From: Utricularia gibba
Taxonomy: Eukaryota; Streptophyta; Magnoliopsida; Lamiales; Lentibulariaceae
Length of the DNA: 64,000 bases
Assembly: GCA_002189035.1 (NCBI GenBank)
Contig: NEEC01000009.1
Location: 1,674,001-1,738,000 of the forward strand
Reading direction: 5' to 3'
This document shows, one piece after another, positions 1 through 64,000 of the stretch. Both the position numbers and the translations under genes were made by a program. Under the pieces are notes generated by a model, which ran no database searches, had not been told where the DNA came from, and saw nothing but the letters and a program-made list of their open reading frames with translations. Within the stretch, counting starts at the first letter, position 1; the number at the start of each line of letters is the position of its first letter.

Positions 1-252
1 CATGATTCTAGATTGGTTGCTGCTGTATGTACGTATGTATACCCTTCTGTGTCTGTTAACTCTTATGGGAAGTCTGTTGGCTCCGGGTGATGATTGTCTC
101 CGTTCGACAGTTTGACGTTTGCTGATTTCCGACTAAGAATTAGCTGTCTTGAACCGCATACTAATTGGGTTGCTGTTTTTTATTTAAAAAAGAAGGTTAG
201 GATTCAGGGGCAGAATTCAAAGTAAGCTTGGTGCTCATGTACGTATTGGAAG
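1..252. other. 5' flank / probable 5' UTR of the SMR-domain gene
   Basis: No coding signal is visible here. The stretch is moderately AT-rich and leads directly to the first in-frame ATG of the SMR gene. It probably contains 5' UTR and possibly the end of an upstream intron, but no TATA box or splice site is clear enough to call. Confidence 0.4.
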
Positions 253-1776
253 ATGAATGAAATCCATATTAATGATAAGAGGAGTATGCGGAGCAAGAGT
301 GCAGAAGGTACTAGGAACCGAGGTTGGACAGCATTCGACCTTGAGCAAAGACGGAAGCAACATGGTTCCAAGGCCGATGATTCCTTAGAAGACTATCCTG
401 CATTAAGGGGTGAGTACCCCAAGAGACCACCACTTAACAAACACAGATCACAGTTAGAGAAGCCCTTTTCTTCAGTAGTTAGAAGTTCAGTTCGTACTTT
501 GGCTGATACACAAGACAGAGCCCAAGAGAAGACCATGGCGCCTGGTACAATCTCTTCTGTAGATTCAGGCAGAAATACTGATGCTTGTCAGAGACTTAGT
601 GATCTTCATCCTTGGGCTGACAAAAGCTTCATCCAGGACGTGTTGGCTGCTGTCGATCAAGATTTGGATGAGGCATCGCGTTTTCTTGGGGAGATGCTTG
701 TCGGTGGCAGTAATCATGACAACGCGAGTTTAACGTCTGATGGTTGTGATGTAACAGCATTTGATGTCGAACGTTTGTCTGCCGACAGGAAGGAAGAAAT
801 AAGCTGCCATTCGCATGGTGCACCGATTGATGCCTATAAGACTAGCGACTTTCTAGCATTGCCAATATTAACATTGGATCCTTTCAAGCCCTCCGTTGAT
901 GAGTCCGAGCCTTCCTGGAGTGAGGAGGATGTTTACATGCGCCATAGAAAAGAAGCGATAAAGATGATGCGGTATTTTTATTTTAATGTCTGTGGTGATA
1001 GTTTATATTCATTTGATTGTATCTTACATTTTTTTTTCTCAGATCTGCATCCCGCCTATCGAAGTCTGCAAATGAAGCGTATCTGAGAGGTGGCCACATA
1101 GCTGCACGCCAATTCTCTCGGAAAGCTCATGAGCAATGGATTGCTGCCCGGAATCTGAATGCCAAGGCAGCTAATGAAATTCTCAGGACTAGGAACTCCT
1201 CGAATGACATCTGGAGATTGGATTTACATGGCCTACATGCGGCAGAAGCAATTGTAGCATTGCAGCAGCGGTTACAAATCGTGGAATCTGTTCATCCACT
1301 ACAGCTGAAAGCCACTTCAAATCCCTTCTCCAGTGAACCAGCAACATCCACCCCATCAGAACCGTCTGCATCTCCCCTCAAAACTCATAAGCTTGGGACA
1401 CAGAACCCCACATCTAGGCAGATTCCTTGGTTGCTGGAAGCCATAACAGGTTAGCCACTTGGAACCAAAATCCTTTCGCCATGATGAAAACCTACATCTC
1501 AGTTTTTTCCCCACAGGAAAGGGCAATCATAGTCAAGGTCCAGCTGCACTACCATCAGCAGTAAAAAGCTTTCTTAGTGAAAATGGGTAAAGGAAACACA
1601 TCTGCTTTAAATCTTTAATCCTCGTTGAAGAATAATTTTCCAGTGTGTGGTTCTTGAAGGGTGTGCAGGCCTGCTCATACTGGTATATTAACATATATAC
1701 TCATCATCTCTACAGGTATCATTTTGATGAAAGACCGGGGGCGATTGTAATTAGACCAAAATTCCGGCACCGGTAA
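253..1776 (+). CDS. CUE/DUF1771/Smr domain protein, 4 exons
   Basis: Four exons (253-971, 1043-1449, 1517-1586, 1716-1776) give a 418-aa protein with GT-AG introns and continuous frame. Seen: a basic, low-complexity N-terminus; a CUE-like helical segment near residues 118-145 (LHPWADKSFIQDVL); a DUF1771 block near 240-290 (SKSANEAYLRGGHIAARQ); then a Smr domain to the C-terminus, starting at the DLHGLHAAEA motif and closing with GNHSQG and a VIRPKF strand. This order matches the plant family that includes Arabidopsis At5g23520 and the PABP-interacting CID5/CID7 proteins. Smr domains are associated with nucleic-acid binding or nicking; the in vivo substrate of this plant group is not something the sequence shows. 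The start is the first ATG in a well-conserved N-terminal context (MNEI). The stop codon lies inside a good donor consensus (see findings). Confidence 0.85.
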
Positions 1777-2536
1777 GTTGCATTTAACATGAAACCTTCG
1801 ACAGCCATCCTTCTGCACCTTCTTCCTTGTATCATATTCTTCTATCTTGGTAACTTAGAGAGCATAATCCACGCAAGTGGGTTATTCTTGTGTGTGCGGA
1901 TACCATCGATTTTGTGTAATATTCATTTAAACTCCATTTGTGGTAGCTGTTAAAGTTTCTTATTATTCTTCTAATTGCTGGATCACAGTAAAATATATTA
2001 TAGAATATAGAACCGGTGTAATGGTTGAGACAGCTCCTCCGACCGGTCCGACCCGGTCTAGTACATATTTATATTAAATTAAATTAATGTGACGTGGGTT
2101 TTTAAAATCATTTATATTCTATCGTTTAGAAAAGATAGGAATGATTTTTGGAAATCGATTTTTAAAAATAATTTATAAATTTATAGAATATTTTTATAAT
2201 ACAAATGATTTAAAATGTGATCTACAAATGTATAAAATATAATCATTAATTTTCTAAAAAAATCAATTTTTTAAATTATACGTATAAATTCTTATTCTAT
2301 CACAATCCTTAATCATTCATTGAGTAGCTTTTTTCAAACATTGTGTTAATAATGTTGATTGGTGTTAAAATGATCAATTATCTTTTATATTAATAAATGA
2401 ATAGATGTCGATTTTTTTTTCAAAACATTAATTTTTAAAATTTTTTATTGAGAAACAAGTTCACTTGAATTCCAAATTTATCACACAGTTTGGAGAACGT
2501 GGAATATATGATAAAAATAAAAACTTGGTGAAACCG
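1777..2536. other. Tail-to-tail intergenic region, AT-rich
   Basis: This lies between the 3' ends of the SMR gene and the peroxidase gene. It holds the SMR 3' UTR and then a strongly AT-rich stretch (about 2065-2460) without coding signal. A short GC-rich island with repeated ACCGG-type words sits at about 2011-2060. Nothing else is supportable. Confidence 0.6.
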
Positions 2537-3674
<1,138 letters not shown>

Positions 3675-3727
3675 TCTGGGAGGGAGTTTACTAACAACCC
3701 GGATCTTTGCATGGATTCAGGGCTCTC

Positions 3728-3734
3728 TTATATG
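3728..3734 (-). promoter_or_regulatory. Putative TATA box of the peroxidase gene
   Basis: Read on the minus strand this is CATATAA, about 55 bp upstream of the peroxidase ATG, which is a normal distance for a plant core promoter with a short 5' UTR. Assignment is by position and sequence only. Confidence 0.45.
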
Positions 3735-5155
3735 AGTACGAGAGGTTCAACCACGTTAATCAAACTTAAAAATTAATCTAATTTAATACTTAAAATAGAT
3801 AGTATCGTATAAAAATAAAATAAATCGTAATAACATATTAATTTTTATAATTTTTTTATTCATATAATATATTGGATCTATTTAGAAAAGTAATCATACT
3901 CTCATTTTGTTTTACACACTCAATCAAAATTCTTTAACTAAGAATAATCAATTTTCTCAGTCCATATTTTAAACATATCCTAATATCATTGATTAGGTGA
4001 TAGTAATGTGACTCTAAAAAAACATGTTGTCTCCTAATCTTCTCCTTTAACACATAATTATTTTATAAAATAATTATAAAAATACTTTGAATTAAATATT
4101 CAATGAGTTTTGTTAAGCAAATTAAATTTTACAAGAGTAAAAGATAAAATTACATTTTACTAACAATTATAATAAATCTAAATAAATTAATTTTTAATAT
4201 TAATCATGTGCTAATCGACATTCAAATGCATTATTAAGAGAAGGGTAAAAATAGTATCCGTACGAAATTTAGGAGGGTCAAAGTCAAGGTCAACGAAGTC
4301 AAGGATGAAGGAGAGGATTGAAATGGCGATGCGATGCGATGTAATGCTCAACCACCCTACCCCTTCCCTTAATCATGTGTTTTGCGGGGTTTATCGGAAG
4401 CCAATCGGAGTGGAGGACCCAAACCACAGACGCCGCTTCGTCTCCATCGAGGATGCGCAGCCGCCGGACCCACGCCAATTACTCATCGCCCGCCCAACGC
4501 CATGCGAAACCCAAACGGGGGAACAACGCGACAAATACATCCGCGTCGCGGGCGCATAGTTTATGTATAAGATAGCTTTCCAAACGGAAACCAGTCCCAA
4601 TGCCGACTCCGGTTCATCTCTGCGTGCTCCAGAAACGAAAGACTGAGGAGACGACACGCGATACAACCCGGGCCGGGCCTTGTCATTTTTGGGCCGGATA
4701 GTTATCATTGTTGGGCCCCCAACCTCCCGTCCGGTATTTGCATTATCTTCCCCCATTTTGTTTCCGCATTTTCATTTAATTATAAAATTGTGAATAGGCC
4801 GTGTCTATTTTTTATATGATAAAGTAGAAGTAAATATTTAATTATGAGTATAAAAATGTAAATTATGAATATATTAATGATTCTAATTTGTAATCACTAT
4901 TTTCTCAGAAATTATGTCTGTGAAAATTGGGATGATGAATATTAGCATATATTTGACGTTCTTGCCGAAGGTAAAATGTTGGCTCCAATGACGTACCTCC
5001 GCGTGTCTTGTGTCGCTAGGGCTTCCGAGTTCAGGCTAATTCAGCGTTCTTGAATATATCCGTGTACTTCTTCTTCTTCGTTGTTGCTCCAAGATTCGAG
5101 CTATTCTTCGGCCCTTCGACGTTGCCATCCCCTATCTGGAGAAACCCACATCGAT
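3735..5155. other. Head-to-head intergenic region between peroxidase and centrin
   Basis: This holds the divergent promoters of peroxidase (-) and centrin (+). 3760-4250 and 4760-4930 are AT-rich. 4260-4750 is GC-richer and contains several overlapping ORFs on both strands with no recognisable protein. A cluster of GTCAA words lies at 4277-4302. From about 5030 to 5155 is the likely centrin 5' UTR (CTTCTTCTTC tract). Confidence 0.55.
4277..4302 (-). promoter_or_regulatory. Cluster of four W-box cores (TTGAC)
   Basis: GTCAA on the plus strand (TTGAC on the minus strand) occurs at 4277, 4283, 4289 and 4298. WRKY factors bind TTGAC(C/T). The cluster lies about 0.6 kb upstream of the minus-strand peroxidase start, so pathogen- or wound-responsive control of the peroxidase is a reasonable inference but is not shown. 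Confidence 0.45.
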
Positions 5156-6573
5156 ATGGTAATGACACGTTTTTCAATTTCTCGTCGCTTTGGAGTGTAA
5201 TCCTATAATCATTTTCTTGTACGGGTCTCTGGTGAATTATCCGATATGGCTCCAGGATCGAACTCTGTAACTGTGTTCACGCCAAAAAAATCAGTTTTTT
5301 TATACTCTTTTAAATCGATCGCTTGGCACGTAGCTCCGGGTCGTAACATCACTTTTGGCCTAAAATGTTTCTTCCTGTTGGGTTTCCTAAAAGCCATTGC
5401 CTTCTGTATTCATTCTGTGCATTTTTGTTTGCAATTTTTGGGATCAGATTCTTTTTCTTTTTTGAACTTTGGGTATCGGCTGGATGATGTTTTATTGGTG
5501 TTTAATTCAAAAAGCCTGTTTGTTAGCTTCATCGCACTGACACACCGTTTCCTATTGCTATGTTGTCACATTTTAGTGTATGCGATTTTAACATCCTGTT
5601 CGTTTGCAGTCGATCAATTACAGAGGAGCGTCCAGGAAAGATAAACCAAGAGGGCGCCTTCCTGGGTTGAGCCAGCAGAAAAAGCAGGAAATTAAGGAAG
5701 CGTTTGAGTTATTTGACACCGATGGATCGGGTAAACAATCGCAAGTGATAAGTTTGAGCTACTGCATTGAAGCTCCTGATGGCTCTTCTTCTTCAACTAT
5801 GACCTGCAGGAACTATTGATGCCAAAGAGTTGAATGTAGCAATGAGGTGGATCTTCCTTCTAAAATGAATGCAATATACGTATATTATTGATCTCCCATT
5901 AACTGATTCTTGTGCTAACGTGTTCCCTTTACAGAGCCCTCGGGTTTGAAATGTCTGAAGAGGTATTGAACTTTTTTTTTTTTTCTTAGCTAATTTGGAA
6001 TGGGTGTTATAGGGCCCTTTCACCTGCATACTTGAATCAGCTGTGTTATTTCGTTCATGTCATTGGGAATATTTGCAGGAAATCACTGGAATGATAGCTG
6101 AGGTGGACAAAGATGGGAGTGGTGCTATCGACTTTGATGAATTTTGTCACATGATGACAGCAAAATTTGGAGAAAGGGCCACAAAAGAAGAGCTCATGAA
6201 AGCGTTTCATATCATCGACAAAGACCAGAACGTAAATCTGCCCACTTCCCACATCCTCTTCCTGTTTGTCATCCTGTGAAGTCAGTCCTTTTGAATCAAA
6301 AACTCCACAATGTGATTGCAGGGAAAGATATCCATAGCTGACGTTCAGCGCACCGTCAGAGAGTTGGGCGAAACATTCACAGAGAAAGAGATTCGTGACA
6401 TGATCGACGAGGCTGATCGAGATGGTAAAGCAACCACGCCACTACCTCTTCACACGCATTACAAGTACACCTACATTTTTCAAGCTAATTCCTTATTGTG
6501 CTTCTCAGGTGATGGTGAAGTAAGCGTTGATGAGTTCATAAAGATGATGAGGAGAACATCCTATGGCTTCTAG
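5156..6573 (+). CDS. CEN: Centrin (caltractin), EF-hand protein, 7 coding exons
   Basis: Coding exons: 5156-5158, 5610-5730, 5810-5846, 5935-5962, 6079-6231, 6322-6424, 6509-6573; 169 aa. The start ATG forms the last three bases of exon 1, so a 451-bp intron separates it from codon 2. Seen: basic N-terminus ([16 protein letters not shown]), then four EF-hands with loops [36 protein letters not shown] and [12 protein letters not shown], and a C-terminal RRTSYGF typical of centrins and distinguishing them from calmodulin. It is closest in my memory to Arabidopsis CEN2 (At3g50360). Plant centrins act at microtubule-organising sites, in nuclear pore/TREX-2 complexes and with RAD4/XPC in DNA repair. 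Loop 3 (DKDQNGKIS) is the least canonical; the others keep acidic positions 1, 3, 5 and 12. Confidence 0.92.
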
Positions 6574-6759
6574 AGCGCAGCTCCCCCTGTGTAGACTGTA
6601 TCAGTATCAACTTCAGCATATTGTCACTTGATTTCAATAATTCTCGTTTGCCGAAGAGTGCTATGATATGCAGTATTTACTACTACTGGTTGGCTTTCTC
6701 AACTCTTTTCTGTGAAACATGTTTATTTGCTGCCCTTCTTGAGTACAAATTCATCTGTT

Positions 6760-7437
6760 TTACCCGTCCCACCATACAAAATCATTACTTACAAACTCCC
6801 TGTAGTGACAGGGCGATACACAAAGTATCAGTCTGAAAGGGCTAACAAGCATGTACAGATTACAGCGCAAGAGCCTCAGGTACAGAGCAATGGTTGTCGC
6901 TTTTCGGAATCCGGCATCGCCGGCATGTTTCACAGGAACAGCTACTGAATCAGGGATGCCGGAGCAGGGGGTGTGCTGCCATATGCCGCACATGTCGCAT
7001 GCTAGCATTCGCTCTCCATCATCATCCTTGGCGCCACATACGCATTCCACAGTCCACCTTTCTACTCCCCTCTCCATTCTGTACAGACCAAAGGGCTTTC
7101 TTGCCTAGGAACTTCCCTCTAACTCGAGCGAATTCCGGCGAGCCAAATAAGAGCTTGAGTTGGGTGGAACCGTCGACACCACCATATCCGACCAGCTCCT
7201 CAGTTTGGAACCTCGTAAGTATCAAGTACACTTCTTGGAAAGCTCTTGCCGCTTCGAACTTGAGGTCAGCAACTGTGGCATCGGCAGAGAGCGCTAGTAT
7301 TTCTGATGGAGGATTATGGATGAAGTCTCCTCCGGGTTGTTCCATGAGATCCACCTCACAAACAACATTCGCAATATTGTTCGTGGAAATCAACAGCGGA
7401 TCTAAGGGTTGGTAGCACTTTAGGGTTCAGGAACAAA
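6760..7437 (-). pseudogene. Truncated PHD-finger protein fragment (MMD1/MS1-like C-terminus)
   Basis: Read right to left, this encodes only the C-terminal part of a plant PHD-finger protein of the MALE MEIOCYTE DEATH1 / MS1 type: an LDPLLIST segment, an ADLKFEAARAFQEVY block, and then ERWTVECVCGAKDDDGERM leading into CDMCGIWQHTPC, the first part of a C4HC3 finger. The large upstream part of the protein is absent; the next gene begins 180 bp away. A one-base frame break lies at about 7090-7092 (AAA), between KKAL and GLYRMERG. The last Cys pair of the PHD finger is replaced by unrelated sequence before the stop. Missing 5' portion, frame break and incomplete finger together argue for a gene relic or partial duplicate. 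Its 3' end converges on the centrin 3' UTR. Confidence 0.65.
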
Positions 7438-7618
7438 TCGGATCGGTGTGGTGCCATCGAAGTCATATCTCCAAACCCTAAACTCCAATACTGTCGCTCT
7501 TGTTAGACAACCTGGATCGGGTGCCGTGCGATCGGAGCCCTATCTCCGTCGGTTGAAATAGAAAAATTGGGGTCGGGAAAAAGATCTTCGGACAGCGTAT
7601 TGCGCTAGGCAGCCAAAA

Positions 7619-8246
7619 ATGGATTTGGATTCAGTGAAGAGACTGGTGGAGAAGAACGGCGGCGATTACGAAGGGCTTGTCGATTCCATGCCCCCTGGAT
7701 TCATTGAAACGATGGTAACTAGCGGCTTAAAAATCGATGCAGTCGAGCGCGGTCGCCTCCTATGTTCCCTAACCGTTCCCCGCCGTTTGCTGGTTCGTTA
7801 TTCTTGTTTTCTCATCCACTGATTATCGATCCATCTTATTTTTGTGAATCGGTTTCCTTTTCCAAGAATACCGGCAATTCTCTCCACGGTGGCGCCACGG
7901 GGACGCTGGTGGACATAGTAGGATCGGCGGTTATTCTGACCATGGGAGTTCCGACCACCGGCGTCTCCCTGGAAATCAACGTTTCCTACTTAGACGGTGC
8001 GTATGCTGGGGTAAGTCGCTCATAATTTGGCATCTGAACTCATCGTCATTATCCAAAATCAACGAATGTGACTGGATTTTCATTTCATTTCGTTTGGATC
8101 AGGATGAGATCGAGATCGAGGCAAAGGTCCTGCGAACTGGGAAGGCCATTGCTGTCGTGACTGTGGAGTTGAGAAACAAGAAGACTGGAAAGATCATTGC
8201 CCAGGGGCGACATACCAAGTACTTGGCTATCTCTAGTAAGATTTGA
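7619..8246 (+). CDS. Hotdog-fold acyl-CoA thioesterase (ACOT13-like)
   Basis: Three exons (7619-7792, 7867-8010, 8103-8246), 153 aa. Seen: a single PaaI/ACOT13-type hotdog domain with the motif NSLHGGATGTLVD, where Asn, the HGG turn and the later Asp form the usual substrate and catalytic region; strand TGVSLEINVSYLDGAYAG; and C-terminal GRHTKYLA. The family hydrolyses acyl- or aryl-CoA thioesters. Arabidopsis has several close homologues (for example At1g04290, At2g29590). No transit peptide is evident; there is no clear C-terminal PTS1, since the protein ends SSKI rather than SKL, so the compartment is uncertain. The ATG is the first in frame and the N-terminus matches family length. Confidence 0.85.
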
Positions 8247-8749
8247 ACTTGCTGCTGCTTCGTATAGCATGTAACTGCTTCTATCATATCATTCAAACCT
8301 GCAACCGCAACTCAAATAAACTTCGAGATCGGAATGCATATACTTCGATCTGCACGCCAAATTGGTTTTTTCCGGTGGGAATGCATAGAACTGCAACCCG
8401 TCGTCGCTGGCTTGCATATAGTGTACTCAAAAGCCCTTCTGGGGTTGGAGAAATGAGCATCAAGTTGACACATCTAACCTTGCCGCGTAAGGACGTGGCA
8501 CAATGTGCGGCTCCCCAAAAAACCGTCAAAGCAGCCCTTTTGGTCCACATATTTATCGTTTATTTGAGGACGATGCTTAGACACCGTTCAATTACTTGTA
8601 GCCCAGTGTTTTTTCTTGGTTTGTTCGAGAACCCAGAAGAATTCCAGCTTTAGATTCTTCTGGATGATCTCATTGGTTCGTGGGTTTGCGATGGCTGAGT
8701 AGGTATAAAAACACCTTACAAGTGAACCAGTTTGTAGTTGCCTGATTCC
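8247..8749. other. 3' UTR of thioesterase and promoter of the hydrolase
   Basis: No gene is seen. An ORF on each strand is open for about 85-136 codons but neither resembles a known protein; both sit where the thioesterase 3' UTR and the next promoter are expected. Confidence 0.5.
8704..8711 (+). promoter_or_regulatory. TATA box (TATAAAAA) of the alpha/beta hydrolase gene
   Basis: A consensus TATAAAAA lies 39 bp upstream of the predicted ATG at 8750. The 5' UTR would be only about 10-15 nt, short but possible; if transcription starts elsewhere the site may be fortuitous. Confidence 0.4.
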
Positions 8750-10584
8750 ATGTCTACTTCATGCGCCTCTTTGCCAAAATCTCTGAATCTAGAAGTTGTG
8801 GAGAGAAACAGAGCGTGGAGATGTCGTAGTCAAGGTGATCAATTTTGTGATGCAGTTCCTTGGTGGTGAGTGTTTTTGAATTCTCGAGGAACCCATGGTT
8901 TTATTCTTGTGCTTTTACGTAAAGGAAGCAGGCGGGGGCTGAAACGGAGAGATTTCGCGTTCAAAGGGATGGTAACGGCTGGAGCTTCCATTGTGGCCTC
9001 TACGGCTGTTGCAGAATCCCCGAAACTCCAAGGTGATTCTCGTCGAGTCTCTCCCTCCAACAATTTTGAAAGTATACTGCAAGGTTTCCTAATGAAGTCT
9101 TCTTGTTCTTTTTCAGCTCCAGCGAAGTTAGAGTATAAACCGGAGGGATACAATTACTGGACATGGAGGGATTGGAAAATACACTATGTGGTTGAAGGGC
9201 AGGGGCTCCCTGTAGTTCTGATTCATGGATTTGGGGCATCTGCATTTCACTGGAGGTTGTATATTGCCCTTTTGAACTTAGGATTATACCTTTTTTATGC
9301 GATTCTTGTTCTACGGAAGTCCAAGGGCTAGATGATTTTCATTCTTCTCTACTGCAAAACACCTACTTGTTTGTGCGGCTGCTACAGCCAACCTCATGTT
9401 TCTTTCGTTTTTGTCTTGTTTCCTTAGGTACAACATTCCAGAACTGGCGAAGAAGTACAAGGTTTATGCAATAGATTTGCTTGGCTTCGGATGGAGTGAG
9501 AAAGCGATTACTGAGTACGATGCTCTAGTGTGGAGGGATCAAGTTGTGGACTTTGTGAAGGAAGTAGTCAAAGAACCAGCAGTTTTAGTTGGGAACAGGC
9601 ATACCCTCATTACTCTGTTCTCGTTTAACGGATTTTTATCTCTTAGCTGTTCAGGTTCATGGCACTGATTCATCCTAGACGGGTTTCTTACTACCCTTGA
9701 TTATTCCTACTGAATTTCTTTGGCTGCAATGACGGAAATATTTGTCTTTGATCACGGTTTGCATTTTATGAAATCTCAGCCTCGGTGGATTTACTGCCCT
9801 GGTGGCCGCAGCTGCACTCCAGGATCAAGTTAAGGGGGCCGTATTGCTGAACACAGCGGGGCAATTCGGTGACGCCACCTCCGAGAAGACGGCGGCCCAA
9901 GAAAATGCATTTCAGACACTTATCCTCAATCCACTGAAGCAAGTTTTCCAGCGCATAGTTCTTGGCGTCTTGTTTTGGCAAGCCAAGCAACCAGCTCGTA
10001 TTGAGTCCGTCTTGAAAAGTGTACGCGCACACCCTCTCCCTAGCTCATTGCACATTCTCATACCCTCCTGAATGTCTTGTATCTCCATCAACTTTAGGTA
10101 TACATCAACCCTGCTAATGTAGACGACTATCTCATCGAATCAATAACCAGGCCAGCCACTGACCCCAATGCAGGGGAAGTATACTACAGGTTCGTGTTGA
10201 TCTTGATCTTGTTGGTCATCATACAATGAATGCATTATGTTGATCTTGATCTTGTTCTGTTCGTGTCTGCATAAAGCGTCGCCTTTTTTGTTTTCTACAT
10301 TCAGAATGATGTCAAGATTCATGAGCAACCAACGGAGGTACACACTGGATAGCGTCCTAAGCCAGCTAAGTTGCCCCTTGTTGTTGATCTGGGGTGATAA
10401 GGATCCGTGGGTCGGAGCTGCCAAAGCTCGCCGGATTCAGGAATTCTACGGCGAGACTCGTCTTGTGTCCCTGCCGGCCGGCCACTGCCCCCACGACGAA
10501 GCGCCGGAGTTGGTGAACGCAGCCTTGGTGGACTGGCTCTCCAGTCTCCCTCACACACATTCTTCCCAATCCGAATCCGAATAG
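8750..10584 (+). CDS. Plastid alpha/beta hydrolase (At4g36530-like), 7 exons
   Basis: Exons 8750-8865, 8932-9032, 9117-9255, 9428-9598, 9780-10020, 10098-10189, 10305-10584; 379 aa. Seen: a Ser/Arg-rich N-terminus resembling a chloroplast transit peptide, then an alpha/beta hydrolase core: oxyanion motif VVLIHGFGAS, nucleophile elbow VGNSLGG (Ser), acid in WGDKDPWVG (Asp), and His in AGHCPHDEAP. The catalytic triad is complete. The sequence follows the Arabidopsis At4g36530 group; the substrate is not established to my knowledge (related plastid hydrolases include pheophytinase). The exon 1-2 junction is my weakest call: the conserved frame requires the acceptor GAAGCAG at 8925-8931. The intron between exons 4 and 5 has a GC donor (9599-9600). 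Confidence 0.87.
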
Positions 10585-10959
10585 TGCCTCCCTCCTCTTT
10601 TTCTGTATACAAAACAGCATATTCTGTTTGGTCCACTGCCCTTTATTCTATCCCACCTATACTCACTAGATTATTAAAAAAAGGATTAATTAATGAAAGT
10701 AAATTCCCTTTTATTCAAATGTAAAAGCAATGCTGGAAGTAGGTGAAGGTGAATTTAAATGGGAAAGATGAATGAATGAATACTGCAACTGCATGGAAGA
10801 AAGCCTTTTTTTAATTACTTTATTTCCCGGGAATATTCGCGGGGAAAGAAACGGCTCTTTTCCACGTGTCGGAAAATGATTCGTGTGCTGTCAGAACTAA
10901 CCGTCTGCGGAGAGAAAAATCCAGAGTCTGGCCCCTAGCCGTAACAGCTACTCAACCCA
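10585..10959. other. Intergenic DNA between hydrolase and pyrophosphatase
   Basis: This is the hydrolase 3' UTR followed by pyrophosphatase promoter sequence. A CACGTG G-box lies at about 10863-10868 (TCCACGTGTCGG context). Otherwise I see no features. Confidence 0.45.
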
Positions 10960-11538
10960 CAGCGCCTCCTTTATATTTAGGACGCACTGTCACGCCGAAC
11001 TCACCGCTGCCCCTGCTTCTTCGGTGAGTCGCCATTCTCTGGAATCTCAATTTTCAGGTAATTTTGATAATGCAGATTGACTTCGTAATTTGCTTTGTTT
11101 CTGAGAATTTTGAGGACTTGTTGTGGGTTTCATCAAGTGCGGTTTGCTGATCTGGAATTTTCGGTGTTAGACTGCTTTAAATGTGTTTGTGCGCTGCTTT
11201 TCGAATTGTTTTGTGCTTTTTTTTTTAGTTTTCCTTGTCATGAATTATCATCCTTGCGGCGAATGTTTTGGTTTTTTATTTTCTGGGTCATTGATTCGCA
11301 GTCGTGAGTAACGATTATTAGAAAAATCAAGGTTTTCTGTCTTGTGTTCATTTTTAGTTTTCTTGATTAAAGCATGTTTCTTTACCAAAAGATATTTGAA
11401 AATGATACCTGATTTGATGGTTTTTTTTGTTGGAAGTTCTAGTTGACATATTTGGATGCAGTTCTAGTTGCCCATAGATGGTTTAGTCATTTTGCATGAA
11501 GATGTTCTCCCTTTCCCTTCTTGATGGTGTAGTTGAAT
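10960..11538 (+). other. Probable 5' UTR exon and leader intron of the pyrophosphatase gene
   Basis: A TATA-like TTATATTTA lies near 10971-10979. A putative noncoding exon ends at 11023 with a strong GTGAGT donor, and the leader intron would run 11024-11532 to a GTGTAG acceptor, leaving TTGAAT before the ATG at 11539. Leader introns of this kind are common in highly expressed plant genes. Inferred from splice consensus only. Confidence 0.5.
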
Positions 11539-12999
11539 ATGGCTGAAAATAGTCAACCGGCTCCAACGGTACAAGCAGCAGCCCCTAAGAACACCGGAAA
11601 CACCCGTGTATCCCTCAATGAGAGGATCCTCTCTTCGATGTCACGCAGATCTGTTGCTGCTCATCCCTGGCATGACTTAGAAATAGGTAGGAGCTTGTGC
11701 AGCAGCAATATTTGTATTGTCATTGTTATGCTTTTTGGACTTCTACTGTTTTTTTCTTAATTGAGAGAACCATGCGTATGCAGGGCCAGGGGCTCCGTCA
11801 GTTTTCAATTGTGTGAGTCTCCTCTATCTTCATATGCACATATCCTGCTTATATTCCGAAGTTTATTTGCTGTTATTTGAGATGTATATAAAAGAATTGA
11901 GATGCCCGAGTCTTTTTTAGATATTCTCTTATTTGCATGCTTTATGCGTGCAAATGTTAACCAGTTAACTAAAGGCGATCTAGTAGGCTACTATATTTTT
12001 CATGATCATTGCCAGGTGGTTGAGATTGGAAAAGGTAGCAAGGTTAAGTATGAGCTTGACAAAGCCAGTGGCCTCATCAAGGTGCTCATTTGACCATCAT
12101 GGTTTACACAGTTTTGATCTCTAGTCCCTTCCGAGATTTTATCTACTGTTCTTGTATATGAGCTGGAATTCCTGCTGAAAGGAAATGCTTGGTTCACAGG
12201 TTGATCGAGTTCTCTACTCATCCGTTGTGTATCCGCACAACTATGGTTTCATCCCTCGCACCCTCTGTGAGGATAACGATCCCATGGATGTTCTGATACT
12301 GATGCAGGTTCTTTCATCACACCTGAAGATGCACTTGTTTCCTATGTTTTGCTTCCTGATCCCAGTATTGTACATGAAGGGTTGCTTTTGTATTGCACAA
12401 TACAGGAACCTGTGCTTCCTGGAACTTTCCTCAGGGCAAGAGCCATCGGTTTGATGCCGATGATAGATCAGGTGACTCTTTGTAGGGAAGTTCGTGCATA
12501 GAAATTATAAAACTATGATTCCATGGCTGATCATGCATCAAATCCTACCGTTCAAAAACTGTCTGTCTCTCAGGGTGAGAAAGATGACAAAATAATTGCA
12601 GTTTGTGCTGATGACCCCGAGTTCCGCCACTACAAGGACATAAAGGATCTCCCACCGCATCGCCTGGCTGAAATCCGTCGGTTTTTCGAGGACTGTATCC
12701 TTTCATTAGCTGCTCTTCATTCCATTCATCTAGCTTAGGCAACAGGCATACATACATACACCATTTGTGTTCCAAACGGCAATAGATAAGAAAAACGAGA
12801 ACAAGTCGGTTGCAGTGGAAGACTTTCTCCCAGCTGAAACTGCGGTTGCTGCCATCAAGCACTCCATGTAAGTAGCATGGTTTCCAGTTCCATACAGTAA
12901 CTGCTCATACTGGCGATTCTTTTACATCAATCCTGCTGCTATCTCCGACATGCCAGGGATCTTTACGCCTCCTACATCGTTGAAACGCTGCGGCAGTGA
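11539..12999 (+). CDS. PPA: Soluble inorganic pyrophosphatase (cytosolic type), 8 exons
   Basis: Exons 11539-11686, 11784-11812 (29 nt), 12016-12081, 12200-12307, 12406-12471, 12574-12694, 12786-12867, 12957-12999; 220 aa. Family I soluble PPase: the signature [10 protein letters not shown] carries the metal-binding Asp residues, and [33 protein letters not shown] and [10 protein letters not shown] are all present. It hydrolyses PPi to Pi, pulling biosynthetic reactions forward; the lack of a transit peptide fits the cytosolic PPA1-PPA5 group rather than plastid PPA6. Length is normal for the family (about 210-220 aa). Splice sites are GT-AG throughout. No frame breaks. Confidence 0.95.
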
Positions 13000-13458
13000 C
13001 TCTGATGGACGTGGCGCGGTGTGGATGGTGGTTTGCAGAAAGCCTTCCATATACTCGTGCCCCATGTTCCTTCAACTCGCGTACCAGGGAAGAAGCCACC
13101 TGAAATAACAATCCTCCTACTTTTACTTCGTTTTTGTGCTGCGAACATGGACCTCTCACCGAATACAGTTTGCAGTTCTCTTGATTGTTCGGAACATTAT
13201 GTGGTTCGTTACTAATGTGATCTTTAAAACATGCATCCAAACCATTTCGAGAAAGAATGAACAGTAGACTAGATTGTGATCTGAATCCGGAAGCAACAAC
13301 AACCTTAAAGAGCACATAGTTCAAAAGGCCTGAATGATCCAGTTACAGCCCTCCCCCACTCGTGTGTTGTGAAAATAGGTGTCTGAAGCTGCAGGGTGCA
13401 TTCGATACAAATGGAACTGGGCCTAAGAATAAAACGGAAGCTCTTCGAGGGTGATCAA
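13000..13458. other. Convergent 3' UTRs of pyrophosphatase and RPN6
   Basis: The two genes end tail to tail about 460 bp apart. Only 3' UTR-like sequence is visible; ORFs here have no recognisable homology. Confidence 0.6.
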
Positions 13459-14730
13459 TCAAGCCATTATTTTGGCAGATCTTGAGTAGAGACTGTCGAC
13501 CACCTTCTCCATATTCGAGATCGTCTCCAAGGTGGCTTCATATATCGCATCCGTCTTTGTATCATCAAATATTATGAGGCAACCTGCGCCCTGATCCAGA
13601 GTGCCTGCAAACTTCTTGTCAAGGATCATCTGGGACAACTTCTTCTCAACATGCTGCTCTGGCAATTCGATCAACTCAGCAATGTGCGCGATCTCCACTC
13701 TGGAGAAGGGCTCGATCAACCTGCAAAGATTCTGTTCCAGAAGTGTGTCATAGAGGGAGGTGAGGTGCCTGTGGACAATGGGGTCTTCATCAAGCTGGGC
13801 TTTGAAATTCTGTAGGGCAATCTCAAAGAGCTTGAGAGAGCGCTTTGAGTGGGCATCTGCAACAGCTATCATTGCGTCGAGTTCAGGCCCATGGTATTGC
13901 AAACCCACCTTAGGGGAAGATATTATTCCTGCCACATCATCCGACTGGCTCACCATAATCTTGCACAGCAGCATGTATTTCAGGCTGTAGATGGCTTGAG
14001 GATCCTCAAGAGAATTGAAAGCTTCAAATGCTTCAAAAAAATAGCTGTACGCAGTCTTGTAGTCTTTCTCTTCTGCGTGGAGAATACCACTCTGCATGTC
14101 TATTGTGCCCTGCTGTGCTGGAGGCACATATATAGCGTTTGCAGCTGTTCTTGCAGCAGTCAGAGAAGCCTTAGCTTTCGGCAGATTCCTCAGTGAGAAG
14201 TGAAGTTTGCTCTCTAGCAAGTCAATTTCTACTAGAAGAAGCTTGTCATCCAGCCTCCTGACCTCCTTAATAAGACTTGTCAAGAGATTAAGTGCTTCTT
14301 GATATTCCTTGTTCTCCATCAGTAGAGCTGCCAGCCGAGCCTCAATCCTCTGGCGAAGAAAAGTTCGTTTTTCAGCTCGAGTCCACTGCACTATTTCCCT
14401 ACACAAGGAGATCTGGAGATCGTAAGTGCCAGGTATCTTAGCAACCGCATCTATAATGCTGCGGACAATTTTCGCAGTCTTGGCCTTGGTAATCACTGAA
14501 AAAAAGGGCCGCAACTTCACAAGTAGGTTCTGAAGATCTTGTGCTAGGCCCTCCTGTCTCAGAAGATCAGATAGATTAGTAATAGCCTGCTCTTTGATTC
14601 GCAAGGCTTCCTGAGAGGATGAAGGATCGTCCAGAACCCCATAAAGGATAGAAATTGCTTCAGCAGGAGTTTTAGCTTCAGCAGCTTGAAAAAGAGAACC
14701 CGTAGTCGCAGGTATATGCGATGACGACAT
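13459..14730 (-). CDS. RPN6: 26S proteasome lid subunit RPN6 (PSMD11), intronless CDS
   Basis: A single uninterrupted reading frame of 423 aa. The start is the ATG of MSSSHIPATTG; reading further upstream only adds a TTG-initiated extension that crosses a likely splice acceptor. Seen: N-terminal helical repeats (EAISILYGVLDDPSSS, QEALRIKEQAITNL), LCREIVQWTRAEKRTFLRQR, and the C-terminal PCI/winged-helix region with FSRVEIAHIAELIELP and GAGCLIIFDD. RPN6 stabilises the lid-base contact of the 26S proteasome. A 5' UTR intron is likely: a GTGAGTTT donor (reverse strand at about 15136) and a TTGCAG acceptor at about 14755-14760. An intact 424-codon CDS shows the local sequence can be error-free. 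Confidence 0.96.
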   Translation of the reverse strand: MSSSHIPATTGSLFQAAEAKTPAEAISILYGVLDDPSSSQEALRIKEQAITNLSDLLRQEGLAQDLQNLLVKLRPFFSVITKAKTAKIVRSIIDAVAKIPGTYDLQISLCREIVQWTRAEKRTFLRQRIEARLAALLMENKEYQEALNLLTSLIKEVRRLDDKLLLVEIDLLESKLHFSLRNLPKAKASLTAARTAANAIYVPPAQQGTIDMQSGILHAEEKDYKTAYSYFFEAFEAFNSLEDPQAIYSLKYMLLCKIMVSQSDDVAGIISSPKVGLQYHGPELDAMIAVADAHSKRSLKLFEIALQNFKAQLDEDPIVHRHLTSLYDTLLEQNLCRLIEPFSRVEIAHIAELIELPEQHVEKKLSQMILDKKFAGTLDQGAGCLIIFDDTKTDAIYEATLETISNMEKVVDSLYSRSAKIMA

Positions 14731-15513
14731 AGTGACAGCTTCAGAATCACAATTCTGCAATGGAAAGCTCGAATTAAGAACAGCAGCACCAACAAAAAAG
14801 CCCTAAACTGAAATGATGGGTTTTCAGAAACGAGAATCAACGAAACAAAAAAGCCAATTCCCACGAAAGCATCTTTCCAATCAATGAATCCCAAAATGTT
14901 AACCCTCTGCAAACTGAAGTAAATTCATAAAACCAAAATCACAACCACAAAAACCTACCGCATGAGCGGGATATCATAGAACAATTTAACAACAAACACA
15001 GACAAGAATGCTCTATCCCATGACAATCCATCAACAGACAAACTCAAAACTAATAAGAAAAAAAGGGATGGAATTTCCGAAACTAACAGATCAAAATCGA
15101 ACAGAAAAAAACACGAGCTTTCCAAAATAAACTCACAGGGAGACTATCGGAGAAAATCTACTTCCGATGCGGTGGCGACAGTAAGACCTATGAGACGAAT
15201 CGGATCTTTTCTTGCCGGAGAGGGCAAATGTAGTCTGGGACTTGGGCTATCAGTTAACAACTCCCGGCCCAGTAACGCTTTCATGGGCTAATTTATATAA
15301 GGGTCAATTACCAATATTACCCTTGCTTATCGAACGACGTCGTGCTGTTGTTGCTGGCGGAGGTGCCATAGAAAATTCTGAAAAGATAGCGTTGCGAGCG
15401 CTGTGAGGAGAGTGGAGACTGCATCGGGGACTTAGAGCGTCAGGCGCGGTGGGGCGGTGGCGGTGGCGGTGGCCAAGCTATCGGATTTGTGTCGTTGATT
15501 CTGATGATCCAGA
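14731..15513. other. Divergent promoter region between RPN6 and ERA1
   Basis: This contains the RPN6 leader intron (about 14755-15136) and first UTR exon (about 15137-15190), then a compact promoter shared head to head with the Era GTPase gene. GC content rises toward 15400-15480 (GGTGGCGGTGG tract) just upstream of the ERA start. No ORF is credible. Confidence 0.55.
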
Positions 15514-17761
15514 ATGAAAGAATTGGCTCTGCAGTGCATTATTCCCCTTCCTACGACTACAAAGCTCAGTTTCCATCGAAGAAGCTCTCTTTCCGGTTTT
15601 CATCACGCGAGAAGCTGGCGAAGAAGTTATTTGAGTTACAGCATTAGTAGCGGTGATGCGGGGTCACCAAATTCTTCTACCACGGAAGTTCAAGATTTCG
15701 AGGAAGGCTTTTTGCGCAGTAAGCACAGAATGGGAAGCAAAGATGACGTAGAGTATGAATTTGACGATGATTCTGTAGCTTCTTCTTCATCATATCTTTC
15801 TTTGAGCGTGAAGCCGGAGAGAAATATGGAGTTGCTAGACGATTACGAGATGGAAGAGTTGGACTTGGTCGCCCAAGACCCGAATCACCGCAGCGGTTAT
15901 GTGGCTTTGGTTGGGAAACCCAATGTGGGAAAGAGCACTTTGTCCAACCAAATGCTTGGACAGAAGATATCTATAGTCACGGATAAGCCTCAGACCACTA
16001 GACACAGGATCCTTGGCATTTGTTCAGGTTCTGATTATCAGGTTTGCTGTTCTTCCACTTTGAGTAATTTTTTTGAATTGCAGTATTTAAAGAAATCATG
16101 CATGATTTAGTTGGACAACATGTTTGTGATTTCTTGCAATTTATCTGAACATGTTTGTAACTTCTGATGACTACAAACTCTATAAAAGCAACACTGCCAA
16201 GTTGTTCCTCTGTCGAGATGCATTTGATGTTCATTGTGGATGATACTTGATGTTTTCATATGCCTGGTGTTTGTTGTAGATGATACTTTATGACACACCG
16301 GGTGTTATTGAGAAGACGATGCACAAATTGGATGGTATCATGATGAAAAATGTTCGCAGAGCAGCTGTCAATGCAGACTGTATGCTTGTGGTCGTGGATG
16401 CAAGTAAAGTACCTGAAAAGGTACTTGTCTGTGGAGCCACTTCCTCCTCAAATTCCCCCGACTAAAAGTTGAGTTCTTATTAGATTGATGATATCCTGGA
16501 AGTTGGAGAGCTAAGATCTGGTTTGCCTACTTTGCTGGTTTTAAATAAGAAGGATCTCATCAAACCAGGTGAAATTGCCAAGAAAATTGAGGTGCAAATC
16601 CCTCTTCTTACTTCTTAATGATCATGACTTTTTTGTAATGTTGATTTGCCTGTTTCCTTTCAATCTGCGTATACTATTATCATCACAGTTCACAACAGAC
16701 CACTCTCATTGCTGGTCTGCTGAAGTAGGTGTACCCGTGACTAGTACCCTGGACGCTCATGTGAAATTACATTTTTAGATGTTGAACCTTCTGCAACACG
16801 TGTAGTGCATCAACATCCAAATTCTTGCAGTGGTACGAAAAATTTACAGATGTAGAGGAAGTAATACCTGTGAGTGCGAAGTATGGCCATGGAGTAGAGG
16901 ACGTCAAGGAGTGGATCCTCTCAAAGCTTCCTCATGGACCAGCTTATTATCCAAAGGTGCAACCTTTGTTGTGCTGCTGTACCTTTTTTTGGCTGTATTT
17001 TTCAGACGGTGAAACGATATTCTTCATCCAGGGCATTGCAAGTGAGCATCCTGAAAGGTTCTTCGTTGCTGAAATTATCAGAGAGAAAATTCTGATGCAG
17101 TACCGAAATGAAGTCCCGTATGCCTGCCAGGTCAATGTTGTTACGTATCAAAGCAGACCAAATGCTAAAGATTTCATCCAAGTTGAGATTGTAGTGGAGA
17201 AGAACTCACAGAAGATTATCCTCATTGGAAAGGCAAGAATCTTCTTACTTCCCGCTCCTGCCATTTATTGATCAAACACCTCTTTGTTGCTTTCTGCTTC
17301 TCCTATTTAAAACTTCATGGAGAGATTGATTAATTTTACGTAGCACTACTCCCTGCCAATGACACAAAATTGAGGATTATTTTGAGAATTATGAATCAAC
17401 ACAATCTAGAATTCATCACCAGGAAGGAAAAGCTCTAAAGCTACTAGCAACAGCAGCTCGGCTGGATATAGAAGACTTCTTGCAGAAGAAAGTGTATCTG
17501 GAGGTACGACTTAGCCTGTGCTTGGAAGTGATTCACCTTCAGTTCAGCTCAGTTTCCTTTCAGAACTGAAGCTGAATCACCTCCTTACTTATGATTAGCT
17601 CACCTTTCACAAAACACTCCAAGATGCTTTGATGCTAAGGAACAAAAAAACAAATGCAGGTAGAAGTGAAAGTAAAGGAGAAGTGGAGACAGAACGAAGG
17701 GCTTCTCAAGCACTATGGCTATGGAGGTCCCAGTTCCACCTCTGTCACATGGAAGCCATGA
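15514..17761 (+). CDS. ERA1: Chloroplast Era-type GTPase, 7 exons
   Basis: Exons 15514-16041, 16280-16420, 16484-16591, 16831-16956, 17032-17232, 17423-17503, 17660-17761; 428 aa. Seen: Ser/Arg-rich transit peptide; acidic linker; G1 GKPNVGKST, switch [11 protein letters not shown]3 DTPG, G4 NKKD and G5 VSAKYG; then a C-terminal KH-like domain ([28 protein letters not shown], and [13 protein letters not shown]). Era GTPases bind small-subunit rRNA and act in 30S assembly; the plastid copy (Arabidopsis At5g66470) is expected to serve plastid ribosomes. Intron 5 has a GC donor (17233-17234). Exon 7 ends in [14 protein letters not shown] rather than the short tail I would expect, which is minor. 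Tandem with the mannanase downstream. Confidence 0.92.
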
Positions 17762-18844
17762 CTCCTCCTTTGAAACAAGCCCTGCACACCCCTTGTCTGA
17801 ACTTTCCACAACATCCCATAGCCGGAGCCAGCGCCGTAGTTGGTGGATGCCTTCATCACCCTCAGCCATACGTAAATTCCCAGGAGATTATGTGTATGGA
17901 TATTATTTTTTTCCCATTCGAGTTTACTTTTTCCATGCCCTTTTTAAATATCAAAATATTAATATCTTCTCTAAAAGTTGATTTACAAATCTTTATTACA
18001 ATCTTATTTTCAATATTGGGTTCACTTTAATATTGGTGTCCCAACTTTTACCTTTTTCGATGGAAAGATTGCGGTGAAAATTACATGAAATGGTTTGATG
18101 AAATTTTTTCCCTAAAGAAATATGGATGAAATAAATTGTGGGATCTGATGCAGTGCAATAATATTTGGTAATAAAATGGTAATTATTGAAGATAAAATGA
18201 TGAAGTATTTAAAGTACATTAAAATGAGAAAGAAATATGATATGGATGTAACATAAATAATGAAATAATGGACATTGATTTGGTTGTCTTAATTTTGAGT
18301 TTATTATATTCTTATTTATAAAATAAGAAATCATGACTTTTGATTAATTATACCTAAACTCATTAATACGCAACGGTTTTGCCTCCTTCGGGCAATAATT
18401 TCGAGTATTATTATATATAATATATCCCAAGTGAGGATTATGGAGTATTATTATATTTATATTATATCACATTACCATTATTGGGGGGGTTTTTGGGTCA
18501 TTTAATTGAAAATTGAAAACACATGAAAAAGGACAAAACACCGACTTAAAAAGACATCCACCAGAACGGTAAGATTACATTGATGGAGGCCACGTGATGT
18601 AATGAGATGAAGTTCGCTTTTTATTGGCAGCATTGACTCTCTGGATGACACGCCCGCTTCTCAACGGCCCTTTTTGTTGTTAATTCTTTTAGCAGTAAAG
18701 ACACATCACATGCAATTTTTCAAATTTATGGATGGAGGAGCAATTCCTTATGAAGTACTTGTTGCTTACCGACATTTATGAGCTTGTTTCTGATATATAT
18801 AGTTCCTCAATGTCCGTCTCTGTGTTCTGTCTGTAGCTTGGGAA
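17762..18844. other. 3' UTR of ERA1 and mannanase promoter
   Basis: 17960-18480 is AT-rich with no coding signal. A CACGTG core occurs near 18591. A TATATATA stretch precedes the mannanase ATG. Nothing else recognised. Confidence 0.5.
18793..18801 (+). promoter_or_regulatory. TATA-like box of the mannanase gene
   Basis: ATATATATA about 44 bp before the ATG at 18845. Position fits a core promoter with a very short leader; sequence evidence only. Confidence 0.4.
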
Positions 18845-20370
18845 ATGAAGCTGCATTTCTGTCTGCTTCTTCTCATCCTTGTCTTGCAGGGAGAGGGATT
18901 GCTGGATGGCCACTTCGTGACGACCAGTGGCGCCCGCTTCATGCTCAATGGTGCCCCGTTTTATGGGAATGGTTTCAATGCTTATTGGCTCATGTTCCAA
19001 GCTTCTGATCCTTCCCTCAGACCGACAGTCAGTAGCACGTTGCGGCAGGCCGCAGCCCGGGGCCTCCAAATCGTTCGAACTTGGGCTTTCAGCGATGGCG
19101 GATACCGTCCCTTGCAGCAGTATCCTGGCTATTACAACGAGGAGACCTTCAAGGTGTGTTGAGATAGGTAGATATGGCTTTGTTCTTTGGCGTGTCTGGA
19201 GAGATGATCTTCTTTTACAGTTTTGGTTGAGTGTTTTCAGTAATTGTTGTTGAAGGGGCTGGATTTTGTGATAGCGGAAGCTAGAAGACATGGGATCAGA
19301 CTGATTCTGAGTTTGGTTAACAACTATGATGGCTTTGGTGGAAAGAAGCAGTATGTGAACTGGGCTAGAAGCAGAGGGCAGTTCGTGAACTCCGATGATG
19401 ATTTCTTCAGAAACAACCTGATCAAAGAGTTTTACAAGAATCATGTGAAAGTAAGCGGTCCTTGTAGGATTCATTGTCTGGTGTGAAAACCGGGTGCTTC
19501 CCTTGATTCTGCTCGTGTACCGCAGATGGTTTTGAATCGATACAACACGATCACAGGAGTTGTTTACAGGAACGATCCAACAATCATGGCCTGGGAGCTC
19601 ATGAACGAGCCCAGATGCACTTCTGATCCTTCAGGCAGAACCATTCAGGTTCAGTCTGCTTCTGCATCCTTTGATTTGCATCATCTTTCGGTGCGTCGTC
19701 CTCATGACATCATCTGATGCAGAGCTGGATCAGGGAGATGGCTTTCTTTGTCAAGTCCATCGACACAAATCACCTGCTCGGAGCTGGGCTTGAAGGATTC
19801 TATGGTCCCTCGTCTCCCTCAAGGACTAGTCTCAATCACGGCTACAGTATGGGGACGGACTTCATCGCGAATAATCGCATTCCGGGGATCGATTTCGCAT
19901 CTGTTCATGCCTATCCCGATCAATGGTAGATGACCCAGTTCAGTTCATCCCTCTTCAAAGCATGGAAACCACCATGATTCTTCCCTTGTCATCAGGTTAC
20001 CAGGTGCAAATAGCCAATACCAGCTTTACTTCCTCAGCAAATGGCTCGGCACACACATTCAAGACGCGGAGTACATCATCCGGAAGCCATTGCTCATCGC
20101 CGAGTTCGGATTATCATGGAAAGCCGGCGGGTTTAGCCCTCCGAGAGAGACGCTTTGTTCAACATGGTGTTTTCCACGATCTACGCGTCCGCCGCACGCG
20201 GTGGCGCTGCTGCTGGAGGGCTGTTCTGGCAGGCTCTGGCGCCGGGGATGGACTCCTTCAGAGATGGATACGAGATCGTATTCGAGGAGAACTCATCGGT
20301 AGTGAAGGTGATTACAGTGCAGGCCCGCAGGCTCTCCATCATCAGGAAGATGAACTCCACACAAGACTGA
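18845..20370 (+). CDS. MAN: Mannan endo-1,4-beta-mannosidase (GH5), one frame break
   Basis: Exons 18845-19153, 19256-19450, 19526-19648, 19723-19925, 19996-20370; about 401 aa with one base restored. Seen: signal peptide (about residues 1-20, hydrophobic [10 protein letters not shown]); [21 protein letters not shown]; the acid/base Glu in [18 protein letters not shown]; and the nucleophile Glu in [10 protein letters not shown]. These are the GH5 subfamily 7 landmarks. It cleaves wall mannans during germination and growth. At 20137-20139 (CCC) one base appears lost: upstream reads AGGFSP, and the conserved continuation [15 protein letters not shown] is in the -1 frame. Without restoration the protein would lose its last 80 or so residues. 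It follows ERA1 in the same order as Arabidopsis At5g66470-At5g66460 (MAN7). Confidence 0.88.
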
Positions 20371-22029
20371 CCACCCCCAGATCCCTCTTTCCCTCTTCGT
20401 GATGGATGCCACAAGTTCATCCAGGAGTGTGCGTGTTTTCACGGTGTAATACTGCGTGCTTCATATCACGCTATACTTCATCATCACACTTCCCCATTAA
20501 TATACTTAGTTAAACTTTGACAACTCACACTAACCAAACATTCTATATACACGAAATACACGAAGTTTAAATATACAAAAAATATAAATCAAATTATAAA
20601 AAATAAATTTAATCAAGATTTCAATACAAATAATTAAAAATTATGTTTTTCCAAACTTTTGTGGCACATAATTTCTTTAATCATACAAGATTTGTTTTTT
20701 TAATTTTTTCTAAACCCATCTAACAATTATAATATTATTTTAAAAAATTATGTTAAAAAATTTCAATACATAATATTTTAATAAAATTAGTTTACATTTT
20801 CAACATAAATGTAAAATCAATCGTTAATATTTTACATATTTTGTATAATTAATTCTTAAAATTTGAATTATCGAACATAATTATTTTTCAAGATTTTATA
20901 TTTTAAATTGACATTGAATTATTAACGATCTATTTTTTAAATAGCATGAACTAATTACGTCAAATTGTTAAATAATAAAGATAAAAGTAAAACAGTGGAA
21001 ATTATTTTTAAAATTTTTCGAAATATTAGAGATTTAATGATGCCAATGATCCATTTTTATTTTAATATTATATTTATAAAATATAATGTCAATTTCAATG
21101 CGTACTTATTCTTTTTGGACTAGATGTTATTTTTGTATGGTTGGAGTTTGAGGACGTGCTTGGACATGCACCAAATTTGCATGGTTATTCCTTATCCCCG
21201 GTTCGTTTCTCAAGCGTGCCTCCTAAGCCATCATCAACCTGTTATGTCACGCGCTTTATTCTCTTTTTTTTAATGACATAAATATAAAATGATTGGATTA
21301 ATTCCGCATTATCGTGAGTGAATTATTGAGACTACTTTGGGAATGGTATTGAGTTAAGCCGACTTCCGGATTTGGAAACTTTTTCACCCCTTAGATTTAG
21401 TAACACTGAACGTGTACGTAGAATATAAAATTATATGAATAGAATGAATTTAAAATTATAAAAGTATTTTATGAAATAATAGAAAATTATATTTTAAAAT
21501 TTAGTAAAATAAATATATATTGTAAAGTTTAATATATTAAAAATTTTGGAATAAATAAAAATATTATTTTTCTAATTAATTTTTTATTTAATCTCTAAAA
21601 TAGAGATTCAATAAATTCAAGAATTTTTAAAGTTAATCATAAAATTTAAATTTCTGATTTTATTACAGAACAATTAAAAATTAAATTTTTAAAAAATTAA
21701 ATAGAATCACTCTTAAAAATTCATATCTCAAACACGACGATAGTATGGTGTTTCTACCAGCTGGCGACAGCCCACCGGCGTGGACTCGTTGAATTGGGCA
21801 CGTTTTCAGATTTTTTTAATTTCATTTTAAGGAAAAGGATTTAGTTTTTTTTTTTTATGGGTGAATTTTTCCTTGGCGACTACGCGTCCCTTCACTTCCT
21901 TCCTCCCCACTCTTCTTTGCGCGTGAGCTTCTCTAATTTTCATTCAACTCCGCACCAAAGCTATCTATAAAATCCCTGCGTGCCCCTTGACACACTCATC
22001 ACTTTCCACTCTGCTCACAGCGACGTAAA
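20371..22029. other. AT-rich intergenic DNA upstream of the AAA-ATPase
   Basis: 20500-21720 is very AT-rich and non-coding. The stretch near 20560-20630 resembles the dispersed AT-rich repeat seen around 40.7 and 58.4 kb. 21740-22029 is the AAA-ATPase promoter and 5' UTR. Confidence 0.5.
21966..21972 (+). promoter_or_regulatory. TATA box (TATAAAA) of the AAA-ATPase gene
   Basis: A perfect TATAAAA lies 58 bp upstream of the ATG at 22030, consistent with a 5' UTR of roughly 25-30 nt. Confidence 0.6.
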
Positions 22030-23617
22030 ATGGATGCGAACTTTTTCTCCGCCTACGCCTCCATGGCGGCGACGCTAATGCTCCTACGCACTCTGATCAA
22101 CGATATGGTGCCGTATCAGGTCAGGGATGCTCTCTACTCATTCTTCGATCAGATACTCGACCACTTCCTCTCACGGTTCGTCACGAAGCTCGATTCCAAG
22201 GTCACTATCGTTGTCGATGAGGAAATCGGAATGAATCGAAACGAGGTCTTTGAGGCGGCGGAAACCTACCTACGGACGATTATCAACCCGAATTCCAAGA
22301 GATTAAAGGCCGCCAAAACCGTGAAACAGAAGAGCATCAGTTTGAATATGGAAAAGGGGGAGGAGGTGTTCGATTCCTTTAAAGGAATCCAATTGAAATG
22401 GCAGTTTTATGTTAAGGAGCAGGATAACGACAAGAGCGGCGCCGCGAGCCAGAAATCGGAGAAAAGATTCGAGCTTACCTTCAGCAAGGCGCAGAAGCAA
22501 ATCGTTGTTGATGAATATCTCCCCTTTGTTCTCTCCAAATCGAAAGAGATGAAGTCCAGAGAACGGCCGGTGAAGCTTTACACTCGGGATTGTAGATTCG
22601 ACGAAGACGACGACGGCGAAAATTGCGGCTGTTACTGGGGGGCTATAAACCTCGACCACCCCGCAACTTTCGAGAAATTGGCTATGGATTGGGAACTTAA
22701 ACAGTCGATAATCGACGATTTGGATAGGTTTGTCCGAAGGAAGGAGTATTACCGGAAAGTGGGTAAAGCTTGGAAGCGAGGATACCTTCTTTACGGGCCT
22801 CCGGGGACCGGAAAATCCACGTTGATAGCCGCCATAGCCAATTACTTGAAGTTCGATGTCTACGATCTTGAGCTCTCCTCTGTATACGACAACAGAGAGC
22901 TAAGAAGCCTTCTCCTCTACACCAAAAACAAGTCCATCGTCGTCATCGAGGACATAGATTGCAGCTCAACTGTGCATGACAGAACCCAAAACAGCGATGA
23001 ATCAGATCCCGGAAACCCCCTGGATTCAAAGGTGACAACCAAATTCCGGCAAGCACCTAGACTACATCCTAACCCTGACCCTCAAATTGAAACTGCTGCA
23101 GGTGACGCTATCCGGGATACTGAACTTCATCGACGGAATGTGGTCTTCCTGTGGAGACGAAAGGATATTCATATTCACCACGAATCACAAGGAGAAGCTG
23201 GATCCGGCGCTGCTTCGACCGGGAAGAATGGACATGCACATCCACCTCGGCTACTGCACGCCTCAAGCATTCGATGTATTGGTTGGAAATTACCTGGGCG
23301 ACATTGGGGAGCACCAGCTTTTGCCCCAGATCAAAGGGCTGATAAAGGAAGTGGAGATTACGCCGGCAGCGGTGGCGGAGCAGTTGATGAGACACGATGT
23401 GGTCGATATGGCGCTTCAAGGGGTGGTAGATTTGATAGAGGAGAAGAAGAAGGAGAAGGGGGTAGAAATGGGAGAAGAAACGAGGGAGAAAAAGCTGGAA
23501 CCTGAGGAACAGAAGGAAACGGAGACACAATTCGAGGTGAGGAAGAAAAAGAAAACTATGAAATTTCTTGCTGATTTGGTCAAAAGCAGAACGCTGACCA
23601 TGTCCAAGAAATACTGA
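22030..23617 (+). CDS. AAA-ATPase, ASD/OM66 (BCS1-like) family
   Basis: Two exons (22030-23031 and 23102-23617) joined by a 70-bp intron, 505 aa. Seen: N-terminal hydrophobic anchor (AYASMAATLMLL); the AAA-associated N domain; Walker A GPPGTGKST; Walker B VVIEDID; sensor/second-region TTNHKEKLDPALLRPGRMD; and a charged Lys/Glu-rich C-terminal tail. This is the plant BCS1-like group (mitochondrial or ER membrane AAA proteins, often induced by stress and salicylic acid). The intron is supported because the AAA core VTLSGILNFIDGMWSS resumes exactly at the acceptor. Unspliced reading also stays open for a long way (see findings) but would destroy the AAA core. Confidence 0.92.
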
Positions 23618-23992
23618 AGGCTGATTGAGCAATGGGGTATTGTTAGGTACCTCAGTACGGTGTACAGAGAATCTAACTGGAGATTCCGACACGCAATCTT
23701 GTCTTATCTTTCGGTTTTATGAAAAAAAAAGTATATCTGCTTGACAAGGAAATTAAGCCAGTAATGATCTGAGAATGCAGAACTGTAATATAACCAGACC
23801 AAGATGATGAGGAAGGCAGTGTGGTTTTCCCTGCACGAGTAAGCGGGAGTAGTCAAGGTTAATTATTTGTAAGAACAGGAGGAGCTCCATGGTGTGTGGT
23901 GCTGACCAGGGAAGGCAGTAGCAGTCAAATTAAACACAAGGGAAGGATGAAACCTCTCTCGTTGTTGAGGCGCCACCCAACCGGCTGAATCT
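23618..23992. other. Convergent 3' UTRs of AAA-ATPase and thioredoxin
   Basis: Tail-to-tail spacer of about 375 bp with no coding signal. Confidence 0.55.
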
Positions 23993-24727
23993 CTAGGAAT
24001 CAACTGAGCTGGCGTGCTTTGCGATAGTTTGCTGAAGCTCTTCTTTTTGGCTCCCACAATCCTGTCCAAGATCTTCCCTTGTTTGAGGAAGATGAATGTC
24101 GGCATTGCCTCGACGGCCCAATCAGCTGCAACCGACTGCAATCGAGAACCGTGAGTAAGAAAGAGTTCGTTGTTTGATTCTGCAGTCTCTTATGTTACAA
24201 GATCTGACTTTCACCTGCAACTCATCAATATCCACCTTTAAGAAAGTCACATGAGGCATTTTTTGGCCATCTCTGCGAACAGGGGAGAAATGATTCTGCA
24301 GGGACCGCACCAGGAAGCAGTGAAATCCACCACGATCTGCAGAGGCACCAGCAACAACATCATACTCAATTTTATCAGCCATGTACGCCAAACTTCACCC
24401 GATTATGACAGTACGCTCGCTTTCACAGTTTTTGGAGAAAATCAAACCCCGCACCCATCACAAACAGAGAACGCAACCGATTTCACATCTCGATCCCTAT
24501 AGATTCGTCAAATCAAGAGCAAAATCCAATCCCTCCCATTCACATCGCAGATCTTCCGTCAGATCCAATCGAGAAATCAAATCCATAACAAAATACACAG
24601 AATTCTCAGAGAAAGAGACTGAGAACAGCACCTGATTGTTGTTATCATTGCCCTTCCGCATTTCATCGTTCCATTCCTCCAGGGTGTGGCAAGCGACGAC
24701 GTGCCCTTCGGGTTCCGAACGCGCCAT
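23993..24727 (-). CDS. TRX h: Thioredoxin h, two frame breaks
   Basis: Three exons: 24727-24632, 24336-24215, 24135-23993; about 120 aa when two single-base breaks are allowed. Seen: [14 protein letters not shown], the active site [16 protein letters not shown], and [20 protein letters not shown] with the cis-Pro. It is a cytosolic disulfide reductase with no transit peptide. Break 1: the T-run at 24259-24264 has six bases where seven are needed to read [12 protein letters not shown]. Break 2: one base is missing at about 24042-24043, so VGAKK runs out of frame instead of into [10 protein letters not shown]. Both are short-homopolymer losses, so the gene is probably intact in the plant. The usual h-type start ATG is used. 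Confidence 0.86.
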
Positions 24728-25072
24728 CAGCAAACAGTTTAATCGCGTTTCTTCTCCAGCGACGTAATTTATACCCAACCGGCAAGTCCGCCAGCCATAC
24801 AGTCCGGTGAACTTTCATCTCCTCATTTTGGAAAATTAAAATTAATTATTTAATTAATAATATCGTAACGTACATTTTTTTACATGACACGAAATTCTTA
24901 TAAAATCGACTACTGAAATCGTGTCCAGGGAAGAGCTTCACTGCAGGAGCCACCGTAAGATGCCCTAATTTTTTTTTTTACCAGAGATGCCGTTTGCCAA
25001 GAAAGATTCATAGAGAACCCGGTGCTACTGCCTAAGAAGAAAAGGGGGGAATGAAAAGACAACGCGACTCTG
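24728..25072. other. Thioredoxin promoter / SRS 3' flank
   Basis: A short AT-rich spacer holding the thioredoxin promoter and the 3' UTR of the SRS gene, both on the minus strand. Nothing else recognised. Confidence 0.45.
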
Positions 25073-25777
25073 CTATGAAGCTGTGTGTTGATGGAAGATT
25101 GTTCCTTTGAAGACATGGCCTCCGATTCTAACTACAGCTTCGTAAGCATACTCGTCTCTGACTCTCACGCTACGAAAGGCCGCCGTTGCAGTCACTTCCG
25201 ATGGAAATCTTCCGTTCTCCGGCTCTGAAGTCAACAGAAAACGCCATAGTGTATCTGATATACAATCATATCGGAAAACATGGCATAACGGGGGTACACC
25301 CATCTCATAAATTCCATCAAAATTTGAACTTCAGTCACCTGAAGGATTCGCTCTCTGCCTCTTCCTGGTTGCGACTTCCGGCGTCGGGTCTCGTCGCTGG
25401 AGCTGTTCATGGCGTTCCCTTCTCTTAGCAGCCGGAACCCATGTGCTCTTCACGTGAGTCGGACACTGAAACCCCCGATTCCTACAGCAAGTTCTGCATC
25501 TCATATGCACACAATCCTTCTTCGCTTGGTTCCCACAGTCCTGGCAATTGATCTTCGTCTCATCCCCCAACTTGTACGGCTCCAGCACGGGGCTTTGCCG
25601 GCGGTCGAAACTCACCCCCATCGGCTGCCGCCCCCACGGCTCAAAACCCTTGTAGGGGAGGTCATTTGCCTCGTTCCTGTACAACAACCAGCTCTCCAGA
25701 TTCATCTCCGGAGCCATCGCGGCACCGCCGCCGGCGACATCACCGACTCCTCCCAATGCAAAGAAGCCGGCAGCCAT
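25073..25777 (-). CDS. SRS: Short SHI-RELATED SEQUENCE (SRS) zinc-finger regulator
   Basis: Two exons (25777-25339 and 25224-25073), 196 aa. Seen: N-terminal [10 protein letters not shown]; the RING-like zinc finger [17 protein letters not shown] with the following [16 protein letters not shown]; a basic [14 protein letters not shown] segment; and, in exon 2, the IGGH domain ([16 protein letters not shown]). SRS/STY/SHI proteins are plant-specific transcriptional activators of auxin biosynthesis genes (YUC) in leaf and gynoecium development. At 196 aa it is much shorter than STY1/SHI (over 300 aa) and closer to SRS3. No frame breaks. It lies next to the thioredoxin h gene on the same strand. 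Confidence 0.9.
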
Positions 25778-26274
25778 TCCTATGGAACCCTCCGCCTGTG
25801 GTGCATGGTGCGTGACAATCGCACGCTAATGCCAAAGGTGTCGCATATAAAATGTGAAGTTACATACGTATCAACATTTAAGGCCATTTATTTATTTATT
25901 TTCAAACGTTTCGAAATTCAAACAACCAACCCTTTTGCGTATTCGAGTTATTATTTCAATTATTTTTAAATTATTTGTTCGCATTAATCCCAGAGCCCTA
26001 AAACTTTAAGCGTGACAACTGTGTTTTTTTTTCATTGTCTAAGGTGGATAAATAAATGATTGGGTTGTTGTCAACTAACCCTAGATCATACTCACTTGTG
26101 CATTATTTATTTATAATAAAAATTGGATATTAACAAAATATCATGAAATTGGGGGACTGATTAAAAGATAACAATATCCTTTTTTTTTTAAAAAAAAGTC
26201 AATTTTAACACAAAGGACTTATAACATTTGTGATGTTTTTAATGAATCATTTAGAAAATTGACTATCTCACCAC

Positions 26275-26318
<44 letters not shown>

Positions 26319-26999
26319 CGTATGTATATATTATGTAGGATTAGGTATTTAGATGGTATTGGCATAATGATTATGCACAAGGGAGATAATGTACTCAAAT
26401 AAAATGATTTTCTAGACATTTTTATTATAAGAAAACAACGTAAAACCGCGAGGATTAATTATCTAAAATCGAATAAGAAACTTTCTCCCATTATGAGAAA
26501 AATGCTTTATATAATATTAAGAAATTCCTTATATTCAAGCATATTCACTTTTTCTCCCTCTTCTTTCTATGATCTTATATATATGTGTGATAAAAATGAT
26601 CATTTGTAATATTAATTTTTTATAATATATGAAATGAAAATCATTTTTTCTAAATGTAGTAATTTCTAATATTGCTTATCTCGTGCAATAATTTGTTTAT
26701 ATTGATATTATTTGGGATGATTATCATTAAACCGGCGCGAGTAGAGGATCAACCCGGGGGTTAGGCCGGTTCATTTTCTAATATCAGAATAAACGATGAC
26801 TGTTTTATTAAATAATTACAACTGGATTTATAATAATAATTATTATTAAATATTTAAAAATATGGAGGATTTGTGTTGTAACCGCGTACATGAGCTTGTG
26901 AGGCATCATCTCCTTTGTTGTTTTGATATCCGAGAAGGTTCGTAAGGTGGCGGAGTCAAGGCCAAGTCAAGTCAAGTCGTCGCGTTTCCGAGTTTTTAG
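25778..26999. other. Intergenic DNA between SRS and the F-box gene
   Basis: Head-to-head spacer, AT-rich from about 25870 to 26860, containing a CA/TA microsatellite (26272-26318), a short ACCGG-rich island (26729-26771), a TAATAATTATTA-type palindrome near 26831-26848, and three GTCAA words at 26954-26974 just before the F-box transcript. Confidence 0.55.
26272..26318. repeat. Compound (CA)n-(AT)n microsatellite
   Basis: An (CA)8-type run at 26272-26287 changes through a short ACATAC link into an (AT)14-type run at 26290-26318. Directly visible; likely length-polymorphic. Confidence 0.95.
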
Positions 27000-27128
27000 A
27001 TGCAAGGAGGAAGCAGCGCGCTGCTCTCCAATCTGCTGCTTGGGTATTGCGTTGGAGCAATTTCTTCGATCTTCTTAAACAAAGGTGAGCGTAACAGATA
27101 CCCAGATGATCAAAGAAACGGAGGTTGA
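27000..27128 (+). other. Upstream ORF overlapping the F-box start
   Basis: An ATG at 27000 opens a 42-codon frame (MQGGSSALLSNLL...), hydrophobic in its middle, that ends at a TGA at 27128, 23 nt past the F-box ATG at 27106 and in another frame. If it is in the mRNA it would repress main-ORF translation. Whether the transcript starts upstream of 27000 is unknown. Confidence 0.4.
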
Positions 27129-28242
27129 GCACTGGAAGGAGATGGAAGAGGTAGTGAAAGAAAACTTGCTGCGGTTTCTGCCAGCAAAAGCTCTCTGCAG
27201 ATTCAGGGCGGTTTGCAGTGACTGGAACCGTAAGATTCAAGATCCCTCATTCGCTTTACATCAGAGCAACCATTTCAACACGTTATCGGGTTTCTTCTGC
27301 CAAGGCAAACGCCAGTTAGAGACCGATATCTGCTTCCTGAGTTTGGATCATTGGGGTTGTGGAGTTCCGGATCCCGATCTCGATTTCTTTCCTGGAAGGC
27401 TCAATATCATCAGCTCTTGCAATGGCATGCTACTCTGTTCTCGAGAAATCGCCCCTTATTTCTGCATTTGCAACCCTGTGACCAAGGAATTCAAGTTGCT
27501 TCCAGATCCATGGACGCTTGGAAGCCATGATGAAAACGAAACAGCAATGGTTTTGGGATTCGACCCCTCTGCTCTTAACGAGGAATCTAGGTACGAGGTT
27601 GTTGCTGCCAAGTTCCCGGATCCTCGGGCACTTACATTCTTTACATATTCGTCTCGAAACCCAAAATGGAGAGAATCGGAGAGCATACTCTTTCTTGATG
27701 TGGATGAAACTAGAAATCTGAATTTCACAGGGGAATCATTCTACTTCAAAGGAACAGCTTACTGGAAAACATCTGATAAAAAAGTGGTTGCTTTTGATCT
27801 GGAGAATGAAGTGTCTGAGCTTATTCTGCTGCCTGAGGAAACCAGTGAACATGGAGCCTTTGGTCAGATCAAAGGGGAGATATGCTATCTCTGCATCCTG
27901 CCTGCTGATCCCCCCGTGATAAGAGTATACAATCTAGCACAGACGGAATGGCAGTATGAGATAAGTTTCAAAGTTGATCAACCATTGACAGGATCTCCAT
28001 GGATTCTGCCTGGTTTTGATGGTAAAACAGTGATGATTCATGAGGGGCTGTCCATTTACTCCTGCTGCCTCGTTGATGGTGAAGCCAATCCTGAATTCAA
28101 GTTGCTCGTCGACGTCCCGATCGATCTGGACTTCAGCAAGCGTCGCAGATACTTTGAGTATATCAACACTCTGGCCCCCATTGAGAATCATGCTGAACAT
28201 GAAAAGTGTTACAATGAATGGTCTCATGGCATTAGCTTTTGA
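27106..28242 (+). CDS. F-box protein with kelch-like beta-propeller (F-box associated) domain
   Basis: A single-exon CDS of 378 aa. The ATG at MIKETEVEH is used; the frame upstream offers only a GTG. Seen: a degenerate F-box near residues 15-50 (EVVKENLLRFLPAKALCRFRAVCSDW), then an FBA-type region with CNGMLLC, CNPVTKEFKLLP, and repeated propeller strands (GTAYWKTSDKKVVAFDLENE, GEICYLCIL). Such proteins are substrate receptors of SCF ubiquitin ligases; the target cannot be deduced. It resembles At5g49610-like F-box proteins in layout. The 3' end is 70 bp from the ALDH stop, tail to tail. Confidence 0.85.
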   Translation: MIKETEVEHWKEMEEVVKENLLRFLPAKALCRFRAVCSDWNRKIQDPSFALHQSNHFNTLSGFFCQGKRQLETDICFLSLDHWGCGVPDPDLDFFPGRLNIISSCNGMLLCSREIAPYFCICNPVTKEFKLLPDPWTLGSHDENETAMVLGFDPSALNEESRYEVVAAKFPDPRALTFFTYSSRNPKWRESESILFLDVDETRNLNFTGESFYFKGTAYWKTSDKKVVAFDLENEVSELILLPEETSEHGAFGQIKGEICYLCILPADPPVIRVYNLAQTEWQYEISFKVDQPLTGSPWILPGFDGKTVMIHEGLSIYSCCLVDGEANPEFKLLVDVPIDLDFSKRRRYFEYINTLAPIENHAEHEKCYNEWSHGISF

Positions 28243-28312
28243 ATTGTATTGTTCCAATCACACAGATATCCTTTATGTAAAATACACTTCCCTTATGGAA
28301 CAATGAACCTGA

Positions 28313-30739
<2,427 letters not shown>

Positions 30740-31532
30740 TTCGGCACTGCCAAGTTTCTTCAATATTTTCCACTATGTTTGTGCTCTTGACCAATCCCTC
30801 CCAACCACTAGATTCCAGTCTCCGCTGCTGGGTTTCCTGCAAAGTGCAATGCATGATACCATCAACTTGCCAATGGAATCCTACTTTCATTTATGAGAAT
30901 AGCCCATCACCCTACAGCAAACATGTCAAAGCTACATTATTGCATTTTTCTTCCCTTTTCAAACTTGCGAAAAGCAGTGAACACATCCATTACAAAGCTC
31001 CGATTTTGCCGATGAATTTACATTTTGACTTCAAATTTTGATAATTTTTTTGAGTTTCCACTCACCCTAACCTCCTCCAGAACTCGTCCATGCAAATTGG
31101 CGCAATTCGTCTCTCTGTGCCTCTCATTTACGGGCCTCCACCGTTTTTGGGCCTGCTGGATTAGGGATTGGTTTAAAAAGAAAGGGCCCAATATATAATT
31201 AATGGGGCCCGAATCTGATCCTGGGCTTGATTATAGTTTCACACGGCCCAGGATCTTCTTATAGCCGAAGCCCATTTACCTACTTTCGGTAACGTGGATC
31301 TGAAGAAGAAGAAATCAACTTTTCGCCTTTCGGGAGATGTGGAGGAGCGGACCCCACACGGTACTTGCAATTACCATTGAGCCACTGGCTCGAAGTGAAA
31401 ATCTCCGAATAAATGCGCACCAGATGTGGGGACACTTTTGTCTTTCTCTTTTTTATCTTCTCCCCCTTCCCCATCCCGATGCAACGCCGGATTCCATTTC
31501 ATTTCATTCACAGTAACCGATTTCCCCCTCCG
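30740..31532. other. Divergent promoter region between ALDH3 and the LRR gene
   Basis: Head-to-head spacer. It contains 5' UTRs of both genes; an in-frame ATG at 31413 precedes the chosen LRR start, but the residues between (MRTRCGDTFVF...) do not look like a signal peptide start. GGGCCC/GGCCCA motifs (TCP- or telo-box-like) occur around 31185-31250. No other gene seen. Confidence 0.5.
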
Positions 31533-32986
31533 ATGGCCACCTCCTCTTCTGCTTTCCCCTTCGTCGCTCTCGCGCTTCTGTCTCTCATTTCATCTTCTAA
31601 AGTCGTCGCCTTTACTCATCCCAAGATCTCCGATCCCTCAAAACCCTTAAAACTGCAATTTCGCCGGCTTCTGTTCCCCCAGGCTCCTGCATTGCTTCCT
31701 GGGACTTCTCTGTCGACCCCTGCGCATCGCTTTTCACCGACAAATTCACATGCGGTCTACGCTGCGACGCCGTCTCTGGCTTCGCTTCAAGGGTCACAGA
31801 ACTCGCCCTTGACGGTGCGGGTTACTCCGCCGACCTCTCCGCTGTCGTCTGGACACTCCCTTACCTCCAAAGCCTCGATATCTCGAACAATAACTTCTAC
31901 GGCCAAATCCCAGCTTCGTTTTCTGCGCTGACCCAGCTCCGACGACTGGCGATTTCGCACAATTCCGTCTCCGGAGGTATTCCCGCAACGGTGGGCTCTC
32001 TCAGGAATCTGCAGGAGATTTATCTGGATAACAACTTGTTGAAAGGATGGATCCCGGAGAGCATCAAGAGTTTAACCAACCTGAGGCGGATGGAGATTCA
32101 GCGGAACCGACTCACCGGCGCTTTTCCCGATCTCCGTCAGCTTGGGAACCTGAATGTCATCGACGCCAGCGATAACTACCTCTCCGGCAACCTCCCGGCG
32201 GCCCTCCCAGCGTCTCTGGTGGAGTTGGTGTTGCGAAACAACCGTATCACCGGGCAGATCCCGGTGAACCTCGCAAGTATGTCGCCTTACTTGCAAGTAC
32301 TGGACCTCAGCCACAACACCCTAACCGGGTGGGTACCCGCGTCTCTCTTCGGGCATCCGGGTTTGGAGCAGCTCACACTGTCCTACAACCAACTGGAGTT
32401 CATTCAAGCGCCTCCGGGCATCGGCATGGGCATGGGGAGCTCGCTGATATCCGTGGACCTGGCAAACAACCAGATCCGAGGTCTGCTCCCCGGGTTCATG
32501 GGGCTGATGCCGAGGCTAGCCGCCCTTTCCTTAGAGAACAACAGGTCTCCCATCCCTCCTAACTCACCCCATCGGAGTATGCCCGCAAACCGGTGACTGA
32601 AAATCAGAATTATAACGATGTGCTGAAACCGCAGGTTCTGGGGATTCATCCCCCCGCAGTACGTAATGAAGGTGCTGGTGTCGGACTCCGGCCCCTCCCC
32701 GCGGCAACTGGTGAGGCTCCTCCTGGGCGGGAACTACCTGTTCGGGCCGATTCCGGGCGGGTTGCTGCAGCTGAAACCGGGGATGGTCCAGATCCGGTTA
32801 GGTGACAACTGCCTGTTCCGGTGCCCGGTCAGATTTTTCTTCTGCGAAGGTGGGCCCCAGAAGGCCTTAAGTGAGTGCCGGGGGCTTGGCCCATCCCTCC
32901 CTAATGCCCATGGATTCTTTTTCCTGTTTATTACCAACTTGTGGCGTAGGAGAAATCATTACCGTCTTGTACGAATAAAAAAATAA
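31533..32986 (+). CDS. Secreted leucine-rich repeat protein (RLP-like), one frame break
   Basis: Two exons (31533-32544 and 32635-32986), about 454 aa with one base restored. Seen: signal peptide (MATSSSAFPFVALALLSL...), cap domain with ISPASVPPGSC and ASWDFSVDPC, then at least eight plant LRRs (LQSLDISNNNFYGQIP, LRRLAISHNSVSGGIP, LQEIYLDNNLLKGWIP and on), ending in a Cys-rich cap (CLFRCPVRFFFC). No kinase and no convincing membrane helix, so it is probably extracellular. The frame breaks at 31620-31622 (CCC): FTHP must continue into QDLRSLKTLKTAISP in the -1 frame. After the second cap the frame continues 30 or so residues further than similar proteins, which may mean the stop is shifted. 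Specific ligand or partner unknown. Confidence 0.82.
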
Positions 32987-34463
32987 TTCATTTCAGGCAC
33001 ATCATTAAATGCACTGTTGACTTTCGCGACCCCACACACACGCACATTCACCGCGTATCATGATATTCGAATTTCCATCGCAATTATTAATTTTAAATAA
33101 ATTCGCTTTTCCAAGGTATAAAAAAATAATTTTTATTAATATATAAGGATGCATACTTAATTTATGACTAGTTTAAAGTATGCGTAATATAAAATTTGTA
33201 CTTAAAATTAGTTTTTATTGTAAAAAATAAAAAATTTACTGTTTACGAAAATTATTTTTATTTAATCTAAAAAAAACGTTGGCACAAACAACTACCGTAA
33301 TACCCTTTTAATTTGCACGTGGTGATCAGTACGGCTAGGGGTAAATGTGTAGTTTCTTATTTGACAAACCTATTTATTTTTGTTTCAAATGATTGCCATG
33401 TTCTTTTTTATCAGGGAAATGATTGTCGTGTTGAGGTGAGGAGGGGGAGGGAAAGGCGGAGAGTGTCTTTTGAAAAAAACTACAAACTTTGGGGGTTCTG
33501 GGGTGCGGTGGAGCTATTCGAAACAGGGTAAGGAGAGTGTGCAGACAGATAGATGCACAATGATCGCTAGGCTCCTCCTGGGTTGGGACGAGTGGCAGGC
33601 AGTCATGTCTGCTGCACTAACGCTTTACCCTTCTGGGAAATCATGGCCCTGAAGGGTTCTTTAAGAAAGGAAAACTGCCTTCAGCAGTCTTGCAGACGAT
33701 AGTATGGAAATCATGGCCAACTGGGCCGGCATCATTGATATGAAAGTTCAGACGCTCCAGTTCTCTACATGCCCATTTTGGGTCCTGATTTTTATCATCA
33801 GTGTCACGGGTGCCGGTCATCGGAGACAGAATGAATGAATCAGCGCTACTGCTACTACTCCGTTGCTCCTCTGTTTAAGTCGGCCGAATACCTCATTGGG
33901 TAGAATTTGTGAATCTGGGCCTGATCGAGGAACAACTCGCCATCGGCTCTTACGTCCGTTGCCACTTTCTCAGGTACAGGAGATGATGTGGCAAAATCCC
34001 CAAGTCAAGGTTTCCGTGTGCGTTGTGTTAGCAGGAGGAGGAAGTTGCCGGAGCAAGGAAGTTCCGGCTGTCGTGATCATGGCAGTCGTCGTAGAAAAAT
34101 GTTAAAAAATGAATGGAAAGCAGATTTAGTGTAAGATTGTGGGTCGGATTTTAGTCAGTTTGTTCCCGGGGTACCCCCTTCGAAGATGCTATAACCAGCA
34201 GAATCTATGGCACCCGAGCCAAATGCCATGTCCATTTTCGTCAACGAGAGAAAAGGGCCAACAATAGAATAATTCGGTGAACAATTGCTCACACATTTCT
34301 GTCATCTTCTTGCTTTCATCGACGCACCAAGATCCGATTAGCTATTGATAGCCGCAGAGGTGATGGTGCCCTGCTCCGGCGTACCTGCTTGAGACTTTTT
34401 TTCTTTTCAGATCGGTGATATGAATCGAGGAAACTCGTCATAATCGCGGGGAGTTCGATTTAT
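32987..34463. other. Intergenic DNA upstream of the MED26 gene
   Basis: 33000-33300 is AT-rich. 33400-34400 has near-genic base composition and several short ORFs (for example 33863-34105) but I recognise no protein in any frame. It could be long 5' UTR, a noncoding transcript or a decayed gene. Confidence 0.45.
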
Positions 34464-36566
34464 ATGGATCCCGATGAATTTCGGGCGGTTTTGACGAGAT
34501 CGGGTGCTGGGATATGGGGGATGCTTGAGGCTGCGATTAAAGTAGCTACCTCGGACTACGGCGAGGAGTTGTGCCGCGGGCGAGATGGAATTATTGAGTT
34601 GCTGTACGCGCCGTCTTCGAAGGCTTGCAAGAACTGTGGTGGTGGATTTGAGAGTGGTGTAAACCACGGGCGCCGGGTGTGCAGTGACAATGTTACGAAT
34701 AGTGGCGATGATACGGATAATACAGACGGAATTCGTGAAAGAAAAAAGGGCGTTGCCGATGAAGGGTATGCAGTTAATAAAAGCTCGAGTAAGGATTACG
34801 GTAGAAGTCCGTCGACCCCTGAATCAAATCCCAGGTCTTTTACCGGTTTAGGAGATGATGGTGGCGATTTAGATTCATATGGTGGGTTGTTTGATGATGA
34901 ACAGACCAGAATTCTTAGCATAAAAGAACAGCTTGAAGACTCCCAGCAGGTTTTGACTTCAAACTCCTTTTCTAGAGCAATGTTTTGTGGAACATGATTA
35001 ATCTCTTGCTGTTCAGAGTGAAGATGGTGTGATGGAACTACTGCAAACCTTAGCTGATATGGATATAACATTTCAAGCTCTCAAGGTTAAAACTGAATTC
35101 CATGATGTTTAGTTATGTTTGTTTGAAGAACCTAGAAGTTTCTATTCTCGTCAGCAGCGGCAATGTGCATTTTTTTTTGTTTTGAAAAAACGCCATATGT
35201 TATCTAGGAAACTGATATAGGAAGGCATGTGAATCGATTGAGAAAGCATCAATCTGGTGAAGTTCGTAGATTGGTGAAGCAGCTAGTCAGGTTTCACATA
35301 AACCGCAGCTGGTTTTTATGCTTGATACATATCTCTGGAGTTTTGATCATTTCGTTGCTATCTCCATGAGTTCAGAAAGTGGAAGGAAACCGTGGATGAT
35401 TGGGTGAAGGTGAACCAGACCGAGACAACTTCGAACCTGATAGGTAATCTTCAGTATTGCGCTTTTCGTATGGCACCCAAGCTTATACATGATGTACCAT
35501 GGCAGCTAGAGATAGTTTGTTGAATGGAAATGGCTACTTCTATAAATGAGATTTAACGATCCTGCTGACAATGTTGATGGTTACAGCAGCTGTGGACTCC
35601 CCTCAGCATAACATTCCCAAAAGCCAACATAATGGGCACTACCAGGTGATTTAAACACTGCTCCTTCCTATGATCTTTCTTCTTTGTGGAGAGAGCTGAA
35701 GTAAAAATGCTCAAATGAAATTAGACGGAAGGAAAAGTGGCAGTATGGATTGAATACCATTGCTTTTTTTTTTTTTTTTTCTATCTAGGTTCCAGATTTT
35801 GGATACTCCCCGATCCATTGAGTGAGTGATGAATCTCTTTTTACCACTGAACACCTAGTTGCATGGCATTGACGTTGTTAATGTTGTATTTTTTCAATAG
35901 ATAGGTGTTCCACCTCAGAGAGAAATCATGCAGAATATGAACCAAAGAGCAAACAACCTCAATCTGCACCCCGGAGAGAAACTCCCTCCAGGCCACCACC
36001 ACCAGCTCCTAAATCTTCCTCTGCCCCACCTTCTAGGGTACTATCTATTTGTTCATCTCTGTGTCTTTTAGAAGTCAGTGATTTTAGTAGAGCTTGCACT
36101 TTCGACGTGGGTTTCCTTGCACATATATCAGCAAACTGAGCAATTGCTGAATAAACATGGTTTCTATTTCTATTGTCTCTTTCCTTGGTATTCTCAATTG
36201 TAAACAGAAACCTTTCATCACTTGACGTTTCATACTTAACCAGATCACCCCAATTTTTGCAGAGGGAAGGAGTAGATCCTGCTGTGGATGATGAGAGGTT
36301 CAATTCAGCTAGAAGGCGGCTCCATGAGAACTACCAAGAAGCTGAGAATGGTGTGCTTTCTACTCCGAAACGCCCTCTCTCCGCACTTACTCTTATCCTG
36401 ATTTTGCTTCCTGACAAACCTTTCTGTCCTGCTCATGCGAACTTCCAATCACGAAGCCAAAAAGCATAGAACCATTCAGGTGATGGACATCCATGAGATT
36501 CCAAAACCAAAGAAGGCGTTCTTCCCCAAGAACAAAGGCGGCTTCCACGGGAGGCATAATCATTGA
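34464..36566 (+). CDS. MED26: Mediator subunit 26-like protein with TFIIS N-terminal domain, 9 exons
   Basis: Exons 34464-34949, 35017-35085, 35208-35290, 35376-35443, 35587-35645, 35789-35821, 35901-36037, 36263-36350, 36457-36566; about 377 aa. Seen: [17 protein letters not shown]-terminus; [12 protein letters not shown]; the LW/TFIIS-N helical bundle ([32 protein letters not shown], then [20 protein letters not shown]); a Pro-rich linker; and a conserved C-terminal [20 protein letters not shown] with [10 protein letters not shown]. It matches plant MED26 proteins such as At5g09850 (MED26c), which link Mediator to elongation factors. Exon 6 is ambiguous: the first acceptor gives an in-frame stop unless one C is missing from 35808-35811; an acceptor 7 nt downstream, with exon 7 from 35905, restores a frame without any edit. 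Confidence 0.85.
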
Positions 36567-39281
36567 TTCCCATTATTTAACATGTTGCATTCACCATGCC
36601 GAAGGGCATTCCTGCAAAGAGTCCATACATTTGATGCAAGATACGGTACAAGTCATGGTTCATCATGCAACGTGTTTTGTCATTGTGGATTAATTATGTA
36701 AGCTGCAGTCTCGATTAAAGGGTGTCGATGTTGCTACTCAAGTTCATAGCTTTCAATACCAGAGAAGAACCCCACAAAGAGAAAGGAAGATTCCCTTCTT
36801 TGGATCAGGACCAAAGACCATGCCCCTTTTCTGAATCACTTCCTACTCCCTCAGACAGTAACACTCCTTCAGTAACCGTAAGTCTCAACTCTGAAATTCT
36901 CTTGATGATTTCCTAAAGATGGATATGCCAATTTTGTTAGAACACATGTCTCTCACATCGAAATATTTCTCAGTCCTTAACATGCTCGTTAAGTGCTATT
37001 GTTTTTTAAGCATCTCCATAATATTAAGTGCTGTTGTAGTATACTGATTGATCAATTGATGATGGGTGACACACACTTAGTTCCCAAAATGGCTTTTATT
37101 TCGAAAGTTCAGACAGTAAGAAGAGTGTCAAGTAGATGACACATACTAAAAAATCACAAATGTTGGAACTTTTTGCTTTCTCTCAGAGGTTATAAAGTGC
37201 ACAGGACAAGGCCTGGTAAGCATTAAGTATCCCATCAGAAGGCAAATTAGAACCCTCAAAACTTAACCAAAAAAGATCTATGGGAACCACTTCCCATCGA
37301 TTGCTTAGATTGCAATCAATTCAGTCGCCAGGGGACGTATTTTCTGTCTTTTTGACTGCTGTTGCAGATGTGGAAGTGCCAGCACTACAGTGCATGAGGC
37401 TTTCCAACCCCAGGTTGAATATTTGGTGAACGAAAAGGAAGAATGAGACTCACCGTGATGCACATTCACAGAAGCTAAACAAAACAAACAGAGGCACATG
37501 GGTGGGCGCCGGGCCTGAACCTTGTGCACTTTAAACATCGATATTACCAAACACCAGAACTCTGAATCTCAAAACCAATGAGCATCGTTTCCAAAATGGG
37601 TAGTATTGTGAGAGAAGGTCCTCAGCTCCTGTGGTGAAACCTTTTTGGTCTTCTAAGATAACAATGCCAAATGTTTTTGTAGACGTACGGTAGATTAGCA
37701 CCCGATACTGGTAGAAGCGAGTATCCAACAAAACTGCTGTTCATGAACCCGACATTGTTTATGTTTGTGAGACTACTGAAGACGTACCCGGTACGTGTAA
37801 CCATTTTGGAACCAGATGCGAGACTCCATAAGCCAAATGAACCGGGGTTCCAACCAGGGTTCACACCTCATCCATGGAAACTGCAATGCAGCAAAGCAAA
37901 TCATTGAAACTTTTTTTTCTTTTGACTTGTGAGGGAGTAGCAGCGACAGCGAGGGCGTGTTTGAAAGAAGAGAAATGAGACACGTTGGAGTCATATTTGA
38001 CGTGAGACAAATGTTATCCCCCAACACATTTGTATCAGATGAATACGATTGCAGACACCGGAGGTACTCCCGTCCCGATTGCCAGTTGCATATCTTGTCT
38101 GTAACCTCCGACTCTTCGTGTTTCTTGAACAGCGACTGCGTACTCGATAAGGTGCGTACACCCTTCAGAAAAACAACTACGAACGACCCTCTCAAACTTC
38201 AACCCCATCTCAGAACCTGCCTCTCGGAACTCGGGAGTACCTCGCCGGAGAACCCCACCGGTTTCCGCCCATTTTCTGGGCAGCTTTCATCTTTACCGCC
38301 TTCTTCGTTCAGCAACAAACCTGATTTGGTATCATCTTGCGCCCCCAGGAATCAGCTTGGTCAACGGATGCCAACAGAAACATGCACCGACAATTCCATA
38401 ATCACCCAGAAAACAAAAAAAGCAAATACAATTCGAACTAAAATGAGCTCAATTCGATACCGGGTGTTAATAAATTTGTAAGAATCGGACATGTTGAATT
38501 CAAACCATGGAACTGCAGACAAAAAAGTGAACACTTGCAAGAAATTAATATGACCTTCGAATAAAACAAAACAAGATGGACGTTGATAAAGTGAAAGTTT
38601 TGGATGTTAAATATCTAGACACTACACCATGAATGAGACATGTTGCATGAAAAATATTACTTAAAAAAATAAGTATCCCGAAAGATTAATTTAATACATA
38701 ATGTGTAATTAATAATATATTATCGATTATAAAGAATTTGAATCAACGATAAGTGTTAAATTCAACTACATGTGAATAATGTACCAAGCGCATCGAAATT
38801 AGTATATTATACATTTTTTAGAGCCATTTGAAAGGATGATTAACAATAGGCTCTAATGTAAGAAATGTCATCGAAAAATTAGAGAATTTTACACATTATT
38901 TCACGTGTCAATTATATTGATAAACGTTTCAAATAAATTGAATATTTATATTTAAATTACTATCATAAAGTATAATTTATAGTTCCACATCAATATGAAT
39001 GTGAAGAATATAGATATTTGATGGTTTAAGGTGATTAATCTATTGAATATTTTTAAAATATTATATAAAATAAGTAATTTTATATTTTATAATTAAAATT
39101 AAGTATTTTTTATTTTTAAACTTATAAAAAAAAAGAATCTTCACTTATTTAAAGATGTGGTGGGTCCCGCCACTGTGAAGCTTCTTTCCAGTCTCTTCCT
39201 TCGAAACTCCGACAAAAATGTGGAAGTGATATGTTATTTGGCGCTTGTTCAAATTGACCTTACTTCACAAACCTCCAAAAG
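36567..39281. other. Intergenic DNA between MED26 and MYB1
   Basis: 36567-36720 is MED26 3' UTR. 36720-38500 has mixed composition with overlapping ORFs on both strands (longest about 174 codons at 37957-38481), none with recognisable domains. 38580-39150 is AT-rich. I see no supportable gene. Confidence 0.45.
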
Positions 39282-40262
39282 CTACATGTCTCCAAACATC
39301 AAATGCCGTAAGTCCACAGTCGTCCCCGGAGTTGCCGCCGGAGGTTCCATGGCTTCCTCGGAAAACCCTACCGGATTTTCGCCGTGGTCCCATTTCTCAG
39401 CGGTTTCCAGCAATTCATTCCACCACCGGCTACTCGATGCTTCGTAGGCATCTCCTCCATTTATTGCAACATCCTCGTCGGCCAGATAGTCCAGCGACGG
39501 CGACTTTGAGAAGCGAGTGGGGTTCTGGGGAACAGCGCTTTCACCGCCGGAAAATTGAGCAGGTTTATAACGTGGGTTTCGTGTGTGGGACAACTTAAGC
39601 GGCCTTGGCTTGATGACGCTGGTTTCTTGCACGGAGTCTGATTTTTCGGTGTCGCCGTCTTCGGCAATGGCGGGGGCTGCAACCTTTTTTTGGAGGTGCG
39701 AGTTCCAGAAGTTCTTCACATCGTTGGCCGTCCTCCCGGAAGCCTCCCCGCGATCAGAGTCCACCTTAACAGATAACAGAAATGCACGTCTTCTAAGAGT
39801 TCGAACAGTGGCGCGATAATGTTTCATTTTTGTGTTAGAAAACACATTCGATCCGAATTTGAAAAAGAATCTGAGTTTCATGCTAATCGCCATGTTCATC
39901 TGATACGATATAGTTCACCAAAAAAGGGCAAGAAGGTTTACTTGTTGCCTAGAAGCTTGTGAAGGCGGATGAGCAGGTCGACTTCATCTTGGGAGAAGCG
40001 AGTTCTGTTTATATCTGGCCGCAAGTAGTTCAACCACCTCAACCGGCAGCTTTTCCGGCACCGGTTCAATCCTGAAGCGCCTCCCGGTCAGAACAAGAAG
40101 AAACGAGTAAAAGAAAACTTGTGGCTCATTCATAGTCTGCGGGCTACCTGCTCTCAATGGGACCAAGTGCCATTTTCCTTCTCCATAAGTCTCAATGCAT
40201 TTTTTCAACAGAGCATCTTCTGCCTTGCTCCATGCTCCTTTCCGTACACCTGCGGCTGCCAT
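39282..40262 (-). CDS. R2R3-MYB of the anthocyanin type (MYB1 of cluster), one frame break
   Basis: Three exons: 40262-40148 (115 nt), 40071-39942 (130 nt), 39764-39282; about 242 aa. Seen: R2 repeat ([47 protein letters not shown]), R3 with the bHLH-contact helix [15 protein letters not shown], and the eudicot anthocyanin-MYB signature ANDV followed by KNFWNSH. C-terminus: [11 protein letters not shown] (SG6-motif-like), [10 protein letters not shown], and terminal [10 protein letters not shown]. In exon 3 the frame breaks at 39735-39737 (CCC on plus): [10 protein letters not shown] and [10 protein letters not shown] lie in different frames. Restoring one base rejoins them. These proteins partner bHLH/WD40 to switch on anthocyanin genes. 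Same exon sizes as the other two MYBs here. Confidence 0.88.
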
Positions 40263-40575
40263 TTCTTAGAGAGAGAGAAAGAAAGGAAAAGGAGGATGCA
40301 ATGCAGCACACTGAATCATCTCGGGCATTAAAATATACATGAGAGCCACATTCCTCCACAGTTACCACCCTACGTGTTGAGTTCACCACCACTTGAGGTA
40401 ATCTTAACTACTCTTTCTTTATTCTTTCTGTCGTACGATCACATATGAATTTAAAATAGATAATAAATAGTGAATAGCTTAAATAATATACGGTTTATAA
40501 AATATCACATTGAAAACAAACCGTGGGCGAAGTCACCTTTTGCACTAGAAACCTCCAATCATTTTGATTAATATT

Positions 40576-40719
40576 GATATGTAATTTCTTATATAATTAA
40601 CTATTTTAATATAAAATAATGATATAAAATTGTTTGTTTTAATAATTGATATGTAATTTCTTATATAATTAACTATTTTAACATAAAATAATGATGTAAA
40701 ATCATTTGTTTTAATATTT
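40576..40719. repeat. Tandem duplication, 72-bp unit
   Basis: The unit starting GATATGTAATTTCTTATATA recurs at 40576 and 40648 with only a few differences, ending each time near TTTGTTTTAATA. Part of the same unit recurs in diverged form about 40830-40905. Directly visible. Confidence 0.85.
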
Positions 40720-40764
40720 ATATAAATAACTGATGAAATTTCATCAGTCACGTAAACATATATG

Positions 40765-40905
40765 GAAATTTAAATACACAAAAAACGTGAATAATATTAA
40801 AAAAATAAATTTAATTAATTAATATTAATATATAATTTTTTATATACTTAATTATTTCATTTTGAAATTTGACATAACATTGTTTGTTCTAATACTAACC
40901 AAATT
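40765..40905. repeat. Member of a dispersed AT-rich repeat family
   Basis: Contains AACGTGAATAATATTAAAAA, then TTAATTAATTAATAT, TATAATTTTTTATATACTTA and ends TTGTTTGTTCTAATAC. Similar word order is found near 43655-43790 and 58415-58530, suggesting copies of one short noncoding element. Confidence 0.5.
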
Positions 40906-41159
40906 CAATCATTCCAATAACAATGTGACACCTAAATAAACCACTCATTTCTTGCAGAATTGGTTTGTGTAATCCCTATTAGAGCATTCCATCTTTTTTT
41001 CACGCATTTGGGTCTGCGGGGAGTCTGAGAACCAGTTTGGATCCTTGTTGCTCCCTCCTCCCGGCCTCATACACCTCGACTCCATCTCCCAACTTAATAA
41101 GCTCTCCTGCAGCACAATCACGGGCCTAAACTGAATACCTATAAGTCCTTGACTGCTAT

Positions 41160-41650
41160 CCCTTCACTGATCGATAAGTACATTCATCTGGTGTCGCTGG
41201 TGATGGGTCCCTCCACATAGGGCCCACACACAAAAAAAAAGAAAAAAAAGAAGAGAGTTGGTGCACGGGGTTTGGTGTGCCAAACCAATGTGTGCCCTCC
41301 CCTCTCTCCCTCACACAAACACACAATAGTTGAAAAACTCTCAAGACTATTAGGTGTTTTGAGTAAGTTTTTCGGTTTCCGATGGTAGAATAGGGAAAGA
41401 AGAAAGATAGTACTCTTTACTATTCGTGTTTCTCGCCCGATAGAGTTTTCAGGGAAAGGGTAGAAAGAAATAGTAAAATCCGGTAGTTTACTGAGGTAAA
41501 TCTCTTTGTATTCACTGTGGTAAATAGTAAATTTTTCTCGAAGTTGAGTGTGGACGTTACCCTTATTTTGGGGTGAACCACGTTAAATCTCGATGTATTT
41601 TTCTTGATATTTGCGGTCAATTTTATTGTATTATATCGACTACGATCAAC
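41160..41650 (+). mobile_element. Candidate solo LTR / Copia LTR remnant
   Basis: The block ends with GGTGAACCACGTTAAATCTC followed by a T-rich tail, a pattern I associate with the 3' part of plant Copia LTRs. No flanking second LTR, primer-binding site or gag-pol sequence is visible. Edges are approximate and the call is tentative. Confidence 0.3.
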
Positions 41651-43654
41651 GGCTGACCCATCTCCAGTTCCTTTTTTTGTCCATGAAGGTGACCCTTGAA
41701 CACATGCCCCATCAGAAAAGAAGCCCTTTTTCTGCGGAACGGGGGGATGAACCAGTCGCGATCAAGGCCAGGGCCATCGCCTCAGCTGCGGCTCCTTTGT
41801 TCGTAGACATTAGATTGAACTTGTAAGAAACAGTGTTGGAATTTCGTGTTTTTAAATAATTCAGAAAACCCTTTTTTTTGAAAAAAAAAAAATCTTACAC
41901 GAGCCTATATCACAAAAGCAATGCTTTCATCTTGGTAAGGTGGGGGCCTCCAGTGGGGCCTACAAGACAAAAATAAAAAAATAGAAAATCCAGGTTTAGT
42001 GACTTTTTGTAGGGATGAACAAATTTCAGTTAATGATCGAAAAAACTGATTAAGGGAATCGAAACGGAAAATTTAGTTGGTTTCGGTTAGTGAAATTTGG
42101 CATACATTTATTTTTTAAAATAATTGAATAAATTTATGTATTTTTTTAACAATATTTTTAGAAGTCTGTTAATTTGGTAACACAACACCGTACCCAATAG
42201 TGCGATTCGATTTTAATTTTCACTTTATATATTTATATTCAGTTTCAATTAAAATTATCCTAGGAGTGTGTTTGATACATGAATAAATTAATATCACAGA
42301 CAAGAGATAGTATATAAAGAAGAGGTATATGACAATATAATTTTATTTCAATCCTTATACTTCTATTATTTTATCACATATTCATAGTATAACTTATATT
42401 GAATATCATTTATCCCATCTATCAAATATATTATAATAATAAAAAAATTTCACCCATATATTTACTGGATTCAAGGATATTTGTTTTTTTATCTATATTT
42501 ATTGGTAACTGACAAATTTGCACTTTCTGTAGTAGTTTAGAGTATTAGGATTTAATTTTTTTGGATGATTTTTTATTTATTCAATTTTAAATAACCTAAT
42601 TGCAATACACGATATGATTTTTAAGCCACACTTCTTCTCCATTGTCATCTCCATCCTCATTCAAAAATGAGATTGATATCTATTCTTTCAAATAATTCGA
42701 TATTGGGTATTTTAGAAGCGGTATTAAAAAACTTTAGTGTGCAATGGATTTGAGGATATGTAATCTTGTAAGTAATTAGATATTCGATATTGATCTATTT
42801 CGAACACCAAACATTCACTCCTGAATCATGTTATATTTCGATGTATTATTGTTTTAGTAACGCTTCCGCACTATTACACAATTTGTGCACAAAAAATTTG
42901 GGTTCGGATCCTACTATAAATCCTTTGCTTTCAACCAAAAGATCTAATAGGGGTTTGTGACTTGGGGAGAAAAATATATTGTTGTTTTGGGGGGAAAAAA
43001 TAAATACATTCTTGCTTATCTGTCCTTCGTCTCCCCCACAAATCTCAACTGAAAGTCATCTGCAGTGCTAGCTGGGTATCAGCCTATCATCATCATTCCT
43101 CGTGCTCATCTACCATTCCCATTCCTCCTCCCTCTGCATGCCTTTTAAATTTTTTGAAGAAAAGAAAACCTAATCGGAAAGTATTTGCAGTGAGTTACCC
43201 AATCTGAACTGATTCCTGTTGACTATACGACAAGGGGACGCCGACAAACCGCGCACTTTCCAAGTATCGATGGTATGGAAAATCTAGCAAGTGTCTGCTT
43301 GTTGAAAGAAGAAAAAAGATTGCAGACAATGAAGCGGTAAAAAGATTGGAAGGAAGGAAAAATAGGACCACGAGGTCACTGTGAGTGTTAACCTCCATTT
43401 GTCGGAGTCGGACTCGCTTCTGTGTTCTTCGATGTTTGGGAATTTTCATGTTTAAAGAGTTGAACATCAATCATGCCCGTGCCACGTGCTGCTGCTTCTT
43501 CGTCGAGGTTTCATCCTGTAGAAACAAAAAATAACCCGACAATTTCCGATAGCCTTGGTAAATGGAAGAACGCCCATGAACCAGAGATGTGAAAGGCTTT
43601 CAGTTACTGTAGTAATGGAGGTGGCCACTTTAAATTAACTATTCAATTGGTTAC

Positions 43655-43790
43655 ACTAATACACACTAAGTTTAATTACACAATAAATATAGATCACAAT
43701 ATAAAAAATTAAATATAATCGATTATTAATAATTTATAATTTTTTATATATTTATATTTACTGATATAAAATTGATTGTTCTAAAACATG
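43655..43790. repeat. Member of a dispersed AT-rich repeat family
   Basis: Shares the words TAATTTATAATTTTTTATAT and TGATATAAAATTGATTGTTC with the copies around 40.6-40.9 kb. Edges are not defined. Confidence 0.45.
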
Positions 43791-44212
43791 TCTTAAATTT
43801 AAACTTATTTTTGATATAGTTAAAACTTGTATTTTTTTATATGATTGTAGGTAGTACGTAAAACATACATCAATCTGGTTTTATCATCTAAGTTCAATTT
43901 ATCTTATTTTTTAACCGAAAGTAAAACCAATACAAGATCAAAACCAACTTGCCAAAGTGCAGAAACTCAGCCTGATGTGCTAGAGCATCTGAATCGTCTA
44001 GGTTTTGATGGTTATTAGTGTTTCTTTTTTTGTTGTTTGAATCTTGGATGGCACCCAGAGAAGTGGCTTCGTTCAGCATTGGCTACGCTCAGATGTGGAA
44101 GACGTGAGCCATGTGGTCTTCCTGAGTTGTGTTCGTGTGATGCGGTTCTGTTGTTGTTGAGCAGCATATAGTCCTCCTCGTACCTCTTCTCATCATGCTT
44201 CATTGAAGAATA

Positions 44213-45227
44213 ATGGATAAGCCCTTTACCGGTGTACGGAAGGGAGCATGGAGCGCGGCGGAGGACGCCCTCCTGAGGAAGTGTGTTGAATCTTATGGAG
44301 AAGGAAAGTGGCACTTGGTTCCACTGAGAGCAGGTAAACTCTGTGCAACACATAAGTTTGCCAAGTTGATGAAGGACACATGGGAGGGTTTTGCCGTGCA
44401 GGACTCAACCGGTGCCGGAAGAGCTGCAGGCTACGGTGGCTAAACTATCTGCGCCCGAACATAAACCGGGCTTGGTTCTCGGAGGACGAAGTTGATCTTC
44501 TCATCCGCCTTCATAAGCTTCTGGGCAACAAGTAGTTTGCTTTCTTTCCCTTTTGCTCCTTCGTGCATCATCTAACGAATGGTGATGAAACTGGTTTGCA
44601 GATGGACTCTGATCGCCGGCAGGCTGCCGGGGAGGACTGCGAACGACGTGAAGAACTTCTGGAACTCGCATGTTCACAAGAAGGCCGCCACCGCCACCGA
44701 CGTGTCGACAACGTTTCTCCCGAAAGAGAAGACCGGCGTTGTCATCAAACCCAAACCCCTTCGTGTGTCTGCAACACAAAGCGCACGTGCTCCCTTGGAT
44801 AAAGGGTCTCTTCTAGGAACATCTACAAACAAGAACCCTAATTTATCAAACCGTGGGAAGAAGCAAATGGGTTTGCTAATGGAACGCCGACGAGCTTCCG
44901 GTTGAGCGAGGTGCTGCAAACGGCAACACAGGAAGGGAAGCAACCCCGTGTGCTTCTTTAGAAAAAACTCCGCTTTTGGAAAGCAGTTGCGTTGCTGTTA
45001 ACCCTAGTTTTCCGACATCAGGTGATGAGGTCATCAAAGACGGAGGAGGAGAAGGCTTTTATGGATCACCGAGTAGCTGGTGGTGGCCGGAGAATGCAAC
45101 AGCATACGATGGGTGCCGAAACCTAAATTCACTGGATTTCTCCGAGCCTCTGGATCCAGTCCCGGAGGCGGAGGCGATGACGGTGGACGATGTCGACTTG
45201 CTGCATCTACTGTTTCAAGTCTCTTGA
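44213..45227 (+). CDS. R2R3-MYB of the anthocyanin type (MYB2 of cluster), disrupted C-terminal region
   Basis: Exons 44213-44333 (121 nt), 44402-44531 (130 nt), 44602-45227. The MYB domain is intact: [69 protein letters not shown]. An SG6-like [11 protein letters not shown] follows. The open frame then stops at 44905, but the expected C-terminus ([19 protein letters not shown]) is read from another frame starting before 44976. Two single-base losses, near AAA 44848-44850 and CCCC 44944-44947, would give one 292-aa frame. Either this is sequence error or the gene makes a truncated MYB lacking its activation region. It is divergently oriented to MYB1. Confidence 0.82.
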
Positions 45228-47550
45228 AGCTCAAAAGGGGACACAGAACTCCATGGAAATCAAGCCTCAAGCTCCTCATTACCAACAGGCAAAAACAACT
45301 CTTGTTGCAGAAGATAGCAAGCCATGATTGTTTTATTTTCTAATCTTCATCCCCATTCATCAACAGTATATGAACTTTCCATCAATTGAATAACCTAAAC
45401 CCTCTCGTAGTGATCGAATGGGGAAAAAGAGCACGACTTTTTCCTTCATAAAAACAGTAGATTACACAGATTCTAGGTGTGTACTGGGTTTACACACAGA
45501 AAAAGCGCAGCTGCATCCATGACAGAGGCGAAGAAGAAGCTTGAAGAAAATGGCACTTCCCAGGAAGATGAAGAAGATGTACCTAACTGAAAGGAGATAC
45601 TCTGCATCTAGTAAGCAACGAGAATGCAGGGAAATCTGCTAAGGAGCTCCATGCCCAAATGCAGGGATTTTAATCATATGAATTTAGGGTATTCACACAT
45701 GTTCTTCCATGTAAATTACTGTCTAAATGAAAATGTTAATAAACAAATGGAGGATTTTTTCCACGGAAAAATAAGCCACTTTTGTTCTGAAAAAAAGAGC
45801 ATTAAGTTTGAAGAAACATTTTTTTTTTTCAAAAATTGCTTGTTGACAAGCAGGTTTAATTAACCCTAATTAAAGAAATAATGTTTCTATAAGTAAACTA
45901 ATTCAAAGGTATGTTGAAATTCGAAAGTAATACCAAAATTTAGTTATATAAATAACAAGAATTAAATCACATTAAAAAAATATTAGGTCAAATAGATTAT
46001 TAATGATATTCAATTTTTTTATCTATTTGATTATTTAAATTTAATTTACTAATATGTATTGTTTGTTCTATTATTATTTAATAGTTTCAATAGTTAAAAG
46101 TACATTGAATATTTTGAAAAATTATATAAAATAGGAATTTTAAAATTTTGTAATTTGAATTAAATAATCTACCTACTTTTATCTTCATAAAATAAAATAT
46201 ATTTTCCAATAAAAAAATAATATTCATTATAATATAGTACAACGTATACGTATGTTTTTTTAATCTCATTGTATATTCTAATTGGAGTTTTTTTTATATT
46301 CTTAGGTCATTACAGTTACCCCACAATTTTATGACAAAAAAATAATGTTGTGATTAATGCTCAACTAATAATCTTTTTTTTTTCTGGAGTTGAATAAATT
46401 TTTGCATTATTTTATCGTACGGCCAAAAAATGCCTCCGTAACTTTTAATAGTTTAAAAGGTTTCTTGAGGAATTTAATAGACGTCACTGGAATAATAATT
46501 ACGTCACGCGGATGACACGTCAACGGTGAAGTCTCAGCTTGCAGTAACGGTAACACTGTTCTGCGGTCGGACTTGACGGACGCGTTTTTCTTTTCCTGGT
46601 TCTGGGTCTGGTTCTTGTGGGTTACGGGAGGGATTCAACATCCGCCTTAGCTGGATTGCAAATCCCAAAAGATCCCATCTTTTTTTAAAAGAATTTTGTT
46701 CTGTCTCTTTCTCTCCCAGTTGTATGTCAGAATTGGATTTGTATGTATATGTGAGGGTTCGATCTGGGTTTCACCCACATCCCTTGGGAAGGAGGTTTGA
46801 GTCTGTGTGTTTGGAGCCCGCGGAGGGTCAAGCTTCGTTGAAGCTGCTCACCGCCGATTGTTCCGTAGGGGTGTTTTTTTCTTGGGCTGTGTTTGAAAAT
46901 GGGTATCTTGTTTGATGGAACGTTTTGTCAGAGATGGCCAGCCATGCTCCAGAGGAGCAGAGCAGATAGCTTGTGAAGGAAATAGTAAACAATTCCTCTT
47001 AAATTATTGTCGTTGCATTTAATTAGTTGGTCATTCTTCATCAAATGCAACCGAAATTATTTCTTTAATTTTTGGGCATCTTGACTTTCTCTTATAATTG
47101 TTTAGTTGGAGCTTGGAAGTTTCGTATCATTTATATTCCTTTTTCTCCATCTGGTGTCTGCTGTGAGAGCTTTTCCCAAGTGTGAATTCGGCCCTCGGGG
47201 TGTTGCCTAGTGGAGTTCACTGTCGGTGGCGAAGAATCAATATCTAGAGCCGGATTTCCGGTTTTGTTCTCCGCCATTGTGCTAGAAAGCTTGAATCTTT
47301 GGTCATTTTTGTTGGTGGCTGGGGTTTAGGTCCTAGCGATAGAAAGTGGGAACTAAAAGAGTCTTGAGTGGGTTTACCCAGTTTTCGGCATTTGTGATTT
47401 CGGATGCACGGTTTCATTGCTTCTTCAACGCCGGACCATGAATCGATTTTTTGAGGAGATCCCATTTCAGTTTATAGATTGAGGCTTTAGCACTGGTGAG
47501 AGTTTCTGGGATTCAAGCAAATCCCCTCTTTTCCGGGTTTGTATGTCCGA
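45228..47550. other. Intergenic DNA upstream of the cellulose synthase
   Basis: 45640-46430 is AT-rich. 46440-46560 holds clustered ACGTCA motifs. 46690-47550 is probably CESA promoter plus 5' UTR (possibly with a leader intron; splice limits not clear). No other gene is supportable. Confidence 0.5.
46481..46522. promoter_or_regulatory. Triple ACGTCA (TGACGT) motif cluster
   Basis: ACGTCA occurs at 46481, 46501 and 46517. TGACGT is the core bound by TGA-type and related bZIP factors. The cluster lies about 1.05 kb upstream of the CESA ATG. Function is inferred from motif clustering only. Confidence 0.4.
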
Positions 47551-50500
47551 ATGGCTATGAACACGGGAGGAAGGCTGGTTGCTGGCTCTCACAATAGGAA
47601 CGAGTTCGTGCTTATAAATGCAGATGAAATTGGAAGGGTAAGTATTTTGTAACTGATGTATATTATTCATCTTCTTTGGCAACTTAAACTGTATTTTCCT
47701 TTTTTAGTTGCTTGTGAAAGTTAAAGCTGCTCTTCACGCAGTTGCAATTTCCTTGTAATCCATGCTCAATCGGGTCGCTGTTTTGATATCCGTAAAATTG
47801 GATTTGTTTTCGAAGTTTTTCAGCTCATCTGTTGATTCTTATTTTCATTTTCATTGTCTGATCATTTTAAGTTCTCTCGACAAAGGTTGGTATCTTAATC
47901 TTTTCTCTTCCTATATCCAAAAGATCTTCTTATTTGTAGTTCATTGTTGATTGAGATGATGTCAATTCCTGATTCCTTGCGTCTTTGTAGATTAAATTTG
48001 TTCACGAGCTGAGCTGTCAGACGTGCCAAATTTGTGGGGACGAAGTTGAGATAACGGTGGATGGTGAACTTTTTGTCGCCTGCAATGAGTGTGCTTTCCC
48101 GGTCTGTAGGACTTGTTATGAATACGAGAGAAGGGAAGGGAGCCAATGTTGCCCTCAGTGTAAAACCAGATACAAGCGCCTCAAAGGTTTTTTTCTCTCA
48201 TTTTCTCTAATGCACTTTGCCGATTTCTTCATTAATTGTATGATTTCACATATGCTTATCTCTTCCAGGTAGCCCTAGAGTTGAAGGTGATGAGGATGAG
48301 GATGGTGCAGATGATTTGGAATATGAGTTTGACTACAGCAATACGGACGCCTCAAACTTTTCACATGGAACTGGCAGAATAGCATCTGCCCATGGAGGTT
48401 CAGACGGACTCGCTTCAAAGTCCAGGCAAGACTTGAGACCACAGAATCCAGAAATTCCTCTTTTGACTTATCGTGAAGAGGTATTCCTGTGTGTTCTTGT
48501 TTTTTTATAATTCATTCTCAAACGATGCGACTTAGCATGGTCATCTTCTACTTGTAGGATGCAGATAGTGAATATAACCAGAGCGCTATAATAGTTCCTT
48601 CGCTTGCTAGCTATGGAAATGAAGTACGAGGCCCCCCTGTTAATTCAGGAAGTAGTAAGTTAATGCATATTGCTCTATTGCTTTTATTGTTCAAACGAAG
48701 TGTTATTTACTTGGTGTGTTTTGGGCATCTAGCAAATCCCCGGCCTATGGTGCCTGAGAAAGACATCGCATTATATGGCTATGGAAGTGTTGCCTGGAAA
48801 GATCGTATGGAAGACTGGAAAAGGAGGCAAAATGAAAAGCTTCAAGTAGTGATGCATCAAGGGGCTGATGTTCCTAAGGATTTAGATGCATATGACCCAG
48901 GAATGCCCATGTGAGTAAATATAGTCTTAGTCATCTGCTTCGTTGTTTCATATGTTTGTCATTGCATGAAAACTGAATATTATCCTTGTGCTGCTCAATT
49001 TTATTAGGATGGATGAAGGGAGGCAGCCACTGTCAAGAAAACTACCCATTTCTTCTAGCAAGATAAACCCTTACAGATTGATTATTATTCTTCGCCTTGC
49101 AATTCTTGGCCTTTTTTTCCATTATAGAGTACTAAACCCGGTGCCTGATGCATTTGGCTTGTGGTTGACATCGGTTATTTGTGAAATATGGTTTGGTGTG
49201 TCATGGATCCTTGACCAATTCCCAAAATGGTATCCTATTGAGAGGGAAACTTACCTTGATAGGTTGTCTTTCAGGTATTTTAAGTGGTGCATAGTGAAGG
49301 TGGTTGCTTAATGGAAACCTTTACGGTCTTTGACAATTTTCTAATTTTTCAGGTATGAGAAAGAAGGGCAACCATCAGAGTTGGCAAATATTGATGTATT
49401 TGTTAGCACAGTTGATCCCATGAAAGAACCTCCGCTTATTACAGCAAACACTGTGCTCTCCATTCTTTCAGCAGATTATCCTGTTGATAAGGTTTGTTGT
49501 TATGTCTCCGATGATGGTGCAGCCATGCTTACATTTGAAGCTCTATCCGAAACGTCAGATTTTGCTCGAAAATGGGTTCCTTTTTGCAAGAAATTTAACA
49601 TTGAACCACGTGCTCCAGAGTGGTATTTTTGCCAGAAGATGGACTATCTAAAAAAAAAAGTTCATCCTGAATTTGTGAGAGAAAGGCGTGCCATGAAGGT
49701 ATTCATTTCATGAGATAAAACAGATGCAAAGGTTCTTGATCTTTTTGCTAATAATTCTCTCCTTTTTTTGTTTATTGTGTACAGAGAGAATATGATGAGT
49801 TCAAAGTTCGAATCAATCGTTTGGTAGCTATTGCTGAGAAAGTTCCTGAGGATGGATGGACAATGCAGGATGGTACACCATGGCCTGGAAACAATGTCCG
49901 GGACCATCCTGGAATGATCCAGGTGGGTGACTCTTCTGTCTTCCCTTTGGATGCATCCTTTCTTTATTTTTTTTAAATGGAGCTTGTTGATACAGTATAT
50001 TCTATTGCTTTTATCCAATGGAGATTTGGTAAATTATATATTAAGTTGAGGGATTGAGACATCAAATACTCTTTATGTTCCATATGTTGTTTCTGTACAT
50101 TTTCTGGTATAATAATGGAAGGAGCAACGCACTTATCCAAATCTGAACCTAATTGTATATGCAACATTTTTTTTTTACAACGGCATCTCATTTTGAACAG
50201 GTGTTCCTTGGAAATGATGGTGCTAAAGATGTAGAGGGTAATGAGCTCCCTCGTTTGGTATATGTTTCCCGTGAAAAGCGGCCTGGCTTTGAGCATCACA
50301 AGAAGGCTGGTGCCATGAATGCATTGGTAAGGCCTGTGTGCATACTGTAGTGAGATTATGACCCTTCTCTATTTATGGGAATCAAGGAAAAGCACCCACT
50401 ATTTAGCTTGTATTATATTACCTATCCAGCTGCCAACTTATTTGTTTTCAACATATTCAGATTCGTGTGTCAGCTGTTCTATCAAATGCCCCCTATATCC

Positions 50501-52487
50501 TGAATGTTGACTGTGATCACTACATGAACAATAGCAAAGCACTCAGAGAAGCTATGTGTTTCATGATGGATCCTACTTCGGGAAGGAAAGTTTGCTATGT
50601 GCAATTTCCACAAAGATTTGATGGAATCGATCGTCATGACAGATATTCCAATCGCAATGTCGTATTTTTTGATGTAAGTTTATATTCCTTCGGCTATTCA
50701 TTTTCCCAATCTCTTTCTCATGGAAAGTGAGTGAATTCGTTGAATTATGCAGATCAATATGAAGGGCTTGGATGGCCTTCAAGGACCTATATATGTTGGA
50801 ACTGGATGTGTCTTCAGAAGGCAGGCTCTTTATGGCAAAGATGCACCTCCAAAGAAGAAACGGCCAAGCAAGACCTGTAACTGTTGGCCGAAATGGTGTT
50901 GCTTTTGCTGTCGTTCTAGGAAAAGCAAGAAAGGCAAGGGTAAGAAGGAAAATAAGAATTCGAAGCATAGAGAAGCCTCCAAGCAAATTCATGCCCTTGA
51001 AACTATTGAACAAATTGCTGAAGGTAGAATTCATTCTTGTCATTGGTTCTGAAACTTTTATTTCAAAGTTATAATGTAAGAATATTGAAAAAAGTTTCAT
51101 GTAACTCACAGATCCAAAACCTCTGAGTACTTCTCTGTCTCAAGAGAAACTTGAGAAAAGGTTTGGACAGTCTCCTGTTTTTGTGACTTCAACCATACCT
51201 CTAGATGGTGGAATTCCTGATGGTGTTAGCTCCGAGGCACTTTTAAAGGAAGCTATTCATGTCATCGGCTGTGGTTATGAAGACAAGACAGAATGGGGGA
51301 AGGAGGTAACCTCATCACCTTAAGCTTCAATCATTAAAATGAACCATTTTTGGACTCTTCATGTTCTAAGCATGAGCTGTTAATCAGGTTGGGTGGATAT
51401 ACGGTTCAGTGACTGAAGATATTTTGACGGGTTTCAAGATGCATTGTCATGGGTGGCGTTCAGTTTACTGCATGCCAAAGCGGCCTGCATTCAAGGGGTC
51501 TGCTCCTATCAATCTCTCAGATCGTCTTCACCAAGTTCTTAGGTGGGCTCTTGGATCTGTTGAGATTTTTCTGAGCCGACACTGTCCCATTTGGTATGGA
51601 TTTGGCGGTGGATTGAAATGGTTGGAAAGGTTCTCTTACATCAACTCTGTTGTGTACCCCTGGACTTCATTACCATTGCTTGTATATTGCACGCTGCCAG
51701 CCATCTGCCTTCTTACAGGAAAGTTCATCGTACCTGAGGTATGTCCCTCTGCAATGCAACTATTTGTCTAGTCGTGATACTTTGCATGCATGTTTCTCTC
51801 GATGCTTTCATGGTAGAGAAGAGTAATACTCAAACATGTTTGCTTTTGCTTGGATTTCACTCATCTAACCTGTAGCTCACACGAACATTACTCTTCCAGA
51901 TCAGCAACTATGCCAGCATAGTGTTCATGGCTCTTTTCATCTCAATTGGCGCAACGAGTATACTCGAAATGCAATGGGGCGGCGTTGGGCTGGACGACTG
52001 GTGGAGAAATGAGCAGTTTTGGGTGATCGGAGGAGTCTCTTCGCACCTGTTTGCATTGTTTCAAGGCATGCTAAAGGTGCTTGCTGGTGTGAACACCAAT
52101 TTCACAGTCACCTCAAAAGGTGGAGACGATGGGGAGTTCTCTGAGCTATACATTTTCAAATGGACCAGTTTGCTGATCCCACCAACCACCCTGCTGATCC
52201 TGAACATAGTGGGGGTGGTGGTCGGCATTGCGGACGCCATTAACAACGGTTATGACTCTTGGGGTCCCCTGTTCGGTAAGCTTTTCTTCGCGATCTGGGT
52301 TATCATGCACCTGTATCCATTCCTCAAGGGACTGACAGGGAAGCAAGAGCGAGTCCCCACAGTGATCCTCATCTGGTCGATCCTCCTTGCTTCTATACTG
52401 ACCCTCGTTTGGGTCCGGATAAACCCGTTTGTCTCGAGAGACGGACCGGTGCTCGAAATCTGCGGGCTCAACTGCAATGACAACTAG
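47551..52487 (+). CDS. CESA: Cellulose synthase catalytic subunit, CESA6/2/5/9 clade, 14 exons
   Basis: Exons 47551-47637, 47991-48186, 48269-48480, 48558-48654, 48733-48910, 49008-49274, 49353-49698, 49785-49922, 50201-50326, 50461-50673, 50753-51023, 51112-51305, 51388-51738, 51900-52487; 1087 aa, frame intact throughout. Seen: [24 protein letters not shown]-type zinc finger ([13 protein letters not shown] ... [14 protein letters not shown]); two N-terminal membrane helices (about residues 270-330); catalytic core with [19 protein letters not shown] (DxD), [10 protein letters not shown] and [10 protein letters not shown] (QxxRW); a class-specific Lys/Cys-rich region; and six C-terminal helices. 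The N- and C-termini (LEICGLNC) place it with primary-wall CESA6-like isoforms. It polymerises UDP-glucose into cellulose in plasma-membrane rosettes with CESA1- and CESA3-type partners. Confidence 0.97.
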
Positions 52488-52873
52488 TAAGAGGAAGAAG
52501 AAGAATGGTTTTGGCATATTGATGTTGCAAGAGAGGAATAAAGATGCGTGTAGATAGAAGCAGCAGCAGCAGGGGTGTGGAGAAATCCCTTGATTTGCTG
52601 TTCCTTTTGATTTGGGGTTTGGGATATACCACCCCTGCTTCTGCTGGGCTCGGTACTTTTCATTCCATCATCATGTATCATCGCCATGATTTTTTGTAAC
52701 TTCATTGTGCAAATACAGTTACACAAGAGTCAAGATGTCATCTTTAGTCCTTGATGTCATAGTAGGAATGGCGAATTCAGCATCTGCTGTAGTAAGTAGA
52801 TGTTATACACACTCGAAGGTACAAAACAATAATCAATGGAGAAGAAGAAGAAGACAGCCTGCGCCCTGCAACC
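52488..52873. other. Convergent 3' UTRs of CESA and LIKE-COV
   Basis: Tail-to-tail spacer of about 390 bp without coding signal. Confidence 0.55.
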
Positions 52874-54367
52874 TTAAACAAGCCTGGTGAGGGGGACTCT
52901 GGTTGTGTTACTACTAGCAGAAGAGATGTGGGTGATCTTCTGTGGCATCGTCATCCCTCCAGATACAATGATTTCTGCAATTCACAACCACCCTTAAAGC
53001 TAAGAACATGCAGTTGTTGATTTGTCTGATTCATGGCGGATAGGGGAAGCTCAATGCGTACCTATTCCTTCACGGATGGAGAGATTAGGCCTTAGAATGT
53101 CCTTGGAACTAACCAGGACAATATCACCGATGTACAAGTGGTTCGTGGGGACAAAAACACTGCACAGCTCTTCGTCTCCTTCGTCTGTCTGAAGGCAGAA
53201 AAAGGCTAATAGAGTGATTACAGCAGGGGGATGAAGTAAAATATTGTACCTGGAGGAGAACTGATGAAGTGATGAAGCCAAATGCATATTCTCCCATGCG
53301 CGGGTGCCGAATGATTGCCACTTCCTTAAAGGCTGTTTTGTTCTGGTCTACAGAATCAAAAGGTTTCCGGGAATCAAAGGAATAAACCGGCGCTGAGAGT
53401 CAAACGGGGTAAGGATGGTGTGATCTACCAGGAGAAATTGCAGAGCTGATCTGCTTGGAGGCTGAGTAAATGTGCCTAATGAAGGGCATTCGTTTTATAA
53501 CCCATTCTCCGACCCAGAAAACCGTCGCGCCCAACCAGGAAGACACGAAGACCCCAACAAGAAACACAAATACCAGCGACGTAACAAATCCAAGTCCTGC
53601 ATCGATAGTAACATCAAGGCACATATCAGAGCACTCCTACGAAGCAGATCAATTTCAAGAGTACAAGACACCGCTAACTTTTCAAGTTTTCTCTGCTTAA
53701 AATGTCAACATACTGCAAACGGGTTCAAAGATAAGAAATGCTGATGGGATTCATAAGAAAGAAGAACCACTGACCAAATATTTCAATGTCGAGCTGCTCG
53801 TACAGAGGGCGAAAGAAACCATCAATAAACTGAATTAACCACCAGGTTATGAAGAATGTAACAGCAACTGGAAATAGAACTACGCTGCAGCCACAGGGTT
53901 ATTTTGGCATCATGTCCTTAACGAATAAAGAGCAGGATCAAATATCTACATCGCAAGAAAATTCATTACCATCCAGTCATGAATTTCTTAGAAACCCAGC
54001 TCTGCAGCACGTAACAGCAGGCCTGGAGCATCAGTAAACAATCAATCTAAGAAGCTTAATGATCATTCCACATAAAGATCACATTTTTTTCTCTAACCGG
54101 TGCAGAAACAAAAAAAAAAACGATGAATTTTCATATAGAAAGAGAAATATTCCCCACCCAGAAACAGAATCACAAAAAACCCAGTTACGGTATGGTGCAA
54201 CAGTAACCAAAATTGAGTTCACTGAAGTAAGGACTGACCCTACGAGTTGAGGACTCAGAAGAAGCGGGGGAGGATTTCACGGAATCATCGAGATCTCGCC
54301 CTTCCTCCTCTTCTTGGCGAAGAGTTTGACTCAGAGGCACAGATGAGGCATCTTTTTCAGATCCCAT
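52874..54367 (-). CDS. LCV: LIKE-COV (DUF502) membrane protein, 7 exons
   Basis: Exons 54367-54239, 54022-53970, 53884-53775, 53596-53429, 53347-53250, 53188-53062, 52974-52874; 261 aa. Seen: acidic N-terminus (RQEEEEGRDLDD); LQSWVSKKFMTGC; hydrophobic helix 1 (VVLFPVAVTFFITWW); helix 2 (LGFVTSLVFVFLVGVF); IYSASKQISSAISPDQN; IIRHPRMGEYAFGFIT; VPTNHLYIGDIVLV; IREGIEIIVSGGMTMP. This is the CONTINUOUS VASCULAR RING / LIKE-COV family, linked in Arabidopsis to vascular patterning and Golgi or vacuolar trafficking. All junctions keep frame. It converges on CESA. Confidence 0.93.
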
Positions 54368-55244
54368 TTTCGGCAAGCAATAAAACAGATGGGGTTCTCG
54401 GAATTCAACGCTGTTTCAATTGGGAAGATGAGAAACCGATCCCCGAAGACTGAAACGAGGAAGAGGAAGCCGGTGAGAAGAAAAACTAATAAATTGTAGT
54501 CAAGGGTCTTCGTTTTTCATATCGTGATTTTCAACGAAGGATGTAGATTGACAACCAATTAACTTAATAAATTCTGAAACTTACGCTACAAACACACACA
54601 CACTCGCCCGAAAGAAGAAAAACCAATATAGCCTCATCCAATTGCAGTGAATATATATACACACACCTGAGGCGTCGTTGCGCAAGCAAGAGACACAAGA
54701 ATGAAAATGGTAGATGACTCAGACGATCCCCAGTAAATTTCTAGATTATCACATTAGCTACATCAATAGTCACAGTCGCACTTACTATCAATGACAACCA
54801 AATCATGGACAAAATTAAAAAGCAACAGAAGAGGGAAACTCTTCCCCTCCCCCGCCGTCTGCGCATATCCAATCTGATCTAGTTTTGTCCCATTGATCCA
54901 GAAACACAGATGACTTGGAGATCTCCCAACTCATCGAAGAAGAAGAAGGTATTTCAATGAGAAATTGGGGGGAATATCGAGCGACTATTTGTGGAATAAC
55001 CGCCATTCCTAAAATGTAATTTGTGTGGGTGGGCCCACGGCCCAAATTGATGATACGAGGGGACGGATGGGGCTAATTAAAGCGTCATTTTTGCATACGT
55101 GGATGGCGGGCCCACTGCCCTACACGAAACAAAATCCAGAGACCCGCCACGGCGGCACCGACTAGGGAGTCCAACACCGACACCGCGACACGTAAGACAC
55201 CCGCTGCCAAATTTGAAAACGTGGATAGGATACGACGGATACTC
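54368..55244. other. Intergenic DNA, LIKE-COV promoter and CYP78A 3' flank
   Basis: 5' UTR and promoter of LIKE-COV with CA-rich tracts near 54590-54665, then GC-richer sequence (55010-55240) that is the CYP78A 3' flank. No other gene seen. Confidence 0.5.
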
Positions 55245-56924
55245 CTAGGATGCCACCTTGCGCGGCACCGCCACCGCGGCCAACGGCTTCTTCATCTCCG
55301 ATGAAAGCTTCAGGATCTCCGTCAGGTCCACGGGGTTCCTTGGATCCTCGCTCCATTCGAAATGGCGCACCAGTTTCGCCACCCACGTCGCCACGACCAC
55401 CATCCCGAGATTCTTCCCTGGGCACACACGCCGGCCCGCGCCGAAGGGGGCCAGACGGAGGTCTCCGCCGCGGACGTCGATTTCGACGCCGCCTTCGCTT
55501 GGAATGAACCTCTCCGGCTTGAACTGGAGAGGGTTTTCCCAAATCTCAGGGTCGTGGGTGATTGACCACATGTTGACCATGGCGGTGGTGGTGGCGGGGA
55601 TCACCATTCCGTTGCTTAGCTTGACGTCGGTGGAGGAGAGTCGGGCCCATGAGAGAAGCGGGCCTGGTGGGTGGATTCGGAGAGTCTCCTTCACTACTGC
55701 TTGGAGATACGGAAGCGATGCGACGGCGGAGTCGGTTAGAGAATCCGCCGTGTCGACTTCCCGCCGGAGCTTCGCTTGAATCTCGGGATGCAGCACCAGT
55801 TCCGCCATTACCCATTCTGTCAGTAAAGCCGTCGTATCAGTTCCCCTGAAGATCATTTCCTGAGCGGAAGCAAGCCTTTTTTATGTCAGAATATCGGAAT
55901 ATACTGATTCTGTACTCTGAAATCACACACAATTTCGACTTACCCATAAAACAGCGATCATGTCGTCTTCTTCCAGCTTATCCTCACCATCCAAACTCAG
56001 CAGAATATCAACAAAAGAGCCGGTTCCCGATGCGCTCTCGCTCTTTCTTTCCCGGTGTTCTGCGATTATCCCTTTCACAAATTTCCTCACGCGAACAACA
56101 AGTTTCTCACAGCGAGAAACAATGTGATTCGGGTCGTAAATGTACGACGAAAGCCATGGGAGAAAATCGGAGAAATTAAAAGCGCCGAGAAGCTCGAATC
56201 CCTCCCTCACCATTTCATTCAGCTCTCTTACCTCCTTTCCATCCCCTGCCGCATCGTACCGCTTCCCAAAAACGCTACCCATTATGTTGTTCAGCGCCGC
56301 CGCCTGCAAGTGCTCCCTCAACGAAACGACGCCGAATTTCTCCATATCCTGGGAGATGGCCTTCGCCATGAGGGCGCAGTCATTTCGACGGCCGGGTTCG
56401 TGGGCGGCGATGAACCGTGGAGCGAACAGGTGGGAGGCTGCGATACGGCGGAGGAGGCGCCAGTAGGTACCGTTCGGAGCAAAACCCATCGCTCTATCAA
56501 ACATCAAACTACGCGCCGACTGTTTAATCGGGCGATTAGCGAAGCTGGGTGAAGTCAAAATTTCCTTAGCAATTCGCGGGTCGGAGGAAACGACCGCTGG
56601 CGTTGCGCCGATACTAAAAGCCATGAGATCCTTGGCGTTCATGCACTCTGCCATTCCAGCCAGAGTTCGGTGGGGTAATCCGCACCTCAGACTAAACAAG
56701 CTCCCGAAAACAGGAATCCCTCTAGGACCAGGAATCGGAGTAGCACCGTTGTTTCTGTTCTTCCATGCGGCGGACCCTCCCGGAGTGCAGAACCAGGTAA
56801 GAACGGCGACGGAGAGAAAAGCCAGGAACAGGGATACCAGAAGATACTCATCTAGAATGGTTTTCGATCCCAGAAACGCCGGAAGCGTAAAGACCCACCA
56901 GTTAGAATCGTGAGTAGCAGCCAT
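55245..56924 (-). CDS. CYP78A: Cytochrome P450, CYP78A family
   Basis: Two exons (56924-55944 and 55859-55245), 531 aa. Seen: N-terminal membrane anchor ([18 protein letters not shown]), proline hinge [16 protein letters not shown]78 block [21 protein letters not shown]-helix [14 protein letters not shown]-helix KETLR (ExxR), PERF motif, and haem loop [10 protein letters not shown] with the axial Cys. CYP78A enzymes (KLUH/CYP78A5, CYP78A7, A9) promote organ and seed size non-cell-autonomously; their substrate remains unsettled. The frame is intact and GC content is high relative to flanks. Intron position after ...VLW matches CYP78A genes, where EMIFRGTDT begins exon 2. Confidence 0.96.
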
Positions 56925-57029
56925 TGCAGAGCTAGAAAAGATAGTGATGAGAGCCTAGTCGAAGATAGGGATGGCTTTTGAGAGGAACAAGTGATTTCTG
57001 TGGGTGAACGGAAAATCCCCCTGCTCATA

Positions 57030-57038
57030 TTTATATAA
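57030..57038 (-). promoter_or_regulatory. TATA box of the CYP78A gene
   Basis: Reads TTATATAAA on the minus strand, about 105 bp upstream of the CYP78A ATG. Position and sequence fit a core promoter. Confidence 0.55.
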
Positions 57039-58414
57039 CCACACTTGTATTAAAATATTATTATTTTTTGTCTCTCTCTCTCAAACAAATTCTATGCTCC
57101 ACCCCTTTCTTTTCCTACATTATTTATAACAATTCCAATCTCAATCTTGATTGTGATGATAAATTTGTTGAAATTAAGTATTCGGTAAGTGTAAATAATA
57201 TACGTGAAATTCAAATACATAAGAATATACAAAAGATTAGATTGGTATACAATCTATAATACAGTTGTGTTTCAATTTGTATTTATGAATAATGTACTTT
57301 ATTATTATTATATTAAGACTTGGGAGAAAGTAAAAAGAAAAAAAATCGAAAATAGGGTTGTATACTATTGAGGGAAGGCGATGGATCCCGGTGCAGAGGA
57401 TCCCCGTACGATACGGACTGTGTGGGAGGGCAGTTTGGGAAGGAAGGATGCGTGCTTGTTGTTGCTGAAGAGACACTGAGGCTGAGCCCCCGTCTCCTCC
57501 AGTGTTGACCCCTCCACCGTCACTTCGCCGTCACCCCCATTCATTTCTCCGACGCTGGATCTTCTGGGGTGGGGCCCGGCCCGAACATCGACGGCTCCGA
57601 AAATGGACAAGTCATGGGTGTTGTCACAGCCGCGGCGATGAGTTGTCTCCGCGGCTCCTGAAACGAGGCCAGTAAGATTTTGACCGAGAGCCTCCCCAGG
57701 TGTCGTTTTCGTTGGTTTCGGTGTCGTTTTGCTTTTAATTGTGTACCACTTACACTACCCTACCCCCTCCCCCGCCACCTGCCACTGGCGGCGCCGCTGC
57801 CGGAGGCTTTCTTTCTCCGACGTTTCGATGCCTGCAGGTCACTACATGCATATTCGCGCCAGTCACTAGAGAAACACAGACGTGTCATACGGCAGCAGCT
57901 CAGTTGGGTCTTTTCTTTGGGACCCACTTGGGTTGGGTTTCCAGGAGCGAGATGACACTTTTCCGGCATGCACTGCCTGCATGGGCTCGCAGTAATTGGC
58001 GTTTCCGGTCATTGAACACGACGAAGATCCGGTTTAACCGGCCCCGGCCGCTAAAGGAGTACCAGACTCGCTTTAGCAGAGGAGTTATGAAGTGCAGGTT
58101 GGCAGCCTGCAGGAGTAGGGTTACCAGCAGCAGCTTTCTTTCTTCACAGAGATTTTACGACATCAGGGTCTCCGTCTGCTCTTCTCTTTTGCATTCAATG
58201 GCGATGCAATGGTGTTCTCATCCATTAACCAATTTCCTCCTCTGCATTCAAATCAAATGATTTCTGCTGACAAGACAAGAACGCAGCAGTTGTCGCGAGT
58301 TAAAACTTGGGGGCGGGCCTCTCTCCACCAACCTCCACACCCATCCAACTCAACTCCATATTGATTATTACCAATGTTGAAATTCAGTATATAATGGATG
58401 ATACCAACTCATAC

Positions 58415-58530
58415 TAAGTTAAAGTACATAAAAAAACGTGAATTATATTAAAAAAAATTGGCTTAATCAATTAATTATAATTTATAGTTTATTATATATT
58501 TGATTATTATACTTTTATTTTTCGATGTAT
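58415..58530. repeat. Member of a dispersed AT-rich repeat family
   Basis: AACGTGAATTATATTAAAAA followed by TTAATCAATTAATTATAATT and TATTATATATTTGATTATTA mirrors the copy at 40765-40905. Edges are not defined. Confidence 0.45.
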
Positions 58531-59017
58531 TATTATGTATTATAACATAAACATAGTGGGAAATGAAGAGTGAGAGTAGGTTTTGATATTATTATTTTTC
58601 ATTTGAACAAATTGATCTAATTCTTATAATTTTACGTTTTATTTTAAAAAAGGATTTGTAACAACTTGGAAACTCGATAATGATAATCGATCCGGATAAT
58701 AAGATTCACAAAAATGTGTGTTTGAATTGTGCTTATAAGTGAAGTGATTGGCACAATATTGATCAATGTTGTATATGTATCTATTTATAAATTGGATGTG
58801 AAATATCCACAATATATTTAAAGTGAAAAATGGTCTGTTATTTTCAAATATGGTCAAACTAAAACCGGCCCACCGGAGATCTGTACTTCACGGCCCGATA
58901 TTTGAAGCTCTTCGGCCCGTTAATTCTGATCAGTTGCCTTGGTGTGCGCCACATCCTTTATCCGTTTATCGGGGTTATTTGGTGGAGATTGGAGAAGAAG
59001 CTGTCTTTCGTTGAGAG

Positions 59018-60878
59018 ATGCTGCATCTTCAATCCTCACCAGTCGTATCTCTCCCTAAATTCTCGGTTTTAGGTTTCTCCAATGCTTTTACGGGGCGCCG
59101 AAGATTTTTTGTTCGATCATCATCGTCAACCGTGCCGGAGATCGATTTCTCTGACCTCGCCTCCGCGCTTGAGAAGGTATTTCGTCGTTTTCTTGCGTTA
59201 TGGACTGGATGATTTTGTGTGTGTGCTCTAAATGGGGGTGTATTGTGTTGATTTTCGGCATTTTGAGTTTCGATTCGAATACCGTTTTCGGGATATATAT
59301 GTGATTTATCCATCTGTAGAAGGACAGCAATGCTGTCCGAGAGGCGCTTGATCGGTTGACCGAAGTCGGATGGGCGAAGAAATGGAGTTCTCAACCATAC
59401 GTCTCACGACGTACTGTCAGTTTTTATAATGCATTTTGCCTTTGATTTTGTGTTTTTAATTCATGCTTCATATTGAGCATTTCTGCAACAGACATCCCTC
59501 CGGGAGCTGACATCTCTCGGAATAAAAAATGCTGAAGGTCTTGCTATTCCTAGTGCCAGAGATGATGTATGTCTGGGGAGCTTGTTTTATCATTAATGCC
59601 AATGAACTTTGATTACATGTTTTATTGAGTTGAAGTTGCTCAGGGATGCAGGCTGCTTTTCTCTTCACTGTGGTCGGTGTAACTGGGTTTTTGGGTCTTC
59701 TCGCTGGTCAGCTTCCCGGGGTATTTGTTATTCGGATTGGATTTATAAGTTGATCTTATTAATACGATTTCATGCCATTCATTCATTCATCCCCTTGATT
59801 GATTTCACAGGATTGGGGCTTTTTCGTGCCTTATTTGCTTGGCAGCATCTCTTTAATATTCCTTGCTGTGGGCAGTATTTCTCCAGGGTACACGACAGCC
59901 TCTGGTTTTGCGAGTATACCATTGTGTTTATGTTTACAATTTTTCCTACTTGTTATCCCCACATGATGCAGGTCGCTTCAGGCTGCCATAAGTGGATTTT
60001 CTTCCTTTTTCCCTGATTACCAGGAGAGGATTGCTAGGCATGAAGCCGCTCATTTTTTAGGTACAAGCCTTCCTATCTTGGTACATTCTTGAATTATAAA
60101 ACGATACCAATGTAGTGGGACAAGAAAATACAGAGGTGAATGACCTTCTCACATGGCTGAATGTTCGATTACAACCTGTAATATGTATGCTAGAAAACGT
60201 ACTGTCGTTGTGTTGGTTCAGTTCATAAATCCTTTTTTTGGGAATGCTCATTACAGTGGCTTACCTGCTGGGCCTTCCAATCCTCAACTATTCACTGGAC
60301 TTGGGCAAAGAACATGTGAATCTCATCGATGAGAGACTTGAAAAAATTATCTACAGCGGGCAGCTTGATGCCAAGGAGCTAGACAGGTGCACCTTTTGCA
60401 TTCCCCAATGCTGCACTTAGCCCGAGCGCTCTCGTTTACATAAATGTTATGATTTTGAATCATCCCAGGTTAGCAGTTGTGGCAATGGCAGGGCTTGCGG
60501 CAGAAGGCCTACAGTATGACAAAGTTGTTGGCCAATCCGCAGACCTTTTCACCCTCCAGGTTGGTCCGCTCATTGCCTGATCCTCAAAAATCGTCATCTA
60601 GCGCATGACCCGTGTCTCCCTGCTTCCAGAGATTCATCAACAGGAGTACACCGAAGCTGAACAAGGATCAGCAGCAGAATCTTACTCGTTGGGCAGTAAG
60701 TTTTGTGTTGTCGAATCACTCACTTGAAACCACAAACTGAGATTTTCTGTGGGTTCAGGTTTTGTTTGCTGCGACACTGGTCAAGAATAATCGGCTTCTC
60801 CATGAGAGCTTGATGTCGGCGATGAAGAACAAAGCCACCGTTCTGCAATGCATCGAAGCAATAGAGAAGGTGGCGTAA
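59018..60878 (+). CDS. Plastid membrane HExxH metalloprotease-like protein (VIR3 / At5g27290-like), 10 exons
   Basis: Exons 59018-59176, 59320-59415, 59492-59566, 59652-59720, 59811-59887, 59972-60060, 60257-60386, 60469-60559, 60630-60695, 60759-60878; 323 aa. Seen: Ser/Arg-rich transit peptide; REALDRLTEVGWAKKW; two hydrophobic segments (AAFLFTVVGVTGFLGLLAG and VPYLLGSISLIFLAVG); the zinc-protease motif HEAAH within ERIARHEAAHFLV; then the FtsH-M41-like helical part with VVAMAGLAAEGLQYD. There is no AAA domain. It resembles Arabidopsis plastid proteins such as VIR3 and At5g27290, described as FtsH-like proteases lacking the ATPase. Whether it is an active peptidase cannot be told; the HExxH is intact. 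All junctions are GT-AG and in frame. Confidence 0.82.
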
Positions 60879-61646
60879 CTGCTACAACTTCGACCATCTT
60901 AATCTCTCCATAGCCTGCAAAACAGAAATGCCACATCACATGAACTGCATAGTCAATGAAAACATATACATATTAGATCAAGACACCAGCATAAGTGTAT
61001 ATGTTTTTTCAAGACACCCTCCTATATCACATGAGTTTGTAAGTATAATTATTTGAAAGATGATATACTAAAAGTGAAGTGTTTTCTTTAGAAAGTATTT
61101 AAAATTACGAAATTAAGTGTTCGGAACTAGTAATATTATACAAAAAAGATAAATTGTGTTATTTGATATCATATATGGATCAACTTACTATTATCAAAAT
61201 AAATTGATCATCTTAATTTAGATTTTTTAATTAAAAAAATATAAAATCATGAAGTTTTGATAATTGGAATTAATAATATCATTTATTTGATAAAAAAATT
61301 GCTTAATATTCTTGAATCATTCCAAAAATATCATATAATTAGGTAATTGAATGAATGTTGTATATTAATTAGATTGGTAATAATAATAATTATTATTATT
61401 AGGTAAATATATAATAATATTATTAAAATGAAAATATAATTTCCTCCTCGTTTGGGACAAGCTCAGGAACCTGTATGAAATTCAGAGGCGTCGCTTAGCT
61501 GGAATTGAGTGGGTTGGGTTCCACGTCTACATTTAGTTTTACTCCAACAAAGGAAACAAAAGCTGCATTTATTAATATTTAAGCCTTTTTTATTGGATAC
61601 TACCATTAGCGGAGCACTACACCAACATGCAGCAGAGAGGTTAACT
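60879..61646. other. Convergent spacer between the HExxH gene and MYB3
   Basis: 3' UTRs of both genes flank an AT-rich centre (61030-61430) with a TAA/TTA palindrome. No gene seen. Confidence 0.5.
61378..61401. repeat. Perfect 24-bp TAA/TTA palindrome
   Basis: (TAA)4 is followed directly by (TTA)4, giving a perfect inverted repeat able to extrude as a hairpin. A similar shorter one lies near 26831-26848. Confidence 0.9.
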
Positions 61647-62460
61647 TCAAATGTCTTCCAACATGGAGGATGAGAACAGACCCAGATCAATCTCGGTTGA
61701 CGTGCCCGCCGGAGTCCGCGGATATGCTCCGACCCGGTCCTCGAATCCGCTTTCCATCATTCCCAGCAACTCGCTCCACCAACTCAAGGACTCACGATCC
61801 ACTTCCGCCCTCGCTTCCGCCTCCCGGGTTCCCACACCCATGTGATTCGACGGCGTGCGAGGTTCTTGTGCGCGGGACAAGCGCATAGCTCGAGGTCTTA
61901 TCACGACGGCCTTCTGTGTCTTGTAGCTGCACGTTTTAGAGCCGTCCCCGGTGGACAACCTCTTGTGCACGTGCGAATTCCAGAAGTTTTTGACGTCGTT
62001 TGCAGTTCTCCCCGGCAGCCGCCCGGCGATCAACGACCATCTGGTGAAGTTTTCGTTCGTAAACCCGAGAACTAACTTCGTACACAGAATTCGCTTATGA
62101 AAAAAAAGATAGGTTTGTTTCTCCTCCTACCTGTTGCCTAGAAGCTTGTGGAGGCGGAGGAGAAGATCGACTTCGTCTTCTGTGAAGCAACTCCGGTTTA
62201 TATCTGGGCGAAGGTAATTCAGCCATCTCAACCTGCAGCTTTTCCGGCATCTATTCAGTCCTGTAGCAGCAAGTTTTGTTTATTATTTTCTGGAACATTA
62301 AACAAAAGAAAAACCAAGTACTGAGTAGAAGGTAGGTACCAGCTCTGAGTGGAACTAAGTGCCACTTTCCTTCACCATGGATCTCGATGCATTTCCTTAA
62401 GAGGGCATCTTCCTCCTTGGTCCATGCTCCTTTCCTTAATCCTCGTACCTCTTTCGCCAT
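61647..62460 (-). CDS. R2R3-MYB of the anthocyanin type (MYB3 of cluster), intact
   Basis: Three exons: 62460-62340 (121 nt), 62260-62131 (130 nt), 62040-61647; 214 aa with an unbroken frame. Seen: [46 protein letters not shown], bHLH-contact helix [15 protein letters not shown], then [18 protein letters not shown] and FWNSHVHK. C-terminal: [16 protein letters not shown] (SG6-like), [11 protein letters not shown], and an acidic tail [15 protein letters not shown]. It is the clearest functional candidate of the three MYBs for controlling flavonoid pigmentation with bHLH/WD40 partners. The intron positions are identical to MYB1 and MYB2, which supports recent duplication. Confidence 0.92.
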
Positions 62461-64000
62461 GTTTTCTTATCGTTGGCTCTGTAAAAACAAGTAGAAGTAG
62501 AGCAGAAATGTGTTGCTTTTTGATGGCTTCTCTTTCAAATTTCAGCAACTTGTTGAAATTGTAACAAGCAATTACTCCTCCCAACTGCATTTGTGTTTGC
62601 AGCATACGTGCGCTTTTGCAAGCCACACACTGATCCTGTGGGGGACCTTCAAATCAATTCTAGAAAGGGATATGGCGTATTATGCCATTTCCATTTTATA
62701 GATATTCGTACTGTTTCATTAAAAACACAGCATTCTGTAGCCTCTTTTATCAACATCTTGATCTTTTGGAAAATTGGAACAGCTCGAGAGAAAGCTCTTC
62801 TTCTGGTTTGATGGAGTGTATGAGAATGGGCAACCCTTCACCACGGTTCATCGGCAAGACCCTGCACAAGGATTCATCTTTTCCGATTCCTCAAAGATGA
62901 TCACCAGTCAGTCACTTGACCACCAGCCCAACTCAATTTCCTTGAAAATGAAAGTCGAATCGGGATGCAGGTCAATGCCTTGGACTGTTCCCAAGCGCTG
63001 ATCCGAGTTGGTGTGGGTCCAGTGGCAAGCAGGCAGGCTATTGAATGATGCATCTGGTAGGATGGGCCGGCGGCAGCAGCAATCCGCCTGCCTGTTGCAA
63101 CGGAGAAACGTGGCAAGGGGGATTCGGTGGGCACGCCGGTGGATCACCATGTGACCTTGCGGCCCAAAACCCTTATCGGGATCAACGCCCATGCGTACTT
63201 CGCATTTTACAGTTCCGCACATCAAACCCCAGGGAAGTTCATCGGGGCTCTGGTGCTGGTGCAATTCGACCAATTAGAACGTATCAAACCCCATGGAGAC
63301 GTCAAGGATCGAGAATTTCGTCTCATGGAACAAAGGGTAAATTGAGACGTATCTTGCAATTGCAATTCGACCGATTAGAGTATATCGGAAAGCATAAACT
63401 GCGGAATCACTTCTCAAGGTGTTAGGGATTACGTGCTCCTCAAATTTTGGGGATGAGGAGAGGAGCGGTTTATGATTCTCAAGGAGCAATTATGGTGTGT
63501 GTTTTGAGGCAAAAAGACAACTCTTTTTCCACAGGCATTGTCCAGAGTGTTGAGCATACAACCAAAGATGCATTGCTGTACAGAGGGGCATTCAGTTCCA
63601 CATAAACACTCCTCCTCGTCTTTTTTCGTTTTAGTTTTTGTCTGATGTAGAAACCGCTTATCGGCTAAAAAGCTGCCTCTTTTGTCTCCACTTCCGAATA
63701 TGCAGGTGTGTATGCGTGTGTGTTTATATATTAACATATTTTAATTTTTTTCCTGTTTGATGCGTTTCTATTGTATTTTATTTGGTTACTCATTTCCCGG
63801 GAACTGTTTATTTACTGTTTAAGCGCGCTGTTTTGATTAGTTTCATCTTCCCGGGATTTAGCAGCTTGACTTTGGGATACTTGCTGTTCTTTCCCATGTA
63901 AAATTTGAATCTGCTTTTAACTTCAAGAGTTCCTCTTTTAAGATGATTGTTCTTTTTTATGGTTATGCATGGCTGCGAAGTGTCTTTGTATTTTGAATCT
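62461..64000. other. Right end of window, no gene recognised
   Basis: MYB3 promoter (62461 to about 62800), then sequence of near-genic composition with overlapping ORFs on both strands (for example 63045-63425 plus, 62908-63273 minus). None carries a recognisable motif. The T-rich stretch 63750-64000 could be 5' UTR or intron of a gene continuing beyond the window. Confidence 0.4.

Follow-up and report, generated by a model that had tools for sequence, protein, structure and literature searches.

An old cluster of three SG6-type R2R3-MYB genes in Utricularia gibba, two of them with broken reading frames in the assembly

The 64,000-nt stretch of Utricularia gibba DNA analysed here (the window) contains three R2R3-MYB genes, M1 to M3, which very probably form an old cluster of SG6 MYBs of the AN2/ROSEA/PAP type, with M3 most likely an activator of anthocyanin genes within an MBW complex. 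The best reading of the locus is that of a real but ordinary, ancient cluster of SG6 activators. In this assembly, where the reading frames of M1 and M2 are both broken, M3 alone is complete as a conventional gene.

The original prediction had described three R2R3-MYB genes in this region, and all of them are present at the positions given, with first exons of 115, 121 and 121 nt and second exons of 130 nt in each case. The gene models, for which the window was spliced by hand, are the following:

39282..40262, minus strand: M1, SG6-type R2R3-MYB, exons 40148-40262, 39942-40071 and 39282-39764 (115/130/483 nt)
44213..45227, plus strand: M2, SG6-type R2R3-MYB, exons 44213-44333, 44402-44531 and 44602-45227 (121/130/626 nt)
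61647..62460, minus strand: M3, SG6-type R2R3-MYB, exons 62340-62460, 62131-62260 and 61647-62040 (121/130/394 nt)

All introns of these models are GT-AG, and the three genes share the three-exon, two-intron layout expected of SG6 and reported for anthocyanin MYBs (PMC3731294). Repeats R2 and R3 both match Pfam PF00249 (E-values of 2e-34 in M3, 3e-32 in M2 and 4e-27 in M1), far above the cut-off, so that the MYB identity of the genes is not a matter of chance. Each gene thus has an R2R3 domain, but the R3 repeat of M1 is split by a frameshift. The frame of M3 is intact and codes for 214 aa. By sequence, the nearest solved structure is that of WEREWOLF (6kks).

The orientations of M1, M2 and M3 (minus, plus and minus) bear out the earlier remark that the genes do not form a simple head-to-tail array. 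Its interleaving with CESA, LIKE-COV, CYP78A and HExxH genes, also described at the outset, applies to the interval between M2 and M3, whereas the gap between M1 and M2 contains transposon-derived DNA:

41200..41651, strand not assigned: between M1 and M2, element resembling a solo LTR (TGATGGG...CAAC), flanked by the near 5-nt target repeat GCTGG / GCTGA (match 4/5)
47991..52487, plus strand: CESA (cellulose synthase), Pfam PF03552, zinc-finger and catalytic exons, between M2 and M3
53400..54515 (approximate limits), minus strand: LIKE-COV gene, from a reading of the ORFs, between M2 and M3
55245..56954, minus strand: CYP78A-type cytochrome P450, Pfam PF00067 positions 2-264 then 265-447, between M2 and M3
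59000..60880 (approximate limits), plus strand: HExxH (HEAAH) gene, from a reading of the ORFs (RHEAAHFLG), between M2 and M3

The solo-LTR-like element is 85-91% identical to pairs of LTRs lying about 4.6 kb apart on contigs C3, C328 and C4, and one full-length copy of this type of element is flanked by 5-nt target repeats (CTAAG). In addition, positions 42249-42435 of the window are occupied by a short, MITE-like dispersed repeat (about 185 bases), of which the genome has many copies at 74-83% identity.

When the genome to which the window belongs (516 contigs, 100.1 Mb in total) was searched for further SG6 copies, three more genes were obtained, all with open frames: M4 and M5, which lie 5 kb apart on the plus strand of contig C402, and M6 on contig C2. 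The first intron of M5 (locus L032, 1772-2612) is GC-AG, and this gene no longer has the WW core of the other SG6 copies; M6 has no acidic end. The [A/S/G]NDV signature occurs as ANDV in all six copies, and the bHLH motif [DE]Lx2[RK]x3Lx6Lx3R as DLL[IL]RL[HQ]KLLGN[KR]W[TS]LIAGR (definitions for SG6 in PMC8063865 and PMC3731294). The ANDV signature and bHLH-interaction helix that M1 to M3 were thought to share are accordingly seen in all three, but the ANDV of M1 is out of frame relative to the protein start. The strict C-terminal motif KPRPR[S/T]F was not found in any of the genes, where the variants RPRAMRL, KPKPLRV and KPRPLKL are present instead. Since this motif may not be indispensable and is variable outside eudicots (PMC8063865), we used it as a supporting and not as a deciding feature. 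The similarity of the C-termini that had been put forward holds in part, in a WW core (WWNELL, WWWPE, WWSELL) and an acidic/hydrophobic end.

In a maximum-likelihood tree, M1 to M6 and AmROSEA1 fall together within SG6 as a single clade (UFBoot 98-99), the basal SG6 node being weakly supported (UFBoot 12-26). The reference sequences of this tree were all entered by hand; the WER row matches PDB 6kks over the aligned stretch. Forcing M1 to M3 together with SG5 or with SG15 was rejected by the AU test (p=0.001 and p=0.02, respectively), which excludes both of these identities. The anthocyanin-type identity proposed at first is upheld by this phylogeny, and M1 to M3 can be placed in SG6 on their motifs and tree position.

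SG6 MYBs are in general activators of late anthocyanin genes that work in MBW complexes. M3 would most likely bind DNA through its two MYB repeats, while its R3 helix would dock on a group-IIIf bHLH to form a MYB-bHLH-WD40 complex, which may in turn switch on DFR, ANS and other late genes of anthocyanin synthesis. Both the pathway to be controlled and a candidate bHLH partner exist in the genome: ANS lies on contig C255 (66-71% identity), several DFR exons are found in order on contig C1 (991-993 kb), and a IIIf-type bHLH, whose N-terminus was assigned by reading the translation, is present on contig C496 (locus L050). The ANS and DFR query sequences were entered by hand.

Pairwise Ks values between the R2R3 domains are mostly 1.1-1.9 (1.25 for M3 and M4), several pairs being higher or saturated, and Ka values are 0.03-0.15. 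In a codon tree built on the full alignment, M1 falls outside M2, M5 and M6 (support 97-98), which indicates that the M1/M2 split is old. Contig C402 carries a collinear, inverted block homeologous to the window: counterparts of the gene at 6.9 kb of the window, of the AAA gene (22 kb, weak match), of the 34.4-36.7 kb region, of M1/M2 and of M3 lie at 577, 570, 557, 542 and 536.5 kb of C402, respectively. The Ks range and the presence of M5 and M4 on C402 exclude a recent head-to-tail expansion, and an M3-like and an M1/M2-like lineage predate the duplication that gave rise to the C402 block. No clear partner of M5 could be chosen between M1 and M2, as the protein tree of R2R3 gives weak preference to M1 and the full-alignment codon tree points to M2/M6. 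For the four genes between M2 and M3 (CESA, LIKE-COV, CYP78A and HExxH), no match was obtained in C402:500-580 kb; they were either lost from the C402 block or inserted in the window. The C2 locus was rejected as a third homeologous block, the MYB being the only gene shared within 30 kb. Two recent whole-genome duplications have been described in U. gibba, whose genome is about 100 Mb (PMC8333044). Having lost much non-coding DNA, this 100 Mb genome nevertheless retains six SG6 MYBs at three loci, and their DNA-binding domains are strongly constrained despite Ks values above 1.

The cluster shares with the Antirrhinum ROSEA1/ROSEA2-VENOSA and Petunia AN2-type systems the R2R3 domain with ANDV, the IIIf bHLH helix and the three exons, as well as the grouping of M1 to M6 with ROSEA1 and the WW core near the C-terminus. 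It differs from them by an altered KPRPR[S/T]F motif, by mixed orientations and by the four unrelated genes between M2 and M3. Arabidopsis also has several SG6 copies, some of them clustered (PAP1, PAP2, MYB113 and MYB114), but the Utricularia cluster is old (Ks above 1) and recurs on a homeologous block. Similarly, Digitalis purpurea (Lamiales) has three MYB75-type paralogues, expressed in different petal regions (PMC13134276), and resembles Utricularia as a Lamiales plant with several SG6 copies.

In M1, a 1-nt frameshift in exon 3 falls within R3 and leaves a conceptual product of 97 aa. The original prediction had overlooked this lesion, as well as the age of the duplicates, their sharing with a homeologous block and the lack of the strict KPRPR[S/T]F motif. 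The R3 repeat of M1 reads LPGGRPTM followed by a stop, the corresponding sequence being LPGRTANDV in all five other paralogues of the genome, and the difference lies at a G run that is GGG in M1 and GGGG in M2 to M5. M1 contains no other stops or shifts and its R2R3 domain is as constrained as those of the open copies, so that the shift is either very recent or an assembly error. An alternative acceptor inside exon 3 was considered and rejected: it could restore the frame, yet would delete 11 R3 residues and give no normal R3. The 97-aa product would keep R2 and the bHLH-binding helix, but neither the recognition helix of R3 nor any of the C-terminus.

In M2, the frame of the standard three-exon reading closes at 44905 after 184 aa, and the homologous C-terminus (SSWWWPE...) persists downstream of the stop in another frame. 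The frame change lies in an additional stretch of exon 3:

44834..45010, plus strand: extra segment of M2 exon 3 (about 166 nt) between two 11-nt near-direct repeats AACCCTA[A/G]TTT, with the frame change inside it

This segment is missing from M1, M5 and M6, and it is single copy in the genome, which rules out a known repeat. The suspicion that the middle copy lacks its activation region is correct for the three-exon reading, which stops before that region. The region itself is still there, either out of frame or after a putative third intron. The 184-aa product would have the full DNA-binding domain without the activation region.

The breaks in M1 and M2 would be expected to reduce the function of both genes. 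We give slightly less than an even chance to the view that the two genes are in fact functional, the M1 shift being a residual PacBio indel error and a short third intron rejoining the C-terminus of M2. The U. gibba assembly was made from PacBio reads with HGAP (contig N50 3.4 Mb, PMC5793159), the length between the repeats of M2 (166 nt) is suitable modulo 3, the frame would be restored by many possible GT-AG introns, and the M2 C-terminus is still similar to that of M5. However, there are 54 in-frame GT-AG intron choices in this stretch of exon 3 (for example 44853-45021), so a frame-restoring fit is easily obtained by chance and means little; moreover, no third intron is present in the other genome copies or in typical SG6 genes, and the M2 donor at 44853 is weak.

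The breaks may instead be real and recent, with M1 and M2 becoming pseudogenes and M3 and the C402 and C2 copies carrying the remaining anthocyanin control, a reading that we regard as plausible without calling it probable. It is consistent with M1 and M2, two of the three neighbours, being broken independently when M3 to M6 are all open, and with the frames of the flanking CYP78A and CESA genes, which are unbroken where Pfam coverage crosses exons; these two frames are no more than a qualitative control for indel errors, since genes that were noticed by their long frames form a biased sample. A precedent exists in white Petunia, accounted for by premature stops in AN2 (PMC9778481). On the other hand, the M1 lesion is a shortened G run, a common long-read error, and any loss must be very recent in a gene that has no second lesion and is constrained like the intact copies. 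The AN2 loss-of-function alleles of Petunia axillaris likewise disrupt the frame of an SG6 activator (PMC9778481), but intact paralogues remain in Utricularia.

It is very improbable that truncated M1 and M2 products are synthesized and serve as brakes, holding bHLH partners without activating targets. M1 has a complete bHLH-binding motif and a stop in its last exon, and M2 retains R2R3 and the bHLH motif, but the short forms show no sign of conservation in other copies, and M1 and M2 could equally be dead or mis-assembled. More specifically, we consider it very improbable that real breaks produce short M1 and M2 proteins which compete with M3 for bHLH, so that one cluster would encode an activator together with its own brakes. 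The ancient SG6 activator cluster that we prefer is a pigment-gene cluster of known kind, which may be partly decaying. Real breaks would mean that pigment regulators are now decaying within a cluster that is otherwise retained; false ones would call for caution with single-base indels in this assembly.

Some additional features were observed in the window and in the related contigs. Between region 34444-36661 and C402:556.7-558.9 kb, conservation is strong on both strands and in several frames, which exceeds the expectation for coding sequence only; the Ks of the region is for this reason unusable. One aligned protein stretch is open in this region, and the ORFs tested there have no Pfam family above the cut-off. 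One MYB was found twice with identical R2R3 (loci L003 and L004), on the 38-kb contig C5 and on C412, suggesting that the small contig is redundant. Finally, a single peroxidase gene at 2.5-3.7 kb of the window has four copies on C402 (543.8-555.2 kb, loci L032 and L054), which lie in both orientations and out of collinear order; the gene has expanded locally, in tandem, in one homeolog.
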